Assembly: GCA_002840785.1 (NCBI GenBank)
Contig: PHCH01000013.1
Span: 1-64,000, forward strand
Direction: 5' to 3'
From: Betaproteobacteria bacterium HGW-Betaproteobacteria-4
Lineage (GTDB): Bacteria > Pseudomonadota > Gammaproteobacteria > Burkholderiales > Rhodocyclaceae
DNA length: 64,000 bases
In this document: piece by piece, positions 1-64,000 of the stretch
Numbering within the stretch: the first letter of the stretch is position 1
Layout: every line of letters starts with the position of its first letter
Notes under the pieces: generated by a model
Database searches by the model: none
Told to the model about the DNA's origin: nothing
The model's input: the letters and a program-made list of their open reading frames with translations, nothing else
Made by a program: the position numbers and the translations under genes

Positions 1-825
1 CTGTTCCAGACGGTCGCGGTGCGCCGCCAGTTCGGCCTGCTCGGCTTTGCTCCGGGTGATGTCGCGGGTGATGGAGAGGACGCAGGGTTGGCCGTCGAAA
101 CTCATCGGCGATACCGAGAACATGCCCCAGAACACCTCGCCGCCTTTTTTGCGGAACAGGGCTTCGAAAGCAAACCGGGATTTCTTCTCGCGTACTTGCT
201 GGCTGAAAACCTGGCGATCTTCCGGGTTGGCCCAGATCGAGATTTCCAGCGAACTGTGGCCGATGAGTTCATGGCGGGCGTAGCCGCTCATGTCGAGAAA
301 GGCCTGGTTGACCTCGAGATAAACGCCGTCCTGCAGGCGGGTGATGGCAATGGCGTCGAGCGTCGTCTCGAAGGCGGTACGGTAGCGCGTCTCGCTGTCT
401 GCCTGGGCCTGCTGCGAGCGGATGACGTCGCTGATGTCGCGGAAATACCAGACGCGGCCGAGATATTGCCCATCGTTGCTGCGCAAGGCGGTCGAGTAGC
501 GTTTCAGGGTTCGCCCGTCGTTGAGCGGAATGGTGCAGTCGTCGCGCTGGTCCGGGTCGGCGTACAGGGCCTGGACGCGGGCAAGGAAGGGGTCGCGGTC
601 GCGAACCTGGGCCAGGCCCTTGGCGAGGATGGCGGTTTCCGGCGTGCCGATCAGGGCTTCCAGCGGGCCGCTCGGGCGGGGAATGTTCCAGACCGTGAAA
701 AAGCGTTCGTTGACCGAAACGATTTTGTCTTCATCATCGACCACCAGAATGCCGTCCGGCGCTTCGCCGAGGATGGCGCTGTGCAGGGAACTGCGAAAGG
801 CTTCGCTGTGTTGGTCGGCGGGCAT
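1..825 (-). CDS. PAS-domain signalling protein, N-terminal 275 residues (runs off left edge)
   Basis: Open from an ATG at 825 to base 1 with no stop, so only the N-terminal 275 residues are visible. Two PAS-type sensor domains can be read: residues about 12-130 (starting near APDGILVVDDEDKIVSVN and closing with GRVWYFRDISD) and about 145-265 (starting near ETTLDAIAITRLQDGVY, with the PAC-type ending VLSITRDITRSKAEQ). A short linker that looks coiled-coil begins at the window edge. No signal peptide or membrane segment is visible, so it is probably cytoplasmic. The output domain lies outside the window; a histidine kinase or a GGDEF/EAL enzyme are the usual possibilities and cannot be told apart here. 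It is followed upstream by about 100 bases without a gene. Confidence 0.85.
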   Translation of the reverse strand, partial: MPADQHSEAFRSSLHSAILGEAPDGILVVDDEDKIVSVNERFFTVWNIPRPSGPLEALIGTPETAILAKGLAQVRDRDPFLARVQALYADPDQRDDCTIPLNDGRTLKRYSTALRSNDGQYLGRVWYFRDISDVIRSQQAQADSETRYRTAFETTLDAIAITRLQDGVYLEVNQAFLDMSGYARHELIGHSSLEISIWANPEDRQVFSQQVREKKSRFAFEALFRKKGGEVFWGMFSVSPMSFDGQPCVLSITRDITRSKAEQAELAAHRDRLEQ

Positions 826-925
826 ATGAGCAAGTCTGTTCAGGCTTGAGAAGGCTGTTGCCGAACATCATACCCGCGTTGTGGCAGGCGCTTCTTCTGC
901 CGTTGCGCCGCTGTTTGCTGTGCCA

Positions 926-1696
926 TCAATGAGCGGCGTTTTCGATCGACCGGCGGCTCAGCGGGTCCTGAAGGTAGTAGCGGCAGAGCAGGCCGTAGAT
1001 GGCCGGATATTCGCTGGCGACGACGTCGGGGATGTCGAAGAAGCTCTCGGACAGAACGGCGAAAAATTCGGCCCGGTCGGTGCTGGCATAGGGGTCGATA
1101 GGCGTATCTTCGCCGCTGTCCACGCGCTGGCAAAAATCGTCGTAGGCCGCCGAGAATTTGGCTTCCCACTCCGTTTCGGCGATGCCCGAATGCAGTGCCG
1201 GCATGCCGTCCGCTTCGCCGTTGAGCATGTCCAGCTTGTGGGCGAATTCGTGGATCACCACGTTGTAGCCGTCGCCGGCCATCTGCACGTCGTACCAGGA
1301 AATGATCAGCGGGCCGCCCTCCCAGGCCTCGCCGGAGAGCACGTCGTCGTATTCGTGGACGACGCCGGATTCGTCCTCGATGCGGCGCGGCACGACGAAT
1401 TCGTCCGGGTAAACGACAATGCCGACCCATTCGCGATAGGCTGCCAGGCCCAGCTTGAGGATGGGCAGGCAGCCCTGGGCGGCGATCGAAACGCAGATTT
1501 CGTCGCTCAGTTCGAGGCCGCCAGCGGTGCTGAATTCCTTCTCGGCGAGAAAGGCTTCTGCTTTTATTTTCAGCTCTTTTTTCTCGTTGACCGTAAGAAC
1601 GTCGAGAAAGGGTAACGAGGCGACGGTCGCCGCCCACAGCGCATCGGGGATCGGCGGCGACTTCTTGCCGCGCAGGCGGTCGAGCAGGGATCTCAT
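926..1696 (-). CDS. mtfA: MtfA-type zinc peptidase (M90 family)
   Basis: A 256-residue protein of the MtfA/DgsA anti-repressor family, about the usual length. The zinc-binding HEFAH motif is at residues 149-153, followed by a C-terminal acidic segment (AEFFAVLSE, from residue 209) that should supply the third ligand. In E. coli MtfA binds the glucose repressor Mlc and has aminopeptidase activity; whether Mlc exists here is unknown, so the physiological role is inferred only loosely. No signal peptide, hence cytoplasmic. Its start overlaps the stop of the DMT transporter gene by four bases (ATGA), so the two are probably co-transcribed. Residues 34-42 (LTVNEKKEL) are encoded by a weak match to the dispersed repeat described elsewhere in this window. 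Confidence 0.9.
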   Translation of the reverse strand: MRSLLDRLRGKKSPPIPDALWAATVASLPFLDVLTVNEKKELKIKAEAFLAEKEFSTAGGLELSDEICVSIAAQGCLPILKLGLAAYREWVGIVVYPDEFVVPRRIEDESGVVHEYDDVLSGEAWEGGPLIISWYDVQMAGDGYNVVIHEFAHKLDMLNGEADGMPALHSGIAETEWEAKFSAAYDDFCQRVDSGEDTPIDPYASTDRAEFFAVLSESFFDIPDVVASEYPAIYGLLCRYYLQDPLSRRSIENAAH

Positions 1697-2577
1697 CGTT
1701 TCATTGTCAGCCAGATACCCGTGAAGATCAGGCCGATGCCGAAGTAGTGGTACCAGAACGGGATTTCATTGAGGAACAGGAAGGAGAGCAGCGTCCCGAA
1801 CACCGGCATGAGGTGGATGAACAGGCTGGCCTTGTTGGCGCCGACTTCGGCCACCCCCTTGTTGTAGAAAATGTAGCCGACGAAACTGGGAAAGATGCCG
1901 ACGTAAGCCAGCGCGCTGAGCGAGCCGAGGTTGAGGTCGATGTGCCGGCCCTGCATGAGTTCCCAGGCGTAGGCCGGGGCCAGGGCACAGAGGCCGATGA
2001 CGGTGGTCGCGCCGAGCATGAGCATGGGATGCACGCCGGCCGGGCGCCAAGCCAGGGCCACGGTGTAGATGGCCCAGTCGAGCACGGCGACGAGCATCCA
2101 GACGTCGCCGACATTGAGGTTGAGATGGGCGAGCACGGCAAGATCGCCGCGCGAGACGATGGTCATGGCGCCGCACAGCGAAATGATGACGCCGAGCCCT
2201 TCGATGCGGCGCAGATGCTTGCCGAGAAAAGCCCAGGAAATGGCGATGGTGGCGATCGGGATGAAGGAATTGAGCAGCGCCGCATTGGTCGCCGTGGTGT
2301 GCTGCAGCGCCAGGTAGGCGAAAGTGTTGTAGCCGCCGACGCCGAGCAGGCCGAGGACGAGCAGCGGTTTCCAGCCTTTCTTGAGCAGCGGCCACTGGCT
2401 TCTGAGGTGGGGCAGCGCCAGCGGCAGAATGAGCGCCAGCGCGATGGCCCAGCGCCAGAAGGACATGGTCAGCGGCGGGATGTCGCCGCGGCTGGCACGG
2501 CCGACCACCATGTTGCCCGACCACGAGAGGACGGTCAGGGTGAGCAGCAGATAAGGGTTGGCAAACAGCTTTTTCAT
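1693..2577 (-). CDS. DMT superfamily transporter (two EamA domains)
   Basis: A 294-residue integral membrane protein with about ten hydrophobic segments in two EamA-like halves (roughly 8-140 and 150-290). The first half starts with the typical LLTLTVLSWSGNMVVGR segment. Such proteins export amino acids, metabolites or drugs; the substrate cannot be read from sequence. The ATG at 2577 has a CATAAT hexamer nine bases upstream, a pattern repeated at other genes here. It is transcribed away from relA, with 58 bases between the two starts, and continues into mtfA through an ATGA overlap. Confidence 0.88.
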   Translation of the reverse strand: MKKLFANPYLLLTLTVLSWSGNMVVGRASRGDIPPLTMSFWRWAIALALILPLALPHLRSQWPLLKKGWKPLLVLGLLGVGGYNTFAYLALQHTTATNAALLNSFIPIATIAISWAFLGKHLRRIEGLGVIISLCGAMTIVSRGDLAVLAHLNLNVGDVWMLVAVLDWAIYTVALAWRPAGVHPMLMLGATTVIGLCALAPAYAWELMQGRHIDLNLGSLSALAYVGIFPSFVGYIFYNKGVAEVGANKASLFIHLMPVFGTLLSFLFLNEIPFWYHYFGIGLIFTGIWLTMKR

Positions 2578-2623
2578 GGTTGGCGGATTATGCCCGATGA
2601 GCCCGTAGCATGCGCCACCCCGC

Positions 2624-2629
2624 TATAAT
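2624..2629 (+). promoter_or_regulatory. TATAAT -10 element six bases before the relA start
   Basis: A perfect TATAAT sits six bases before the ATG of relA. The transcript would therefore start at or next to the A of the start codon, and no Shine-Dalgarno sequence precedes the ATG. No good -35 hexamer is visible 16-18 bases upstream. Confidence 0.5.
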
Positions 2630-2635
2630 TGCGGC

Positions 2636-4858
2636 ATGGTTTCCGTCGCCCATTCTGTCGCTTCGCAAAGCGACTTCGAACAGTTCCTCGTCAAGCTGAC
2701 CGAGGGCCTTGCTCCGGCCGATGCCGAGCGTCTCAAATCAGCCGTCGAATACGCCTGGACTACCTACGGCGAACGCACGCTAGGCAGCGGCGAGCGGATC
2801 TGGTCGCACGCCCTGGGCATGGCCGTCATCGTGGCCGGCCTCAAGCTCGATGTCGAGTCGCGCATCGCGGCGGTCCTTTTCGCCATCCCGGCCCAGGATG
2901 AACACGGCGTCGCCAGCATCGAAACGCGCTTCGGCAAGCCGGCGGCGCATCTCGTACACGGCATTTCGCGCCTCAACAAATTGCGGCCGATCGCCAAGGG
3001 CTTTGTCGCCACCAACATCGAAGCCGGCGAGGTCAATCCGGTCGAGATGAAGGCGCAGATCGAAGTCCTGCGCAAGATGCTGCTGGCCATGGTCGAGGAC
3101 ATTCGCGTCGTCCTCCTGCGTCTGGCCAGCCGGACGCAGACCCTGCGTTTCTACGCCTCCAACCCGGATGACCTGCGCGTCCAGGTGGCGCGCGAAACGC
3201 TCGAACTCTATTCGCCGTTGGCCAACCGGCTCGGCGTCTGGGAACTGAAGTGGGAACTCGAGGACTTGTCCTTCCGCTTCATCCACCCGGAAACCTACAA
3301 GAAACTGGCCAAGCTGCTCGACGAAAAACGCAGCGAACGCGAGCAGTTCATTGTCGATGCCGTGGCCAGGGTGCGCGGCGAACTCGAAGCGGCCGGCGTC
3401 AAGGGGGCCGAAATCTACGGTCGGCCGAAGCACATCTACAGCATCTGGAACAAGATGCACAAAAAGGGTGTTGATTTCTCTGAAGTCTATGACGTGCGCG
3501 CCCTGCGCATCATCGTCGACGACCTCAAGGACTGCTACACCGCGCTCGGCATCGTGCACAACCTGTGGCTGCCGATTCCCAAGGAGTTCGACGACTACAT
3601 CTCGAATCCCAAGGGCAACTACTACCGTTCGCTGCACACGGCCGTGCGCTGTCCGGACGGGCGCAGCCTGGAAATCCAGATCCGTACCTGGGAGATGCAC
3701 AAGCACGCCGAACTCGGCGTCGCCGCCCACTGGCGTTACAAGGAGGGCAGCAAGCGCAACGCCGAGGACGATTACGACGAGAAGATCGCCTGGCTGCGCC
3801 AACTGCTGACCTGGAAGGACGAAGTCGCCGACAGTTCGGACTGGGTCAAGCACTACAAGCAGGCAGCGCTCGACGAAACCATCTACGTCATCACGCCGCA
3901 GGGCAAGGTGGTCGACCTGCCGGCCGGTTCGACGCCGGTCGATTTTGCCTATCGCGTGCATACCGACCTCGGCCACCGTTGCCGGGGCGCCAAGATTGCC
4001 GGCCATCTCGTGCCGCTCAACACGGCGCTCGAAACCGGGCAGGAGGTCGAGATCGTCACCGCCAAGGTCGGCGGCCCTTCGCGCGACTGGCTCAACCCCG
4101 GCCTCGGCTACATCCACACCAAGAGCGCCCGGGTCAAGGTACGCGCCTGGTTCTCCAACCTGGCGCTCGAAGAAACGCTCGGCGAAGGGCGCAGCCTGAT
4201 CGCCAAGGAATTGCAGCGGGCCGGCCAGACCGGGGCGAATATCGAGGAACTCTCGCACAAGCTGGGTTTTGCCAAGGCCGACGACCTGTACATCGCCGCC
4301 GCCCGGGGCGATCTCAATCAGCGGCAATTCCAGGCCGTCGCCAAGGGCGCCGACCTGCTGGCCGAAACCCTGCTGCCGGACGAGGTGTTGACCAAACCGA
4401 GCAAGCCGGTCCAGGGCAACCAGGGCATCCTCATCGTCGGCGTCGACAAGCTGCTGACCCAGCTCGCCCGTTGCTGCAAGCCGGCACCGCCCGACGAAAT
4501 CCAGGGTTTCATCACGCGCGGCAAGGGCATTTCCATCCACCGCATGGACTGCCCCAATTTTTCCAATCTCGCCGCCCTGCATCCGGAGCGGGTCATCGAA
4601 ACCGACTGGGGCGGGACGACGACCGGCGTCTTCGCCGCCGACATCATTGTCGACGCCCACGACCGCCAGGGCCTGCTGCGCGACATTTCCGAAATCTTCA
4701 CCCGCGAGCGGCTCAATGTCGTCGGCGTCAATACCCAGTCCAAGCAGGGCAAGGCGCACATGAGCTTTACCGTCGAAATCACCAACCTGCAGCAAATGCA
4801 GAAGACGCTGACCCTCATCCACGAGGTCGAAGGCGTCGTCGGCGTGCGCCGCGCCTGA
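2636..4858 (+). CDS. relA: RelA, (p)ppGpp synthetase (hydrolase-dead)
   Basis: A 740-residue long RelA/SpoT homologue. The N-terminal hydrolase fold is present, but the metal-binding HD pair is replaced (FAIPAQDE near residues 82-89), so hydrolysis should be lost. The synthetase domain (about 255-375) carries RPKHIYSIW and, near residue 317, EFDDYI, the acidic EXDD form typical of monofunctional RelA rather than the RXKD of SpoT/Rel. A TGS domain follows (about 412-475), then a Cys-containing segment (RCCKPAP) and a C-terminal ACT domain (about 662-740). These regions couple the enzyme to stalled ribosomes. This is the stringent-response alarmone synthetase; a separate SpoT should exist elsewhere in the genome. 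The start is chosen by the end of homology and the TATAAT immediately upstream. Confidence 0.95.
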   Translation: MVSVAHSVASQSDFEQFLVKLTEGLAPADAERLKSAVEYAWTTYGERTLGSGERIWSHALGMAVIVAGLKLDVESRIAAVLFAIPAQDEHGVASIETRFGKPAAHLVHGISRLNKLRPIAKGFVATNIEAGEVNPVEMKAQIEVLRKMLLAMVEDIRVVLLRLASRTQTLRFYASNPDDLRVQVARETLELYSPLANRLGVWELKWELEDLSFRFIHPETYKKLAKLLDEKRSEREQFIVDAVARVRGELEAAGVKGAEIYGRPKHIYSIWNKMHKKGVDFSEVYDVRALRIIVDDLKDCYTALGIVHNLWLPIPKEFDDYISNPKGNYYRSLHTAVRCPDGRSLEIQIRTWEMHKHAELGVAAHWRYKEGSKRNAEDDYDEKIAWLRQLLTWKDEVADSSDWVKHYKQAALDETIYVITPQGKVVDLPAGSTPVDFAYRVHTDLGHRCRGAKIAGHLVPLNTALETGQEVEIVTAKVGGPSRDWLNPGLGYIHTKSARVKVRAWFSNLALEETLGEGRSLIAKELQRAGQTGANIEELSHKLGFAKADDLYIAAARGDLNQRQFQAVAKGADLLAETLLPDEVLTKPSKPVQGNQGILIVGVDKLLTQLARCCKPAPPDEIQGFITRGKGISIHRMDCPNFSNLAALHPERVIETDWGGTTTGVFAADIIVDAHDRQGLLRDISEIFTRERLNVVGVNTQSKQGKAHMSFTVEITNLQQMQKTLTLIHEVEGVVGVRRA

Positions 4859-4874
4859 GCGTCAGGGAGTCCGC

Positions 4875-5054
4875 ATGAAAGGCAACTTTGCAGCCATCGC
4901 CCTGATCGCCATCGGCGCCATTGCCCTGGCCGTCAACCTCGACCTGTTCGAGCTCGATCTGGTCGGGTTGATCAAGAAATGGTGGCCGCTGGTGCTGATT
5001 CTGCTCGGGGTCGGGTTGTTTTTTACGCCCGATGACCGGGCAAGAAAAAACTGA
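4875..5054 (+). CDS. Small two-helix membrane protein (LiaI/LiaF-like, DUF5668-type)
   Basis: A 59-residue protein starting MKGNFAAIALIAIGAIAL, with an AGGGAG-type ribosome site six bases upstream. It has two hydrophobic helices (about 5-22 and 37-53) joined by a short loop containing NLDLFELDL and KKWWPLVLILLG. The pattern of a hydrophobic segment followed by WWPLvLILLGxG is that of the LiaI/LiaF transmembrane region family found in envelope-stress proteins. It lies 16 bases after relA on the same strand and just before a strong terminator, so it is probably the last gene of the relA transcript. Function unknown. Confidence 0.75.
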   Translation: MKGNFAAIALIAIGAIALAVNLDLFELDLVGLIKKWWPLVLILLGVGLFFTPDDRARKN

Positions 5055-5065
5055 TCGATGGAAAT

Positions 5066-5098
5066 AAAAATGCGGCCCGCGGGCCGCATTTGATTTTT
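5066..5098. terminator. Bidirectional rho-independent terminator
   Basis: An 18-base perfect palindrome (TGCGGCCCG then CGGGCCGCA, 5071-5088) is flanked by A-rich sequence on the left and ATTTGATTTTT on the right. It can end both the relA transcript and the leftward ppk transcript. The T-rich arm on its right merges into a copy of the dispersed repeat. Confidence 0.8.
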
Positions 5099-5124
5099 GG
5101 TCATTTTTCCCGGTTGACCGTAGG
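5092..5124 (-). repeat. Dispersed uptake-like repeat, copy 1
   Basis: On the minus strand it reads CCTACGGTCAACCGGGAAAA, then TGACCAAAAATC: the common core plus two A/T tracts about one helical turn apart. It lies between the broken ppk gene and the bidirectional terminator. Confidence 0.85.
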
Positions 5125-5132
5125 AATCGCGA

Positions 5133-7116
5133 TCAACTGCTGCCCAGCGTCACCATCAATTCGCCCTGGGCGTTGTGCGGCTTGCTGCGTGATGAGCGGC
5201 GACGCTGGTAGTTGCCCTGGCTGTTCATGTCCCAACCCTGCTGGTTGTCGGCCAGGTAGAACTTGAGGCCTTCGGTGATGACGCGCTTTTTGAGCTTGGG
5301 GTCGAGGATGGGGAAGGCGAGTTCGATGCGCTTGAAGAAATTGCGGTCCATCCAGTCGGCGCTGGAGAGGTAGACGGTTTCCTTGCCGCCGGCCAGGAAG
5401 TAGGACGATGAGGTCGATCTCGACGCCGGCTTGCGAGGCCTGGTAGAGCGCATCGATGACTTCCGGTTCGACCAGCGAGTTCATCTTGGCGACGATGCGC
5501 GCCTTGCCGCCGGCCCTGGCTGTTTCGGCTTCGGCCTGGATGCCGGCGACGACGTTCGGTTGTAGGGTGAACGGCGCTTGCCACAGATGCTTGAGGGTGC
5601 GCGCCTTGCCGAGACCGGTCAGTTGCTTGAAGACTTCGCTGACGTCGTTGGTGATCTCTTCGTTGGCGGTCATCAGGCCGAAGTCGGAGTAGAGGCGGGC
5701 GGTGCGCGGGTGGTAGTTGCCGGTACCGAGGTGGGCGTAGCGCTTGAGGCCGCCGTCTTCGCGGCGGACGATGAGGAGCGCCTTGGCGTGGGTCTTGTAG
5801 CCGACGACGCCATAAACGACGTGGGCGCCGACCTGCTCGAGCTTGGTTGCCCAGCTGATGTTGGCTTCTTCGTCGAAACGGGCCATGAGCTCGACGACGA
5901 CGGTGACTTCCTTGCCGTTCTGGGCGGCGCGGATCAGCGATTCCATGAGGACCGAGTCGGTGCCGGTGCGGTACACCGTCATCTTGATGGCGACCACGGC
6001 GGGGTCGGTGGCCGCCTGGCTCAGGAATTCGATGACCGGGGCGAACGACTGGTAGGGGTGGTGGAGCAGGACGTCGGCCTTGCGGATGGTGTCGAAAATA
6101 TTGACGCCTTTGCCGACGACCTTGGGCAGGCCCGGCACGAAGGGGCGGAATTTCATGTCCGGGCGATCGACCCAGTCCGGCACCTGCATCAGGCGAACCA
6201 GGTTCACCGGGCCATTGACGCGGTAAAGGTCGGCGGCCTTGAGTTCAAACTGGGCGAGCAGGAATTCGGTCATCGCCTCCGAGCAGTTGTTGGCGACTTC
6301 GAGACGCACGGCGTTGCCGAAGTGGCGTTGCGGCAATTCGCCCTGCAGCTTGGTGCGCAGGTTGGTGACTTCTTCCTCGTCGACGAAGAGGTCGGAATTG
6401 CGCGTGGCGCGGAACTGGTAGCAGCCGAGCACGGTCATGCCGGTGAATAGTTCGCCGACGAATTCATGCAGGATGGACGACAGGAAAACAAAGCCGTATT
6501 CGCAGCCGGCCAGTTCCTCGGGCAGGCGGATGACCCGCGGCAGGACGCGCGGCGCCTGGACGATGGCGGCGTTGGAACTGCGCCCGAAGGCGTCCTTGCC
6601 TTCGAGTTCGATGGCAAAGTTCAAGCTCTTGTTGAGCACTTTCGGGAAGGGGTGCGACGGGTCGAGCCCGATCGGCGTCAGCACCGGCACCATTTCGCGC
6701 AGGAAATAATTGCGGATCCACTCGCGTTGCGCCTCGTTCCACGTCACCCGGCGCAGGAAACGGATGCCCTCGTTGGCCAGCGCCGGCAGGATGATGTCGT
6801 TGAGGTGCTGGTACTGTTCGGTGACGATGGCGTGGGCTTCGGCCGAAACCAGACGGAAGGCCTCCTGCGCTGTCTTGCCGTCGGTGGTGACGACGGTGGC
6901 GTGCGCCTTGACCTGTTCCTTGAGCCCGGCCATGCGGATTTCGAAGAATTCGTCGAGGTTGCTCGAGACGATGCAGAGGAAGCGCAGGCGTTCGAGCAGC
7001 GGCATGCGTTCGTCTTCGGCCTGGGCCAGAACGCGCCGGTTGAAGGCGAGCAAACCGAGTTCGCGGTTGAGGTAGTTTTCGGTCGGGAAGCGGGGTTTCG
7101 GCAGCGGATGGGGCAT
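5133..7116 (-). pseudogene. ppk: Polyphosphate kinase 1 with an out-of-frame internal deletion
   Basis: From ATG 7116 (GGAGA 8 bases upstream; a longer start at 7164 is possible) the frame encodes PPK1 through the N, head and first catalytic domains. The HxK motif region (YKTHAKALLIV) and YAHLGTGNYHPRTARLY are intact. After GVEIDLIV (near 5405) about 33 expected residues are missing. They include the RPG-rich loop and the RFLEH segment that holds the second conserved catalytic histidine (His592 in E. coli). Sequence resumes in a different frame as [23 protein letters not shown] down to a stop at 5133. In the original frame translation runs into junk ending at 5101. So about 100 bases (not a multiple of three) appear lost, which should abolish polyphosphate synthesis by this gene. 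A collapse during assembly is an equally plausible cause. Confidence 0.85.
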
Positions 7117-7209
7117 CGCGCAATCTCCATGTTTTTTCTGAAGTATAGGCTTTAAGTCCATCATTTTGTTGCACTAAGATTACGGCGCGATGACACGCAA
7201 CGACTGATT

Positions 7210-7240
7210 GCTACGGTCAACCGGAAATTTTGGCCAAATT
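7210..7240 (+). repeat. Dispersed uptake-like repeat, copy 2
   Basis: GCTACGGTCAACCGGAAA, then TTTTGGCCAAATT. It occupies the gap between the 3' end of menF and the start of ppk. Confidence 0.85.
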
Positions 7241-7241
7241 C

Positions 7242-8582
7242 TCAGGCGCGGCGACTGTCGCCCGATTCGGGCCGGACCGGCGGCCCCAGCGCGGCGAGCA
7301 GGGTGCCCAGCTTGGCGGTGGTTTCGGCCAGTTCGTGCGCGGCGTCGGAGCCGGCGACAATGCCGGCGCCGGCCTGCAGTTCGGCCGTGTTGCCGGCGAG
7401 CAGGGCCGAACGCAGGGCGACCGAAAACTCACCATCGCCCTCCGCCGTCAGCAGGCCGATAGCGCCGCTGTACCAGCCGCTGCGCTGCTCGTTGTGCTCG
7501 GCCAGCCAGGCCTGGGCGGCGGCGACCGGAAAACCGCCGATGGCCGGCGTCGGATGCAGGGCGCGGACCAGTTCGAACAGCGTCGTCCCCGGGCGGACGG
7601 TGGCCGCCACCCGGCTGCGCAAATGCAGGAGTTGGCCGGCCGCATGTTCGGCCGCCGGCTCGGCCACCGGCGGCTTGGCGCAGAACGGCACCAGCGCCGC
7701 GCAGACGGCTTGGACGACGAGCGCCTGCTCGTGACGATTCTTGGCTTCGGAGAGGGCCAGCGAGCCGGGCCATGCGGTGCCGGCCAGGGCATCGGCATCG
7801 ACGCGGTTGCCGGCGAGGCGGACTAGCCGTTCGGGCGTTGCGCCGACGAAGCTGTGCTGGTCGTTGCCGTGGGCGTAGACGAGGCTGGCCGGTTGTTGGC
7901 TGACCAGGTTGCCGAGCACCGAGGCTGCCGAAAACGGTCCATCGGCCTCGATTTTCCGGCTGCGGGCGAGGACGATCTTGTCGACGCGGCCGGCCACGAT
8001 GTCGCGCAATGCGGCATTGACGCGAGCGATCCAGGCTTGCTCGGCCAAGGTTTCGGGGCGACTCGGGCGTTGGCGCGGGGCGCCGGCGAGGGCTGGCGTC
8101 GTCAGCCATTGCGGCCATTCGGCGGCGGCCTGGGCGAGGCGGCCGGCCGGCGCGCTGAGCGTGACCGAACATTCGCCGCCGACCGATTCGAGCAGGATGG
8201 CCGGGATGGCGAGCAGGGCATTGGGCAGCGGCGCGTTGTTGGCGGCGTCGAAGGCGAAACCGGCGAAGGCGAAGGCCGGCCCGTTGCGTCGCCAGTCGCG
8301 GCAAAAGCCGGCGAAGGCGTTGTCGAGCGCGGCCAGCCGATTGGGGCCGGCGCTCGCGACGTGCAGGGCGTGGCCGATGGCCAGGCGAAATTCGTGGCGA
8401 TCGGGGCGGGCGCGATACCAGTAGGGGGCGTTGGCTGGCAGCAGGTGCAACCAGTCGTTCTCCCCTCGGCCAAGCGAGAGACGCAGGCTGACCGGAGCCG
8501 AGGCCGGGGCGCCGGCGGCCAGCGCTTCCAGCCGGGCCAGCGTTGCCGGGGCGCTCAGGCAGCGACGCAGGGCGTGGATCAT
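7242..8582 (-). CDS. menF: Isochorismate synthase
   Basis: A 446-residue chorismate-binding enzyme. The C-terminal two-thirds carry the family core, including VDKIVLARS, SFVGATPERLV, ALAGTAWPG, SRVAATVRPGTTLFELV and LHPTPAIGGFP. It converts chorismate to isochorismate. Because menE overlaps its start by four bases (ATGA at 8579-8582), the menaquinone pathway is more likely than a siderophore or salicylate pathway. The N-terminal 150 residues are more variable, as usual for MenF/EntC. It is cytoplasmic. The remaining men genes are not in this window. A copy of the dispersed repeat follows the stop codon directly. Confidence 0.88.
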   Translation of the reverse strand: MIHALRRCLSAPATLARLEALAAGAPASAPVSLRLSLGRGENDWLHLLPANAPYWYRARPDRHEFRLAIGHALHVASAGPNRLAALDNAFAGFCRDWRRNGPAFAFAGFAFDAANNAPLPNALLAIPAILLESVGGECSVTLSAPAGRLAQAAAEWPQWLTTPALAGAPRQRPSRPETLAEQAWIARVNAALRDIVAGRVDKIVLARSRKIEADGPFSAASVLGNLVSQQPASLVYAHGNDQHSFVGATPERLVRLAGNRVDADALAGTAWPGSLALSEAKNRHEQALVVQAVCAALVPFCAKPPVAEPAAEHAAGQLLHLRSRVAATVRPGTTLFELVRALHPTPAIGGFPVAAAQAWLAEHNEQRSGWYSGAIGLLTAEGDGEFSVALRSALLAGNTAELQAGAGIVAGSDAAHELAETTAKLGTLLAALGPPVRPESGDSRRA

Positions 8583-9844
8583 GGCGCGGCCTCGGCGGCG
8601 AGACGGCGCAGCGCCGGGCGTTCCAGCTTGCCGGTGGCGTTGCGCGGCAGGCGGTCGACGGCGTGGATTTGGCGCGGCAGGGCGGCTGATGGCAGGAGGC
8701 CGCGGGCGTGGGCGAGCAGTTCGTCCGGCGTGACGGATCCGACGACGAGGGCGACGATGAGGTCGCCCCAGACCGGGTCGGGCCGGCCGGTGACGGCGAC
8801 ATCGAGGACGCCAGGGCAGGCGGCGAGGCAGGATTCGATTTCCTGCGGATGGACGTTGCGGCCGCCGCTGATCAGCATGTCGTCGGCCCGGCCGAGAATG
8901 GTCAGGCGGCCGGCGGCGTCGATGCGGCCGAGGTCGCCGGTGGTCAGCCAGCCGTCGGCGTCGATGCCGCTGCCGTCGAGATAGCTGCGCATGACCTGTG
9001 GGCCGCGCACTTGCAGGCGGCCGCCGGCGTCGAGGCGGATGTCGTGGCCGGGCATGGTCCGGCCGACCAGGCCTTCGTGCCAGGCGCCGTCAGCCGGGTC
9101 GAAGGTGGCGAACTGGGCCGCCGTTTCACTCATGCCATAGCTCGGGTAGAGCGGCCAGCCGGTGGCGACGGCCCGGTCGTAGAGCGTCGGCGAGAGCGCG
9201 GCCCCGCCGATTAGCGCGACACGCAGGCTGGCCGGCGGTTTGGCGCCAAGGTCGAGGAGTCGGGCAAGCATGGCCGGGACCAGCGAAATGTGGGTGACGG
9301 GCAGCGCAGCGAGGTCGGCGGCAACCAGATCGGCTGCGAAGCCGTCATGGAGCAGGACGCTGGCGGCGGCCCGGGCGCAGCGCCACAAAATGGACTGGCC
9401 GCCGATGTGGTAGAGCGGCAGGCAGTTCAGCCACAGGTCGCCGGGGTACAGCGGCAGGCGTTGATTCGAGGCGGCCGCCGCGGCGTCGAGCTGGGCATTG
9501 CCGAGCAGCACGGCGCGCGGCTTCCCCTCGCTGCCGCTGGTCGCGATGATCAGTGCGACGTCGGTCAGCGGCTGATCGACCTCCTGCTGCGCATTGCTAC
9601 GGTCAACCGGAAAAAACGGCCGATTTTGAAAACTGCAGGCGTAGGCATGGCGGGCCAGATGCAGGCTGTCGCCGGCTTCGACGATGGTCCCCCGACGGCT
9701 GGCGAGCTGGCCGGCCAAAGCACGGCTGCCATCGACCAGTTCGGCAAAGCTGAGGCGTTTGCCAGCGTGTAATAACGCGCCGCCCTGCGGGTTTTCGGTC
9801 GCGGCCTGTTGCAGATGCTGAGCCAGTGAGGAAGGGGCTGCCAT
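8579..9844 (-). CDS. menE: 2-succinylbenzoate--CoA ligase (AMP-forming)
   Basis: A 421-residue member of the ANL adenylate-forming superfamily. Visible motifs are the P-loop IIATSGSEGKPRAV, the substrate/AMP segment YPSYGMSETAAQF, TTGDLGRID with ADDMLISGGRNVHPQEIE, and the C-terminal catalytic Lys region LPRNATGKLERPALR. It activates o-succinylbenzoate with CoA in menaquinone synthesis. It is slightly short for the family. The ATG at 9844 is preferred over one at 9943 because homology starts near it and a TATAAT lies nine bases upstream. Residues near FFPVDRSNAQQ are encoded by a copy of the dispersed repeat inside the gene. Translationally coupled to menF. Confidence 0.87.
   Translation of the reverse strand: MAAPSSLAQHLQQAATENPQGGALLHAGKRLSFAELVDGSRALAGQLASRRGTIVEAGDSLHLARHAYACSFQNRPFFPVDRSNAQQEVDQPLTDVALIIATSGSEGKPRAVLLGNAQLDAAAAASNQRLPLYPGDLWLNCLPLYHIGGQSILWRCARAAASVLLHDGFAADLVAADLAALPVTHISLVPAMLARLLDLGAKPPASLRVALIGGAALSPTLYDRAVATGWPLYPSYGMSETAAQFATFDPADGAWHEGLVGRTMPGHDIRLDAGGRLQVRGPQVMRSYLDGSGIDADGWLTTGDLGRIDAAGRLTILGRADDMLISGGRNVHPQEIESCLAACPGVLDVAVTGRPDPVWGDLIVALVVGSVTPDELLAHARGLLPSAALPRQIHAVDRLPRNATGKLERPALRRLAAEAAP
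9596..9632 (+). repeat. Dispersed uptake-like repeat, copy 3 (inside menE)
   Basis: GCTACGGTCAACCGGAAA, AAACGGCC and GATTTTGAAAA. It is antisense to menE and in frame with it, encoding the FQNRPFFPVDRSN stretch. Confidence 0.85.
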
Positions 9845-9853
9845 AGGCGCTTG

Positions 9854-9859
9854 ATTATA
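9854..9859 (-). promoter_or_regulatory. TATAAT -10 element nine bases before menE
   Basis: A perfect TATAAT on the minus strand lies nine bases before the menE ATG, giving a predicted leader of only a few bases. No convincing -35 hexamer is visible. Confidence 0.4.
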
Positions 9860-9966
9860 GAGAGGCACAGCCTCCTTTGCTGCGAGACAGATCAAGAAAT
9901 GCCTTACGATAGCAGCCTTCGGCCGGGCGGTACGCCTTGCCACGAGACGAGTTCATGGAGTTTGGT

Positions 9967-10506
9967 ATGCGCGGGAAAACTTGGTGGGCTAGGGCAATGA
10001 AGGGGCTGGCGATCGGCCTGTGCGCGATGCAGTTGGCGGCCAGTGCCGTTGCCGGGACACCCGGCGAGATTGCCGTTGGCGGGCAATTGCCTGAGGCTCA
10101 ACTGAATGCATTGGTCGGCAGCGCTGCCAAACTGTCGTCCCTGCGCGGCAAACCGCTGCTCATCAACGTCTGGGCCAGCTGGTGCGGCCCCTGCCGCGCC
10201 GAGATGGGCTCGATTGAGCGCCTTTACCAGCGCTACGGCAAACAGGGCTTCAATGTCATCGGGATTTCGACCGACGACGATCACGCAGCAGCGGCCAGAT
10301 TCGTCAAGGTTTCCGGCGTCAGTTTCGCCAACTACATCGACCGCAATCTGGTCCTCGAAAACCTGCTCGGCGCCGACCGCTTGCCGCTCACCGTGCTGGT
10401 CGACGACGAGGGCCGGGTCATCAAGAAAATGACCGGCTCGCGGCAATGGGACAGTCCGGAATCGATCAACCTGGTGACCCAGGCTTTTCGCCTCAAGACC
10501 CGCTAA
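9967..10506 (+). CDS. TlpA/ResA-like periplasmic thiol-disulfide protein
   Basis: A 179-residue protein from the ATG at 9967, which has GGAG six bases upstream; two in-frame ATGs further upstream (9937, 9955) have poorer context. An N-terminal signal segment (MKGLAIGLCAMQLAASAVAG) directs it to the periplasm. The thioredoxin fold follows, with the redox motif WASWCGPCRAEM and the cis-Pro region RLPLTVLVD. Such proteins keep apocytochrome cysteines or copper sites reduced, which fits a cytochrome-rich organism. Its partner is not visible here. It converges on the next gene with only six bases between the stops. Confidence 0.85.
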   Translation: MRGKTWWARAMKGLAIGLCAMQLAASAVAGTPGEIAVGGQLPEAQLNALVGSAAKLSSLRGKPLLINVWASWCGPCRAEMGSIERLYQRYGKQGFNVIGISTDDDHAAAARFVKVSGVSFANYIDRNLVLENLLGADRLPLTVLVDDEGRVIKKMTGSRQWDSPESINLVTQAFRLKTR

Positions 10507-10512
10507 GCCAGC

Positions 10513-11271
10513 TTAGTGGGTGTACATCACGAAGACGCCGCCGCCGAAGTCGGGGCTGGCGTTGGAGTAGCCGGAGACGAGGTAGCCCTGCAACTTCCAG
10601 TTGGTGTCGAGCTTGTGGGTCACGAAACCGGTGACCTCGCGGACCGGGGCGCCACTGTCGAGAATTTTCTGGCGGTAATCGTAACTGAGCCCCACGGCGC
10701 TCGCCGGCGAGGCCCGGAAAGACCAGCCCAGCGAGGCATAGAACGGGTCACGCAGATCGATCCCGTCGGGATCGCCCATTTTTTTGTAACCCAGCGTGCC
10801 GAACAGCGTGTGCTTGTTGAGGGCGCGATAAACCTCGGTTTGCACTGAAACGTCGTTTTTCCCGGTACCCAGCCCCTTGCTGTCGTCAGCCGTCGCCAGC
10901 TTGACCTTGGTTCCCAGATCGACGAGCCAGGGGCCTTGTTGCAGCGCGCTCCAGCTCGCCGTCAGCACGACGTCGCCGAGGCCGCTTTCCCTTTTGCGCG
11001 TGCTCTGGCCGTTCTCCAGATTGATCCGGTCGGCGCCCGCACCGGACACCGAAGACGGGCCGCTTGTTTCGACGTAGGGAATCGTCGCCCGCAAGGTCCA
11101 CTCAGTCGTCTCGTATTTCACGCCGAAGGGCATGTAGAGGGTTTCGGTCTTTTCCGAGGCACCATATTTTCCGGTTGAGTAATCAATGCCGGTAATGATG
11201 GTCAAGCTACTGTCGGCGTGGCAGGAAAAAGCGGTCAGGAGGCCGATAGTGGCGAGAATGCGTGTTTTCAA
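10513..11271 (-). CDS. Outer-membrane beta-barrel protein, transporter-like
   Basis: A 252-residue protein with a TTG start at 11271 (AAAGGG about 8 bases upstream; no in-frame ATG nearby) and a signal peptide ending near SCHA. The mature part alternates polar and apolar residues in short strands (for example FGVKYETTEWTLRATIPYVET and DVVLTASWSAL) with Gly/Asp turns, and it ends in an aromatic strand GGGVFVMYTH, typical of outer-membrane barrels. It resembles barrels annotated as transporter or phenol-degradation MetA-like, but the assignment is loose and no substrate can be inferred. No partner gene is close by. Confidence 0.7.
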   Translation of the reverse strand: MKTRILATIGLLTAFSCHADSSLTIITGIDYSTGKYGASEKTETLYMPFGVKYETTEWTLRATIPYVETSGPSSVSGAGADRINLENGQSTRKRESGLGDVVLTASWSALQQGPWLVDLGTKVKLATADDSKGLGTGKNDVSVQTEVYRALNKHTLFGTLGYKKMGDPDGIDLRDPFYASLGWSFRASPASAVGLSYDYRQKILDSGAPVREVTGFVTHKLDTNWKLQGYLVSGYSNASPDFGGGVFVMYTH

Positions 11272-11346
11272 ACCGATACCCTTTGCATCACGATAATAAC
11301 CACAATTTTAACATGGCATTACCGTCTGCCGTTTGCGGATGGCATA

Positions 11347-12828
11347 TCAGTCCCGTTCCCGCCGCTCGCTCCGTTCAACCCTTTCGGCCCTTTCGGCCCG
11401 CTCGGTGCGTTCGACCTTCTCGACCTTTTCAACTTTCTCGATCTTCTCAGCCTTCTCGACCTTTTCAACTTTTTCGATCTTCTCAGCCTTCTCGACCTTT
11501 TCAGCCTTCTCGATCTTCTCAGCCTTTTCGACCTTCTCAGCCTTTTCGACCTTCTCAGCCTTTTCGGCTTTCTCGGCCTTCTCAGCCTTCTCGGACTTCT
11601 CGGACTTCTCGGACTTCTCGGACTTCTCGGACTTCTCGGACTTCTCGGACTTCTCGGACTTCTCAGCCTTCTCGGCCTTCTCGGCCTTTTCGACGGTCTT
11701 TTCCGTTTCGCTGGTCTCGCTCTTGACGGACGAGAAGCCACGAGCCTGCTCGGATTTTCTTGGCCGGGTATTGCTCCGGTTTTCGGCGCCGCCAAATTCA
11801 AGGTGGCTGACGACGAGCTGGCCCGAGCGTCCAACCTTGGCATCGACAAAAATCCGCCGATTCGGGAGCAGGGCGTTCATTTGTCTTGCCGTGGCATTGG
11901 GCAACGACAGCTCCACCCCGCCGGCCATGACTTTGCCGCGACCGTCGGATGCCTGAACCAGCCCCTCGATCAGGATTCGGCTGGCGCTGTTCTTGAAGCG
12001 ATAGGTGGGGTCGGCAATCACGCTGGTCGGAACCAGTTCGCTGCCGTTCCATTTTCCCTTGACCAAGGCCGCGGCGGTATCGACCGCGCCGGTAACCGCA
12101 ACGCCGTTGACCCGCGACTGCTTTCCTGACGCGGTGACCTGACCCAGGGCGCCAGCTCGCTTGAGACCCGGGCTGGGCTGCACACGCGTTGCGACCAGGG
12201 TGCCATTGGCTCCGGCAAGCGCACTGATTTTGACGAGTTGGCCGACGGCCAGGCCTTTTCCGGGGCCGCGGGTATTGGCATCGATCGCCACGTTCTGACC
12301 GAGAACCTGGATCATCTTGCCGCCACGCGGCAGTTTGGTGATGGGGCCTTCGAGGGCGTTGAGGATGGCGATGTTGCGGGCGTGCAGCCCCTTCGGCGAA
12401 TTGGTGGCGTCGATCGAGATGACCTGGCCGACGGCGAGTTTGTCGGCCGACGAGGGGTCGCCGTTTTCATTGACCGGGACGCCCTGGTCGAAATGAACTT
12501 CGACACCATTGATGCAAACCGAGGCAAAACCGCTGACCACACCAACAATGCCGACCGAAGCGCCATCGGCCAGCGGAGCGCCGGTGCCGCCGATGCCGCC
12601 GCCGTCGGTGCCATTGTTACCGCTGACCGCCGGCGATCCCGTTCCGCCAATGCCGCCGCCATCCTGCCCATCAGTCGTTTCAGCTGGGCTGCCGGTGCCG
12701 CCAATTCCACCAATGCCGGCGCGGGCCTGATGGCTTTTCGCGGGAACTTCCGGGTCGACACAAACCGGAGCCGACCACGCAATCAGCGGGAAGGCAGCGA
12801 TCAGGAGGGTGAGCAGGCTGCGTTTCAT
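11347..12828 (-). CDS. DUF5666 secreted protein with a long EKx-repeat tail
   Basis: A 493-residue protein with a signal peptide (LLTLLIAAFPLIAWSA). A glycine-rich segment follows with three GGIGGTGSP/AP units (residues about 38-83). Next comes a DUF5666-type beta-rich core of repeated 50-60 residue modules (for example KLAVGQVISIDATNSPKG and LAVGQLVKISALAG). The last 114 residues are 38 uninterrupted triplets, 31 EKx then 7 ERx, where x is A, S, V, I, T or R. That tail is extremely charged and predicted to be one long helix. The gene overlaps the DUF6502 gene upstream by four bases. The family function is not known to me; a surface or periplasmic binding role is a guess. Confidence 0.82.
   Translation of the reverse strand: MKRSLLTLLIAAFPLIAWSAPVCVDPEVPAKSHQARAGIGGIGGTGSPAETTDGQDGGGIGGTGSPAVSGNNGTDGGGIGGTGAPLADGASVGIVGVVSGFASVCINGVEVHFDQGVPVNENGDPSSADKLAVGQVISIDATNSPKGLHARNIAILNALEGPITKLPRGGKMIQVLGQNVAIDANTRGPGKGLAVGQLVKISALAGANGTLVATRVQPSPGLKRAGALGQVTASGKQSRVNGVAVTGAVDTAAALVKGKWNGSELVPTSVIADPTYRFKNSASRILIEGLVQASDGRGKVMAGGVELSLPNATARQMNALLPNRRIFVDAKVGRSGQLVVSHLEFGGAENRSNTRPRKSEQARGFSSVKSETSETEKTVEKAEKAEKAEKSEKSEKSEKSEKSEKSEKSEKSEKAEKAEKAEKAEKVEKAEKVEKAEKIEKAEKVEKAEKIEKVEKVEKAEKIEKVEKVEKVERTERAERAERVERSERRERD
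11350..11691. repeat. 9-bp tandem repeat array (EKx coding)
   Basis: Thirty-eight 9-bp units in frame with the DUF5666 gene. Eight consecutive EKS units (about 11592-11660) are almost identical CTCGGACTT units on the plus strand. Expected to be prone to slippage and to vary in length between strains. Confidence 0.9.
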
Positions 12829-13661
12829 TTGTCTGCCGGGGTCTCGGCCACGTCGGTGCTGTAGAAATAGACACCGCAGGTGAATCGTTTGCCTGGGCCG
12901 TTCGCGGACGGGGTGGCGTTTTCGTCCGGTTCGCCGGCCAGGGTGTGAAGTTGGGTCAGCGTCTGCATGCCGAGTTTGGCGGCACGCGCGCGCAATTTTT
13001 CGACCTGGGCTTCGGTCAGTGAGCCGCGATGCACGCTGCGTTCAAACCATGGGCTGGTGGTGGACAGCACGTTGTCGGCTGCGGCAGCGGCATGATCGCC
13101 CAGATTGTGGCCGTAATAGGCCAGCTTTTCTTCCAGTCCTTCGCGGGGGATGAAGGCGTTGCTGCGCAGGACGACTTCATCGGCTGCATTGATGTCGACG
13201 ACGCCAAGGCGCAGCCATTCGTCGAGTACCGAACGTGGCCGGATGTCCTGGCTGACGCTGGCGACGAGGGCCTCGAACGAGGCTTCTCCGGCGCCGCGGG
13301 CGAGTCGGCTGAGCGGCCGGGGCTGGCCGTTTTCGTCTAGCCATTGCGGGGTGGTGATCCAGGTGGCGACGACCTGCGCGCTGAGCGAAATTTTGGGCGG
13401 CAAGTTGGCCTCGACATCGGGCAGTTCGCGCAGACGTTTGACGTCCTTGCGGTGCACGCCGGTGATCAGGCTGATCCGGCTGTCGGTGGAGGCCTTGTTT
13501 TCGAGCCGGAAATCGCGTTCAGCCACTTCGACGAAGACGCGTTTGAGAATTTCGATGGCCATCGGCAGCGTGATTTCGTGGGCCAGCATGACGCGGACGA
13601 TGGGCGAGAGCACACGGTGTATTGCGGCGAGAAGGGCGGATCGGAGTGGTGACTCTGACAT
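12825..13661 (-). CDS. DUF6502 family protein
   Basis: A 278-residue cytoplasmic protein without signal or membrane segments. Its N-terminal third (LRSALLAAIHRVLSPIVRVML, then ISLITGVHRKDVKRLREL) looks like a winged-helix-type fold with a recognition segment. A region of about 100 residues follows that contains SVLDEWLRLGVVD. The gene overlaps the DUF5666 secreted protein by four bases, a pairing I recall in other proteobacteria, so it may regulate or assist that protein. No catalytic motif is recognisable, and the role is unknown. Confidence 0.78.
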   Translation of the reverse strand: MSESPLRSALLAAIHRVLSPIVRVMLAHEITLPMAIEILKRVFVEVAERDFRLENKASTDSRISLITGVHRKDVKRLRELPDVEANLPPKISLSAQVVATWITTPQWLDENGQPRPLSRLARGAGEASFEALVASVSQDIRPRSVLDEWLRLGVVDINAADEVVLRSNAFIPREGLEEKLAYYGHNLGDHAAAAADNVLSTTSPWFERSVHRGSLTEAQVEKLRARAAKLGMQTLTQLHTLAGEPDENATPSANGPGKRFTCGVYFYSTDVAETPADK

Positions 13662-14051
13662 CAGGTTTTGTCGGGAGGTTCTCGGCGGCGAGTGTTGGCA
13701 GGCGTCTGCATTCAGCGTGTCGCCGGGGTGGCCTGGTCAAGTGCCCTGCGGCGATCGCGCCTGGATCGGCGGTCGGTCATGACCAACCCTTCGCTGGTGC
13801 TGTAGGGCGGGAGATGATCGGCCGATATTCTACGTCCCTGGCGTCTTTTCATGAACAGATTTTGCAGCCAGTCGTCGGCTGCATTTTGTCGCACTTTCAA
13901 GCTCGGCTTCCTTTTGCTGGGTTGGTCGACAACGAATCGCATCGAACAGTATTTGGTGTAATTGTGGAATAGTTTCCCACTTTGTAGTCCCGGGGTAAAC
14001 CTGAAAAGGGGGGATTTTGCCGAAATGTCCGGTTAGCCTCGGCCCGACTCC
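13662..14051. other. 390-base stretch without a confident gene
   Basis: The region lies upstream of the DUF6502 gene and downstream of the FAD/Fe-S oxidoreductase gene. One short minus-strand frame (13712-13942) is listed separately at low confidence. No terminator or clear promoter was recognised. Confidence 0.5.
13712..13942 (-). CDS. Possible small basic protein
   Basis: A 76-codon frame encoding a very basic protein that ends with MTDRRSRRDRRRALDQATPATR. Arg-rich tails with RRxxRDRRR appear in several small hypothetical proteins of betaproteobacteria, which is the only support. A shorter start at the internal ATG of MTDRRSRRD is possible. No clear ribosome site. Confidence 0.3.
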   Translation of the reverse strand: MRFVVDQPSKRKPSLKVRQNAADDWLQNLFMKRRQGRRISADHLPPYSTSEGLVMTDRRSRRDRRRALDQATPATR

Positions 14052-15350
14052 TTATTCGCCGTACCGGGTGTCGACCTGTATGCCCATTTTTTTCAGCATG
14101 GGCGTCGGCAGCTCGCCGCCGGCACAAACGATGACGGCATCGTTCGGCCGTTCGAGGATGTCGTCGCCATGTTTGAGGATGACGTTGTCGACACCGATTT
14201 CTGGGACCGTGCTCTCCAGTATTTGTTCAATTTTGTCGTCGGCAATGGCTTCGGCCAGCCGTGTCCGGTTTTTCGGCTTGACCCGGTCGAAGGCCTTGCC
14301 GCGGTAACTCAGTGTGACGCGGGTGCCTGGTTCGTTGGCGATGTCGAGGGCGGCTTCGAGGGCGCTGTCGCCGCCGCCGACGACCAGCACGTTCTTGCCT
14401 TGGTACTGTTCCGCTTCGATCAGCCGATAGACTACCTTGGCCTGTTCTTCGCCCTTGGCGCCGAGCTTGCGCGGTGTGCCGCGGCGCCCGATGGCGAGCA
14501 GTACGTTGGCGGTGGAGTAGCTTGCCTTGTTGGTACGGATCGAGAAAATGCCGTCGTCCGGCGTGATTTCTTCCATGCGCTCACTGAACTGGATGTTGGG
14601 CGTCGCCTTGTCGAGGATGCCCTGCCAGATTTCCATGAGTTCCTCCTTGCTGATTTCGCGAACCTTGATTTCGCCGATCAGCGGCAGGCGCATCGGAGCC
14701 GTCATGACCAGCTTGTTACGCGGATAGTGGTAGGTTGTGCCGCCGAGGGAGTCCTCCTGCTCGATGGTCACGTAGCGGAGTCCGGCCTCCTTGGCGGCGA
14801 GCGACGAGGCGATCCCGGCTGGGCCGGCGCCGATGATCACGAGATCGAGGTCGGCCTTGCCTCGGGGGCGTTTGGTGATGGTCTGGACGGCATGCGTGCC
14901 CTGCCGGATGGCGTTGCGGATGAGGCCCATGCCGCCGAGTTCGCCGGCGATGAAGACGCCAGGGATGTTGGTCTGGAAATCGGGGTCGACCTGCGGAATG
15001 TCCATGCCGCGCTTGGCCGTGCCAAAGACCAGCTTTATGGCGCCGACCGGGCAGGCCGGCGCGCAGGCACCATGGCCGATGCAGTGTGTCGGATTGATCA
15101 GGACGCCCTTGCCCTTGATCACGCCGAGCGCTTTCTCCGGGCAGTTTCGGACGCAGGCGCCGGAACCCATGCAGATCGAGAGGTCGACGACCGGGTGCAG
15201 TGAAGGCGGTTCGGTCAGGCCCGCTTCCTTGGCTTCGTTGAGGACGGCGAGATGGCGCTCGGAAACCTTCTTTTTGGTGCGCTGGTGAAAGGCGGCCGGA
15301 ATGAGGATGAGCAGGGCAGGGAGCAGGTAGTAAATCAGGTCGGACGTCAT
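14052..15350 (-). CDS. Membrane-anchored FAD/Fe-S oxidoreductase (thioredoxin-reductase-like)
   Basis: A 432-residue protein. An N-terminal membrane helix (residues about 5-20) is followed by a ferredoxin-like part with CMGSGACVRNCP and CIGHGACAPACP (about 60-100). The second cysteine of the usual CxxCxxCxxxCP is Ser in the first and His in the second, so the clusters are unusual. An IPGVFIAGELGGMGLI element follows, then a two-dinucleotide-fold flavoprotein with GAGPAGIASS (FAD, about 173-182) and GGGDSALEAA (NAD(P)H, about 325-334). It probably passes electrons between a soluble donor and membrane carriers. It lies divergently from the multiheme cytochrome genes, so an input module for that locus is plausible but unproven. 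It overlaps the next gene upstream by four bases. Confidence 0.82.
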   Translation of the reverse strand: MTSDLIYYLLPALLILIPAAFHQRTKKKVSERHLAVLNEAKEAGLTEPPSLHPVVDLSICMGSGACVRNCPEKALGVIKGKGVLINPTHCIGHGACAPACPVGAIKLVFGTAKRGMDIPQVDPDFQTNIPGVFIAGELGGMGLIRNAIRQGTHAVQTITKRPRGKADLDLVIIGAGPAGIASSLAAKEAGLRYVTIEQEDSLGGTTYHYPRNKLVMTAPMRLPLIGEIKVREISKEELMEIWQGILDKATPNIQFSERMEEITPDDGIFSIRTNKASYSTANVLLAIGRRGTPRKLGAKGEEQAKVVYRLIEAEQYQGKNVLVVGGGDSALEAALDIANEPGTRVTLSYRGKAFDRVKPKNRTRLAEAIADDKIEQILESTVPEIGVDNVILKHGDDILERPNDAVIVCAGGELPTPMLKKMGIQVDTRYGE

Positions 15351-16309
15351 TCGTTTGTGTTCGTCAGCTTGTTTTCGAGGGTATTTACTGTACTCATCGG
15401 ATCTTCGCCCGATTCGTGCTGAACGGCGGCCATTGCTACGGTCAACCGGAAATTTTGGCCAAAATCAAAAGGCGCGAAGGCCTCCCGGATTTCGTCGGCA
15501 AGCTTTGCGGCGCTGTCCAGCGGGGTGTTGGGGAGCAGGATCATGAAGGTGTTTCGATCCCATTGGCACGCCGTGTCCGAGGTGCGCAGGCGTTCGGCAA
15601 TCGCTTCGGCGCAGCGGCACAAGTCCTCGTCGGTGAGCTGGCGATTGTCAGGCAGCGCGATGCGGCTTCCGATCAGCGAGAGCGGCAAGCGGTAGCGGTC
15701 GGAAATGGCCGAAACATGGGCCAGTTCGGCCTCGAAGCATTCGGCCGAGGGCAGTCCGGTCAGCCTGTCGCGCAGGTTCATGCTCGTTTCGGACTGCGCT
15801 GCCGGCGGGCTGGACGCATAGCGCACGAGCAGGGCGACCAGCAGCGACAGAATCAGGTGCTTGTCGAGCCGCTCGTGGTCGCTGGCCAGTTGCCAGGTCA
15901 GTGCGACAAACAGGCCACCGAGCAACAGCCACAACAGAAGCGGCAGGTTCTGGTAGCGCCAGGCCCACCAGGCGGCGACCAGCGGCGCCCAGAACAGCAG
16001 CGTCGAGGCCAGCTCCGAACCGGGATGACCGGTGTTGAAGCGGATGCCGAGGGCGGCCACCAGCAAAACGTAGATCGAGACATCGACCGCCAGGCCGGCG
16101 TGGCGGTCGGCTACCGTCCATCCGGCCTGATGGGCAATCCAGATGAGCAGGAGCGGCAGGCTGACGAGCAGGTAAATCAGGCTCGTGCCGGTCGGCCAGA
16201 GTCTCTGGAATTCGACGGTGGCGATGACGAAAAGACCGAGAAGGCCGCTCATTGATCCGGCCGGGTTGATAAGGCGGGCCTTCGCCGCTTGCACCGGATT
16301 TTCATTCAT
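15347..16309 (-). CDS. Membrane protein with degenerate GGDEF domain
   Basis: A 320-residue protein from ATG 16309 (an upstream ATG at 16336 also exists). About six hydrophobic helices span residues 20-170. A GGDEF-fold domain follows, beginning RDRLTGLPSAECFEAEL. The signature that should be GG(D/E)EF reads WDRNTF, so diguanylate cyclase activity is not expected; it may bind c-di-GMP or act as a scaffold. It is coupled by ATGA to the FAD/Fe-S oxidoreductase gene and divergent from the cytochrome genes. A copy of the dispersed repeat lies in the last part of the domain, encoding FGQNFRLTVAMAA. Confidence 0.8.
   Translation of the reverse strand: MNENPVQAAKARLINPAGSMSGLLGLFVIATVEFQRLWPTGTSLIYLLVSLPLLLIWIAHQAGWTVADRHAGLAVDVSIYVLLVAALGIRFNTGHPGSELASTLLFWAPLVAAWWAWRYQNLPLLLWLLLGGLFVALTWQLASDHERLDKHLILSLLVALLVRYASSPPAAQSETSMNLRDRLTGLPSAECFEAELAHVSAISDRYRLPLSLIGSRIALPDNRQLTDEDLCRCAEAIAERLRTSDTACQWDRNTFMILLPNTPLDSAAKLADEIREAFAPFDFGQNFRLTVAMAAVQHESGEDPMSTVNTLENKLTNTNE
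15435..15470 (+). repeat. Dispersed uptake-like repeat, copy 4 (inside GGDEF-like gene)
   Basis: GCTACGGTCAACCGGAAA, TTTTGGCCAAAATC and AAAA. It lies about 90 bases before the 3' end of the gene and is antisense to it. Confidence 0.85.
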
Positions 16310-16471
16310 CGTTGATTTCCCCCGAACGGCGTGCACCTTGTCATGTAAATTTTTTGCTATCCTTTAATAAGTGTGAAATTTTACCCCGCCGTATGCAAAC
16401 CCGATAGTCTGTCGATGTTTCGGGTTTTCCGGCGGAAACGGCCCGGGGCCGACGACCTTATTTTGGAATAC

Positions 16472-17383
16472 ATGAATACAAGCGCACTTGGTCCAATGAC
16501 GGTGATTTCCCTGGAGGGAGAAGCAAAATCCTCCAGCGAGAAGGTATTTCGCGGCGCCTGGCGCGTGTCGATCGCCGTGCTCGTCTGTTTGCTGCTCTTT
16601 CTTGCCTGGCTGGTCAGGACCGGGGAGCTCTACGATGCCAACTCCGATTTCGCCTACAACATCGGCCTGACCGGCGGTCTGCTGATGCTCAGCCTGCTTC
16701 TCTATCCCTTGCGCAAGCGGATTCATGCCCTTGATCGCCTGGGAAAAATGGAGAGCTGGTTCAAGTTTCACATGGTCGCCGGCATTACCGGTCCGCTCCT
16801 GGTGCTATTTCATTCAACCTTCCGCACCGGCTCGCTGAACGGCGCCATGGCGCTTTACGCCATGCTGCTCGTCGCCTTCAGCGGCATCGTCGGGCGCTTC
16901 ATTTACCGTCACATCCACCGTGGTCTCTACGGCAATCAACTGACGCTGGCCGAAGCCTCGGCCGAACTGAACGAGTGCGCCGACAACGTGCGCTCGGTCT
17001 ATGCCTTGCGACCCGATATCGAGCCGCGGCTCAAGGCCTTTCGCGATGCCGCCTTTGACCCGGCCGGCTCCCGTTTGGCCCGCGCCTGGCGCTTCGTCAC
17101 CTTGCGCTGGCGGAGCCGCAGACTGGCCAGGCAAATCCGTAGCGATGCCAAGAGTGCCTTGCGCCGGCAGTTTCGCAAACAGGGGGGCAAGCGTCGGGAA
17201 GTCATCGTCAGCTACCGCCTGGCTCGCGAGCAGATCGACCGCTATCTCGACTCCGTCGTCAAGGCGTCACAACTTTCCGTTTGGGAAAGGCTGTTTTCCT
17301 TTTGGCACATCGTGCATATCCCCTTCCTTTATTTGCTGGTTTTTAGTGGAGTCGTCCATGTCGTTGCGGTCCACATGTATTAA
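16472..17383 (+). CDS. Integral membrane b-type cytochrome-like protein
   Basis: Four hydrophobic segments are visible: VSIAVLVCLLLFLAWLV, IGLTGGLLMLSLLLYPL, one around FHMVAGITGPLLVLFH, and the C-terminal IPFLYLLVFSGVVHVVAVH. The third segment has two His 14 residues apart, and the last helix region has several His (FWHIVHIP and VVHVVAVH). This suggests bis-His binding of two b hemes within the membrane. A basic, probably cytoplasmic loop of about 120 residues with many Arg separates the last helices. The start at 16472 (303 residues) is favoured by a nearby GGA; the frame is open back to a GTG at 16373. It overlaps the 24-heme cytochrome gene by 26 bases, so the two are coupled. Likely a quinol-side partner feeding the cytochromes; inferred. 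Confidence 0.75.
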   Translation: MNTSALGPMTVISLEGEAKSSSEKVFRGAWRVSIAVLVCLLLFLAWLVRTGELYDANSDFAYNIGLTGGLLMLSLLLYPLRKRIHALDRLGKMESWFKFHMVAGITGPLLVLFHSTFRTGSLNGAMALYAMLLVAFSGIVGRFIYRHIHRGLYGNQLTLAEASAELNECADNVRSVYALRPDIEPRLKAFRDAAFDPAGSRLARAWRFVTLRWRSRRLARQIRSDAKSALRRQFRKQGGKRREVIVSYRLAREQIDRYLDSVVKASQLSVWERLFSFWHIVHIPFLYLLVFSGVVHVVAVHMY

Positions 17384-19190
17384 CCGGCTGTTTTCGCTTC
17401 TCACGCTGATCGTCGCGCTCGCCTTTGCCGGCGCGGCGGCGGCCGAGTCGATTGAAAAAGTGCTGATGCCCGGCCAGGTGATCAGCGGCCACGCCAAGTA
17501 CGAACACGATTGCGAGCAGTGTCACCAGCGCTTCGACAAGAAGGCTCAGACCAAACTATGCCTCGATTGCCACAAGAACGTGGCGGCTGACGTTCGCGCC
17601 AGAAGCGGTCTGCACGGCAAGCTCGAAGACAACAATTGCCGTGCCTGCCACACCGAGCACAAGGGGCGCGGGGCCGATATTGCGCCCATCGACAAGAAGA
17701 AATTCGACCACTCAAGGACCGACTTCAAGCTGCTCGGCGCGCACAAGGAAAGCAAGTGCGAGAGCTGTCACCTGGCCAAGCGGAAATATCGCGAGGCGCC
17801 CAGGCTGTGCAACGACTGCCACAAGAAAATCGACGACGAAAAGGGCCACAAGGGCCATCTCGGCACCAAGTGCGAGAACTGCCATAACGAGAAAAAGTGG
17901 ACAGAAACCACCTTCGATCACGAAAAGACCAAGTTCTCGCTGCTCGGCGGCAAGCACGCCGACGTCAAGTGCAAGGAGTGTCACGAGGACAAGACCTACC
18001 AAAAGACGCCGCTGACCTGTAACGGCTGTCACAAGAAAATCGACCAGGAAAAGGGGCACAAGGGGCGTTACGGCATCAAGTGCGAGTCCTGCCACAACGA
18101 CAAGGGGTGGAAGGAGATCATCTTCGACCACGACAAGGACACCAAATATGACCTCAAGGGCAAGCACAGCCAGGCCAAGTGCAACACCTGTCACCTGCCG
18201 GAGAAGGGTTATATCTATAAGGTAAAGCTGCCCACCAAATGTTTCGCTTGCCACAAGAAGGATGACCAGGAGAAAGGTCACCGTGGCGACCTGGGCGAGA
18301 AGTGCGAGAGCTGCCATAACGAACGTGGCTGGAAAAACGCCAACTTCGATCACGACGAAACCGATTTTCCATTGCGCGACAAGCACAAGGATGCCAAGTG
18401 CGACACCTGCCACAAGGGTGGCGTGAGCGGTCCCAAGGCCAAGAAGTTGAAGGTGGATACCGCGTGTTACGCCTGTCACCGCAAAAATGACGACGAAAAG
18501 GGTCACAAGGGGCGCTATGGCGAAAAGTGTGGCACATGCCACACCGCCAAGGACTGGAAGACCAGCATCTTCAATCATGACAAGGAAACCAAGTACCTGC
18601 TCAAGGGCAAGCACCGCGAAACCAAGTGCGACGCCTGCCACTTGCCGGTCAAGGGGAATATCTACAAGACCAGGCTGGAAGAGACCTGCATTGCCTGTCA
18701 CAAGAAAGACGACAAGCACAAAGGCCAGCTTGGTAACAAGTGCGAAACCTGTCACGACGAAAAGAAATGGAAAGATACCCCCTACGACCACAACAAGTCG
18801 CGCTTCGCATTGACCGGTAGCCACGCCAAGGTCGAGTGCAAGAAATGCCACCTGACACCTGCCTTCAAGGATGCGCCGCTAAGCTGCAACGGTTGCCATG
18901 CGAAGGACGACAAGCACAAGGGCGGCTACGGCAAAAAATGTGAAACCTGCCACGCCACCGGGACCTGGAAAACCTGGGACTTCGATCATTCGACAACGCA
19001 TTTCCGGCTCGAGGGCGGGCACAGCAACCTTGATTGCAAGGAGTGCCACAAGGAGTCGAAATCGGGGCCGCGCAAGCCGGGACGGGCCTGCATCGCCTGC
19101 CATGTGAGGGATGACGTGCACAACGGCGCCTTCGGCAGTCAGTGCGAAAGCTGTCACGTCGCGGCCAATTGGAAGAAGGTCAGGCGCTAG
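17358..19190 (+). CDS. 24-heme c-type cytochrome (periplasmic, Lys-rich)
   Basis: A 610-residue protein starting at ATG 17358 with GGAG seven bases upstream. The signal peptide ends near GAAAAES. I count 24 CXXCH motifs, about one per 25 residues, arranged as eight near-repeats of three hemes. Each unit runs roughly CxxCHKKxDxEKGHKGxxGxKCExCHNxxxW, then FDH, then LxGKH before the next CxxCH. The conserved extra histidines (GHKG, FDH, GKH) can supply the second axial ligand. The protein is strongly basic. It has no lipobox or anchor, so it should be a soluble periplasmic electron carrier between the membrane b-cytochrome and the outer-membrane components encoded next. Confidence 0.9.
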   Translation: MSLRSTCINRLFSLLTLIVALAFAGAAAAESIEKVLMPGQVISGHAKYEHDCEQCHQRFDKKAQTKLCLDCHKNVAADVRARSGLHGKLEDNNCRACHTEHKGRGADIAPIDKKKFDHSRTDFKLLGAHKESKCESCHLAKRKYREAPRLCNDCHKKIDDEKGHKGHLGTKCENCHNEKKWTETTFDHEKTKFSLLGGKHADVKCKECHEDKTYQKTPLTCNGCHKKIDQEKGHKGRYGIKCESCHNDKGWKEIIFDHDKDTKYDLKGKHSQAKCNTCHLPEKGYIYKVKLPTKCFACHKKDDQEKGHRGDLGEKCESCHNERGWKNANFDHDETDFPLRDKHKDAKCDTCHKGGVSGPKAKKLKVDTACYACHRKNDDEKGHKGRYGEKCGTCHTAKDWKTSIFNHDKETKYLLKGKHRETKCDACHLPVKGNIYKTRLEETCIACHKKDDKHKGQLGNKCETCHDEKKWKDTPYDHNKSRFALTGSHAKVECKKCHLTPAFKDAPLSCNGCHAKDDKHKGGYGKKCETCHATGTWKTWDFDHSTTHFRLEGGHSNLDCKECHKESKSGPRKPGRACIACHVRDDVHNGAFGSQCESCHVAANWKKVRR

Positions 19191-19232
19191 CCAGATGCAT
19201 AATTTGTGTGATAAATTCCCGCAAAATGTTTT

Positions 19233-19246
19233 TTGACTTGTATCAA
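19233..19246 (+). promoter_or_regulatory. FNR/Dnr-like site before the giant cytochrome gene
   Basis: TTGAC-TTGT-ATCAA differs from the FNR consensus TTGAT-N4-ATCAA at one base. It lies in the 130-base gap before the giant cytochrome gene, centred about 81 bases before its GTG. If the site is at -41.5, transcription would start near 19281. Confidence 0.5.
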
Positions 19247-19320
19247 CGCGTCGCCAAATTCGAGCTTCCTCAAGCTGGGCTACGAGAATTGATTAACCGG
19301 TTTAACGAGGTACCCCGCCT

Positions 19321-22300
19321 GTGACCTACCTTGCTCGTCTACTCCTTGTCGTGCTCGCCGCTGCCGCTCTCCTGTTCGGGCAATGGGGCAGCGCTTTCGC
19401 ACAGACGCAAGCCGATAGCGCACAGAACCTCAGCTTTGATCACAACAAGACCGGCTACATACTCGATAACGCGCACAAATCGGTTAATTGCGAGACCTGC
19501 CACACTTCGGGTGTTTTCCGTGGTACGCCGCGTGCTTGTGCCACCTGTCATGCCGGCGCCGGAGCCAGGGCGCCGGGCAAGCCGGCCACCCATATTCCGA
19601 CAACGGCGGCCTGCGATTCCTGCCATCGCCCGGGGGCTACCAACTGGAGCGAAAAGCCAACCGGATTTGTTAAGGGGGCATCAGGGCACGCGATCAATCC
19701 GATGCTCGGCGTTACGGAAACCAATTGCCAGACCTGTCACAACGGCGCCTTCATCGGCGCCAATGCGCTGACCAAGCCGGCGACCCACATTCAAACCTCG
19801 ACAGCCTGCAGCACCTGTCACAACACGACTGCATGGACGCCAGCCACCAACCCCCATGCCGGCGTCCAGCCGGGAACTTGTGCCACCTGTCACAACAGCG
19901 TCAATGCAACCGGTAAAACGGTCGATCACATTCCTACTGCTGCCACTTGCGATACCTGTCACAAGAATTTCTCGACCTTCGTGCCGGCCAGAATGGATCA
20001 CTCCGGCTTGAACGGTCAGTGCTCGACCTGTCACTCGGGACGTTTCTCCTCGCAGAGTGCCCAAAGCAAGCCGGCGACCCATCTGTCGACAGCTCAGCAA
20101 TGCGATACCTGCCACCTGTCAACGACGTCCTGGGCTGTTGCAACGTTCGATCACGCAAATCGGCCGCAGAATAGTCAGTGCTCAGATTGTCATACGCCGG
20201 GCGGGTCGGGCTTGAGCAAGCCGGCCAACCATGTGCCGACCACCGCCACCTGCGATACCTGCCACACCAATTTTGTGTCGTTCAGTCCCGTACAGATGAA
20301 TCATGGCGGGACGGCTGCCAATTGCTCATCGTGTCACAACGGTGCTTTCATTTCGGTCAATGCTCTCGGTAAATCCGGACGCCATATTCCCACTGTCGTT
20401 CAGTGCGATTCCTGTCATACCAGCGGCTTCGTTTCCTGGTCGCCGGCAAAAATGAACCATACCGGCCTCGATGGGCAGTGTGCCAGCTGTCACAGCGGCG
20501 GTTACCTGCCGCAGAATGCCCAGGCCAAGACGGCAACACATATTTCAACGACGGCCCAGTGTGATAGCTGTCATAGCTCGACGGCAACCTGGGCGACCGC
20601 TACCTTCAACCACGCCAACGCCAGCCCCGCGGTAGCCGGGCGCTGCTCCTCCTGTCACAACGGGGCGAATGCCCTGGGCAAGTCGGTCAACCACATTCCG
20701 ACAGCCGGGCAGTGCGATAGCTGCCACAACAATTTCACAGCCTTCTCGTCGGTCGCCATGAGTCATGCCGGTACGGTGGGGACGTGTAACAGCTGTCATA
20801 ACGGCAACTTTGCTTTCGCCAATGCACAGGCCAAGACGGCGGTCCATATCCCAACCGGTGCGCAGTGCGATACCTGTCATACCGGGGGCTTCAACGCCTG
20901 GTCGCCGGCGGTGATGAACCATGCCGGCCTGCGCGGTCAGTGTTCGACGTGTCACGGTGGTGGCTATGTCTCGCAAAATGCGCTCGACAAGCCGCTGACC
21001 CATGTCAGTACAACAGCTCAGTGTGACACCTGTCACGGCAGCACCACGTCGTGGGCTACCGCTAGCTACAGCCACGATGCGTCGGCGACTGGCCGGTGCG
21101 ATAGCTGTCATGGCGTGACGGCTCTGGGCAAGTCGGCAAGGCATATCCCGACAGTGACGACTGCGGCGAATTGCGGCAGTTGTCATAACAACTACGCCTC
21201 CTTCAAGCCGGCGGCAATGGATCACGCAGCAACTGGCGGCGCGGCATGTGCGACCTGCCACGGCGGCGCCTACGTTTCGCAGAATGCTCTGGCCAAGCCC
21301 GCAACCCATATCCAGACCTCCGCGGCTTGCGACAGTTGTCACGGAAGTAGCAATTTCACGTCTTGGGCGGGAGGTTCGTTCAACCATGCTGCCGCGACGC
21401 CATCGGTTCTCGGTCGTTGTGCCAGTTGTCACATAGATGCCAATTCCTTCGGAAAATCCAATCTTCATATTCCGACCGCAAGTTCCTGCGAAAACTGTCA
21501 TGGGACGAGCTATACCGCCTTCAAGCCGGCCAGGATGAACCATGCGCAAACTAGCGAAACCTGCGCTACCTGCCATAGCGGCGCCTATACCGGGCAGGGG
21601 GCTTTTGCCAAGCCGGCCAACCACATTCCGGCAACGGCGGCTTGCGATACTTGCCACCAGAACAGCAACTTCCTGTCCTGGGCGCCATCATCGATGGATC
21701 ATACGGGCCAGACGCAGTGCTCAACCTGCCACGGCGGTGCATACATTGCGCAAAATGCCCAGGCGAAGCCGAGCACGCACGTATCGACCAACGCGCAATG
21801 TGCGAGTTCAGGGTGTCACACGGCACCGACGGGTACGTCGCAGGGGTCGTGGCGGGTTGGTTCCATTCCGAATCACGCCTTGTTTACCCCGTCTGTCGCT
21901 GTCGGCGACCATAGCTGCAATGGCTGCCACAATGGAACAGCAGGCAAGGGCATTGCCAAGCCGGCTACTCACATTCCGACGACGGCGTTCTGCGATACCT
22001 GCCACACCAACTTCAATGCCTTCGCACCAGCCGGCATGAGCCATGCAGGAATTACCAACGGCTGTGCCAGTTGCCATGGCGGTGCGCATGTTGCACTGAA
22101 CGCGCAGGCCAAGCCAAGCAGTCACATTCCGACCAGCAGTTCTTGTGAGACCTGCCATGGTTCGACCAACTTCACTGCGTTCAAGCCGGCCAGCATGAAC
22201 CATTCGACAGCCACCGGCGTCGCTTGCGCAACCTGCCATGGCGGTGCCTATACGGGGCAAGGCGCCTCCGCCAAGCCGGTCGGGCATATTCCGGTAACGG

Positions 22301-24231
22301 GGGCGTGCGATTCTTGCCACAGGAACAGCAATTTCGTGACCTGGAGTCCGTCCAGTATGGATCATGCGGGTCTGACCCAATGCTCGACCTGCCATAACGG
22401 GAGCTATCTGGCACAGAATGCCCAGGCGAAGTCGGTTTCGCACCAGGCAACGAATGCCCAGTGTTCCGATTGCCACAAATCGACGTCAAGTTGGGCGACT
22501 ACGACCCAGGATCACTCGAAATTGACACCGCCTGCGGTGATTGGCGGCCACACCTGTTCTACCAACTGTCACAACGGGACCCCCAACAAAGGCTTGGCCA
22601 AGCTGGGTACGCATATCCCGACGACGGCCCAGTGTGATAACTGCCACACCAATTTCGCGGCTTTCGCACCGGCAACAATGAGCCATGCCGGAACGGCCGG
22701 CACCTGTATCAGTTGTCATGGCGGTGGGTATGTGTCGGTGAATGCACAAGCCAAGCACGCGACGCACATTGTGACGACGCAGTCTTGCGATACTTGCCAC
22801 GGCACGATCGCCTGGAAGCCAGCCACCAATTTTCATGCTGGCGTGGCCACCGGAACGTGTGCGACATGCCACAACGGCAGCAACGCCACCGGCAAAAACC
22901 TGACCCACATCCCGACTTCGCTGGCGTGCGACAGTTGTCACAATAATTTCGCTGCGTTTTCTCCGGCCCAGATGAACCATGCCGGTACATCCAGCCAGTG
23001 TTCAAGCTGTCACAGCGGCAACCATGTCGCCGTAAATGCCTTGGCCAAGCCGCTGACTCACGTCAGCACGACTGTCCAGTGCGATACGTGCCACAAATCG
23101 ACGACCACATGGACCGGGGCGATCTATGTCCACCCGGTTTCGGCAACCGGTACTTGTTCCAACTGCCACAACGGATCGGTTCTCGGCGCTGAGGGCAAGG
23201 GCGCAGGCCACGTCGCGACGACCGCCCAGTGCGACACCTGTCATAAATCGACGACGGTCTGGACCGGGGCTACATTTGCCCATGCCGCATCAGCCGTCGG
23301 AACCTGCTCCAATTGTCACAACGGGGCATACGCCCCGGGCAAGTCGAGCGGCCATATTCCGACGACCCTGCAGTGTGACAACTGCCACAAGAACTACACG
23401 GCATTCCGGCCGGCCAACATGAGCCACACCGGAACGACTGGGCAGTGTTTGTCCTGCCATAACGGCGGATACACCAGCGTCAATGCGCAAGCCAAAAATA
23501 CCGGCCACCTCGCCACCAGCGATTCCTGCGACGCATGCCACCGCACGACTGCCTGGCTACCCGCCAGCTTTGCGCATACCCCGGCCCAATTGGCGGGCAA
23601 GACCTGTGTGAGTTGTCATAACGGGACGACGGCTACGGGCAAGCCGGCGCTGCATATTCCGACGTCCGAGGCGTGCAGCGTTTGCCATCGTACCGGCGGG
23701 ACATGGGTGCCGGTCATAACGCCGTATGCCCATACCGGGGTGACGACAGGTTCGTGTACCAACTGTCACGTGAACAGCTATCCCGGGATGTCTTACAAGC
23801 CGTTGGCCAATCACGTACCGACGACGGCCAGTTGCGATGCCTGCCATACGAAGACGAGCTGGTCCGCGCTTGCCGCCTTCAACCATGTCGGGGCGACGAA
23901 TTGCCAGACTTGCCATAACGGCATGTATGTCGGAGTCAAAGGCAAGCATACAACCCATATCCCGACGACCCTCGCCGGTTTGCCAGGCAACGAATGTTCG
24001 CTCTGTCACGTCGGTACCACTTCGTTTATATCGGTATCAAGAATGAACCACGGGAGCATCCAGACGAACTGCAAGACCTGTCATGCCAGCACGACGGCTT
24101 ATGACGTGGGTGGTGCCGAGAAGATCAGGTTGGGGGGGCACGAAGGCTCAAAAGCGACGGACGACTGTTCCCAGAGCGGTTGTCACAAGCCCCTGGGAAG
24201 AAAAGGGTCGCCCTACACAAAGTGGGACTGA
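19321..24231 (+). CDS. Giant multiheme cytochrome c, 61 heme-binding motifs
   Basis: A 1636-residue protein from a GTG at 19321, with a Sec signal peptide (LLLVVLAAAALLFGQWGSAFA). I count 58 CXXCH motifs plus one CX3CH (CSTNCH, near 22560) and two CX4CH (CASSGCH near 21810, CSQSGCH at the C-terminus): 61 in all, one per about 27 residues. The chain is a repeat of two-heme units of roughly 50 residues. Each unit has KPATHIPTTAxCDxCH, then FxPAxMxHAGxxGxCxxCHNGxY and NAxAK. A histidine lies upstream of nearly every heme motif (THIPT or MxH), fitting bis-His ligation. Linkers are rich in Ser, Thr, Ala and Asn, unlike the Lys-rich 24-heme protein, suggesting exposure to the medium. It has no lipobox or anchor. 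A long-range electron conductor, periplasmic or extracellular, is inferred. Confidence 0.93.
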   Translation: MTYLARLLLVVLAAAALLFGQWGSAFAQTQADSAQNLSFDHNKTGYILDNAHKSVNCETCHTSGVFRGTPRACATCHAGAGARAPGKPATHIPTTAACDSCHRPGATNWSEKPTGFVKGASGHAINPMLGVTETNCQTCHNGAFIGANALTKPATHIQTSTACSTCHNTTAWTPATNPHAGVQPGTCATCHNSVNATGKTVDHIPTAATCDTCHKNFSTFVPARMDHSGLNGQCSTCHSGRFSSQSAQSKPATHLSTAQQCDTCHLSTTSWAVATFDHANRPQNSQCSDCHTPGGSGLSKPANHVPTTATCDTCHTNFVSFSPVQMNHGGTAANCSSCHNGAFISVNALGKSGRHIPTVVQCDSCHTSGFVSWSPAKMNHTGLDGQCASCHSGGYLPQNAQAKTATHISTTAQCDSCHSSTATWATATFNHANASPAVAGRCSSCHNGANALGKSVNHIPTAGQCDSCHNNFTAFSSVAMSHAGTVGTCNSCHNGNFAFANAQAKTAVHIPTGAQCDTCHTGGFNAWSPAVMNHAGLRGQCSTCHGGGYVSQNALDKPLTHVSTTAQCDTCHGSTTSWATASYSHDASATGRCDSCHGVTALGKSARHIPTVTTAANCGSCHNNYASFKPAAMDHAATGGAACATCHGGAYVSQNALAKPATHIQTSAACDSCHGSSNFTSWAGGSFNHAAATPSVLGRCASCHIDANSFGKSNLHIPTASSCENCHGTSYTAFKPARMNHAQTSETCATCHSGAYTGQGAFAKPANHIPATAACDTCHQNSNFLSWAPSSMDHTGQTQCSTCHGGAYIAQNAQAKPSTHVSTNAQCASSGCHTAPTGTSQGSWRVGSIPNHALFTPSVAVGDHSCNGCHNGTAGKGIAKPATHIPTTAFCDTCHTNFNAFAPAGMSHAGITNGCASCHGGAHVALNAQAKPSSHIPTSSSCETCHGSTNFTAFKPASMNHSTATGVACATCHGGAYTGQGASAKPVGHIPVTGACDSCHRNSNFVTWSPSSMDHAGLTQCSTCHNGSYLAQNAQAKSVSHQATNAQCSDCHKSTSSWATTTQDHSKLTPPAVIGGHTCSTNCHNGTPNKGLAKLGTHIPTTAQCDNCHTNFAAFAPATMSHAGTAGTCISCHGGGYVSVNAQAKHATHIVTTQSCDTCHGTIAWKPATNFHAGVATGTCATCHNGSNATGKNLTHIPTSLACDSCHNNFAAFSPAQMNHAGTSSQCSSCHSGNHVAVNALAKPLTHVSTTVQCDTCHKSTTTWTGAIYVHPVSATGTCSNCHNGSVLGAEGKGAGHVATTAQCDTCHKSTTVWTGATFAHAASAVGTCSNCHNGAYAPGKSSGHIPTTLQCDNCHKNYTAFRPANMSHTGTTGQCLSCHNGGYTSVNAQAKNTGHLATSDSCDACHRTTAWLPASFAHTPAQLAGKTCVSCHNGTTATGKPALHIPTSEACSVCHRTGGTWVPVITPYAHTGVTTGSCTNCHVNSYPGMSYKPLANHVPTTASCDACHTKTSWSALAAFNHVGATNCQTCHNGMYVGVKGKHTTHIPTTLAGLPGNECSLCHVGTTSFISVSRMNHGSIQTNCKTCHASTTAYDVGGAEKIRLGGHEGSKATDDCSQSGCHKPLGRKGSPYTKWD

Positions 24232-24270
24232 TTTGTGGGGCGAGAAATTGGCACGATTTCGCGGTAAATC

Positions 24271-26646
24271 ATGAAGAAAGTGAAAATGGCTGGGCGTATC
24301 TATAAAAATGCCGTGCTGTCGGCAATGGTGGCGAAAGTCGCCCGGTTTGTTGTGGTCTTTTCTTTGCTGGCGAGTGCCAATGCCTTCGCCGCGATCATCG
24401 AAACGATCGATGTTACGCGGGTCGGCGATCAGGCTGAGGTAACTATCCGCTTTACGACGGAGATTCAATACACCCGGCATACCCCCGGTGACGAAGGGAA
24501 GTTCCTGCGTATTTTCTTTCGGCTGACCAAACCCGGAGTTTCGGAAAGCGAGTTGATGCAGGAAGTACGACGGTCGCCGAAAAATGATCTGCTTCCACCG
24601 TTTACCGTGGCCTATCCCGAACTGGTAAACGGCATGTTGATTACCTTTGCCAAGCCGACAAAGTTTATTGTCCGGGCAGGCGATGACAGTCGTAGCATCG
24701 TCGTCATGGTCCCCGCACCGCCACCGGCCAAGGGCAAGGATGTCGCCGTTGCCAAAGGCAAGCCCGCCGAAAAGCCGGCGCCTGTCGCCATCGAGACGCC
24801 TGCGGTGGCACCCGTTGTCGCCGATGTGCCGGCAGGTTCGCCGATTGCTCCGGCGCAGACGCCGGACGCCAGCAAGCCCGAGGCTGCTCCCGTCTTGTCT
24901 GCCGAGAAAGTCGAAGAAATGGCGCATGCCTTTCTGCTCGACGGACAGGAGGCTTTCGAGAAGGGGGATTATCCGAAGGCGATCAATCGCATGAACCGCA
25001 TTCTGAGTCTTCCGCAAAATGAACGGACCAAATCGGCGCAGGCGCTGATTGGCGAGGCGCGCGAGAAAAACGGTGAAATCGCCAAGGCGCGTGCCGAATA
25101 CAATCTTTATCTGAAGCTTTATCCCGATTCGCCCGAGGTGCCGAAAATCAAGCAGCAGCTCGCCGCCTTGCCCGCCGTCGATACGGTTCGCCGGCCGCGG
25201 GCGCGCGTTGTTCGTGATGACAGACCCGCCGAATGGACGGTCTACGGCAGCCTTTCCTCTTATTTCTTTGGCGGTCAGTCGAAGCAGGATGACGGGCCGA
25301 TGAAGCGTGACCAGGAATCGCTGGTGTCATCGCTGAATTTCAGCGCCCGACTGCGGGATTCGGTGACCGATACACGCTTTGTATTCCGCGATACCGACAG
25401 CCGGAATTTCATGCGGCCGAGCCGCAACTACAATCGCATCTACTCCGCCTATGCCGAACGGACCGATCGCGAGGTTGGCTATTTCGTCCGCGTCGGGCGG
25501 CAGAACCCGAATGGCGCCGGCGTGCTTGAGCGCTTTGACGGGATCACCGGCAGCTATAACCTGACTCCCGACTTCAAGCTTGGGGCGGTTTATGGTGAGG
25601 CGGTCGAGTTCGGCTCGCCGTTCAAGAAAAATTTTTATGGCGGCAATGTTGAGCTGGCTCCGCAGGTCGGGTGGCCAGGGGCAAGTCTTTATGGCATCGA
25701 GCAGAATATCGACGGGATTCTGAATCGTCGTGCCGTTGGTTCGGAGTTCCGTTACTTCGACGGTCAGGTTACGGCATTCGGCCTGGTCGATTATGACGTT
25801 CTCTACAAGGGCGTAAACATCGGCATGGCGCAGGCTAACTACCTCGACAAATGGAACAACAATTACTTTATTTCCTACGATTACCGGCAGAGTCCGACCT
25901 ATAGCCTGACCAATGCACTGTCGACCACAGGATATTCGACGGTGACCGATCTGGTTGGCAATGTCGGGGTCAGCGGGGCACGCCAACTGGTTTCGGAAAT
26001 GACGGCACTGTCTACGATGTTCGCGACCGGGGTGACGATTCCGGTCGGAGAGCGCTGGCAGTTTGGCGCCGATTACCGGATGTCGGAAATTTCCGGCACC
26101 AATGCCACCATTCCGCTTGCCCAGATGTGCAAGGAAATCCAGGACGATGCCAATCCCAATGATCCGCTATGCGTCGATGGGCCGCGCGGCACGCTGCGGA
26201 TTTCCGAAATGGGTATCTGTCAGGTCGACAGTTATGATCTGGTTACGCGAACCTGTCGTGCCACATCGGATGCTTCCGGTCGCACCAACATGTATTCGGC
26301 GCAGGCTATCGGAACCAACCTGTTTGTTCCGAACGGGGTGGGGGTGGTCTATCTTGGTTATATTGCCGGCCCCAACTACACCGGCCAGAACCTGGGTTTG
26401 AGCTATATCTTCCCGTTTTATGAAAACTGGCGACTGGAAAACAATGCCCGCTACTACACCCAGAAAAGCGATAGTGGCCAGAACATGACCCAGTTTTCAC
26501 CGAGCATGAAGCTGGTGTATCAGTGGCGGAACAGTCTGTCTCTGGAAGGGGAAGTCGGTTACAGTGAGTCGAACAATACAGGGACTACGGTCAGCAAGAA
26601 CAGGCGCGAATATCTCTATCTCGGCCTCCGTTGGGACTACCGCTAG
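24271..26646 (+). CDS. TPR-containing outer-membrane beta-barrel protein
   Basis: Up to 791 residues from ATG 24271. The signal peptide core VARFVVVFSLLASANAFA suggests that internal starts (24286 or 24325) may be used. Residues about 42-150 form a beta-rich AMIN-like domain. A Pro/Ala/Lys-rich linker follows, then TPR-type helices (about 225-300: AFEKGDYPKAINRMNRIL, KARAEYNLYLKLYPDSPE). From about 320 to the end there are repeated amphipathic strands with aromatic girdles, closing in YLYLGLRWDYR with a terminal aromatic/Arg, as in outer-membrane barrels. It starts 39 bases after the giant cytochrome gene. The position suggests either a pore through which the cytochromes connect (functionally like MtrB/PioB, but I see no sequence match) or a secretion/assembly partner. 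Confidence 0.8.
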   Translation: MKKVKMAGRIYKNAVLSAMVAKVARFVVVFSLLASANAFAAIIETIDVTRVGDQAEVTIRFTTEIQYTRHTPGDEGKFLRIFFRLTKPGVSESELMQEVRRSPKNDLLPPFTVAYPELVNGMLITFAKPTKFIVRAGDDSRSIVVMVPAPPPAKGKDVAVAKGKPAEKPAPVAIETPAVAPVVADVPAGSPIAPAQTPDASKPEAAPVLSAEKVEEMAHAFLLDGQEAFEKGDYPKAINRMNRILSLPQNERTKSAQALIGEAREKNGEIAKARAEYNLYLKLYPDSPEVPKIKQQLAALPAVDTVRRPRARVVRDDRPAEWTVYGSLSSYFFGGQSKQDDGPMKRDQESLVSSLNFSARLRDSVTDTRFVFRDTDSRNFMRPSRNYNRIYSAYAERTDREVGYFVRVGRQNPNGAGVLERFDGITGSYNLTPDFKLGAVYGEAVEFGSPFKKNFYGGNVELAPQVGWPGASLYGIEQNIDGILNRRAVGSEFRYFDGQVTAFGLVDYDVLYKGVNIGMAQANYLDKWNNNYFISYDYRQSPTYSLTNALSTTGYSTVTDLVGNVGVSGARQLVSEMTALSTMFATGVTIPVGERWQFGADYRMSEISGTNATIPLAQMCKEIQDDANPNDPLCVDGPRGTLRISEMGICQVDSYDLVTRTCRATSDASGRTNMYSAQAIGTNLFVPNGVGVVYLGYIAGPNYTGQNLGLSYIFPFYENWRLENNARYYTQKSDSGQNMTQFSPSMKLVYQWRNSLSLEGEVGYSESNNTGTTVSKNRREYLYLGLRWDYR

Positions 26647-26680
26647 GCATTAATTTTCATCCAGCCCGTTGGCTTGATTT

Positions 26681-26702
26681 CTGGCAACTTCCGGGTTGCC
26701 AG
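26681..26702. terminator. Intergenic hairpin after the barrel gene
   Basis: CTGGCAAC and GTTGCCAG form a perfect 8-bp stem with a 6-base loop. No T-run follows, so it is a weak terminator at best and may be a stability element between the barrel and CcmI-like genes. Confidence 0.4.
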
Positions 26703-26749
26703 ACTCATTTGCAGCACTATCAAATTCAAAATATTTCGGTGACTCCCAT

Positions 26750-27973
26750 ATGACTTTTGTTTACATCGTTGTGGCCAGTATTGCGCTATCCCTGCTTGTG
26801 CTGTGGGGGCTTGGAAAATATGCGGCCAACAAATCGACCGCCGTCGACAAGGTCGACATCGCAGCGGCGCTGCGCGAATTGTTGCTGGCCAAGGCGGAAG
26901 GCCGTATTGATCAGGCCGAATTCGAGCGGCAACAGGCGCAACTCCACGCGGCCGTTCTCGAGCCTGCGCAGGCGCCGGCAGGATTTCAACTGCCTGGAAA
27001 AAAACTCGGCTTGGTCGCTGGCGGGGTGGTTTTGGCCATCGCCGTGGCTGCCATCTGGGTTGCCTCGCCTGCCGGCGATGCGCCGAAAACGGCCGTCGTC
27101 AGCGAGTCGGTTGGCGTCCCGGAAGAAAAGAATAGCGTGCAGGCGAGCAGTGGTGGCGACCTCAATACGGTCGTCAAGAAGCTGGCTGACAAGATGGCTA
27201 AGGACCCGAACAACGGGGAAGGCTGGCTGTTGCTGGCCAAGACCTACAGCGAACTGCGCCGCCACGGCGAGGCCGACGCAGCCTACGCCAAGGCCTCGGC
27301 ACTGATTGCGCTGGATGCGCAGGCGCTGGCCGACTGGGCGGATGCCCATGTGATGACCAAGGATCGCCAATGGGATGATGCGGCGAGCAAGATCGTCAAG
27401 CGTGCCCTGGCGGCCGATCCAAAACACGTCAAGGCGTTGGCCCTGGCAGGTAGTGAGGCTTTCAGCCGGGGCGACTACAAGGCTGCCATCGATTTCTGGA
27501 AGCGCATGAAGGCTGCTGCACCGGCGGATTCAATGGACAGCAAGCTGGCGGATGCCAACATTGCCGAAGCCAACGCGATGCTGACCGGCAAGAAGCCTGC
27601 TCCGGTTGCGGCTGCCGAGCCGGCGGTGACCGTTGGTGCGGTGGCCGGGGTGGTCACGCTGAGTCCGAAACTGAAGGGCAAGGTGGCCGCCGGCGATACG
27701 CTGTTCGTTACCGCGAAGGCATTGGAAGGAAATGGTCCGCCGCTGGCGGTGTGGCGTTACCAGGGTTCGGATTTTCCGATTGAGTTTCGCCTGGATGACA
27801 GCTTGGCCATCATGCCGGGACGCACGATTTCGCAGTTTTCCGAAGTGCTCGTGACGGCCAAGATTTCGAAGAGCGGCAGCGCCGAGCCGGCCAAGGGTGA
27901 CCTGCTGGCGGCACCGGTCAAAGCCCGGCTGGGCAATACGACGCTGGTCGTGGAGCTGAACGCGGAGCGCTGA
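26750..27973 (+). CDS. CcmI-like cytochrome c biogenesis factor with TPR domain
   Basis: A 407-residue protein from ATG 26750 (an upstream frame extension to 26696 is unlikely). It shows the CcmI pattern: a membrane helix at residues 4-20, a coiled segment of about 50 residues (AALRELLLAKAEGRIDQAEFERQQ), and a second helix (about 82-105). TPR repeats follow (about 125-260: NNGEGWLLLAKTYSELRRHGEADAAYAKA), then a C-terminal beta domain (about 290-405). CcmI presents apocytochromes to the CcmF/H heme ligation machinery. Its place at the end of a cluster encoding 85 heme motifs suggests a dedicated or extra assembly factor. It stops directly against the convergent next gene (27973/27974). Confidence 0.83.
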   Translation: MTFVYIVVASIALSLLVLWGLGKYAANKSTAVDKVDIAAALRELLLAKAEGRIDQAEFERQQAQLHAAVLEPAQAPAGFQLPGKKLGLVAGGVVLAIAVAAIWVASPAGDAPKTAVVSESVGVPEEKNSVQASSGGDLNTVVKKLADKMAKDPNNGEGWLLLAKTYSELRRHGEADAAYAKASALIALDAQALADWADAHVMTKDRQWDDAASKIVKRALAADPKHVKALALAGSEAFSRGDYKAAIDFWKRMKAAAPADSMDSKLADANIAEANAMLTGKKPAPVAAAEPAVTVGAVAGVVTLSPKLKGKVAAGDTLFVTAKALEGNGPPLAVWRYQGSDFPIEFRLDDSLAIMPGRTISQFSEVLVTAKISKSGSAEPAKGDLLAAPVKARLGNTTLVVELNAER

Positions 27974-28942
27974 TCAGACCGGCAGGTAGGCCGGAAACAG
28001 CGGCGCCCGGCCGGTGGCGAGGTAGTTGTTGCAGCGCTCGATGTATTCCCGGGTGCTTTTCGGCATGGCCGTTCTGGCCCGGGAGATGTAGAAAATGAGG
28101 TCGCGGCCCTGGCGGATCAGTTGCAGGCCGTCTGACAGGTTGTAGGTGAAAGGCGCGCTGAACACCGCCGGGCCGGTCAGCAGGCTGAGGTCGGCAAGGC
28201 GTTCGCCGGCAGTCACCATGCGTGCCCAGACATCGAAGATGTCGGCATCCGTGCGCAGCGTTTCAGTCTTGATCTTGGCGGCAATCGCCAGGTCGCGGAT
28301 GGGGGCTTCGATGTCGGCAAAAGCCGGAATTCCGCTGAAATTGTCGATCATCGTGTTGGAGATCAGGTCGATGTCGCGCAGAACCTGGCCGATTTTGATG
28401 TAGCGGCTTTCGTAGAAGTCTTCGAGCGGGATCGAGAAAGCGCGGAAAGGTTCGCCCCACAACTCGTCGATACCTTCTTCGCCGCTCCGGTGCATGACGC
28501 AGCGCCCGAGTTCCATGGCGTCGAGCAGGCATTTGCCGCATTCGCGCATGAGCGGGTTGTCGCTGAGTATTTCGATGCCGCAGCTCTGCAGTTCGACCAG
28601 TTTGCGGAAAATGTCGGCTGCCCGGTTGAACAGTGCGCCGGCCAGCATGGCACCCTTGACGCGTTTGCGCGCCGGGTCGGTTTCGGCTTCGTAGGTGCTG
28701 CGCGCCTCGTTCAGGCGCGTGCCGGGAATGTTCAGACCGTGCTCGGTGTGGTTGAACAGCCGCCGGGTCAGGGCGTCGATCAGTTTTTTCTTGGCTTGCA
28801 GGGTGTCGGCCGGCACCGGGTAGGTCTTGATCCAGTACCCGTCGTAGAAAACACGCTCCAGGCCGTCGATGATTCGACGCGTGCCTTCCGGGGGGGTGTC
28901 GGAGGTGCTGGGTACGTGGGCCAGTTGGTGCGCTGTATTCAT
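27974..28942 (-). CDS. Conserved-looking protein of unknown function
   Basis: A 322-residue soluble protein, mostly predicted helical, with no signal peptide or membrane helix. I do not recognise the family. Visible features are a CGKC pair near residue 135 (MRECGKCLLDAMELGRCVMH) and a hydrophilic N-terminus. It has an organised tail (IEAPIRDLAIAAKIKTETLRTD, then MPKSTREYIERCNNYLATG). It is transcribed alone, convergent with the CcmI-like gene. About 95 bases separate its start from the sensor kinase stop. Confidence 0.65.
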   Translation of the reverse strand: MNTAHQLAHVPSTSDTPPEGTRRIIDGLERVFYDGYWIKTYPVPADTLQAKKKLIDALTRRLFNHTEHGLNIPGTRLNEARSTYEAETDPARKRVKGAMLAGALFNRAADIFRKLVELQSCGIEILSDNPLMRECGKCLLDAMELGRCVMHRSGEEGIDELWGEPFRAFSIPLEDFYESRYIKIGQVLRDIDLISNTMIDNFSGIPAFADIEAPIRDLAIAAKIKTETLRTDADIFDVWARMVTAGERLADLSLLTGPAVFSAPFTYNLSDGLQLIRQGRDLIFYISRARTAMPKSTREYIERCNNYLATGRAPLFPAYLPV

Positions 28943-29036
28943 GGTTCTCTGCAGAAAAGCCTGGATACGATTTGGACAGTTATTGCTTGAATAACTTCCG
29001 GATATTCGTTGCGGCTTGTCGGGGTGAGCGTGTTGA

Positions 29037-30389
29037 TTAGCGAGCCGGGAATTGTACAGTGACCAATAGGCCTTTTGGCGTAATTGATGTGTCGAGTTTC
29101 AGAGTGGCGCCATGAAGTTCGGCGATTCGGGCGACGATGGCCAGCCCGAGGCCGCTGCCTGGCTGGCTGCCCTGGTTGAGCCGGTGGAAGCGGCGCAGCA
29201 CGGACTCGCGTTCGTCTGCCGGGATGCCCGGGCCGCTGTCGGCGACCGAGAGGGTGACGAATGCGTTGGCGCGGGCTACATCGACACGTACCTGGCCGCC
29301 CTCGGGGGTGTAGCGAACGGCGTTGTCGACGAGGTTGCGGATCAGCACTCCCAGCCATTCGGGCTGCCCGGTGACTTGACAGTCGGGGCTGGCGGCGAGG
29401 TCGAACTCGATGTTCTTGGCTAAAATCTGCGGGCCGAGATCGGCGCAGACTTCTTCGGCCAGCCCGGCCAGATCGACGGTTTTCGGGGCAGGCAGGCCGG
29501 ATTCGGGGTCGAGGCGGGCCAGGTGCAGCATCTGGTCGACGAGGTGGGCGGCGCGAGTCAGGCCGCTTTGCAACTGGTTCAGCGAGCGGTCGCGTTCGTC
29601 GTCGTCGCGAGCCCGCTGGGCGACCTGCAACTGGGCCTGCAGCGCGGCGAGCGGGGTGCGCAGTTCGTGCGCGGCGTCGGCAGTGAAGCGGCGTTCGGCT
29701 TCGAGCGTGTGTTCGACGCGCTGGAAGAGACCGTTGAGCGATTCGAGCAGGGTGCGGATCTCTTCGGGAGCGGCGGCCGGATGCACCGGCTGCAACTGCT
29801 GCGGGTCGCGGCTGGCGATCTGGCGCGCGATGCCGTCCAGGGCGGCAAAGCCGCGTCGGGTGGCGAGCCAGACCCAGAAGCCGATGAGCGGCAGACCGAA
29901 GAGCGCCGGGAAGAGCAGGCGCCAGGCGATGTGGCCGATCAGCTCGTCGCGGACGTGGTGGTTTTCGCTGACCTGGACCTGCAGGTTGTGATCCTCGTTC
30001 CACTGGCTGTAATGCCGCCAGTGGCCATCGTCGCCGGTACGCGTTTCGGAAAAGCCGGCTTCCACGGTCAACGGGGATTTCGGGGCATTTTTCGAACGCA
30101 TGAGCAAGGTGCCATCGTCGCGCCAGATCTGGAAACGCAGGCGGCGCTGGTATTTGTGCGTCACTTCGCCGAGGTCCTCGATATCTTCACCCTCGTCGTG
30201 GCTGGCCAGGGCGAGCAGGGTCTGGGCGGCCTGGGTCAATTGGGCGTCGAACAGCTCATCGACCTCGTGGTGGGCGTCGATGTAGCTGAAAACCATGGTG
30301 ACGAGCCAGGCCGCGGCGACGCCGCCGAGCAGCAGACCGAGCAGGCGGCGGCGCAGCGAGAACCAGACGGTGGTGGTTTCGCCACTCAT
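29037..30389 (-). CDS. QseC-like sensor histidine kinase
   Basis: A 450-residue membrane kinase. Transmembrane helices lie at about 16-36 and 155-175, enclosing a periplasmic domain of about 115 residues. A HAMP-like linker follows, then the H-box FTADAAHELRTPLAAL (about 237-252). N (NLVDNAVRYTPEGG), G1 (VADSGPGIP) and G2 (GSGLGLAIV) boxes of the ATPase domain are intact. It resembles the QseC/PmrB group. It overlaps its response regulator by four bases (ATGA) and is the last gene of a leftward operon with cytochrome b561, DHC and SHP. Signal unknown. A weak match to the dispersed repeat lies in the periplasmic part. Confidence 0.88.
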   Translation of the reverse strand: MSGETTTVWFSLRRRLLGLLLGGVAAAWLVTMVFSYIDAHHEVDELFDAQLTQAAQTLLALASHDEGEDIEDLGEVTHKYQRRLRFQIWRDDGTLLMRSKNAPKSPLTVEAGFSETRTGDDGHWRHYSQWNEDHNLQVQVSENHHVRDELIGHIAWRLLFPALFGLPLIGFWVWLATRRGFAALDGIARQIASRDPQQLQPVHPAAAPEEIRTLLESLNGLFQRVEHTLEAERRFTADAAHELRTPLAALQAQLQVAQRARDDDERDRSLNQLQSGLTRAAHLVDQMLHLARLDPESGLPAPKTVDLAGLAEEVCADLGPQILAKNIEFDLAASPDCQVTGQPEWLGVLIRNLVDNAVRYTPEGGQVRVDVARANAFVTLSVADSGPGIPADERESVLRRFHRLNQGSQPGSGLGLAIVARIAELHGATLKLDTSITPKGLLVTVQFPAR

Positions 30390-31042
30390 TTGGGAATGGT
30401 GTAGCCGACGCCGCGCAGGGTGCGGATCAGGTCGCTGCCGAGTTTTTTGCGCAGGTGGTGGATGTGCACTTCGAGGGCGTTGCTGTCCGGCTCGTCGCGC
30501 CAGCCGTAGACCGATTGTTCGAGCTGGGTGCGGGTCAGGACGCGGCCGGCATTTTCGAGCAGCATCTGGAGCAGCGAATATTCTCGGCTGGACAGTTCGA
30601 TTTCCTGCCCGGCCAGCGTGACGCGGTGAGCCGCGAGGTCGATGGCCAGTTCGCCGTGGGTCAGCAGCGGGGCGGCGCGGCCGGCGCTGCGCCGGGTCAG
30701 GGCGCGGATGCGGGCGCTCAGTTCGTCGAGGTCGATGGGTTTGACGAGGTAGTCGTCGGCTCCGGCATCGAGGCCGGAAACCTTGTCGCCGGTGGCATCG
30801 CGGGCGGTCAGGATGAGGATGGGCACGGTCAGCCCGCGGCTACGGGCGCGGCTGAGTACATCCATGCCGGACAGGCGGGGCAGGCCGAGGTCGAGGACGA
30901 CCAGGTCGAAGCTTTCGCTATGCAGGGCCTGGTCGGCGGAATTGCCGTCGCGCAGCCAGTCGACGGCGAAGCCGGCCTGGCGCAGGCCGACGGTCAGGCC
31001 GTCGCCAAGTTCGGGATCGTCTTCGACAAGCAAGATTCGCAT
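30386..31042 (-). CDS. QseB/PmrA-like OmpR-family response regulator
   Basis: A 218-residue regulator. The receiver domain (1-115) has the acidic pocket LVEDD, phospho-acceptor Asp in LVVLDLGLPRLSG (Asp51) and Lys in YLVKPIDLDEL. A C-terminal winged helix (about 130-218) contains LSSREYSLLQMLLENAGRVLTRTQLEQSVYGW and the ALEVHIHHLRKKLG wing, both typical of the QseB/PmrA group. That group binds direct repeats of CTTAA with 11-bp period. Exactly such an array lies in front of the SHP gene, so it probably activates its own operon. Confidence 0.9.
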   Translation of the reverse strand: MRILLVEDDPELGDGLTVGLRQAGFAVDWLRDGNSADQALHSESFDLVVLDLGLPRLSGMDVLSRARSRGLTVPILILTARDATGDKVSGLDAGADDYLVKPIDLDELSARIRALTRRSAGRAAPLLTHGELAIDLAAHRVTLAGQEIELSSREYSLLQMLLENAGRVLTRTQLEQSVYGWRDEPDSNALEVHIHHLRKKLGSDLIRTLRGVGYTIPK

Positions 31043-31054
31043 GGGCTAATTCTA

Positions 31055-31660
31055 TCAGCTAGCCAACCACCAGCTGGCAGCGCCCACCCAGACCAGCAGG
31101 AAGATCGCAGCGAGCGGCCGGGCAGACGGGATGGCTTTTTCCGGCGAACCCTGTTTGTGGCCGGTAATCATGGCGCGGACGAGGTTTTCGCCGTGCAGCA
31201 GGCTGCCCGAGATAACGCCGGCAACGTGGATGAAGACGACAGTGAGCATGGTCGCGGCCAAGCCTTCGTGCAGTTCTTCGAGCCAGTCGCCGCCGAGTTC
31301 GTTGTACATCGCCCAGCCGACCAGGCCGGTGGCGATGCCGAGGCCGAGCAGCAGCACGATGGCCCAGCCGCCAGCCGGGTTGTGGCCGGTGTGGTGGTCC
31401 GGATCAAGGCGGATCAGGCTGCGCAGGTAATCGACGACCGAACCCGGGCCGCGCACGAAATCGACAAAGCGGGCGTAGCGCGAACCGATGAAGCCCCAGG
31501 GCAGGCGGAAGAGGGCGACCGCAACGACCGTGCCGCCTGACAGGACATGGACGAGCCGCAGGGATTCGCTTTCGGAGGTCAGCCAGGCGAGGATGAAGCC
31601 GCCGACCATGAGCCAGTGGCCAAGGCGCACCGGCCAGTCCCAGACAAGAATTTTTTGCAT
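31055..31660 (-). CDS. Cytochrome b561-type membrane protein
   Basis: A 201-residue protein with four or five membrane helices. Histidines suited to b-heme binding occur in VRLGHWLMVGGF, RLVHVLSGG, EELHEGLAATML and VVFIHVAGVISG. The WDWPVRLGHW start is that of the Ni/Fe-hydrogenase-type cytochrome b561 family. In Rhodobacter and Shewanella such a protein is encoded with the SHP and DHC cytochromes, as here, and is thought to link the quinone pool with DHC. It follows the DHC gene by three bases. Confidence 0.88.
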   Translation of the reverse strand: MQKILVWDWPVRLGHWLMVGGFILAWLTSESESLRLVHVLSGGTVVAVALFRLPWGFIGSRYARFVDFVRGPGSVVDYLRSLIRLDPDHHTGHNPAGGWAIVLLLGLGIATGLVGWAMYNELGGDWLEELHEGLAATMLTVVFIHVAGVISGSLLHGENLVRAMITGHKQGSPEKAIPSARPLAAIFLLVWVGAASWWLAS

Positions 31661-31663
31661 GAT

Positions 31664-32125
31664 TTACTCGCGCAGTTCGCGGATGGAAATGTCGTGTTCG
31701 CTGTAGCTCCCCTTGGCCGCATCGGGGTGACAGGCTTCGCAGTTGGCGGCCGATTTGACGCGCGGATCGCGCCAGTATTTGGCCGGGATTTCGTCATGCT
31801 TGCGGATGAAGCGGGCGGTCTGGGTGATGCGCGGCGGATTGCCGGCATTGCCCACACGGCTGGCGCTGCCGGCATGGCGCTCGAGAAAGGCGCCGATTTC
31901 CTGCCCGGTTTTCTGGTCGACCGTAGCATCGCTGCCGAAATGGTCGCCCAGGCCGGCCATCAGCTTGCGCCAGTCGGCGGCCTGGAGCAGGGCCGGTTGG
32001 TAGGCGATGTGGCAACTGCTGCATTCGGTGGTGAAGCTGGCCGGTGCGTTGGCCGGCATCGGCAGGCGATCGGCCAGGGCCGGGAAGGCGCTGCCGAGCA
32101 GGGCGATGAGGAGCAGACGTTTCAT
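31664..32125 (-). CDS. Diheme cytochrome c (DHC family)
   Basis: A 153-residue periplasmic protein with a signal peptide ending near PALA. Two heme sites are present: CSSCH (after FTTE) and CEACH near the C-terminus, with the WRKLMAGLGDHFGSDA segment characteristic of DHC. DHC passes electrons to SHP (the oxygen- and NO-binding cytochrome) encoded one base upstream. It is part of the SHP-DHC-b561-QseBC operon. Confidence 0.88.
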   Translation of the reverse strand: MKRLLLIALLGSAFPALADRLPMPANAPASFTTECSSCHIAYQPALLQAADWRKLMAGLGDHFGSDATVDQKTGQEIGAFLERHAGSASRVGNAGNPPRITQTARFIRKHDEIPAKYWRDPRVKSAANCEACHPDAAKGSYSEHDISIRELRE

Positions 32126-32126
32126 T

Positions 32127-32531
32127 TCAGCGTACCTCGCTCAGGAAAGTAACGAAATCGGCCTTCTCGGCCGGCGTGCAGGCGCGACCGACGACTTCCT
32201 TGCAGTTGCGGCCGAACCATTTTTCAACCTTGGCCGGGTCGCTCAGGCGATTCGGGTTGGCGGCGACGGCCAGCGGCTTGATGCTCTTGCCGGTCACGGC
32301 ATGCTCGCCGGCATTGAGCGGGCTGTCGGTGTGGCAACTGATACAGGCCGGCATCTTGTCGTTGATGGCAAAACGCTGGCGGAAAAAGGCATCGCCGCGT
32401 TTGGCCGAGGGCGTGAAGCCGGCTTGCTGGCTGGTCGCTTCGGCGACGTAAATCTGACGAATCTGCTGCGGCGTTTCGGCGTGGCAGGCCAGGCTGGCAA
32501 GCAGCAGCGCTACGGCGGGAATGGCTCTCAT
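32127..32531 (-). CDS. SHP-like monoheme cytochrome c (DUF1924)
   Basis: A 134-residue protein with a signal peptide (VALLLASLACHA) and one heme motif, CISCH, followed by TDSPLNAGEHAVTGKSIKPLA and a WFGRNCKEVVGRACTPAEKADF tail. This matches the sphaeroides heme protein family, whose heme iron can take O2 or NO as ligand after reduction by DHC. It is the promoter-proximal gene of the operon, with AAGGAG before the ATG. Physiological substrate uncertain. Confidence 0.85.
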   Translation of the reverse strand: MRAIPAVALLLASLACHAETPQQIRQIYVAEATSQQAGFTPSAKRGDAFFRQRFAINDKMPACISCHTDSPLNAGEHAVTGKSIKPLAVAANPNRLSDPAKVEKWFGRNCKEVVGRACTPAEKADFVTFLSEVR

Positions 32532-32563
32532 CTTGGTTCTCCTTCTTGTGTCGATGGGAAAGG

Positions 32564-32624
32564 AGTGTAGGGAGCGAGTCTTAAACGCGGCTTAGGCGAA
32601 ACTTAAGCTGGGATTAAGGCTAAG
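32564..32624 (-). promoter_or_regulatory. Promoter with four 11-bp-spaced CTTAA-type boxes
   Basis: On the minus strand hexamers CTTAAT, CTTAAG, CCTAAG and TTTAAG begin at exactly 11-bp intervals (plus-strand positions 613, 602, 591 and 580 in the 32.xxx kb block). A fifth, offset CTTAGC lies beyond them. A TACACT -10 (32564-32569) lies ten bases downstream of the nearest box, so the boxes replace the -35. This is the layout of PmrA/QseB-type operators and fits activation by the regulator encoded in the same operon. Confidence 0.6.
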
Positions 32625-32666
32625 ATTCGAGGCCATTCATTCAGGAAGCATCTCCGGAAGCCAGCC

Positions 32667-32928
32667 ATGAAACTCCAGCATCTGTCGATAGGCGCCCGTT
32701 TCGAATACGAGGGCGTTACCTATGTCAAAACTGGGCCGCTGACGGCCAGTTCGGAAGCCGGCGGGCAGCGCATCATCCCGCGCCATGCCGTGCTGCGGCC
32801 GGCTGGCGGCGCCGGTGGTGCGCAAGGCGTTCAACAGCTTTTTCGAAACCTGCCACCGGCTCGTCGGCGAAGCCGGGCAGGCCGAACTGGAGCAGGCGCG
32901 CCAGCGTTTCCTGAAAGCGATCGATTAG
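32667..32928 (+). pseudogene. Small conserved-type gene with a frameshift
   Basis: The ATG frame encodes MKLQHLSIGARFEYEGVTYV, then KTGPLTASSEAGGQRIIPRHAVLRP. Beyond a run of GGC/GCC repeats near 32800-32815 the sensible reading moves to another frame: VVRKAFNSFFETCHRLVGEA, then a stop at 32928. The total length is one base more than a multiple of three, so a single inserted base (or two lost) explains it. The intact protein would be about 86 residues. Function unknown. If uncorrected, translation runs on for 322 residues into the antisense of the next gene. Confidence 0.6.
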
Positions 32929-32934
32929 CCGAAT

Positions 32935-32964
32935 CCTACGGTCAACCGGAAAAAAGCAAAAAAA
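32935..32964 (+). repeat. Dispersed uptake-like repeat, copy 5
   Basis: CCTACGGTCAACCGGAAA, AAAGC and AAAAAAA, directly before a terminator hairpin between two convergent genes. First copy after the 17.5-kb repeat-free stretch. Confidence 0.8.
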
Positions 32965-32990
32965 TGGAAGGCATCGGCCTTCCATTTTTG
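32961..32990. terminator. Bidirectional rho-independent terminator
   Basis: Stem GGAAGGC/GCCTTCC (32966-32972 and 32977-32983) with loop ATCG, extended by AAAAT and ATTTTT on the two sides. It serves the convergent genes on both sides. Confidence 0.8.
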
Positions 32991-33008
32991 TTTCCGCAGG
33001 CGGGATGC

Positions 33009-33563
33009 TTAGAAATTGATGCCGACCTTGGCCAGCAGCGCCCAGTTTTCGAAGCTGACGTTGTCGCTTTCGCTGGTGTTCAGGTAGCGCAGATCGAGGC
33101 CCGAGTAGTACAGGCCCTTGCGGTAGTTGGCACCGACCACGGCGCCGTAGCCGAACAGGCTCTTGTCGGCCCGGCCGTTGTCGGCCTGGACAAGGCCGAG
33201 CACCGGGCCGGCACCGACCGAGAAGCCGCCGCCGACCGGCAGCGTGTAGCGCGGCGACAGCTCGAAGGAGGTCGATTTCATGCCCGATTCGTCGATGTGG
33301 TTGATCTGGACATGGGTGCGGATGCGGTTGTCCGGCGTCTGGATCAGGCCACAGTTCATGTTGAAGTCGAGGCCGTAGACGAACATCGAATCGTCGTTGC
33401 CGGCCGGGGCGCCCATGACGCCGACGCTGACCGCGACGCTCGGCTCGAACTTGAAGCCGGATTGCAGGCCGGGGAAGAACGTCAGGCCGTCGGCATGGCT
33501 GGCCGTGGCGCCGAGGGCCAGGCCGGCGACGAGGAGGGTGGATGCGAGGCGGTTGATTTTCAT
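33009..33563 (-). CDS. Small outer-membrane beta-barrel protein
   Basis: A 184-residue protein from ATG 33563. The signal peptide is STLLVAGLALGATASHA. The mature protein consists of short amphipathic strands (KFEPSVAVSVGVMGAP, SFELSPRYTLPVGGG, GLYYSGLDLRYLNTS) and ends in a strand closing with Phe (WALLAKVGINF), the outer-membrane insertion signature. The fold looks like an 8-strand barrel, but I cannot name the family. Its promoter has a CRP-like site at -41.5, suggesting activator-dependent expression. Confidence 0.7.
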   Translation of the reverse strand: MKINRLASTLLVAGLALGATASHADGLTFFPGLQSGFKFEPSVAVSVGVMGAPAGNDDSMFVYGLDFNMNCGLIQTPDNRIRTHVQINHIDESGMKSTSFELSPRYTLPVGGGFSVGAGPVLGLVQADNGRADKSLFGYGAVVGANYRKGLYYSGLDLRYLNTSESDNVSFENWALLAKVGINF

Positions 33564-33628
33564 GGTCTCTCCGGTTCGGTGATGGATGGCGAAGGCAGCG
33601 GCGCCGTGGCCGGGCTGCAAGCGGAGGG

Positions 33629-33671
33629 ACTATAGTCGGCGGGATGCGGGCGGTCTGTGACCCAGGTCACC
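33629..33671 (-). promoter_or_regulatory. Promoter with CRP/FNR-type site at -41.5
   Basis: TGTGA-CCCAGG-TCACC (33656-33671) matches the CRP consensus TGTGA-N6-TCACA at nine of ten positions. On the minus strand a TATAGT -10 (33629-33634) lies such that the site centre is about 41.5 bases before the predicted start. This is the class II activator geometry for the outer-membrane protein gene. Confidence 0.5.
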
Positions 33672-33678
33672 CAGCCGC

Positions 33679-34176
33679 CTATTTCTTGAGCAACGCTTCC
33701 TGCGCGGCATCGAGATCGACTTTCCTGATCAGGCCCATTTTCGTCCCGATCACCTTGCCATTGCGGTCGATGAACAGCGTATACGGCAGGCCGCCCCGGG
33801 TGTTGCCGAGCGCCTGCATGAGCGGCAGGCCCTGGGCTTTGGCGATGAAGACCGGGTAATCCATTTCGTAGGCCTTGGCGAAATCTCCGGCTGCTTCGGC
33901 CTTGTCCTCAATGCCGATGCCGAGGACCTCGACCTTGCCCTTGTGGGCGGCGCGGAACTTGATCAGCTCGGGGATCTCGGCCCGGCACGGGCCGCACCAA
34001 CGGGCCCAGAAATTGACGACGAGTGGCTGGCCACGATAGCGCTCGAGGGCCACCGGCTTGTCGGCGAGATCGTTGAGCGTGGCGGCGAAGAGCGGGGCGG
34101 AGGAAATCTCGTCTGCTACGGTCAACCCGGAAAAAAGGCCAAAAATGAAAAGCGCAAACAGCTTTTTCAGGTTCAA
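33679..34176 (-). CDS. TlpA-like periplasmic thioredoxin at the end of the nosFLY block
   Basis: A 165-residue protein with a signal peptide (KKLFALFIFGLFSGLTVA) and a thioredoxin fold bearing WARWCGPCRAEIPEL. The cis-Pro segment LPYTLFID is intact. It overlaps nosY by four bases (ATGA), so it is the last gene of nosF-nosL-nosY. Reduction of copper-site or heme-site cysteines during NosZ or cytochrome maturation is a reasonable guess. Part of the signal peptide is encoded by a copy of the dispersed repeat. Confidence 0.85.
   Translation of the reverse strand: MNLKKLFALFIFGLFSGLTVADEISSAPLFAATLNDLADKPVALERYRGQPLVVNFWARWCGPCRAEIPELIKFRAAHKGKVEVLGIGIEDKAEAAGDFAKAYEMDYPVFIAKAQGLPLMQALGNTRGGLPYTLFIDRNGKVIGTKMGLIRKVDLDAAQEALLKK
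34115..34150 (+). repeat. Dispersed uptake-like repeat, copy 6 (in signal-peptide codons)
   Basis: GCTACGGTCAACCCGGAAA, AAAGGCC and AAAAATGAAAA. It has one extra C in the core and is antisense to the TlpA-like gene. Confidence 0.8.
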
Positions 34177-35000
34177 GGCAGATCACCACGGCGGAAGATG
34201 AAGTAGCCGATGGTAGCACTGACCACGCCGAGCGCCGCCGGGTAGGCCAGGGCGAAAACCTTGTAGCCGGCCGTGCCGAACAGGTCGAGGATGACGTAGG
34301 CGGAGGGGCCGAGGACGATCAGTTGCGGGTCGAAGAGGGCCAGCGCGGCGGTGCGGAAGACCTGCAGCGGGTTGGCCAGGGCCAGGGTGACGGCGAGTTC
34401 CGGCGCCACTTTGCCCTGGATCATGACGCCGAGCAGGATCAAATCGAGGAAGAGCAGCAGGAAAAGCCAGACCATGAAGGCGGCGCCCTGGGCCATGTCG
34501 GTGGTGCGGGCGATGGCCGAGATGAGCATGCCGATGCCGAGGAAGCACATGGCCATGACGGCGAGCAGGGCGGTGTAGTAGCCGAACATGTCCCACGGCA
34601 CCTCGATGCCCTGAATGGTTGCCCAGATCACGGCGCCGAGCATGGCCAGGAAGACCGGTGCGAAGACGACGATGTAGCGGCCGACGATCTTGCCCCAGAA
34701 CCACGCCGACAGCGACACCGGCAGCGAGAGCAAGTATTCGAAGACGCCGGCCTCGCGGTCGCCGGCCACCGAGCGCACCGTGGTGATCAGCACGAAAATG
34801 GGCAGGATGGCCATGGTCAGCTGGATGTAGGTGACGAGCAGGCGCGACAGGCCGATGAAGCCGAGTACGCGCGATTCGGTCAGGCCAAAGAGGAAGAGCA
34901 GGGCGACGATGCCGCCGAAAACCAGGGTGTAGATCTGGAACCAGCGGGCGCGCAGCGATTCGACGATGTCCAGTTTGGCAGTCAGCCAGAGTTGTTTCAT
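34173..35000 (-). CDS. nosY: NosY, ABC-2 type permease for NosZ copper-site maturation
   Basis: A 275-residue membrane protein with six hydrophobic segments and the NosY/ABC-2 signature (LTESRVLGFIGLSRLLVTYIQL, DREAGVFEYLLSLP). It is the transmembrane partner of NosF; with NosD it supplies sulfur and/or copper needed to build the CuZ centre of nitrous oxide reductase. Its ATG follows the nosL stop with no gap (TAAATG), and it overlaps the TlpA gene. Confidence 0.93.
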   Translation of the reverse strand: MKQLWLTAKLDIVESLRARWFQIYTLVFGGIVALLFLFGLTESRVLGFIGLSRLLVTYIQLTMAILPIFVLITTVRSVAGDREAGVFEYLLSLPVSLSAWFWGKIVGRYIVVFAPVFLAMLGAVIWATIQGIEVPWDMFGYYTALLAVMAMCFLGIGMLISAIARTTDMAQGAAFMVWLFLLLFLDLILLGVMIQGKVAPELAVTLALANPLQVFRTAALALFDPQLIVLGPSAYVILDLFGTAGYKVFALAYPAALGVVSATIGYFIFRRGDLP

Positions 35001-35489
35001 TTACTTGCCCTTGGCCAGTAAGCGCTGGCTCATGTCGGTGAAATCGAGGCTGTCCGGCATCGGGGTCGAGACGGCAGCGAAGTTGTAGCCCATCGGCGAG
35101 GTCCTGGTGATGAACCGGGCGTGCCTGGGGTCGAGCCAGATCATTTCATCGCGGCTCTTGCTGTTGAAGTCGGCGACCCACATGCGGGTGGCGGCGTCGG
35201 CCAGCCACGGGTATTTGTCGGCTTTTCCCTTGAGCCAGAAGGCGAGGCAGCCGGGGTCGTCGAACTTGAAAACGGTGTTGTCCGGGCCACCGCGTATCTC
35301 GGCGCCAAAGCGACGGTCGGAAATGACCATGCTGCAACGCACGCAGGTGTCGCGGTCCCACTTGATCTCGGCCATGCCTGCCGGCCAGTTGTCTTGCTTG
35401 CAGCCCGAGAGCAGCGCGGCAAGCGGCGTCAGCAACAGGCCGCCGGTACCGAGGCGATTGAGGAAGTCACGGCGATGCTGGTCGCACAT
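35001..35489 (-). CDS. nosL: NosL, copper chaperone lipoprotein
   Basis: A 162-residue protein starting with RRDFLNRLGTGGLLL, a twin-arginine-like start, followed by a lipobox (LAALLSGC) that predicts an outer-membrane or inner-membrane anchored lipoprotein. The Cu(I)-binding region DTCVRCSMVISDRRFGAEI is typical of NosL. MWVAD, MGYNFAAV and related motifs match the family. It delivers Cu(I) to NosZ. Two bases separate it from nosF. Confidence 0.93.
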   Translation of the reverse strand: MCDQHRRDFLNRLGTGGLLLTPLAALLSGCKQDNWPAGMAEIKWDRDTCVRCSMVISDRRFGAEIRGGPDNTVFKFDDPGCLAFWLKGKADKYPWLADAATRMWVADFNSKSRDEMIWLDPRHARFITRTSPMGYNFAAVSTPMPDSLDFTDMSQRLLAKGK

Positions 35490-35491
35490 GC

Positions 35492-36343
35492 TCAGCTTTC
35501 AGACAGCGACAGCTCGCTGACCAGCGCCGTGTAGCGGGAAATGATGCCGAGGAAACGCAGGCGGTCGGGGCCGGCGATCTCGCCTTCCCAGATGCGGTTG
35601 TCGTCGCGGCTGCTCAGGTTCCAGCCATCGAGTGCCTTGGCGAAGGCCGGTTCGAAGCGGCTGAGGACGATGCGGCAGGCCAGCCGGGCGGTCAGCGTCA
35701 CGGCGTCGGCCACCTTGTCGTCGAGGACGACCTTGCCCATGTCCATTTCGATGACCCGATTGACCAGGGCCGAGACTTCGTCGAGGCGGTGGCTGGAGAT
35801 GATCATTGTGGCGTCGTCGAGGCGTTCGGCCAGCAGGTCGAAGAAGATCTTGCGCGCTTCCGGATCGAGGTTGGCGGCCGGTTCGTCCATGACCAGCACC
35901 CTGGCCTCGCGGCCCAGGGCGATGGCGATCAGCAGCTTCTGCTTCATGCCACCCGATAGCCGCACGAACTGGCGGGACAGGATTTCATCGACGTCGAGGC
36001 CGAGGCGCCGGGCGATGGCGTGGATGCGCTGCGGATCGGTGCCGCACAGCGAGGCCGAGAAATTGATCAGCTGGCCGACCGGCATCTTGAGCGGCGGCGG
36101 CAGTTGCGGCACGAAGCCGATGCTGCCGAGCACCTCGGTGCGGTTGCTGCGCGGGTCGAGGCCGTTGATGGCGACCTCGCCATCGTGCGTGTATTCGCCG
36201 AGCAGGCAGCGGATCAGCGTGGTCTTGCCGGCGCCGTTCGAACCGATCAGCGCAACGCGCTCGCCGATGCCGATGTCGAGGCTGATGCCATCGAGGACCC
36301 GGGCCTTGCGGAAAGTCTTGGCGATGTTCTTGAACTGGATCAT
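35492..36343 (-). CDS. nosF: NosF, ABC transporter ATPase
   Basis: A 283-residue ATPase with Walker A GSNGAGKTTLI, signature LSGGMKQKL, Walker B RVLVMDEPAANLDPEA and the switch His (ISSHRLDEV). It pairs with NosY. It is the first gene of nosF-nosL-nosY-tlpA. A TATAAT seven bases before its ATG suggests its own promoter, separate from the nosZ block. Confidence 0.93.
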   Translation of the reverse strand: MIQFKNIAKTFRKARVLDGISLDIGIGERVALIGSNGAGKTTLIRCLLGEYTHDGEVAINGLDPRSNRTEVLGSIGFVPQLPPPLKMPVGQLINFSASLCGTDPQRIHAIARRLGLDVDEILSRQFVRLSGGMKQKLLIAIALGREARVLVMDEPAANLDPEARKIFFDLLAERLDDATMIISSHRLDEVSALVNRVIEMDMGKVVLDDKVADAVTLTARLACRIVLSRFEPAFAKALDGWNLSSRDDNRIWEGEIAGPDRLRFLGIISRYTALVSELSLSES

Positions 36344-36350
36344 GTCGGCG

Positions 36351-36356
36351 ATTATA
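36351..36356 (-). promoter_or_regulatory. TATAAT -10 element seven bases before nosF
   Basis: A perfect TATAAT on the minus strand lies seven bases before the nosF ATG, predicting a leaderless or nearly leaderless message. No convincing -35 is visible. Confidence 0.45.
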
Positions 36357-36538
36357 GGCAGGGCGCGGAAATCGTCTTTGAACCTGAATCAAAAAAACGT
36401 GTGCCGGGCGGCAACGGGGGGTTGGGTGAGGCAGAGCCAAGGCCAGGGTTTGGGTTTGATGGGGCTATTACTTTTGTCGTAATTGTCTGGTTTTACGGCC
36501 TCTGCTAAGGTTGCGCGGCTCCTGAAAATCTTAAAAAT

Positions 36539-38212
36539 ATGAAAAATAATCAGCCAGTATTTGACCGTGAGTACGCTATCCGTCCGGAGTGCAGCATCAT
36601 CAGCCGGACCGACGAAAAAGGCCTGATCACCTACGTCAATGATGATTTTGTCGAGGCCTCCGGATTTTGCCGCGAGGAACTGATCGGTCAGCCCCACAAC
36701 ATCGTTCGCCATCCGGACATGCCGTCCGAGGCCTTTCGTGACATGTGGGCGACCCTGGAGCGGGGCAAGCCATGGGGCGGCGTCGTCAAGAACCGGCGCA
36801 AGGACGGCGGCTTCTACTGGGTCAAAGCCATGGCGACGCCGCTGTCTTCCGGTGGCTACATGTCGGTACGGACGACGGCGAGCGCCGCCGAGATTCGCGC
36901 TGCGAGCGCCCTCTACGAGCACATGCGCGGCAATCCGAACTTGCTGCTCGAGCAGGGAAGCGTCCGTGGCGGCCTGTTCAAACGGCTTTTCCGGCGGCTC
37001 AACGACATCGATCTGAGCAAGCGGCTGTGGCTGTCGACACTGGCCTCTATCGTCATTGTCAGCCTCAGCCTCGGGCTCGGCTTGCAGGTTGTCGCGGCCG
37101 TCCCGGTGTCTGCCCTGGGGCCCGACATTGCCGCGCGCATTGCCGGCCTGCATCAGGCGATGTTGATCATTGGCGGCTTGACCCTGCTCGCCTGGCCGCC
37201 GCTGGCCTGGGTGATCATTCGCGAATTCAACCGGCCGGTCCGGGCGGCTATCGAGGCGGCCCGCCGCATGGCGGCGATGGACCTCAGCCAGCCGGTTCCC
37301 GTCCATGGTGATGACGAAGTCGGCCAGTTGCTGGCGCAGTTGGCCATCATGCGCAATCATTTCCAGGAAATGGCCGCCATGCTCCGCCAGAGCACGGCCA
37401 AGCTCGACGCGATGGCGCGGCGTCTGGCCGATTCCAGCCAGGCCTCGGCAAGTGCCGCGTCCGACCAGGCGGAAGTGGCGACCAACATGGCCGCATCGGT
37501 CGAAGAGCTGTCGGTGTCGATCGACCATGTCACCGAGTTTTCCACCGAGGCCGACACGCTTTCCCGCGCCTCGGGCAGCGCCTCGCGCGAGGGCGGCGGC
37601 GTCATCCAGCGCGCCGCCGACGAAATGACCCATATCGCCGATACGGTGCACGGCTCGGCGACGGCCATTCGCGAACTGGAGTCCTATACCGTCGACATCT
37701 CGACCATCGTCAATGTCATCAAGGAAATCGCCGACCAGACCAATCTGCTCGCCCTCAATGCGGCCATCGAGGCGGCCCGGGCCGGCGAGCAGGGGCGCGG
37801 TTTTGCCGTGGTTGCCGACGAAGTGCGCAAGCTGGCCGAACGTACCACCTCGTCGACCAAGGAGATCGCCGACATGATCGCCAAGGTCCAGGCCAGTTCC
37901 CGCCATGCCGTTGCCGAAATGGAAAGCAGCGTCGAGCAGGTCCAGTCCGGTGTCGATCTGGCGCGTCAGGCCGAACAGTCGATTGGAACGATACAGGTCG
38001 GTTCGGGGCAGGTAGCCGCAGCGGTCAATGAAATTTCGCTGGCCATCCGCGAGCAAAGCACGGCCGCCCGCGAGATCGCCCAGAACGTCGAGCGCGTCGC
38101 CCAGATGACCGAGCAGGGGTCGCACGCCAGCCAGGCGGCCGCGGCGCTGGCCAGCGATGTCAATGAGCTGTCCGGCGAGCTGCGGCGGCTGGCCGAGATC
38201 TTCAGGATCTGA
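36539..38212 (+). CDS. PAS-containing methyl-accepting chemotaxis protein (Aer-like)
   Basis: A 557-residue chemoreceptor. The N-terminal PAS domain (about 20-115) has Aer-like motifs ([47 protein letters not shown]). Two membrane helices follow (about 165-190 and 200-225) without a sizeable periplasmic domain, then HAMP and the coiled signalling domain with the conserved hairpin [41 protein letters not shown]. Aer-type PAS domains bind FAD and sense redox or energy state, so energy taxis is likely. It sits divergently from nosF in the middle of the nos island, suggesting taxis toward conditions for N2O respiration; inferred. Confidence 0.9.
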
Positions 38213-38223
38213 GCGGCTCGAGT

Positions 38224-38260
38224 GCTACGGTCAACCGGGAAAAAAGGCCAAAAATCAAAT
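38224..38260 (+). repeat. Dispersed uptake-like repeat, copy 7
   Basis: GCTACGGTCAACCGGGAAA, AAAAGGCC and AAAAATCAAAT. It fills the 42-base gap between the convergent chemoreceptor and hybrid kinase genes. Confidence 0.9.
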
Positions 38261-41200
38261 CGGCTTCGATAGCCATTTGAGCAGGGTGGCAAACAGCTGG
38301 TCGGGATCGACCGGCTTGCCGATATGGTCGTTCATCCCGGCATCCATGCATTTTTGCCGGTCGCCGGTAAAGGCGTTGGCGGTCAGGGCGAGAATCGGCA
38401 CCGCCTGCCGGCCGGGCAGGGCGCGGATGATGCGCGCCGCGTCGATGCCGTTCATCCGGGGCATCTGCAGGTCGAGCAGGATCAGGTCGTAATCCTTGCC
38501 CTTGGCCAGGTCGACGGCCTCGATGCCGTCCTCGGCCAGGTCGACGACGAGGCCGGCCGACTCGAGCAGTTCGCGCGAGACTTCCTGGTTGATCGGCTCG
38601 TCTTCGGCAAGCAGGATGCGCGCCCCGGCATGGCGGGCTTTGAGGCTTTCTTCCGGTAGCTGATCGACGGCCTGGCCGGCTGCTGCGATGCCAGCCGCCG
38701 CTTTTTTCAGCCTGGCCGTGAACCAGAAGGTACTGCCCAAGCCGGGTTGACTGTCGACGCCGATACTGCCGCCCATCAGCGTCGCCAGACGCTTGCTGAT
38801 GGCCAGCCCGAGTCCGGTGCCGCCGTACTTTCGGGTCATCGAGTTGTCGGACTGTTCGAAGGCCTGGAACAGCCGGCCCTGGTCCTCGGCCGAAATGCCG
38901 ATCCCGGTGTCGCGTATGGCGCAGCGCAGGAGCAGGTCGGTCGCCGTTTCCTGGCTGGCCGAGATGTCCAGGCTGACCGAACCCTGGTTGGTGAACTTGA
39001 TGGCGTTGCTGGTCAGGTTGAGCAAAATCTGGCCAAGCCGCTGAAAGTCGCCGCGGAGCGGCTGGCTGGCCAGCCCGGGGGCGATGTCGATGCGCAGCGT
39101 CAGGCCTTTTGCCGCGGCCGCCGGAAGCGCCAGGTTGCTCAGATTGTCGAGCGGGGTGGCGAGCATGAAGTCGACTTCATCGAGGGTCAGGCGTTCGGCT
39201 TCGATCTTGGAAATGTCGAGGATGTCGTTGATCACGTGCAGCAGGTGCTGCGAGGCCTTGGCGACTTTACCAAGCTGGTCGCGCAGCTTGGGGTCGGTCG
39301 CCTGTTTGAGGGCCAGGCCGGTCATGCCCATGATGGCGTTCATCGGCGTCCGCAGTTCGTGGCTCATGTTGGCCAGGAAGGTGCTCTTGGCGCGGCTGGC
39401 CGCTTCGGCCGCTTCCTTGGCAATCGACAGCGCGGCGGTGCGCTGCTCGACGAGTTCTTCGAGGTGATCGCGGTGCCGCCTCAGCTCGGCCTCGGCATTC
39501 TTGCGTTCGGTGATGTCGCGGGTGATGCCGTGGTAGCCGATGATCCTGCCCGCACTGTCGTACTCCGGCTTCGATTGCACCTCGCCCCAGACCAGGCGAC
39601 CATCCTTGCAGACATGCTGCGCCTCGAAGGTGATTGAACCGAGCCGGATTTTCCGCCGCATCATTTCCCCGCGCTCCTCCATGATCCTGCTGACGCGGGC
39701 CCGCCCCTCTTCGTTGAACAGATCGAGGACATGATGGCCAATGACTTCGTCGGGCCGGAAGCCGCGAATCCGCTCGTCGGAGGGGCTGATGTAGGTAATG
39801 TGCAGGTCGCTGTCGGTTTTCCAGACGACATCCTGGACGTCCTCGGTGAGCAGCCGGTAGTGGGCCTCGCTGCGCTGCAGTCTTTCCTCGGCCAGGTTTT
39901 TCTCGAGGGCGATGCTGGCCAGGCGGGCGCATTGCTCGATCAGGTAGATGTCGTACTCGGCCGGCTGGTGCGGCTCGCGGTGATAGATGGCAAAGGTGCC
40001 GAGCACCCGGCCGTCCGAGGCGAGGATGGGTTGCGACCAGCAGGCGCCGAGACCGGCGCTGGCCGCCAGTTCCTTGAAAGGCGCCCAATAGGGGTGCGTC
40101 GCAATATCCTCGACGATGACGCGTTGGCCGGTGAACGCCGCCGTGCCGCACGACCCGACGCCCATGCCGATGGCCAGGCCGTCGAGGGCCTGGTTGTAGA
40201 AATCGGGCAGGCTGGGGGCGATGCTCGCCTCGATCTTTTTTCCTTCGCTGTCGAGCAGCACGATGCTGCACAGCATCGCCGGATACAACTGCTCGGCGCC
40301 GCGCACGAGGGCGACAAGCACCTGGGGAAGCGGCACGCCGCCGGCCAGCAACTCGAGCACATGGGTGCGGAACAGATCGTGCCGTTCGGCGCGCTTCGTC
40401 TCGCTGATGTCGATGAAGGTGCAAATGATCTGGCGCAAGCTGCCATCGGCCGCCCGTTCCGGCTTGGCGCTGAGCAGCAGCCAGACGCGGTCATGCCGCA
40501 TCGGGCGATAAAAGCCCATCACGACATTGTCTACGGGCCGACCTGTAGCGATGACCTGCGGCACCGGATGTTCCGGGCCAGGGAAGGGGGAGCCGTCTTC
40601 GTGAATGACGTTCCAGTCCGGGTCGAAGGAGGTTTTGCCGAGTAGCTGGCTTTCGTCGAGGCCGAGCAGTTCAAGGGCAATTCGGTTGCACAGGAGGACT
40701 TCCGCGCTCGGCGACTGGATGACGACGCCGACCTGCAGGTCGGCCACCAGCAGGCGGTAGCTTTCCCGGCTTTCCTGCAGGGCCGCTTCGCGCTGGATCA
40801 GGCTTTCCAGCAGACCGTTGAAGCCGCCGATCAACTCGCCGATTTCATCGTGCCGGTCCACCGGCAACAGCTCGGGCGGCTGGCCGGTATTCGACAGCGC
40901 GGCCAGTTTCCTGGTCGCCGCCATCATCGGTGAAAACTGCCGCCGCAACATCCACGCCGTCGCCCACCAGACCAGGGCGCCGGCGAGCAGGGTGAGCAGG
41001 CCGGTGGCGAGCAGGATGCGCTGGCGCAGGGCGGCAACCGACTCAAAAGCTTCGTCGGTGGGCAGCACCGCGACAACGAACCAGCCGGCGACGGGAATGC
41101 CCTTGGCGGCCGACAGCTCCTCGACGCCGCGCGAACTGACGGCTACGCCGTAACCCTCGTAGCCCCCGACATATCGGTCGTGCATGGCGTTGGCCCCGGG

Positions 41201-41893
41201 CGGCGGGGCCGGCTGCATGATGCGGCTCTTGTCGGTGGCCGTGACGATCAACTGGTGTTGCGGCGCAATCACCAGGTAGCCGCCCGTTTTGCCGGGCCGG
41301 TTTTGCGTCACCCGGTCGAGAAAATTGGGCTTGCCAAGGTTGATGGCGCCGACCAGGGCGCCGATGATCTGTGCCTTGGCATCGCGAATCGGCACCGCCA
41401 TGCCGATCACCGGCGCCTTCAGCACCCGGCCGAGGGTAGGCCGGCCGATGGTCGATTTGCCCTGCTTGAGGGCGCCCTGCATGTAATCGCGATCCATGTA
41501 ATTCGCCCTGACGCGTTCCTCGGAAAACGGAACGGAGGCGATCCCCGTGGCATCCGGACCGGCCGCCCGGACGCCGCCGTTGAACATCAGTTCGAGAATC
41601 GGGCGTTGCTCGAGAAAGGCTTGCAGGTCGGCCGCGTTGTTCAGCGTTTCAGGGGTGATTTCAGACGCAATTTTTTCCAGCGCCTTCAAACGATCATCGA
41701 GTTCGGAGTTGATTTGCGCGGCGGCCAGCGAGACCGTTGCGAACTGCTGTTCCCCGAGCTGGCGCCGCATGTCCTCGCGCAGCATGCGGCTGGCGTAGAA
41801 GGCGAGCGACCAGATGCCAACCAGAAAAACGACCAGCGTGAAGAGGGTCAGTTTTGTCTTCAGCGACGTCTTCCGGAAGAGGGTGAAGCTCAT
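38255..41893 (-). CDS. Hybrid sensor histidine kinase (dCACHE-HAMP-PAS-GAF-PAS-HK-REC)
   Basis: A 1212-residue protein. One transmembrane helix lies at 13-33 and another at about 293-316, enclosing a large periplasmic sensor of dCACHE type. HAMP follows (to about 372), then PAS (about 378-495), GAF (about 520-675, with GMGVGSCGTAAFTGQRVIVED) and PAS (about 685-805). The kinase core follows, with KSTFLANMSHELRTPMNAIMG, the ATPase NAIKFT, DTGIGI and GTGLGLAIS boxes, and a C-terminal receiver with ILLAEDE, phospho-acceptor Asp in LILLDLQMPRMNG, and LTANAFTGDR. Stop is convergent with the chemoreceptor. It separates the two nos blocks and may sense a ligand connected with N2O or nitrate respiration. 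A target regulator is not obvious here. Confidence 0.9.
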   Translation of the reverse strand: MSFTLFRKTSLKTKLTLFTLVVFLVGIWSLAFYASRMLREDMRRQLGEQQFATVSLAAAQINSELDDRLKALEKIASEITPETLNNAADLQAFLEQRPILELMFNGGVRAAGPDATGIASVPFSEERVRANYMDRDYMQGALKQGKSTIGRPTLGRVLKAPVIGMAVPIRDAKAQIIGALVGAINLGKPNFLDRVTQNRPGKTGGYLVIAPQHQLIVTATDKSRIMQPAPPPGANAMHDRYVGGYEGYGVAVSSRGVEELSAAKGIPVAGWFVVAVLPTDEAFESVAALRQRILLATGLLTLLAGALVWWATAWMLRRQFSPMMAATRKLAALSNTGQPPELLPVDRHDEIGELIGGFNGLLESLIQREAALQESRESYRLLVADLQVGVVIQSPSAEVLLCNRIALELLGLDESQLLGKTSFDPDWNVIHEDGSPFPGPEHPVPQVIATGRPVDNVVMGFYRPMRHDRVWLLLSAKPERAADGSLRQIICTFIDISETKRAERHDLFRTHVLELLAGGVPLPQVLVALVRGAEQLYPAMLCSIVLLDSEGKKIEASIAPSLPDFYNQALDGLAIGMGVGSCGTAAFTGQRVIVEDIATHPYWAPFKELAASAGLGACWSQPILASDGRVLGTFAIYHREPHQPAEYDIYLIEQCARLASIALEKNLAEERLQRSEAHYRLLTEDVQDVVWKTDSDLHITYISPSDERIRGFRPDEVIGHHVLDLFNEEGRARVSRIMEERGEMMRRKIRLGSITFEAQHVCKDGRLVWGEVQSKPEYDSAGRIIGYHGITRDITERKNAEAELRRHRDHLEELVEQRTAALSIAKEAAEAASRAKSTFLANMSHELRTPMNAIMGMTGLALKQATDPKLRDQLGKVAKASQHLLHVINDILDISKIEAERLTLDEVDFMLATPLDNLSNLALPAAAAKGLTLRIDIAPGLASQPLRGDFQRLGQILLNLTSNAIKFTNQGSVSLDISASQETATDLLLRCAIRDTGIGISAEDQGRLFQAFEQSDNSMTRKYGGTGLGLAISKRLATLMGGSIGVDSQPGLGSTFWFTARLKKAAAGIAAAGQAVDQLPEESLKARHAGARILLAEDEPINQEVSRELLESAGLVVDLAEDGIEAVDLAKGKDYDLILLDLQMPRMNGIDAARIIRALPGRQAVPILALTANAFTGDRQKCMDAGMNDHIGKPVDPDQLFATLLKWLSKPI

Positions 41894-42001
41894 CTGCGGC
41901 CCTTTGGCTGGCGATAGTGGGTTCAGCTACTTTTTTGAACTTTATCACTATCGTCGTACCGGATGAGGGCGCGCGCGAGGCTGACCGGCTATTTGTCGAA
42001 T

Positions 42002-42036
42002 GCTACGGTCAACCGGAAAAAACGGTCAAAATTGAA
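42002..42036 (+). repeat. Dispersed uptake-like repeat, copy 8
   Basis: GCTACGGTCAACCGGAAA, AAACGGTC and AAAATTGAAA, immediately after the 3' end of nosH, in the gap to the hybrid kinase start. Confidence 0.9.
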
Positions 42037-42044
42037 ACGGTTGT

Positions 42045-43022
42045 TCAGGCCAGCTTGGACAGCCCCTTGACATCGAAACTCAGCGAGCCGGTCGGGCAGA
42101 CGTCCACGCACAATCCGCAGCGCGTGCAGTCGGGGCCGATGGGGACTTCGGGTTCGACGGCGCGGCCCTTGATCACGGTGTCGAGCACGTGCGGCACGAG
42201 GCAGACCTTGCGGCAGTCGCCTTCGTGGAAACAGCCGTCGAGCTTGTAGAGGATGCGCACCGGCGAGACGATGCCGACGACGCCGTAGGTCAGGCCGATC
42301 GGGCAGGCATAGCGGCACCAGGCGCGGCGCGAGAAGAAAACTTCGAAGAAGAGCAGGGCGAGCACCCAGAGCAGGGCCAGGCCCGGGCCGTAGATCAGGG
42401 CGCGGGAGAGGATGCCGGTCGGCGAGATGGCTTCGAAGACGGTGTAGCCGGTAGCGACTGCGAGCAGGGCGAAGATGACCCAGAAAACGCTGCGCAGGCG
42501 ACGGTCGATGTTCTGGTCGGTGACCAGCTTTTTGCTGACCAGGAAAAGGTGGATTTTCTCGGCCCATTCGGCCAGCAGGTGGTAGGGGCAAACCCACGAA
42601 CAGAAGGTGCGGCCGCCAAGCAAAACCCACAACACGAGTACCGTCCCGGTGCCGATCAGCAGGTTGTTGATGATGTGCTTGTGGGCGAGCATGACCTGCA
42701 GCGCCGAGTTCAGGTCGATCAGGTGGAAGCCGACGAAGCGCGAGGCGGTCAGGGCGCCTTCGAGAATCTGGATGTCGAGGAAGAAGGACAGCGTGAACAG
42801 CAGATTGGCGAAAATCAGCGTCGCCCAGCGCCGGTTGCGCCATTTGTGGCTCGGCGTGGCATGGGCGCGGGCGTGCAGTTTCTCGGCAATGAGGTCGCGG
42901 TTGCCCTTCTTGTAGAAGTGGATCTGCTGGGCGGCCGGGCCGATTTCCTTCGGCTTGCTCGGTTCGGCACCGAACAGGACCTTGATTTGATCGACAAAAC
43001 GACGTTTGAGGAGGGCGCTCAT
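42045..43022 (-). CDS. nosH: NosH (NapH-like membrane ferredoxin)
   Basis: A 325-residue protein from ATG 43022; the long upstream extension of the frame overlaps nosG and is not credible. About four membrane helices lie between residues 55 and 240. Cytoplasmic cysteine motifs GRTFCSWVCPYHLLAEW and RAWCRYACPIGL are typical of NapH. A C-terminal ferredoxin part carries CTRCGLCVDVCPTGSL and a second cysteine set (GCFHEGDCRKVCLVP). With NosG it is thought to take electrons from menaquinol and pass them through the small cytochromes to NosZ. It lies 19 bases after nosG. Confidence 0.88.
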   Translation of the reverse strand: MSALLKRRFVDQIKVLFGAEPSKPKEIGPAAQQIHFYKKGNRDLIAEKLHARAHATPSHKWRNRRWATLIFANLLFTLSFFLDIQILEGALTASRFVGFHLIDLNSALQVMLAHKHIINNLLIGTGTVLVLWVLLGGRTFCSWVCPYHLLAEWAEKIHLFLVSKKLVTDQNIDRRLRSVFWVIFALLAVATGYTVFEAISPTGILSRALIYGPGLALLWVLALLFFEVFFSRRAWCRYACPIGLTYGVVGIVSPVRILYKLDGCFHEGDCRKVCLVPHVLDTVIKGRAVEPEVPIGPDCTRCGLCVDVCPTGSLSFDVKGLSKLA

Positions 43023-43041
43023 CGCGGGGGATTTCCTTCGG

Positions 43042-43935
43042 TCATAGTTTCCAGACCTCGCCGGCTTCGATGGTGATGGCGGCGGGTTCGACCGGGCAGA
43101 CCATTTCGCAGACGCCGCAGCCGACACAGGGTTCATGGACGACCGGCGACTTGCGCTGGCTGCCGTCCGGGGCGAACACCGTTTCGATGGAAATGGCGCC
43201 CTTGACCGGGCATTCGCGGACGCACAGGTCGCATTCGGCGACATCATAGGGATGGCTGCTGACCTTGACCGGTTTCCAGCGGTCGACCGTCATGTAGCGC
43301 AGTTGGCCCTTGAAATCGGGGCCGCGCGTTTGCCCCTTGAAGCCCTTGCCCTGGACGGCCAGGCAGGCTTCCGGGCGGGTCAGGCGGGCGACGCCGATAC
43401 GCTCGTGCATGTTGAGCGTCGGCTCCGGGTCGTTTTCCTTGGCGATCAGGATGGGCTTGGCGGCCAGCGCGGCGCCCGGGCGAACCGGCAGGAAATCCGG
43501 CTTGTGGTAAGTCAGCGAACCGGTCGGGCAGGCCAGGATGCACTGGACGGCGTCGCACGAGAAATCGCAGGCCTGGGCGCGCGGGTCGATGTAAGGTGTG
43601 CCGACGCCCATGCCGTCGACCAGGTCGGCCAGCTTGATGGCCGAAACCGGGCAAACCTGGACGCATTGGCCGCACTTGATGCAACTGCCGAGAAAGTCTT
43701 TTTCATCGAGCGCGCCGGGCGGGCGCAGGCGTTTTTTCTGGGCGTAAACAAGCGGCAGGAAGCCCGACATTGCCGCACCGAGCACGCCGCCGGTGAGCAG
43801 GATGGTGCGCAGGACGCGGCGCCGGTTGGTTTGCCGCTTGGCAATCGAGACCGCCGGTTTGCCGTTGCCGGCCGGTTGGCGGGGCGGGTTGCTGTCGCTG
43901 TTGTCGCCAGCGACTTCGTCGTCGATCTCGCTCAT
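43042..43935 (-). CDS. nosG: NosG (NapG-like Fe-S protein)
   Basis: A 297-residue protein with an N-terminal hydrophobic segment (residues about 40-62) and four [4Fe-4S]-type cysteine clusters: CIKCGQCVQVCP, CDFSCDAVQCILACP, CDLCVRECP and CVGCGVCEMVCP. It is a NapG homologue that partners NosH in a quinol dehydrogenase serving NosZ in clade II organisms. It overlaps nosD by four bases (ATGA). Confidence 0.9.
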   Translation of the reverse strand: MSEIDDEVAGDNSDSNPPRQPAGNGKPAVSIAKRQTNRRRVLRTILLTGGVLGAAMSGFLPLVYAQKKRLRPPGALDEKDFLGSCIKCGQCVQVCPVSAIKLADLVDGMGVGTPYIDPRAQACDFSCDAVQCILACPTGSLTYHKPDFLPVRPGAALAAKPILIAKENDPEPTLNMHERIGVARLTRPEACLAVQGKGFKGQTRGPDFKGQLRYMTVDRWKPVKVSSHPYDVAECDLCVRECPVKGAISIETVFAPDGSQRKSPVVHEPCVGCGVCEMVCPVEPAAITIEAGEVWKL

Positions 43936-45179
43936 GATCGTGCCGTTCTTTCAGGTTTGACGAAGCGCGGCTTTTCGTCGCGCAGGATCAGGTCCGGAGA
44001 GGAGAAGGGGGCCAGGCGCTCGAGAAAATCGAGCAGTTCCATGACCGGCGAGCTACGGAAAAAACGGGCGATGGGCAGCTCCATCCAGATCTGGTCGGCG
44101 TAGGCGTAAAGCTCATGGGTCTTGTCGCCGACGCCGTCGCCATCGCGGTCGAAGCCCTGGTAGTCGTCCCAATAATTGCCGCGCCAGACGTTCTTCGGAC
44201 TATTGTTGTTGTCGCCATGGCCGCCGTAGGCGACCTGGGTCAGGTTGCCCTCGAAGACGTTGTCGACCATGTTGTTGCCGCCGGTTTCGCTGTTGAACAG
44301 GATGCCGACGCCGTTGTAGGCGAAGCGGTTGGCGCGGATCTCGATGGTGCTGTCGGGCTCGAAAGGCGAGAGATCGGAGCCGATGCCGATGCCGCAATAA
44401 ATCAGCTCGTTATTTTCGATCACCGTGCCTGACGATTCCTTGAAACCGATGGCCATGCCGGTGGCGCCCGTGGCGTGCGAAATGATGTTGTGGCGCACGA
44501 CGCCGCCGACGGTGTACATGAAATAGACGCCGACCGCGTTGTCGTAGAAGGCGTTGCCTTCGACGATGTTGTCGTTGGCGAACATGAAGTGGATCGAGTA
44601 GCGGCTGCGCTTGCCGAGGTTGTTGCGATAGACGTTGCGGTGCGAATACCAGGCCACCATGTCGCGCGAGTCGACGACTTCGTTGCCTTCGATCAGGTTG
44701 TCGTTGCTGTACCACAGGCGCAGGCCGTCGCCGCGCACGCCGAGTTCGCGGTCCTTGGAGCGGATGCGGTTGTTGGAGTCGTGCGAATCGCCCGAGCCGG
44801 TCAGGTGGATGCCGCGTATCGTTGCGTTGCTGGCGTCGAGCACCATCACCGTGCCGCGGTCGCCGGAATCGATGGTCACCTGGCCGCCGCCATCGATGGT
44901 CAGCGGCTTGTCGATGGTCACCGGGCCCGAGTAACTTCCGGGCGGCGGCTTGAGCACCGAGCCGGCCGGCGCCTGGTCGACGAAGTCCTGGAAAGGCTTG
45001 AGGCCATGCACGCGCTTGTCGCGCTCGTACAGCATGAAGGTTGGCTTCGGCCGGTCGACATTGGCGCGGGCACCCATGCCGGCCGGCACTTCGCCCTGCG
45101 GCTCGGTGTTGCCGGTGGTCAGCACGAGCAGGAGGGCGGAGGCCAGGCCGAGCCGGGCCAGCTGGGGCAGGCGGCGCAC
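43932..45179 (-). CDS. nosD: NosD, periplasmic right-handed beta-helix maturation factor
   Basis: A 415-residue protein. I place the start at GTG 45179, which gives a signal peptide (RRLPQLARLGLASALLLVL) and a five-base gap after nosB; the frame remains open further upstream but only into the antisense of nosB. Repeated beta-helix turns are visible (NDNLIEGNEVVDSRDMVAWY, NDNIVEGNAFYDNAVGVYFM), ending in a family-typical WRGNYWDDYQGFDRDGDGVGD. NosD works with NosF and NosY in CuZ assembly. Confidence 0.88.
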   Translation of the reverse strand: MRRLPQLARLGLASALLLVLTTGNTEPQGEVPAGMGARANVDRPKPTFMLYERDKRVHGLKPFQDFVDQAPAGSVLKPPPGSYSGPVTIDKPLTIDGGGQVTIDSGDRGTVMVLDASNATIRGIHLTGSGDSHDSNNRIRSKDRELGVRGDGLRLWYSNDNLIEGNEVVDSRDMVAWYSHRNVYRNNLGKRSRYSIHFMFANDNIVEGNAFYDNAVGVYFMYTVGGVVRHNIISHATGATGMAIGFKESSGTVIENNELIYCGIGIGSDLSPFEPDSTIEIRANRFAYNGVGILFNSETGGNNMVDNVFEGNLTQVAYGGHGDNNNSPKNVWRGNYWDDYQGFDRDGDGVGDKTHELYAYADQIWMELPIARFFRSSPVMELLDFLERLAPFSSPDLILRDEKPRFVKPERTARS

Positions 45180-45184
45180 GGCGA

Positions 45185-46159
45185 TTACTCGGCGGTTCCC
45201 TCGCGCAACTGTTTGCGCCGGATGAGCAGGGCCAGCATCATGCAGACGAAGATGGCGACGAGCAGGCCATAGCCCCAGTACGGGTAGGAGAAGGTCGAGA
45301 ACTGGGCGACCTTGCCTTCGCCGAAGACGGTAGGCATGAAAGGCTTGACCGTGAAGGCGCCCCACGGGTGCATGTTGTGGCCGAAGAACCACAGCCAGCC
45401 AGCGTAGGTGATGACGAAGAAGAGCGGCAACAGGGCCGGGGCCAGCGCCAGCAGGAGCTGGAAGGGTTTGATTTTGGCGGTGCCGGCAATGACGATGCCC
45501 ATGACGGCGATGAGGCCGAAGATGACGATCTTTGAAATATTGCGGACGTTGTCGCCCCAGGCATTGATACGATCCATGTCCTTGAAGAAGGTGCCGGATT
45601 CCTGCATGTAGGCCTGAACGTGGCTTTCGAGGTGGCCGAGCACGAACTGGTCGACGATCATCCAGGCGGCGACGGCGGCGAAGCCGGCGCTCAATATCAA
45701 AATTCGCGGTTTTTTCCGGTTGACCGTGAAAGCCACGAGCATCACGGCAAAGAAGCCGAAGAAGAACTTGGCCAGCGGCTTTTCGACCGGCGCGCCGGTG
45801 GCGATCGGGAACATCCCGACGTAGTGGTTGATGGTGTTCATTTCATGGACGCAGTCGAGGCCTTCGGCGCCCTGGTCGACGTTCTTGGCGGCGTCGGTGA
45901 TCGGGTTGTAACGTTCGTCGGTGGCTTCGAGATCCTTCTGGATGATCTCGTTGGCCATCCGGGAACCCTTGCCGGCGACCTTGCAGCCGTTATAGACACC
46001 GTCGAAATGGAAATGGATGCGGATGCCATCGGGGAAGGCATCGGGCGGGTAGTTCGGAGCAGTCAGGGAAACCCACCAGATGGGCGAAAAATAGGCAGCC
46101 ACCAGACACACCAGGGCGATGAAGGTCAGCCCGCCGATAATCCTGTTTTGTTTTTCCAT
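45185..46159 (-). CDS. nosB: NosB-like integral membrane protein of clade II nos clusters
   Basis: A 324-residue protein from ATG 46159 (MEKQNRIIGG). One membrane helix at about 8-25 is followed by a periplasmic region of about 110 residues with Asp/Asn-rich segments and a CVHEMNTINHYVGM motif. Four further helices follow in the C-terminal half (FFGFFAVMLVAFTVN, VFGLIAV-type segments, LLLALAPALLPLFFVITYAGW, YGLLVAIFVCMMLALLI). It occupies the nosB position after nosZ and the cytochromes. The role of NosB in N2O reduction is not settled. The loop TVNRKKPRI is encoded by a copy of the dispersed repeat. Confidence 0.78.
   Translation of the reverse strand: MEKQNRIIGGLTFIALVCLVAAYFSPIWWVSLTAPNYPPDAFPDGIRIHFHFDGVYNGCKVAGKGSRMANEIIQKDLEATDERYNPITDAAKNVDQGAEGLDCVHEMNTINHYVGMFPIATGAPVEKPLAKFFFGFFAVMLVAFTVNRKKPRILILSAGFAAVAAWMIVDQFVLGHLESHVQAYMQESGTFFKDMDRINAWGDNVRNISKIVIFGLIAVMGIVIAGTAKIKPFQLLLALAPALLPLFFVITYAGWLWFFGHNMHPWGAFTVKPFMPTVFGEGKVAQFSTFSYPYWGYGLLVAIFVCMMLALLIRRKQLREGTAE
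45696..45729 (-). repeat. Dispersed uptake-like repeat, copy 9 (inside nosB)
   Basis: On the minus strand TCACGGTCAACCGGAAA, AAACCGCG and AATTTTGATA. It is in sense with nosB and encodes TVNRKK in a loop between helices. Confidence 0.85.
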
Positions 46160-46206
46160 CGTACTGCTCTCTGTCTTGTTGCGCCCGGCGACTGGCCGGG
46201 TGGGAA

Positions 46207-46229
46207 GCTGCCCGCCGGTGGCGGGCAGC
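46207..46229. other. Strong intercistronic hairpin between the diheme cytochrome gene and nosB
   Basis: GCTGCCCGCC and GGCGGGCAGC form a perfect 10-bp stem with loop GGT. No T-run follows, so it is more likely an RNA stability or processing element than a terminator. Confidence 0.55.
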
Positions 46230-46239
46230 AGAAACGACT

Positions 46240-47013
46240 TTACAGACCGCGCGACTTCCGGGCGGCCTTGGGCTTGCACATGTTGCCCGGCATGACCAGG
46301 CTGGACTGGTAAGCCGAGATCGAGATCAGCTGATCGTCGGTGTATTTCTTGATGATCTTGACCATGTCCGGATTGGCGTTGCGGCGATGGCCGTTACGAA
46401 TCTCGGTCATCTGGCGCAGCAGATACTTGTAATGCTGGCCGGCGATCACCGGATAGAACTTTTCCTTGTTGCCTTCGCCGTTCTTGCCATGGCATTCCAG
46501 GCACTCTTTTTCGTACAGCGCCTTGCCCTCGGCAACGCGCTTGGCGGTATCGGCTGGCGGCTTCCAGTTCGGATCTTCGCTGTCACCCGGCTTCGAGTCG
46601 TAATGGCCGTGATCAAGCGGAATGCACAGCTTCTCGATGTAGGAGGCGACGTTGGCCAGTTCCTGGGCATCGGTCAGCGTGGCGGCAAATGGGTACATCG
46701 TCGGGTTGTCGCGCAGGCCGGCGCGGATGTCGGCCATCTGCTTGATCAGCACCGTGGTGTGCTGGCCGGCGAGCTGCGGGAAAGTACCGTCCGGACGACC
46801 GGCGCCGGAGGGCAGGTGGCAGGCGCCGCAGGTCTCGTAACCTTCTTCGCCGGCCTTCGGGTCGCCCTTCTTGGTCAGGGCTTCGCTCTTTTCGCCGCCC
46901 TGGGCGTTCCACTTGTAATCCTTGCCTTCGATGCCCTGGGTTTTCGGTGCCTGGGGGCTGGCAAATGCGATGCCTGCGGTTAGCAGGCTTATCAAAAGGA
47001 GTGATGCTTTCAT
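46240..47013 (-). CDS. Diheme cytochrome c of the nos cluster (nosC2-like)
   Basis: A 257-residue periplasmic protein from ATG 47013 with a signal peptide (SLLLISLLTAGIAFA). Two class I heme domains are seen: CGACH at about residue 63 with downstream Met candidates (NPTMYPFAATL), and CLECH near residue 173 in KECLECHGKNGEGNKEKFYP. Position between nosZ-C1 and nosB matches the cytochrome c genes of clade II nos clusters, where the pair is proposed to feed electrons to the CuA site. A hairpin lies on each side of the gene. Confidence 0.88.
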   Translation of the reverse strand: MKASLLLISLLTAGIAFASPQAPKTQGIEGKDYKWNAQGGEKSEALTKKGDPKAGEEGYETCGACHLPSGAGRPDGTFPQLAGQHTTVLIKQMADIRAGLRDNPTMYPFAATLTDAQELANVASYIEKLCIPLDHGHYDSKPGDSEDPNWKPPADTAKRVAEGKALYEKECLECHGKNGEGNKEKFYPVIAGQHYKYLLRQMTEIRNGHRRNANPDMVKIIKKYTDDQLISISAYQSSLVMPGNMCKPKAARKSRGL

Positions 47014-47097
47014 GTGAGGATTCCTTTTATGGCGAGTCATTCAAAACGCTGAAGGCATTGTTGCACCTTGAATATCAGCGTTCTTTGATGTTGGTCA

Positions 47098-47118
47098 GAA
47101 GCCGGGAAAGCCGGCTTC
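47098..47118. other. Intercistronic hairpin between the two nos cytochrome genes
   Basis: GAAGCCGG and CCGGCTTC form an 8-bp stem with loop GAAAG, immediately after the stop of the monoheme cytochrome gene. No T-run. Confidence 0.5.
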
Positions 47119-47124
47119 GCAGGG

Positions 47125-47433
47125 TTATTTGAGTTTGGACAGGTATTCGGCAATGGCCTTCATTTCCGCGTCATTGACGAGGTGCATGACCCCCTTCATG
47201 GCCGCGGTCTGGCCGTTGTTGCGAGCGCCGCTCTTGATGTCCTTCATTTGCTGTTCGGCGTAGGCGGCGTTCTGCCCGGCCAGTTTCGGGTAGTTCGGCA
47301 TGAGCGGCTTGTCGGCCTTGGCGCCGTGACAGGCGTTGCAGGTTTTTTCAGCGAACAGCTTGGCGCCATCCAGCGCGGCCATGGCAGGGCTGGCGACGAG
47401 TGCGGCAGCGATCAAAGTCATTACAAATTTCAT
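47125..47433 (-). CDS. Monoheme cytochrome c of the nos cluster (nosC1-like)
   Basis: A 102-residue class I cytochrome c with signal peptide (LIAAALVASPAMA), heme motif CNACH and a C-terminal Met ligand candidate in AAMKGVMHLVND. GGAGGG precedes its ATG. It directly follows nosZ and is the likely immediate electron donor to NosZ. It is separated from nosZ by a perfect 12-bp hairpin. Confidence 0.9.
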   Translation of the reverse strand: MKFVMTLIAAALVASPAMAALDGAKLFAEKTCNACHGAKADKPLMPNYPKLAGQNAAYAEQQMKDIKSGARNNGQTAAMKGVMHLVNDAEMKAIAEYLSKLK

Positions 47434-47457
47434 GGGTATTCCCTCCTTAATGTGAAA

Positions 47458-47484
47458 CGGGGAACAGAGTCGCTCTGTTCCCCG
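47458..47484. other. Perfect 12-bp stem hairpin between nosZ and the monoheme cytochrome gene
   Basis: CGGGGAACAGAG and CTCTGTTCCCCG pair completely, with loop TCG. No T-run on either side. It may protect the nosZ message from 3' decay or cause partial termination. Confidence 0.6.
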
Positions 47485-47493
47485 CCAAATGCC

Positions 47494-47507
47494 TTAAGTC
47501 AGATCAA
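47494..47507 (-). promoter_or_regulatory. Weak FNR-like site between nosZ and the monoheme cytochrome gene
   Basis: On the minus strand TTGAT-CTGA-CTTAA matches one FNR half-site fully and the other at three of five bases. It lies about 60 bases before the cytochrome gene and could support a secondary promoter. Confidence 0.25.
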
Positions 47508-47522
47508 GACTTTTCGGCTTGC

Positions 47523-49694
47523 TTACTTGACCTTCTTGGCGCCGTTCTGCTCAAGGTAGGTCTTGGCACGCAGGCCGATGTCGGCTGCCTTGACCTGGTA
47601 TTGCCAGACTTGCTCGGCCCACAGGTTGGCCTGGTCCCAGTCCTTCTTGGCTGCTGCGGCCTCATGCTTGGCCTTGGCATCCTTGATCTTGTTCAACTGG
47701 TCGGTTGCGTCGTCGACCATGTTGACCACATCCGGGAAGTCCTTGAAGTTGACGCTGGTGATGTAACCAACGACAGAGTCAATGACGACCTGGGTGTCGA
47801 CCACCTTCTTGACCGTCGCCTTGTAGTCGGTTTCGGTATAGACGGCCTTGGCCGCTACAACCTTGCCCGGCTTCCAGCCCTTCGGCTTGACCAGCAGGTA
47901 ACCCTGCATTTCAAGGTGCAGCGCGGAGCAGAACTCCGTGCAGTAGTACGGATAGACACCTTCCTTGTCAGCCTTGAACTTGACCGTGACGGTCTTGCCC
48001 GGCTCGACCGAGGCGTGGGTGTTGTACGTAGACACCGTGAAACCGTGGGTTTCGTCCTGGGCACGCTCGAGGTTGGTCAGGTGGATGGTGATTTCGTCGC
48101 CGACTTCAGCCTCGATGGTTTCCGGGGTGATGTGGGAGCGGATCAGCGTGCCGTAGACCGTGATCTTGTTGCCCTTCTTGACGGTTTCTTCTTCGCCGGC
48201 CTTGGTTGCACCCGGGTGCGCCTTGTCGGTGCGGGAGTCGGTACCGACCTTGTAACGGACGCCCGGCTTGAGCTTGGCGGCTTCGATGGCAACCACATAG
48301 TGCGGCTCACCGAGCGGTACCGGCATGTCGTACAACAGTTGCATCTTGTCGTTCGAGATGTCGATCAGCTGGTGGTTTTGCGGATGCAGCGGGCCAACCG
48401 GCACGAAACGGTCGATCGCCAGCTTGTTCAGCGCGACGAGGTAACGACCCTTCGGATCAGCCGAGTCGCCTTCCATGGTCATCAGGTGACCGATGTTGTA
48501 GTGCACGGAGATCTTGTCGAGCACCTTGCCTTCGCAGTGATTCCATTTGACGACCTGCGAATCGACATACAGCGAGGTGTAGGCGATACACGGCTTGGAG
48601 TCATACTGGGTGTGCAAAGGGCCGAGGCCGAGCTGGACCTGGGTGTGCAGCGCATCCTTCATGCCGATGACCGGAATGCCGTACGGATCCTTGGATTCGA
48701 ACTTGCCGGCCTTGATGGCAGCCTGGATCTTCTCGAAGGAATAGACGGAGACGTGGGTGTCGAGCTTGCCGGCGACGGTCAGGAACTTGCCGTCCGGGGT
48801 GACGTCGACGCCGTGCGGCGACTTCGGTTCCGGCACGAGGAAGAGGATGCCTTCCTTGATTGCCGTTTCCATCATCAGCACGTTGTGGCCGTTGATCTTC
48901 TTGGCCTTGCCGGCGGCAACCAGTTCGGCCGCCTTCTTCCAGTTGATCACGTGCAGATAGTCGGTGTCCTTGGCGGAGCAGCCAGCTTCATACGGCGGAC
49001 GACCCTTTTCGATGCCGCCGACGTAACGCTCGGAACAGAACGAGTTGGTGAACGACCAGCCATCAGACGGACCTTTACCCGCGTCGGACAAGTCCTGCGA
49101 GTACGGCGGCAGTTCGAGGGAGAAGGACTCCTTCGGATTGATGCGGCCTTCCTTGCGGTCGAACTTCCAGTAGGTCACGCCACCGCGGTACTTCTCGTTG
49201 AACTCTTCGAGCGGGTAGAACTTCTTGTTCTCGAGCGGCGAGGCGTACTGGGCGGCTTCGATGACGTATTCGGTATTCGGCGTGACGAAAGCGCCACCGT
49301 GTTCCGACTTGAAGATCGGGTTGACCACGATCTGCTTGGTTTCGAAGTCACGCAGGTCGATCACGGCGAGGCGCGGATTGGCCTTGTCGTTGATGAACAG
49401 GAACTGGCCGTCGTACTTGCCCTGGGTTTCCGAGATGGCCGGGTGGTGCGTGTCGCCCCAGTTGATTTCCTTGCCGTCGATGTTGCCCTGCTGGCCGGAC
49501 TGGCCGCCCGAGCTGAAGGCAACGAATTCGTCGCGCTTGCCGGTCGGGACGTAGGTCTTCGACGCAGCGAGCAGATCCTGTTGGCTCAGATTGCGCCGCT
49601 TCATCACGTCCTGCAGCGATTCGGCGGAGTACGCCGTCGCTGCGAAACCGGCTGCCAGCAGCAGCGCGGTGGATTTCACTACAAATTTTTTCAT
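47523..49694 (-). CDS. nosZ: Nitrous oxide reductase, clade II (Sec-exported)
   Basis: A 723-residue precursor from ATG 49694 with GGGAGA upstream. The signal peptide KKFVVKSTALLLAAGFAATA lacks twin arginines, the mark of clade II (atypical) NosZ. CuZ ligand histidines occur in GDTHHPAIS, KSPHGVDVTPDG, GPLHTQYD, HYNIGHLMTM and GPLHPQNHQLI. The C-terminal cupredoxin domain carries the CuA motif CTEFCSALHLEM. The C-terminal extension of about 100 residues is helical; there is no fused heme domain. It reduces N2O to N2 in the periplasm and heads the nosZ-C1-C2-B-D-G-H block. Upstream lie RegA-like and FNR-like sites. Confidence 0.97.
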   Translation of the reverse strand: MKKFVVKSTALLLAAGFAATAYSAESLQDVMKRRNLSQQDLLAASKTYVPTGKRDEFVAFSSGGQSGQQGNIDGKEINWGDTHHPAISETQGKYDGQFLFINDKANPRLAVIDLRDFETKQIVVNPIFKSEHGGAFVTPNTEYVIEAAQYASPLENKKFYPLEEFNEKYRGGVTYWKFDRKEGRINPKESFSLELPPYSQDLSDAGKGPSDGWSFTNSFCSERYVGGIEKGRPPYEAGCSAKDTDYLHVINWKKAAELVAAGKAKKINGHNVLMMETAIKEGILFLVPEPKSPHGVDVTPDGKFLTVAGKLDTHVSVYSFEKIQAAIKAGKFESKDPYGIPVIGMKDALHTQVQLGLGPLHTQYDSKPCIAYTSLYVDSQVVKWNHCEGKVLDKISVHYNIGHLMTMEGDSADPKGRYLVALNKLAIDRFVPVGPLHPQNHQLIDISNDKMQLLYDMPVPLGEPHYVVAIEAAKLKPGVRYKVGTDSRTDKAHPGATKAGEEETVKKGNKITVYGTLIRSHITPETIEAEVGDEITIHLTNLERAQDETHGFTVSTYNTHASVEPGKTVTVKFKADKEGVYPYYCTEFCSALHLEMQGYLLVKPKGWKPGKVVAAKAVYTETDYKATVKKVVDTQVVIDSVVGYITSVNFKDFPDVVNMVDDATDQLNKIKDAKAKHEAAAAKKDWDQANLWAEQVWQYQVKAADIGLRAKTYLEQNGAKKVK

Positions 49695-49767
49695 CTCGAT
49701 TTCTCCCATGAGCACCAGAAGCAAAAAACTTCCATTTCCCCCATTGCCGCCTGTGACTTGGTGACGC

Positions 49768-49784
49768 TGCGACAATTTGCCGCA
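49768..49784. promoter_or_regulatory. RegA/PrrA-type site in the nosZ promoter
   Basis: TGCGACAATTTGCCGCA fits GCGNC-N5-GNCGC, the RegA/PrrA recognition pattern, and is nearly palindromic. It lies 74-90 bases before the nosZ ATG. A near-identical copy sits in front of the regB/cytochrome pair at 54957. Confidence 0.6.
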
Positions 49785-49861
49785 CACTGTATTCTCGGCA
49801 GACTGTGAAAGAATTGATGTCTGCTAAATCCAAACAGACGCATTTGGAGAAAATGCGCTGA

Positions 49862-49875
49862 TCGACATGAATCAA
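49862..49875. promoter_or_regulatory. FNR/Dnr-like site between nosZ and the copper genes
   Basis: TCGAC-ATGA-ATCAA has one perfect half-site (ATCAA) and three of five matches in the other. It lies about 170 bases before nosZ and 18 bases before the divergent GTG start at 49893. Confidence 0.35.
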
Positions 49876-49892
49876 GGTCCAGAAGCACACTT

Positions 49893-50363
49893 GTGAACAA
49901 GAAAATACTGATTGACGTCATTGGTCTGGAGTTGATCGCGCTGGTTGTGATCATTGGCTACAAACTGTCGCCCATGCTGTTGCCGAAAGCTGACATCACC
50001 GTGCAGCCCGATCCCGTCTGCAATCTGCAGCGCGAGGCGTGCACCGTGAAGCTGCCGTCGGGCGGCAACGTCACCCTGACGATGGGCACGCGCCCGATAC
50101 CGTTGGTCAAGCCATTCGAAGTCCAGGTGGCGACCAGCGGCTTTTCGCCAGCCCGTGTCGAGGTCGACTTTTCCGGCATCGAGATGAACATGGGCTACAA
50201 CCGCCCGCAACTGGCAGCGCGCGGCGAGGGCAGCTATGGCGCCGAGGTGACGCTGCCGGTCTGCATCACCGGCAGCATGGACTGGCAGGCGACGGTGCTG
50301 GTCGAAACAGGCAGCGAGCGGGTGGCGATTCCCTACCGCTTTTCGACCGGGGAGTCACACTGA
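49893..50363 (+). CDS. Membrane-anchored periplasmic protein, possibly FixH/YtkA-like
   Basis: A 156-residue protein from a GTG, with one N-terminal membrane helix (IDVIGLELIALVVIIGYKL) and a periplasmic beta-rich domain. Motifs FSGIEMNMGYNRPQL and LPVCITGSMDWQATVLVE recall the FixH/YtkA fold linked to copper centres. Its stop touches the ATG of the SCO gene, and the set 49893-51448 forms a copper-handling operon divergent from nosZ. Copper delivery to NosZ or an oxidase is inferred. Confidence 0.65.
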   Translation: MNKKILIDVIGLELIALVVIIGYKLSPMLLPKADITVQPDPVCNLQREACTVKLPSGGNVTLTMGTRPIPLVKPFEVQVATSGFSPARVEVDFSGIEMNMGYNRPQLAARGEGSYGAEVTLPVCITGSMDWQATVLVETGSERVAIPYRFSTGESH

Positions 50364-50966
50364 ATGGCTGAACGCATACTGATATTTGTCGCCGGATTGC
50401 TGGCGGCAGCGATTGTCGGCGTCGCGCTGTTCTGGCAGCCCGAGATGCCCGAGCTGCCCCTGCCCAAGGCGGTCATCGCGGCCGGCGGCGATTTCAGTTT
50501 GCAGTCGGCGAGCGGCCCGGTGGCGCTCCACGACTATCGCGGCAAACTGGTCCTCGTCTATTTCGGCTACACCTACTGCCCGGACATCTGCCCGACCTCG
50601 CTGGCGGCGACGGCCGAAGGGCTCAAGCAACTGACGCCCGAGGAACTGGCCAAGGTGGCAATGATCTTCGTTTCGGTCGACCCGAAACGTGATACGCCTG
50701 AACGCCTCAAGGAATACGTCGAGTTTTTCCATCCGGCCATCGTCGGCGTCACCGGCACGCCGGAAAACATCGCCGAAATCGCCAAGCGCTATGGCGTTTT
50801 CTACGCCGAACAGAAGGTGGAAACGGCCGGTGACGGCTACGTCGTCGATCACTCGGCTGATACGTTCGTCGTCGCTGCCGACGGCCAACTGGTTGCCAAG
50901 ATGGCCCACGCCACGCCGCCAGATCAGGTCGTCGCCACCGTTCGCAAATATTTGAACCAACCATGA
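50364..50966 (+). CDS. SCO1/SenC family copper/thiol protein
   Basis: A 200-residue protein with an N-terminal membrane anchor (LIFVAGLLAAAIVGVALFW) and a thioredoxin-like fold. Copper/thiol motif YTYCPDICPTSL and the distal His in VVDHSADTF are present, the full set of SCO ligands. SCO proteins help assemble CuA sites; with NosZ carrying a CuA domain next door, NosZ or cytochrome oxidase are both candidate clients. It is coupled to the genes on both sides. Confidence 0.92.
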   Translation: MAERILIFVAGLLAAAIVGVALFWQPEMPELPLPKAVIAAGGDFSLQSASGPVALHDYRGKLVLVYFGYTYCPDICPTSLAATAEGLKQLTPEELAKVAMIFVSVDPKRDTPERLKEYVEFFHPAIVGVTGTPENIAEIAKRYGVFYAEQKVETAGDGYVVDHSADTFVVAADGQLVAKMAHATPPDQVVATVRKYLNQP

Positions 50967-50980
50967 AGGAGAGTAAGCCC

Positions 50981-51448
50981 ATGAAACACCTGTCCCTGCT
51001 TGCAGCCAGTCTGATGTTCTCGGCCGGCGTCCTGGCCGGCGCCGCCGACAACGTCTCGGTTCAGGATCCCTACGTTCGCCTGGCCCCGCCCAACGCCCCG
51101 GCCACCGGTGCCTTCATGGTCATCAAGAACAACGGTGACAAGGACATCAAAGTGGTCAAGGCCGACAACCCGGCCTCCAAAGTCACCGAACTGCACACCC
51201 ATATCAACGACGGCGGCGTCATGAAAATGCGCCCGGTACCGAGCATCGACATCAAGGCCAAGGGCGAAGCCGTGCTCAAGCCGGGCAGCCTGCACGTCAT
51301 GATGATCGACCTCAAGGCACCGATGAAAGAAGGCGACGTCGTGCCGATCACCCTGAGCTTCGACGACGGCAGCACCAAGCAGGTCGACGCTAAGGTCGTC
51401 CGCCCGATGGCCGCCCCGATGCCGGCGGCGATGGAACACAAACACTGA
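50981..51448 (+). CDS. PCu(A)C-type periplasmic copper chaperone
   Basis: A 155-residue protein from ATG 50981, with AAGGAG nine bases upstream; an ATG at 50963 overlaps the SCO stop. The signal peptide is LSLLAASLMFSAGVLAG. Cu(I)-binding residues are visible in ELHTHINDGGVMKMRP and LHVMMIDL, matching the H/M pattern of the DUF461/PCuAC family. The C-terminal MAAPMPAAMEHKH adds further Met and His ligands. It would pass Cu(I) to CuA proteins with SCO. Confidence 0.9.
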   Translation: MKHLSLLAASLMFSAGVLAGAADNVSVQDPYVRLAPPNAPATGAFMVIKNNGDKDIKVVKADNPASKVTELHTHINDGGVMKMRPVPSIDIKAKGEAVLKPGSLHVMMIDLKAPMKEGDVVPITLSFDDGSTKQVDAKVVRPMAAPMPAAMEHKH

Positions 51449-51449
51449 T

Positions 51450-51485
51450 TTTGATTTTGGCCGTTTTTTCCGGTTGACCGTGGGA
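51450..51485 (-). repeat. Dispersed uptake-like repeat, copy 10
   Basis: On the minus strand CCCACGGTCAACCGGAAA, AAACGGCC and AAAATCAAAA. It begins two bases after the PCuAC stop codon. Confidence 0.9.
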
Positions 51486-51550
51486 GTCTGCGGTCAGCCG
51501 GTTAGCCGGCCTTTTACCGCCTGAACCGAACGTAAACCATGTTCATGGTT

Positions 51551-51760
51551 CTATTCGTTCTGATTGATGTGCTGCTGCCCTATTCGTTTTTCGCCTGAGC
51601 TAAACCGGTTTTTCCCATCAGTCGATTCCGGATCAACCACCTTGCGCGGTCGCCCCGACTTTTTCGGTGTCACCCGTCGCCCCAGCGCTGCGGCAATCTG
51701 CTCTGTGAACAGTGTGCTGCCCTGGCGTGTTGCCATTGGGCGCTCGCCGTCCTCCATCAA
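51551..51760 (-). CDS. Possible small protein or gene remnant
   Basis: A 69-codon frame with a basic central part (LGRRVTPKKSGRPRK) and polar C-terminus. The middle, ATRQGSTLFTEQIAAALGRR, looks like real protein rather than shadow sequence, but I cannot name it. The lack of a ribosome site and of neighbours suggests a remnant of a longer gene, perhaps mobile. Confidence 0.3.
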   Translation of the reverse strand: MMEDGERPMATRQGSTLFTEQIAAALGRRVTPKKSGRPRKVVDPESTDGKNRFSSGEKRIGQQHINQNE

Positions 51761-51859
51761 GCCCGGCTATCTCTGCCCCCTTTGGCCGCAATGGTTGTGA
51801 GCGCTTCTAGGTTTTGGTGAATGGGGGGGGGCTGCACCGACTGGTTTGTTGGCATGCGT

Positions 51860-51880
51860 ATGCTAGTTGCATGCTAGAAT
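51860..51880 (+). promoter_or_regulatory. Putative promoter with ATGCTAG direct repeat
   Basis: ATGCTAG occurs twice with 11-bp spacing (51860 and 51871) and overlaps a TAGAAT -10-like hexamer (51875-51880). It lies about 45 bases before the PEP-CTERM gene. Same-face spacing of the repeats suggests a regulator site. Confidence 0.35.
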
Positions 51881-51923
51881 CCGCCTCCATCAAAATTGCA
51901 TATTTTTCCGAAAGGTAATATCG

Positions 51924-52886
51924 ATGGAATACCGGTTTCCCAACCTGAAGCAAAAGCGACTCGTCGTGGTTCTTTGCCTGGCCTTCCCTTTGGGCGCCAA
52001 TGCATCAACGCTCGAAAGCACCCTCGTTGCAGCAGGAGACTATTACCAGACGCCGGTCAGCAAATCCGTGCTTCCGACAAGCGGCGCATTTTCCGAAACG
52101 GCGATCTTCACTAAACCGTCCTACCCCGCGTCACAAGGCACGTCGACGGCAAGCGCCGATGGCCTCGGGCATTTTGGTGCCGCAACCTCGCTAACTCATC
52201 AGCCCAACTACGATCCAGGTAAGGTTTCTGGCAGTGCGCACCTCGTTTTCAGTGACAGTATTGTCAATTCAACGGCTACGTCTCAGGAAGCGAGTTTTGG
52301 CATTTCGGTCAACGCGCTGAGTTTCAACATTGTTACCGGCTGGATGGGCGACACTTCTGCAAATTTCACTGCCAAGGTATTCGTCAACAACAGCACAACC
52401 GCGTCATGGGAATCCTCAATCAATCTCGGTGGTTTTGTTAATTACTCCTGTTCGGACAGCTCTTGTTTGAGTAATTACCTAGCCAATGAACAGCCACTCC
52501 TGATTCAGCAATCGGGTCCCCTTGTGCTGAGCCAGACGACCAGCTTTGCCTCGGTTGTCAATGGGAAAGTTGCTTACAGTTATGGCTATGCGCTGGTAAC
52601 GCCTTACGTCACGAGCCTCGCCCTCGGCAATATCGCACCGGATGAAAAGATTTCAGTGCGGTATGAGATCGATATTGCCGCTGAGAATTATGCCTATGGG
52701 GGGGCTGTTGCGGTCAGTTTCGATGATCCTTCTGGAATCTCGCTGGGAGGCGCTATTAATACCCCCGTCGCTGCCAGTCTCGCCTTTGCCCAGCCTGTGC
52801 CGGAACCAGAGAGCTATGCCATGTTGTTGGCAGGCTTGGCTCTTTTGGCTGGAACCACCCGCCGTCGTTGCCGATCAGGCAAATAA
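51924..52886 (+). CDS. PEP-CTERM sorted surface protein
   Basis: A 320-residue protein from ATG 51924 with AAAGG upstream and a signal peptide (RLVVVLCLAFPLGANA). The body is rich in Ser, Thr, Ala and Asn and looks all-beta, without a recognised domain. The C-terminus VPEPESYAMLLAGLALLAG followed by TTRRRCR is a full PEP-CTERM tag: PEP motif, membrane helix, basic tail. An exosortase (not in this window) would cut it for export or attachment. Such proteins are tied to exopolysaccharide and biofilm matrix. A terminator follows. Confidence 0.85.
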   Translation: MEYRFPNLKQKRLVVVLCLAFPLGANASTLESTLVAAGDYYQTPVSKSVLPTSGAFSETAIFTKPSYPASQGTSTASADGLGHFGAATSLTHQPNYDPGKVSGSAHLVFSDSIVNSTATSQEASFGISVNALSFNIVTGWMGDTSANFTAKVFVNNSTTASWESSINLGGFVNYSCSDSSCLSNYLANEQPLLIQQSGPLVLSQTTSFASVVNGKVAYSYGYALVTPYVTSLALGNIAPDEKISVRYEIDIAAENYAYGGAVAVSFDDPSGISLGGAINTPVAASLAFAQPVPEPESYAMLLAGLALLAGTTRRRCRSGK

Positions 52887-52905
52887 CTCGACAAAAGACC
52901 TGATG

Positions 52906-52932
52906 GAGGCCCGCTGGATGGCGGGCCTTTTG
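52906..52932 (+). terminator. Rho-independent terminator after the PEP-CTERM gene
   Basis: Stem GGCCCGC/GCGGGCC (52908-52914 and 52921-52927) with a six-base loop, followed by TTTTGT. Confidence 0.8.
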
Positions 52933-53083
52933 TCGTTTACGACTGCAAGTTTCATTGCTATCAGGAACGCCGTTGTTTTAAATATGAGGTGCTAGACGCA
53001 CATCGCGATCATGTTGGTAAGTCTAGGAGGGGTGCCAGGTGTCCCCGATCAACGGTGGATTTCGCCCGTTAATCAACCGCATC

Positions 53084-53119
53084 GCCACGGTCAACCTGAA
53101 AAAAAGCCAAAAATCGAAA
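53084..53119 (+). repeat. Dispersed uptake-like repeat, copy 11
   Basis: GCCACGGTCAACCTGAAA, AAAAGCC and AAAAATCGAAA. It ends where the regA stop codon begins (regA on the minus strand). Confidence 0.8.
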
Positions 53120-53653
53120 TCAGGTCTTGACCGGCCGTTTCGACAGTTTGCGCTGCAGCGTGCGCCGGTGCATTTTCAGGGCGCGGGCGGTGGCTGAGAC
53201 GTTGCCGTCGTTTTCGTTGAGGACGCGCTGGATGTGTTCCCATTCGAGGCGGTCGACCGACAGGGGTTCATCCGAGGCCGGGACGTCGAAATCCGGGCCG
53301 TCGTCAGCGTCGAGGGCGGAGAGGATGGCTTCGACTTCGACCGGTTTGGCGAGGTACTGGACGGCGCCGAGTTTGACGGCGTCGACGGCGGTGGCGATGC
53401 TGGCGTAGCCGGTCAAAACGACGATCCGGCAATCCGGGTTGATGGCCAGCAGTTGCGGGATGAGCGCCAGGCCCGAACTGCCGTTCAGGTTGAGGTCGAG
53501 AACGACGCGCCCGGCCTGCATTTCCTTTGCTGCGGCCAGTGCCGATGCGGCATCGAGGGTGCCCCGCGCCGGGTGGCCGCGGCGTTCCAGCGTGCGCACG
53601 AGGATGGCGTTGAAGCTCGGGTCGTCGTCGATGATCAGCGTTGGTTCGGTCAT
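53120..53653 (-). CDS. regA: RegA/PrrA-type redox response regulator
   Basis: A 177-residue regulator from ATG 53653. The receiver domain has LIIDDDPSF, phospho-acceptor Asp in RVVLDLNLNGSSG and Lys in YLAKPVEVE. A short linker leads to a Fis-type helix-turn-helix (EWEHIQRVLNENDGNVSATARALKM), ending in the family hallmark HRRTLQRKLSKRP. RegA/PrrA/ActR regulators control respiration, denitrification and cytochromes. It overlaps regB by four bases. Candidate target sites occur before nosZ and before the adjoining cytochrome gene. Confidence 0.92.
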   Translation of the reverse strand: MTEPTLIIDDDPSFNAILVRTLERRGHPARGTLDAASALAAAKEMQAGRVVLDLNLNGSSGLALIPQLLAINPDCRIVVLTGYASIATAVDAVKLGAVQYLAKPVEVEAILSALDADDGPDFDVPASDEPLSVDRLEWEHIQRVLNENDGNVSATARALKMHRRTLQRKLSKRPVKT

Positions 53654-54909
53654 GTCTTTGTCCGGGGCAGTTCGATGCGGGCGAGGGCGCCGCCTTCTTC
53701 GGGATTGAGCAGCGTCAGGGTGCCGCCGAGTTGTTCGACGGCGCTGCGCGTCAGCACGAGGCCGACGCCGCTGCCGCGTTCGTGGGCGGGAAAACTTTCC
53801 TGGCCGCCCAGTTCGAGCACCTGCTCGGGAAAGCCCGGGCCGCGGTCGCGGATGTCGATGCACAGGTTGTCGGTGCACCAGCTCAGGCGAATTTCGAGCG
53901 GGGTGGTCGTCGCGTTGGCGGCGTTGTTGAGAAGATTGAGCACGGCCTGCTCGAGTCGCGGGTCGGCGATGATTTCCGGCGCTTCTCCGTCGCTGGCGAC
54001 GATCAGCCGGCTGCTCGCTTGCGGGCGGGCGGCGTGCCAGTTCTGGCGCAGGTGGTCGAGCCAGCGATTGGCGGCCTGCAGTGGGGAATTTTCCAGCCGT
54101 TCGGCTCCGGCCCGGCGCGACAGGCCGGTGACGATTTCCTTACAAACGGCGATTTGTTGCAGGAGCAGCTTGATGTCGTCGCGAACTGGTTCGCTCAGGC
54201 CGGGATCGTTGGCCAGTTCGCCGGCGAGCAGGGCCATGGTGCCGAGCGGCGTGCCGAGTTCGTGGGCGGCGCCGGCGGCCAGCGTGCCCATGGCAACGAC
54301 CCGTTCATCGCGCAGACCCTGTTCGCGGGCGGTGGCCAGTTCGGCATCGCGTTGGCGAATGACGCGGGTGGTATGCACGATGATCCAGCCGATCATGACG
54401 GCCGAGACAACGAAGATCAGCCACATGCCGCCCAGATGCAGGCGCGTCGCGCGTGTGGCGTCGGGCATCGGCAGCGGGACGTAATAGAGCATGAGCAGCG
54501 AATAGGCGGCGATGGCAACGGCGGTGACGATGACCACGCAACGTGCCGGCAAGGTCAGGGCGGCGACGGCGACCGACGGCAGGAGCAGGGAAACGAGCGG
54601 GTTGGCGGCGCCGCCGCTGAGGAAAACAACGGCGCTCAGCATGCCGATGTCGAACAGTAGCTGGCTGAACAGTTCGTTGGCCGTTGCCGTTTGCGAGCGA
54701 ACGACGCGCCACTGGGCGATGGCATTGAACAGCAGGGCGATGGCGACGATGCCGAGGAGCGGCACCTGCGGCACGGGAATGTCGAGCAGACCGGGGCCGA
54801 CCATGATGAGTAGGGCCAGCACGGCGAGCACGACCCAGCGACCGCTGACCAGGCGGCGCAGGTTGGCCAGGTGGTCGGTATTTGCAGTCGTGCACGGGGT
54901 AAATGCCAT
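53650..54909 (-). CDS. regB: RegB/PrrB-type redox sensor kinase
   Basis: A 419-residue kinase with about six membrane helices in the first 190 residues. The quinone-sensing-type loop LSGGAANPLVSLLLP matches the conserved GGxxNP element of RegB. The H-box AAGAAHELGTPLGTM is the RegB form. ATPase boxes include NLLNNAANAT, DRGPGFP and GSGVGLVLT. It phosphorylates RegA according to quinone/redox state. The ATG at 54909 is 87 bases from the divergent cytochrome ATG; the shared region holds RegA-like and FNR-like sites. Confidence 0.92.
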   Translation of the reverse strand: MAFTPCTTANTDHLANLRRLVSGRWVVLAVLALLIMVGPGLLDIPVPQVPLLGIVAIALLFNAIAQWRVVRSQTATANELFSQLLFDIGMLSAVVFLSGGAANPLVSLLLPSVAVAALTLPARCVVIVTAVAIAAYSLLMLYYVPLPMPDATRATRLHLGGMWLIFVVSAVMIGWIIVHTTRVIRQRDAELATAREQGLRDERVVAMGTLAAGAAHELGTPLGTMALLAGELANDPGLSEPVRDDIKLLLQQIAVCKEIVTGLSRRAGAERLENSPLQAANRWLDHLRQNWHAARPQASSRLIVASDGEAPEIIADPRLEQAVLNLLNNAANATTTPLEIRLSWCTDNLCIDIRDRGPGFPEQVLELGGQESFPAHERGSGVGLVLTRSAVEQLGGTLTLLNPEEGGALARIELPRTKT

Positions 54910-54923
54910 GGGCCGGATTATGC

Positions 54924-54937
54924 GTGATTTGTGTCAA
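54924..54937. promoter_or_regulatory. FNR/Dnr-like site in the regB/cytochrome divergent promoter
   Basis: GTGAT-TTGT-GTCAA matches TTGAT-N4-ATCAA at eight of ten positions. It lies 15 bases from the regB ATG and 59 bases from the cytochrome ATG, so it could serve the cytochrome gene. Confidence 0.4.
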
Positions 54938-54956
54938 TTTTCAGTTGCTTGAGTGG

Positions 54957-54973
54957 TGCGACAATTCGCCGCA
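54957..54973. promoter_or_regulatory. RegA/PrrA-type site next to regB
   Basis: TGCGACAATTCGCCGCA, identical to the site before nosZ at 16 of 17 bases, fits GCGNC-N5-GNCGC. It lies in the promoter shared by regB and the c4-like cytochrome gene, suggesting autoregulation and control of the cytochrome. Confidence 0.6.
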
Positions 54974-54995
54974 TCGATTTCGGGAGTTGTCCTGC

Positions 54996-55658
54996 ATGCT
55001 GAATTTCCTGCGTTTCCCTCTCTTTCTTGCCGTCCTTGCCGTGAGCTATCCGGTTGCTGCGGTCGACCTCGAAAAAGGCAAGGAAATCAACGGTACCTGC
55101 GCCGCCTGCCACAGCGACAACGGCCAGGGCGGCAAGAAGGGGGAGTACCCGCGCATTGCCGGCCAGCAGGTCAAATACATCGAAAGCCAGTTGCGGAGTT
55201 TTCGCGCGCGGACGCGGATCAATATCCCGATGTTCCCCTACACGCAGGAACGTGAGCTGTCCGACGAGGATATCAAGGACATCGCTGCCTACCTGTCGGG
55301 CATCGAGCTGGATACCAAAATGCCGACCTACAAAGGGACGGAGGATGCGCTGACCCGGCTGCTCATGGCTGAAAAGGTCATGATCATCCCGCGCGCCGAG
55401 GGCGATTTGGAAAATGGCGGGAAAATCTACCAAAAACAGTGCGCCGCCTGCCATGGCAAGACGGGCAAGGGGCGCGGCATGTTCCCGATGCTCGTTGGGC
55501 AATACACCAACTATCTGCAGCGCCAGGTCGATCTCTACCTCAAGGGCGACCGCCCGCATGACGAAGAAGGCACCGTCGGCCTGCTCAATGCCCTCAAGCC
55601 GCAAGACATCCAGGACATCCTGGCCTACCTGACAGCGCTCCAGGAGCCGAAGGAATGA
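54996..55658 (+). CDS. Cytochrome c4-like diheme protein
   Basis: A 220-residue periplasmic protein from ATG 54996 (GGGAG upstream) with a signal peptide (PLFLAVLAVSYPVAAVD). Two homologous class I domains are seen: CAACHSDNGQGGKKGEYPRIAG and CAACHGKTGKGRGMFPMLVG, each followed by a Met candidate (INIPMFPYT in the first). Such cytochromes donate electrons to terminal oxidases or denitrification enzymes. It is divergent from regB and coupled by ATGA to the next gene. Confidence 0.9.
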   Translation: MLNFLRFPLFLAVLAVSYPVAAVDLEKGKEINGTCAACHSDNGQGGKKGEYPRIAGQQVKYIESQLRSFRARTRINIPMFPYTQERELSDEDIKDIAAYLSGIELDTKMPTYKGTEDALTRLLMAEKVMIIPRAEGDLENGGKIYQKQCAACHGKTGKGRGMFPMLVGQYTNYLQRQVDLYLKGDRPHDEEGTVGLLNALKPQDIQDILAYLTALQEPKE

Positions 55659-55984
55659 AACGTCTTGCCCTGACTCTGGTGACTGCGTTGGTCGCTTCCG
55701 GCGCCATCGCCCACGGCCATCCCGGGCCAGTCGACGACAGCATGCCCGATGCCCAGCGCATCCGCTTCTGCGAACGCGTCCGTGACCACGCCCTGCAGGC
55801 TTTCTACAACCGCGACAAGGGCCGGCCGATGAAGCTGTTCGATGAAGACGGCGGCGATGGCGCACGCATCACCAACCACATCATCCGGCGCATCTACGAA
55901 GAGCCGCAGATTTCCAGCCCGAAAAAGGCCGAAACCTTCGGCCGGGCGACCTGCAACATGAAGCGCTTGGTGCGCTGCATGTAG
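55655..55984 (+). CDS. Small secreted protein of unknown function
   Basis: A 109-residue protein with a signal peptide (LALTLVTALVASGAIA) followed by a His/Pro start (HGHPGPVDD) and a helical body with three Cys (FCERV, ATCNM, VRCM). I do not recognise the family. It overlaps the cytochrome gene by four bases and is presumably co-transcribed. Its last 91 bases overlap the 3' end of the convergent methyltransferase gene. Confidence 0.65.
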   Translation: MKRLALTLVTALVASGAIAHGHPGPVDDSMPDAQRIRFCERVRDHALQAFYNRDKGRPMKLFDEDGGDGARITNHIIRRIYEEPQISSPKKAETFGRATCNMKRLVRCM

Positions 55985-56490
55985 TTGGCGTAGGTGTCGC
56001 CGAAATAGGCCAGGCATTCGCGTTCGTCGGTCACGGCGGTCAGCCACAACGAAAACGAGGCGATGCCGACGACGATCGTGCCGATCAGGCTGGGGTCTTG
56101 AAAATAAGCCCCCCAGGCCAGGGCGAGCAGCGAGGAATACATCGGGTGGCGGATGTAGCTGAAAATGCCATGCGACACCACTTGCGTCGTTTTCTCGAAT
56201 TCGTAGAAGGAGCCGTCGTCGCGCTGGGCACTGGCCGCACCGTCGCGGCGCAGGGTGCGCGTGCCTTCGACGACGAGGAAGATGCTCAGCAACATGAGCA
56301 TCCACGAGGTGAACTGGTGCGGCGAATAGGGGTCGTCGCCCCACACGCCATGGTTGAGCACGATCAGGCCAAGAATGGCTTCCCAGGCGAAAAAGCGGTA
56401 AAAACCATGGCTGCCGGGCTTGCGCAGGGCTTTTCGCGAAAGCCAGATGACGACGGCGGTGCCGGCCAGGAAAAAGATCAGATCGTTCAT
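55894..56490 (-). CDS. Isoprenylcysteine methyltransferase/PEMT-family membrane protein
   Basis: A 198-residue protein with four or five membrane helices and the ICMT/phospholipid methyltransferase motifs VVSHGIFSYIRHPMYSSLLALAWG and ERECLAYFGDTYANYMQRTKRFM. Such enzymes methylate small membrane-associated acceptors with S-adenosylmethionine; the substrate here is unknown. One base separates its ATG from the M18 peptidase stop, so it is the last gene of a leftward operon. Its C-terminal 30 codons overlap the gene on the other strand. Confidence 0.82.
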   Translation of the reverse strand: MNDLIFFLAGTAVVIWLSRKALRKPGSHGFYRFFAWEAILGLIVLNHGVWGDDPYSPHQFTSWMLMLLSIFLVVEGTRTLRRDGAASAQRDDGSFYEFEKTTQVVSHGIFSYIRHPMYSSLLALAWGAYFQDPSLIGTIVVGIASFSLWLTAVTDERECLAYFGDTYANYMQRTKRFMLQVARPKVSAFFGLEICGSS

Positions 56491-56491
56491 G

Positions 56492-57796
56492 TCACTCTGA
56501 GAAAGTCGTGGTGAGGGCGGCGATCATGTAGGCGTGGTCGAGGACGCCGGCACTTTCGCGGATGCTGTGCATGGCCCACATCGGCGAACCGACGTCGACG
56601 CTGGGGATGCCGAGGCGAGCGGCGACAATCGGGCCGATGGTGCTGCCGCAGCCGAGATCGGTGCGGTGGGCGTATTGCTGGCAGGGCACGCCGGCCTTGG
56701 CGCAGATGGCCATGAAGCGGGCGGCCGTCTCGGCGCTGGTGCTGTAGCGCTGATTGGCATTGCTCTTGATGACCGGGCCGGCATTGACCAGCGCATGGTG
56801 GCAGGGCTCGTAGGCGGCCGGGAAATTGGGGTGCCAGCCATGCGCCATGTCGGCGCTGACGAAGAAACTCCGGGCCAGCATGCGGCGCTGGTCTTCGCTG
56901 TCCAGCCCGGCGCTGGCGGAGAGGCGGGCGATGACATCCTGGACGAAACTGCCGCCGGCCCCGGTGGCGCTTTCGCTGCCTACTTCTTCATGGTCGAAAA
57001 AGGCGCACAGGCAGGTGGCGGCGGGCTCGCTGGTGGCAAGCAGGGCGCTCAGTGCGGCGTGGCAGGAAGCGAGATTGTCGAGCTGGCTGTTGGCGACGAA
57101 CTCACGGTCGACACCCCAAAAAGCCCCTTTTTGCGTGTCGTAGGCGTTGAGTTCCCAGGTCAGAAGATCGTCCGGTTCGACGCCGAGCGCGGTAGCGATG
57201 GGCTGGCGGAAACGTCCTTCGGCCTTCGTGCCGTCTGCGGAAACGCCGAGCAGCAGCGGGAGTTCGGTCTGCTTGTTGAATTTCAGGCCGTTCTCGTTGA
57301 CCTCGCGGTTCATGTGAACGGCGAGGTTGGGCAGGCGCAGCAGCGGTTCGCCAAAGCGTACCAGCCGGCTGGCGAAGCCGCCCGGCACGCGGACATTGAC
57401 GCGGCCGGCCAGCGACAGGTCGCGGTCGGCGAAGGTGGCGAGGATCGGGCCGCCATAGACTTCGACGCCGAGGCGCACCATGCCGGCCGCGTCTTCGGCC
57501 GGCTTCGGCTTGAGGCGCAGGCCCGGCGAATCGGTATGGGCGCCGATCAGGCGCAGGCCGGTCGTTGCCGCCGGCTGGCTGCCGACGATGAAGGCGATGA
57601 TCGATGAGCCGCCGCGCACGACGTAACGACGGTCGCCGGCCGTCAGCGACCACCGCTCGGTTTCGTCGAGACGCTGGAAACCGGCGGCGGTCAGTCGGGT
57701 TTCGCTGGTCTGGACGGCATGCCAGGGGCTGGGGCTGGCGTCGATGAAGTCGAGCAGATCCTGGGCCTGGACGCGGGTAGCGGCGGGAATGTTCAT
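56492..57796 (-). CDS. M18 family aspartyl-type aminopeptidase
   Basis: A 434-residue cytosolic metallopeptidase of the M18 family (ApeB-like). Metal and catalytic motifs are GAHTDSPGLRLKP, DNLASCHAALSAL, FFDHEEVGSESATGAGG, SADMAHGWHPNFP and a C-terminal VGSPMWAMHSIRE with the last His ligand. It removes N-terminal acidic residues from peptides. It overlaps the hydrolase gene upstream by four bases. Confidence 0.93.
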   Translation of the reverse strand: MNIPAATRVQAQDLLDFIDASPSPWHAVQTSETRLTAAGFQRLDETERWSLTAGDRRYVVRGGSSIIAFIVGSQPAATTGLRLIGAHTDSPGLRLKPKPAEDAAGMVRLGVEVYGGPILATFADRDLSLAGRVNVRVPGGFASRLVRFGEPLLRLPNLAVHMNREVNENGLKFNKQTELPLLLGVSADGTKAEGRFRQPIATALGVEPDDLLTWELNAYDTQKGAFWGVDREFVANSQLDNLASCHAALSALLATSEPAATCLCAFFDHEEVGSESATGAGGSFVQDVIARLSASAGLDSEDQRRMLARSFFVSADMAHGWHPNFPAAYEPCHHALVNAGPVIKSNANQRYSTSAETAARFMAICAKAGVPCQQYAHRTDLGCGSTIGPIVAARLGIPSVDVGSPMWAMHSIRESAGVLDHAYMIAALTTTFSE

Positions 57797-58677
57797 GGCT
57801 TTTTGAGTTTCAGCAGTTCGAGCAAGATTTTAAAAACCCGTTCATCATAAAGCATTGCGATGTGACCTACCGCTGGCAGTTCGACATCGCGGGTGCCGGG
57901 CAGGCGCTGGTTGTCCTGCGGCATGACGTAGTTGTCGTAGGCGTTGCGCAGGCTGACGGCGGGAATCTTGATCGGTTCGGTGGCCATGTCGCGCAGCCAC
58001 AGCGAGCCAGGGGTCATCTCGCGGGAATTCTGGCCGAAGCCGATTTTGCTCAACATGCTCCCGGCGTGCGGCGTGGCCAGCGTGAACAGGCGGTCGACCC
58101 GTTCGATGCCATGGCGGGCCAGGTAGGAGCGGCAGATCAGGCCGCCCATGCTGTGCGCGACGAGGGTGACCTGCTGGCTGCCTGTGTCGGCGCAGACTTC
58201 CTCGATGCGCTGATTGAGCAGCGGCACCAGCTTGCCCATGCTGGTGTAGGGCGGCGCCAGACTGACCGTGGCAACGCTGTGGCCGGCCGCTTCGAGGCGT
58301 CGGCGGAGCAGCCACCAGACACCGCGGCTGCAGCCATAACCATGGACGAGCAGGATGGGCTTCTTGCCCGGGAGCAGACGGTCGCCCGGCATCCACAGGC
58401 GTTCAAAAGGGATGACGAGGAGGAAGGTAAGGAGGAAGGCGAAATATTCGCCAGCCATGATCCGGAAACGTTTGCCAAAGCCGAGCGCCGGTGCCGGCGA
58501 GGCGAATTTCATGCCGAAGAACCAGGTCGTCGCGTTCATCCAGAAGCGCAGGCCGAGCAGGCAGTTGATTGCCCCGACGATGGCCAGCGGCCAGTCGAGG
58601 TGCATGAAATGGCGGCCGATGTAGAGATAGCCGCTGATTTCGAGGGCGAGCCAGATGAACAGCGAGACAGGGACCAT
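57793..58677 (-). CDS. Membrane-anchored alpha/beta hydrolase (lipase-like)
   Basis: A 294-residue protein from ATG 58677; a longer frame overlaps dnaQ. Two or three N-terminal membrane helices (VSLFIWLALEISGYLYIG; LAIVGAINCLLGL) are followed by an alpha/beta hydrolase with oxyanion segment LLVHGYGCSRGVWW and nucleophile elbow VAHSMGGLICR. Asp and His candidates follow (ATPHAG, DVELPAVGHIAML). Probably an esterase or lipase acting at the membrane; substrate unknown. It lies seven bases after dnaQ. Confidence 0.82.
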   Translation of the reverse strand: MVPVSLFIWLALEISGYLYIGRHFMHLDWPLAIVGAINCLLGLRFWMNATTWFFGMKFASPAPALGFGKRFRIMAGEYFAFLLTFLLVIPFERLWMPGDRLLPGKKPILLVHGYGCSRGVWWLLRRRLEAAGHSVATVSLAPPYTSMGKLVPLLNQRIEEVCADTGSQQVTLVAHSMGGLICRSYLARHGIERVDRLFTLATPHAGSMLSKIGFGQNSREMTPGSLWLRDMATEPIKIPAVSLRNAYDNYVMPQDNQRLPGTRDVELPAVGHIAMLYDERVFKILLELLKLKKP

Positions 58678-58684
58678 GCCGGAC

Positions 58685-59401
58685 TCAGGCCGCTTCGGCG
58701 TCAGGCTTGGGCAGCCACAGGCAGGCGCCCTTTGATTCCTTGTCGATGGCGGCGAGGACCTGCTCGTGTTCGGCCAGCTCTTCGGGCGAGGCACGGCGGA
58801 CGGCGAGCGGCTTGCGTTCGCGGACCAGGCCGTCGGCGCCGATGTTCGGGCGCGGCGCGGCGTCGGGTTCGATCATCAGCGAATTCTGGCCACGGGTCAT
58901 GGCCAGGAAAACTTCGGCCAGCAGCTCGGTGTCGAGCAGGGCGCCGTGCAGGGTGCGGCTGGAGTTGTCGATTTCGTAGCGTTCGCACAGCGCGTCGAGG
59001 CTGTTGCGCTTGCCGGGGTGAAGGTCCTTGGCCATGCGCAGGGTGTCGGTCACCTTGCCGCAGATGGTGCCGACCGGCACCCGGCCGAGGCGGTCGAGCT
59101 CGGCATTGAGGAAGCCGATGTCGAAGGGCGCGTTGTGGATGATCAGCTCGGCGCCGTTGATGAACTCCAGGAACTCGTCGACGATGTCGGCGAACTTCGG
59201 CTTGTCGGCGAGGAATTCGAGGGTGATGCCATGTACCGCCTGGGCGCCTTCGTCGATTTCGCGTTCCGGGTTGATGTATTTGTGCAGGTGGCGGCCGGTG
59301 AAGCGGCGGTTCACCATCTCGATGCAGGCGACTTCGAGGATGCGGTGGCCCGAGCGCGGGTCGAGGCCGGTGGTTTCGGTGTCGAGGACGATCTGTCTCA
59401 T
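58685..59401 (-). CDS. dnaQ: DNA polymerase III epsilon subunit (proofreading exonuclease)
   Basis: A 238-residue DEDDh exonuclease: Exo[15 protein letters not shown], Exo[19 protein letters not shown] and Exo[21 protein letters not shown] with the catalytic His. The C-terminal tail (residues about 185-238) binds the polymerase alpha subunit. The ATG at 59401 overlaps the rnhA stop (ATGA), the usual rnhA-dnaQ arrangement of proteobacteria. Confidence 0.95.
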
Positions 59402-59856
59402 GCGGCTTCCCTGTTTTTCAATTCGTCGATGCCGCGATTGGCCAGGGCATCGGCCCGTTCGTTTTCGGGGTGGCCGGCGTGGCCCTTGACCCAGACCCAT
59501 TCGAGCTTGTGCAGCTTGACCTGGGCGTCGAGCTGTTGCCACAGGTCGGCATTCTTGACCGGCTTCTTGTCGGCGGTTTTCCAGCCGTTGCGCTTCCAGC
59601 CGTGGATCCACTCGTTGATGCCCTTGAGCACGTACTGCGAGTCGGTGTAGATCTTGCCGCCGACCGGGCGCTTGAGGGCTTCGATGGCGCGGATGGCGGC
59701 GGTCAGTTCCATGCGGTTGTTGGTCGTTTCCTTCTCGCCGCCCCACAGTTCCTTTTCGTGCGGTCCGACGCGCAGGATGGCGCCCCAGCCACCGGGGCCG
59801 GGGTTGCCCTTGCAGGCGCCATCGGTAAATATTTCTACGGTTTCTTCAGCGGCCAT
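59398..59856 (-). CDS. rnhA: Ribonuclease HI
   Basis: A 152-residue RNase HI with the four catalytic acidic residues in [40 protein letters not shown] and NERADALAN. It removes RNA from RNA-DNA hybrids. It overlaps the methyltransferase gene upstream by 11 bases and dnaQ downstream by four. Confidence 0.95.
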
Positions 59857-60562
59857 GGCCTTCCTTTTGGGCGATCGGGCGCAGCGCCTTGGCGCGCACC
59901 GACTTGTTTCGCCAGTTGGGGGTGATCAGATGCATGCCGTGCACGCGCTTGATGGCGCGCAGCACGTAAACGCCGCCGGAAAAATTCCACCAGCGGTTGC
60001 CGGCCGTTTCGATGAACTGCCAGCCTTGCACCCATTTTAGTTGTTCGACCGGGGGGATGTAGCAGCCCAGCGTGCCACGGTCGACTTCGAAACTGAGCAA
60101 TTTTAGCCAGTCCTTGAGGCGATTCAGCGACAGGTAGCTGCCGTTCCACGGAAAATCGCCGCTGCGGTCGAGTTTGCGTTTGACGCCCCACAGCGACAGC
60201 GGGTTGAAGCCGATGATGATGACCTGGCCTTCAGGAATCAAAATGCGCTCGACCTCGCGCAGAATCTGGTGCGGCTCGTCGCTGAATTCGAGAACGTGGG
60301 GCAGGACGACGAGGTCGGTGCTGAGTGAGGCAAAGGGCAGGGCCGTGCACTCGCAAAGTATGTCGACCGCGCCGTATTCGCCGGCCTTGAGGCGCAGCGG
60401 CACGCGGTTGGCACGCAGGAAATCGCCTTGTGGCAGGCCGAGTTGCAGGGCATGGAACCCGAAAACGTCGGCGACGGCGGCATCGAGCTGGCGCTGCTCC
60501 CAGTCGAGCACGAAGCGGCCGGGTGCGCTCGCCAGCCAGGCATCGAGCCCGGGAATTGACAT
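59846..60562 (-). CDS. SAM-dependent methyltransferase (class I)
   Basis: A 238-residue protein from ATG 60562, divergent from gloB. It starts [20 protein letters not shown] and has a class I methyltransferase core with [19 protein letters not shown], then [31 protein letters not shown]. The N-terminal Gly-rich SAM loop is weakly conserved ([11 protein letters not shown]). This gene is regularly found before rnhA and after gloB in betaproteobacteria. Substrate unknown. Confidence 0.85.
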
Positions 60563-60590
60563 CCGGGGCGCAGCACTCGATAGTTCCGGC

Positions 60591-61349
60591 ATGTTTGAAA
60601 TTTCGCTCATTCCCGCGTTCAAGGATAATTACATCTGGCTGCTGACCCGCGGCAAGCGTGCCTTCGTCGTCGATCCCGGCGATGCCGCCCCGGTCATCGC
60701 CCGCCTCGAAGCCGACGATCTGACCTTGGAAGGCATCCTGATCACGCATCATCATGCCGATCACCAGGGTGGCGTCGCCGAACTCAAAGCGCGCTGGCCA
60801 GTCGAGGTTTATGCACCGGCCGACGAGTCTATCACAGGCCGCACGCGTCCACTTTCGGGCGGCGAACGGATCGAAGTGCTCGGCCAGAAGCTCGATGTCA
60901 TGGCCGTTCCCGGGCATACGCTGGGCCATCTGGCCTACCTCGCGCCGGGTGCGTTGTTCTGTGGCGATACGCTGTTCGGTGCCGGCTGCGGAAGGTTGTT
61001 CGAGGGCACACCGGAACAGATGTCGGCGTCGCTCGACAGCATCGCGGCGTTACCTGACGACACGAAGGTCTATTGCGCCCATGAATACACCGAGATGAAC
61101 CTGCGTTTTGCGCTGGCCGTCGAGCCCGACAATGTGGCCTTGCTGGCCCGTGTCGCCAGGGTTGCGGCGCTGCGGGCGGCCGGGCTGTCCAGCGTGCCGT
61201 CGACGCTGGGCGAAGAGAAGGCGAGCAATCCCTTTCTGCGTAGCACCGAGCCGGCGGTCATCGCGGCAGCCGAAAAGCGGAATCCTACGGTCAACCGGGA
61301 AAAAGCCGCAATTTTCAAAACAATCCGCGGCTGGCGAAACGAGTTTTAG
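60591..61349 (+). CDS. gloB: Hydroxyacylglutathione hydrolase (glyoxalase II)
   Basis: A 252-residue metallo-beta-lactamase fold enzyme. The metal ligands are in THHHADHQGG, VPGHTLGHLAY, FCGDTLFGAGCGRLFEG and YCAHEYT. It hydrolyses S-lactoylglutathione to lactate, completing methylglyoxal detoxification. A GATAGT hexamer six bases before the ATG could be the -10. The last 25 codons include a dispersed repeat copy (NPTVNREKAAIF). Confidence 0.93.
   Translation: MFEISLIPAFKDNYIWLLTRGKRAFVVDPGDAAPVIARLEADDLTLEGILITHHHADHQGGVAELKARWPVEVYAPADESITGRTRPLSGGERIEVLGQKLDVMAVPGHTLGHLAYLAPGALFCGDTLFGAGCGRLFEGTPEQMSASLDSIAALPDDTKVYCAHEYTEMNLRFALAVEPDNVALLARVARVAALRAAGLSSVPSTLGEEKASNPFLRSTEPAVIAAAEKRNPTVNREKAAIFKTIRGWRNEF
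61284..61320 (+). repeat. Dispersed uptake-like repeat, copy 12 (3' end of gloB)
   Basis: CCTACGGTCAACCGGGAAA, AAGCCGC and AATTTTCAAAA. Sense orientation, encoding PTVNREKAAIF. Confidence 0.85.
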
Positions 61350-61361
61350 GGCGCCGCCCTA
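61347..61361. other. Palindrome joining two convergent stop codons
   Basis: TAGGGCGCCGCCCTA is a short hairpin (6-bp stem) in which the gloB stop TAG and the regulator stop (CTA on the plus strand) form the two ends. It may act in termination. Confidence 0.35.
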
Positions 61362-61751
61362 CGGCTTGGCCTGGCGGACGCGGTTGCTGACCTTTTCCAG
61401 CGCATCGAGCACGCGGGCCGCGTTGAAGGGCTTGATGATGAAGCCGCTGGCGCCGTTCATGATCGATTCCTGAACGGTTTCCGGATCCGAATTGCCGGTC
61501 ACCATGACGACTTCGGTGGCCGGATTGGCCGCCTTGATTTCGCACAGCGCTTCGATGCCGCTCTTTTCCGGCATGACGACGTCCATGCAGACGATATCCG
61601 GCTTCAGGCGATCGACGATATCGATCGCCGCTTGCCCGTTGCGGGCTTCGCCGACCACGTCGTATTCCTCGCCACGCAACATGGCGCGCAGAATGCTGCG
61701 CATCATGTCGTTGTCTTCGGCAATGACGATGGAGATGCGGCGTCTGGCCAT
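61359..61751 (-). CDS. CheY-like single-domain response regulator
   Basis: A 130-residue receiver domain alone: acidic pocket VIAEDND, phospho-acceptor Asp in DIVCMDVVMPEKSG, Thr in VMVTGNS and Lys in FIIKPFNAAR. It has no output domain, so it must act by protein contact, as CheY does, or in a phosphorelay. It is two bases from the end of the REC-GGDEF gene, suggesting a joint signalling operon. Confidence 0.9.
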   Translation of the reverse strand: MARRRISIVIAEDNDMMRSILRAMLRGEEYDVVGEARNGQAAIDIVDRLKPDIVCMDVVMPEKSGIEALCEIKAANPATEVVMVTGNSDPETVQESIMNGASGFIIKPFNAARVLDALEKVSNRVRQAKP

Positions 61752-61753
61752 GG

Positions 61754-62628
61754 TCAGGCGTCGTCAGCCCGGCAAAGACCGTCGCGGCCCTGCCGTTTGG
61801 CGCGCAGCAGCGCCTTGCCGGCGGCCTGGATGAGGTCTTCAGGCGGGTTGTCGAAGCCCGGAGCGGCCGAGGCGAGGCCGATGCTCATGGTGACCAGACC
61901 ACCGGGCGACGAGGCGTGCTCGATGTTCAGATCACGGATCGCCTGGCGGATTTTTTCGGCCACGATCAGCGCGCCGCCGATGGTCGTTTCGGGCAGGACG
62001 ACGGCGAATTCCTCGCCGCCGTAGCGCGCCACGATGTCGGACGGACGTTCAGTGTGTTGACGAATGGCCCCGGCGATCCGGCGCAGGCAGTCGTCGCCGG
62101 CCTGATGGCCGTAGGTGTCGTTGTACAGCTTGAAGTAGTCGCTTCGTCAAAATAGCGCCGGTTGGCGACACCGGTCAGGCCGTCGCTCGATGAAATGCGC
62201 ACCAGTTCCTGATTGGCGGCATCGAGTTTGCGGGTCAGTCCGATCAGCGACGAACGCATGAGGACGATACGCTGCATGGCGCGGACTTTTGCGCCGAGGA
62301 CGATTTCGCTGACCGGCTTGAGCAGGTAGTCGTCGCCGCCGGCAGCGATGCCTTTCTCGATGCTCGCTTCGTCCTCGCGGGACGCCAGGAAAATGATCGG
62401 CGTCCATTCGCCCGGCGTTTCCGTTGCCCGGATGCGCTGGGCGAGCAAAAAGCCATCCATGTCGGGCAGGGCGAGATCAAGCAGGACCAGATCCGGCCGC
62501 GTGCGCGCGAATTTCTCCAGCGCCTCGTCGCCGGTACTGGCAGAAAGCGCTGTTGCACCAAGCCTTTCCACTTGCTCGACTGGCAGGTGGTAGGTGGAGC
62601 GGCTGTCTTCGACGACAAGGATTTTCAT
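61754..62628 (-). pseudogene. REC-GGDEF response regulator broken by an internal deletion
   Basis: The first 160 residues from ATG 62628 encode an intact receiver domain (VVEDSRSTY, Asp in LVLLDLALPDMDG, Lys in YLLKPVSEI) and the GGDEF start LVRISSSDGLTGVANRRYFDEA. At about 62140 the frame is lost. The rest of the domain continues in another frame from YFKLYNDTYGHQAGDDC through ARYGGEEFAVVLPE to a stop at 61754. About 25 residues normally found between FDEA and the metal-binding Asp segment are missing, so this is a deletion of around 70-80 bases rather than a single-base slip. If real, it removes diguanylate cyclase activity; assembly error is possible. Confidence 0.8.
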
Positions 62629-62657
62629 GTTGGCAAACGCGACCCGATTTGCTCAGT

Positions 62658-63056
62658 CTAGCGGCAATATCGGGTGAAGAAAACCAGTGCGGCAACGGCG
62701 ATGCCGACGGCGGCACAGCCCCAGCCGATTCCCCAATAGAGGGCACGACTGGCCTGATAGTGGGCGGCGCGTTGCTTGAACTGGAAATAGCGCTGAAATT
62801 CGCCAAGGGTCAGTAGGGCGGTGAACATGAAAAAAATCATGCCGCAGAACATGAAGATGATGATGCCGTTGGTCAGTTCGCGGCAGGCGCCGGCCGTGCG
62901 GTGAAGATAGAGGAGGAGGCCGTCGGTGCGAAAGGCAAAGCTCCCGACAAAAAACGCCAGCCCGACAAAAACGCTGATCAGACCGATCACCAGCCAGGTC
63001 TGCCAGCGCCTGAGTTGGGCGATCAGGCGGGATATTTCTTCGATGAACCAATTCAT
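62658..63056 (-). CDS. Small membrane protein of unknown function
   Basis: A 132-residue protein from ATG 63056 (a longer frame overlaps the divergent DUF748 gene). Three hydrophobic helices are seen: LVIGLISVFVGLAFFVGSF, IIIFMFCGMIFFMFTALL and ALYWGIGWGCAAVGIAVAAL. Between them lie charged loops (YLHRTAGACRELTNG; EFQRYFQFKQRAAHYQ). I do not recognise the family. It lies 29 bases upstream of the REC-GGDEF gene on the same strand. Confidence 0.6.
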   Translation of the reverse strand: MNWFIEEISRLIAQLRRWQTWLVIGLISVFVGLAFFVGSFAFRTDGLLLYLHRTAGACRELTNGIIIFMFCGMIFFMFTALLTLGEFQRYFQFKQRAAHYQASRALYWGIGWGCAAVGIAVAALVFFTRYCR

Positions 63057-63129
63057 GTGTTTTTGCTGATATTTCTGGTGTGGCGTTGTGCTAAATTTCG
63101 CAGATATAAAACAATAAAGGCAGAATAGC

Positions 63130-64000
63130 ATGGCCGCGCCGACCTCAAGCCATTCCTCCACAATGTCGCGCCTTGCCGGGGCGCTCAAGTCGCCGCGCAG
63201 TCAGCGAATCGGAAAATGGCTGGCGGCCATTCTCGTGGTTTTCGGGCTGCTCGGTTTTTTTGCCGCGCCGCCGCTGATCAAGTCGGTTTTGCAGAAACAA
63301 CTGACACAGCAACTGCATCGCCAAGTCAGTATCGAAAACATCGATATAAATCCATACGGCTTGTCGGCAAAGATCAATGGATTTTCGATCAAGGCCGACG
63401 GCGGCAAGGAAGTAGCCGGTTTTGACGAACTGTTCGTCAATCTGTCGTCGGCCTCCCTTTTCAAATTGGCCGCCGTCGTCGATGAAATCCGCCTGCAGGG
63501 ACTGCGCGTCGCGGTGTCGCGCGTGGCCGAGGGGCGCTACGACATCTCCGATCTGCTCGATGAGTGGATGAAGCCCAAGGATGAGCCGGAGTCAGGCACG
63601 CCGCGTTTCTCGCTCAACAACATCCAGCTCATCAACGGTCAGATCGTTTTTGACGACCAGCCCAAGGGCAAGGTGCATACGATCAGCGACATCAACCTGG
63701 CGCTGCCCTTTGTCTCCAGCCTGTCCTACCACACCGAGGTTCTGGTCAATCCGTCGTTTTCGGCCACGATCAACGGCTCGCAACTGGCCTTGACCGGCGA
63801 CAGCAAACCGTTTTCGGAGACCCACGAAAGCCGGCTCAATCTTGATCTGGACCGCTTCGATCTGGCTGGCCTGCAACCTTACCTGCCTGATTCGCTGCCT
63901 TTCCGGCTTGCCTCGGGAACCCTTGATTCGGAATTGAAGGCGATGTTCAAGGAGGTTTCGGACCAGGTTTATTCGGTTTCGGTCGTTGGCGCAGTGCATG
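63130..64000 (+). CDS. DUF748 (AsmA-like) protein, N-terminal part
   Basis: At least 290 residues from ATG 63130, open to the right edge. An N-terminal membrane helix (KWLAAILVVFGLLGFFAA) is followed by the DUF748/AsmA-like start: LHRQVSIENIDINPYGLSAKI, FDELFVNLSSASLF, LQGLRVAVSRVAEGRYDISDLL, FSLNNIQLINGQIVFDD. Proteins of this group lie in the periplasm as long beta-rich bridges and are linked to lipid transport or outer-membrane integrity. An internal ATG at residue 12 could be the true start. Confidence 0.85.
   Translation, partial: MAAPTSSHSSTMSRLAGALKSPRSQRIGKWLAAILVVFGLLGFFAAPPLIKSVLQKQLTQQLHRQVSIENIDINPYGLSAKINGFSIKADGGKEVAGFDELFVNLSSASLFKLAAVVDEIRLQGLRVAVSRVAEGRYDISDLLDEWMKPKDEPESGTPRFSLNNIQLINGQIVFDDQPKGKVHTISDINLALPFVSSLSYHTEVLVNPSFSATINGSQLALTGDSKPFSETHESRLNLDLDRFDLAGLQPYLPDSLPFRLASGTLDSELKAMFKEVSDQVYSVSVVGAVH

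Follow-up and report, generated by a model that had tools for sequence, protein, structure and literature searches.

The MtrCAB/MtoAB systems and the DmsE-type decaheme cytochromes share with porin-cytochrome cluster 3 (PCC3) the principle of combining a porin with cytochromes, but they contain decaheme proteins, whereas the cytochrome described here carries 61 heme-binding motifs. PCC3 itself was described in PMC5566968 from Alpha-, Beta-, and Gammaproteobacteria. The description comprises a porin, an extracellular cytochrome (eMHC) and a periplasmic cytochrome (pMHC) that both carry very many hemes, and an inner-membrane protein (IMP) with two WX3HX13H motifs; the extracellular cytochromes are repetitive and rich in T/S/A/G, and their motif numbers reach 85, with a median of 34. 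The locus analyzed here is alike in all of these features and differs in one respect, as the published text lists these four parts and names no flavoprotein. The PCC3 clusters of Gallionellaceae and Sideroxydans (PMC10734462, PMC8788666, and PMC12442390) are also alike in their parts and in a pMHC with 21, 24, or 27 hemes, but their extracellular cytochromes have 10 to 35 hemes. In the Leptothrix group, PCC3 subunits with 10 to 57 motifs were reported (PMC13386937). The putative clusters of humic-lake Bacteroidetes and other bacteria (PMC6344600) likewise combine porins with multiheme cytochromes of up to 51 motifs, but they were recognized from the arrangement of their genes and lack homology to known porin-cytochrome clusters. 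The large cytochromes of ANME archaea (PMC9012536), which have up to 86 motifs, resemble the eMHC in heme number per chain; in contrast to it they are archaeal and often carry S-layer domains, and the two are set side by side by description only.

The window, as the term is used here, is the whole stretch of 64,000 nucleotides that was analyzed (contig PHCH01000013.1 of Betaproteobacteria bacterium HGW-Betaproteobacteria-4, positions 1 to 64,000). The features of the locus are as follows.

9944..27973, no strand: block of about 18 kb, absent as a whole from three PCC3-negative congeners (locus comparison)
14052..15350, minus strand: membrane-anchored, circularly permuted oxidoreductase with ferredoxin and FAD/NAD(P) domains (the flavoprotein), proposed inner-end partner
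15347..16336, minus strand: GGDEF-domain membrane protein; 4-bp overlap with the flavoprotein gene; homologue in fewer loci
16472..17383, plus strand: PCC3 inner-membrane protein, 303 residues, two WX3HX13H motifs and SGxxG (motif search, alignment)
17346..19190, plus strand: predicted periplasmic cytochrome of PCC3, 24 CXXCH motifs; start at GTG 17346 or ATG 17358
19321..24231, plus strand: predicted extracellular cytochrome of PCC3, 61 motifs, GTG start, 1636 residues
24271..26646, plus strand: outer-membrane beta-barrel protein (porin) with a TPR domain, 791 residues (AlphaFold2, Foldseek)
26696..27973, plus strand: CcmI/CycH-type cytochrome c maturation protein; start possibly at the internal ATG 26750

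The genes for the IMP, the 24-heme cytochrome, the 61-heme cytochrome, the 791-residue barrel protein, and the CcmI-type protein were all on the same (+) strand. Together, the first four match the parts described in PMC5566968: a porin, a cytochrome within the range of 21 to 27 hemes, an IMP of about 300 residues with the characteristic motifs, and a second many-heme cytochrome rich in T/S/A/G repeats (61 motifs, 46% of residues). Hence, the 61-heme protein is almost certainly the extracellular cytochrome of a PCC3 cluster, and it is a typical, if large, member of this known bacterial electron-wire system. Rather than standing alone, it is one part of a multi-protein cluster. In the case of the IMP, the residues of both WX3HX13H motifs and of SGxxG were invariant in seven of seven aligned rows, and a crude hydropathy count gave three to five transmembrane helices for the IMPs of six related loci (the PCC3 description gives five). 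A comparison of the IMP with solved structures returned a single match at chance level (E of 2). The AlphaFold2 model of the porin, which was of moderate confidence (mean pLDDT, 60.7), combined TPR helices with some 22 long strands; the 50 Foldseek matches listed were all outer-membrane barrels (best E, 4.6e-11), with low TM-scores.

The frame at 19321-24231 contained 58 CX2CH, one CX3CH, and two CX4CH motifs, exactly as first counted. A chance origin of the 61 motifs is rejected, as 500 shuffles of the residues gave a mean of 2.2 and a maximum of 10 CX2-4CH starts. All 122 cysteines of the protein were inside heme motifs, and its 128 histidines comprised 61 proximal residues and 67 others, a number sufficient for one distal ligand per heme if the predicted motifs are occupied. 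A histidine was located 2 to 13 residues ahead of the first cysteine of each motif, and the spacing was 7 residues in 38 of the 61; in the case of motif 2, the preceding histidine was the proximal histidine of motif 1, so this motif had no candidate of its own. In an alignment of a 16-motif stretch (21 rows drawn from seven proteins and therefore not independent), the motif cysteines and proximal histidines were invariant throughout, and the candidate distal histidine was invariant at 15 of the 16 motifs. The eMHC was composed of 46% T/S/A/G and 8% K/D/E/R, and its N terminus looked by eye like the Sec signal peptide noted earlier, with a hydrophobic run ending in AFA.

A concern raised in the preliminary description was that the repeat number might be an assembly artefact. 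The longest exact direct repeat in the eMHC gene was 21 bp, no tandem array was detected at a score of 40, and the related loci L007, L008, and L009, which are from metagenome-assembled genomes, had 61 motifs each (best-segment identities of 96%, 93%, and 75%). For these reasons we rejected an artefact, and the count of 61 stands.

The same description had proposed a molecular wire displayed outside the cell. This proposal is in line with the PCC3 model published in PMC5566968 and with the cluster found here, and literature prediction and composition both point to an extracellular eMHC. The protein might instead serve mainly as an electron store, a capacitor role that was raised in PMC10734462, or be a secreted or periplasmic heme-rich protein and not a continuous surface wire. 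The eMHC has no lipobox, as no cysteine lies outside the motifs, and the continuity of its heme chain is itself presumed, which would suit such a role; the neighboring gene for a barrel protein and the conserved histidine ligands between motifs argue for a wire, and we consider the storage role improbable. AlphaFold2 modeling of eMHC residues 141-548 (16 motifs) with the 21-row alignment yielded a mean pLDDT of 40.4, so no heme-heme distances were taken from it; an earlier 44-row alignment had been set aside as too gappy (703 columns).

Searches with the eMHC against solved structures gave three weak matches (best, 26.4 bits), and nothing was found on plasmids at an E of 1e-30 or below. The NCBIfam model TIGR03508 (258 positions), which describes the DmsE family, scored 196.1 bits against a cut-off of 192.2, but the score was a sum over nine repeated stretches of the 61-motif protein, and a decaheme identity with about ten hemes was rejected. 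A match to the DnaJ model PF00684 was likewise treated as an effect of repeats or of the cysteine pattern.

The two cytochromes of PCC3 differed sharply in how much their heme numbers varied. In 26 clusters in which both were complete, the number of pMHC motifs was 24 in 23 clusters and otherwise 27 (two clusters) or 21 (one cluster), with a coefficient of variation of 0.04, whereas the eMHC had 11 to 107 motifs with a median of 57 (coefficient of variation, 0.55). This set omits loci in which a cytochrome was cut by a contig or stretch end (L013, L014, L022-L025, L028, L037, L043, L045, L046, L052, and L058), L047 with its eMHC split over three frames, stretches without an eMHC (L029-L032, L034, L035, and L038), L036, which had no cytochrome with at least six motifs, and L020 and L021, which were on the same contigs as L010 and L012; the second, 13-motif cytochrome of L051 was also left aside. 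Periplasmic numbers of 21, 24, and 27 next to extracellular numbers of 10 to 35 were already given in PMC10734462, and the contrast across 26 complete clusters goes beyond the published text of the PCC3 papers. With a published maximum of 85, up to 57 motifs in the Leptothrix group, and 11 to 107 in the clusters compared here, the view that 61 hemes are exceptional for a betaproteobacterium is not supported.

The pMHC of the window, which is presumably periplasmic, appeared by eye to consist of eight three-heme units, and such units would account for 18, 21, 24, and 27 hemes. A strict multiple-of-three rule was contradicted by L028 and by the Emticicia cluster described below, both with 23; the pMHC of L013 had 26 motifs in a frame that was cut at its start. 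Extracellular cytochromes can grow by cassettes: the eMHC of L013 contained 10.5 copies of a 318-bp unit with four motifs, and that of L044 contained 22.5 copies of a 141-bp unit with two motifs. The eMHC of L011, with 107 motifs, has more than the largest extracellular cytochrome of PMC5566968 (85) and an ANME-2c protein in PMC9012536 (86), but we claim no record for it.

Several variants were observed among the loci. The inner half of PCC3 (IMP, a shorter pMHC, and the flavoprotein) was found alone, in stretches without an eMHC, with an 18-heme pMHC in L030, L031, L032, L034, and L038 and with a 21-heme pMHC in L029 and L035; the stretches of L029 and L030 were short. The extracellular cytochrome spread over three frames at 8639-11793 of L047 represents an assembly error or a pseudogene. 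The second cytochrome of L051 was at 11305-12474, beyond the porin gene of the cluster. At 2793-3103 of L011, 34.6 copies of a 9-bp repeat were present within an open frame matching a DUF5666 gene.

Comparison with congeners indicated that the cluster is part of a larger unit. In the PCC3-negative congeners L060, L061, and L062, homologues of 7242-9943 and of 27974 onward were about 2 to 3 kb apart, compared with 18 kb in the window; in three further PCC3-negative congeners, the right-hand genes alone were seen. The block also includes DUF5666 and DUF6502 genes at 11347-13661, and DUF6502 was found in none of 12 PCC3-negative congeners in a search without a positive control of its own. The histidine kinase at 29037-30389, a neighbor of the block, had matches in 12 of 12 PCC3-negative congeners, in contrast to the flavoprotein. 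The distribution of PCC3 in the genus is patchy, as the porin was present in 5 of 25 genomes in one sample that included the genome analyzed here. Outside the block, genes for a cytochrome b-type protein and a dihaem cytochrome c (DHC) at 31055-32125 were located beside a response regulator and a histidine kinase and also occurred in the PCC3-negative congeners examined. The window also carried NosD- and NosZ-type genes at 43932-49787, and nitrous oxide reduction is likely in the same organism.

In the window, the flavoprotein is encoded on the strand opposite to the PCC3 genes, which counts against the joint machine proposed below. The protein was nevertheless a constant companion of the IMP. 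Genomes with an IMP match above 200 bits and genomes with a flavoprotein match at an E of 1e-60 or below were identical in the order sample (21 of 399) and in the phylum sample (6 of 398), where absence was judged from the best four to five candidates per genome. The threshold of 200 bits reflects the order sample, in which the 37 genomes that passed 1e-10 comprised 21 with at least 209 bits and 16 with 41 to 53 bits; none of these 16 carried the flavoprotein. In the family sample, where the search covered genomes carrying the IMP, the flavoprotein was present in all 15 such genomes other than our own. Overall, all 38 genomes with a strong IMP match (own, family, order, and phylum) carried it, although the genomes are related to one another and the samples overlap, so that hypergeometric values for the co-occurrence overstate independence. 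When the 15 family genomes with the IMP were taken together with four congeners that have the porin, 18 of these 19 carried it, and the sole exception (G001) was a congener at 70% completeness. Of the 36 stretches that the IMP had served to fetch, 33 contained the gene, and in G536 and G650 it was present on another contig. A plasmid of Emticicia (Bacteroidota) encoded on one strand, in this order, CcsA, an IMP with both motifs, the flavoprotein, and cytochromes with 23 and 40 hemes, as well as a 538-residue protein that was barrel-like by eye. The co-occurrence of the IMP and the flavoprotein goes beyond the published text of the PCC3 papers. Specifically, literature searches and the texts of PMC5566968, PMC10734462, and PMC12442390, supplements aside, revealed no PCC3 flavoprotein, which may be listed in the supplements, and flavin was mentioned in the text of PMC5566968 solely for shuttles and in references. 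Given these data, we regard the flavoprotein as very probably a functional part of PCC3.

Besides its N-terminal helix, the flavoprotein has two domains, one ferredoxin-like and one of the FAD/NAD(P) type, and the latter is similar to thioredoxin-reductase-like enzymes and ferredoxin-NADP reductases; homology suggests that it uses NAD(P)H. In 22 of 22 aligned rows, the segment that normally closes the thioredoxin-reductase fold preceded GxGxxG and GGGDSA. When the sequence was rotated, the match to chain 7a76_A rose from 82.4 to 90.7 bits and its reach was extended from chain residue 274 to 323, as expected of a circular permutation; the top-ranked chains rose, and the lower-ranked 2vdc, 6s6s, 4o5q, and 1hyu dropped. 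The second Fe-S motif had an invariant histidine at the position of the second cysteine (22 of 22 rows), and the second position of the first motif was serine in 17 of 22 rows and alanine, glycine, or cysteine in the others, so the cluster ligation may be unusual. The residues RTKKK after the N-terminal helix suggest that the catalytic part is cytoplasmic.

One could propose that the flavoprotein and the IMP supply reductant for cytochrome c maturation (heme iron or cysteine thiols) instead of feeding a wire. A maturation gene was often near (CcmI in the window and CcsA in Emticicia), and the FAD domain is thioredoxin-reductase-like, but this domain has a single cysteine and therefore no C-x-x-C, the ferredoxin-like domain suits one-electron transfer, and just 13 of the 36 IMP-fetched stretches, some of which were cut, contained a CcmI homologue. 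We consider such a role unlikely. The IMP can be compared with the membrane domain of NADPH oxidase and ferric reductase, an analogy drawn in PMC5566968. The resemblance lies in two HX13H pairs for two b hemes and in an NAD(P)H-type flavin enzyme as the partner of the membrane protein. In contrast to those enzymes, seven IMP members had no match to the Pfam ferric reductase domain (FRD; PF01794) among matches at an E of 1 or below, and in PCC3 the flavin enzyme is a chain of its own, thioredoxin-reductase-like and equipped with a ferredoxin domain.

We narrowly favor a PCC3 machine that has a 61-heme surface arm, is fed by the flavoprotein, and sends electrons outward. In such a machine, NAD(P)H would reduce the FAD and then the Fe-S clusters of the membrane-anchored flavoprotein, the Fe-S clusters would reduce the two b hemes of the IMP, and these would move electrons through the inner membrane. 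From there, the 24-heme pMHC would take them across the periplasm; after passing the outer membrane at the porin, they would follow the 61 hemes of the eMHC to an acceptor outside the cell. The outward, NAD(P)H-driven direction is suggested by the likely cytoplasmic side of the flavoprotein together with general energetics, and we give it an even chance.

The published model (PMC5566968) runs the other way: electrons from Fe(II) or minerals would flow inward via the eMHC, porin, and pMHC, and the IMP would reduce quinone. Under this model, the flavoprotein would be an accessory or the end of an uphill reduction of NAD(P)+. The flavin enzyme occurs as consistently as the IMP, although using Fe(II) to reduce NAD(P)+ directly, against the membrane potential, is unfavorable, and this argues against uptake. 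Consistent with uptake, PCC3 was found in iron oxidizers (PMC10734462 and PMC13386937), and transcripts for the IMP of PCC3 copy 2 increased in Sideroxydans CL21 during iron oxidation (PMC12442390), a rise that does not fit outward flow. In strain ES-1, on the other hand, expression of both PCC3 clusters was lower on Fe(II), and the study questioned whether they contribute to Fe(II) oxidation in that strain (PMC8788666), which fits outward flow and not uptake. In ES-1 proteomes with citrate-Fe and magnetite, the extracellular PCC3 cytochrome Slit_1448 had a value of 0 in the table rows consulted (PMC12016527), which counts against our favored reading. The passages of the PCC3 literature used here described no PCC3 protein with a tested function. 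Taken together, we consider inward flow a less probable, but not negligible, explanation.

Most discussion of PCC3 treats it as a putative iron oxidase whose mechanism is unknown, and a flavin enzyme in every PCC3-IMP genome found provides a specific reason to test outward flow. More tentatively, and with somewhat less than even confidence, we propose that PCC3 may be a self-contained, NAD(P)H-driven exporter that is common to Pseudomonadota and Bacteroidota. A split, NADPH-oxidase-like gate would be formed by the circularly permuted flavoprotein, with its invariant histidine in place of one Fe-S cysteine, and the two-b-heme IMP; the pMHC of about 24 hemes would be a ruler of periplasm length, and the surface wire would lengthen freely, evolving by two- or four-heme cassettes. 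The near-fixed periplasmic and free extracellular heme numbers offer a natural way to test the idea that cytochromes are wires that span distances.
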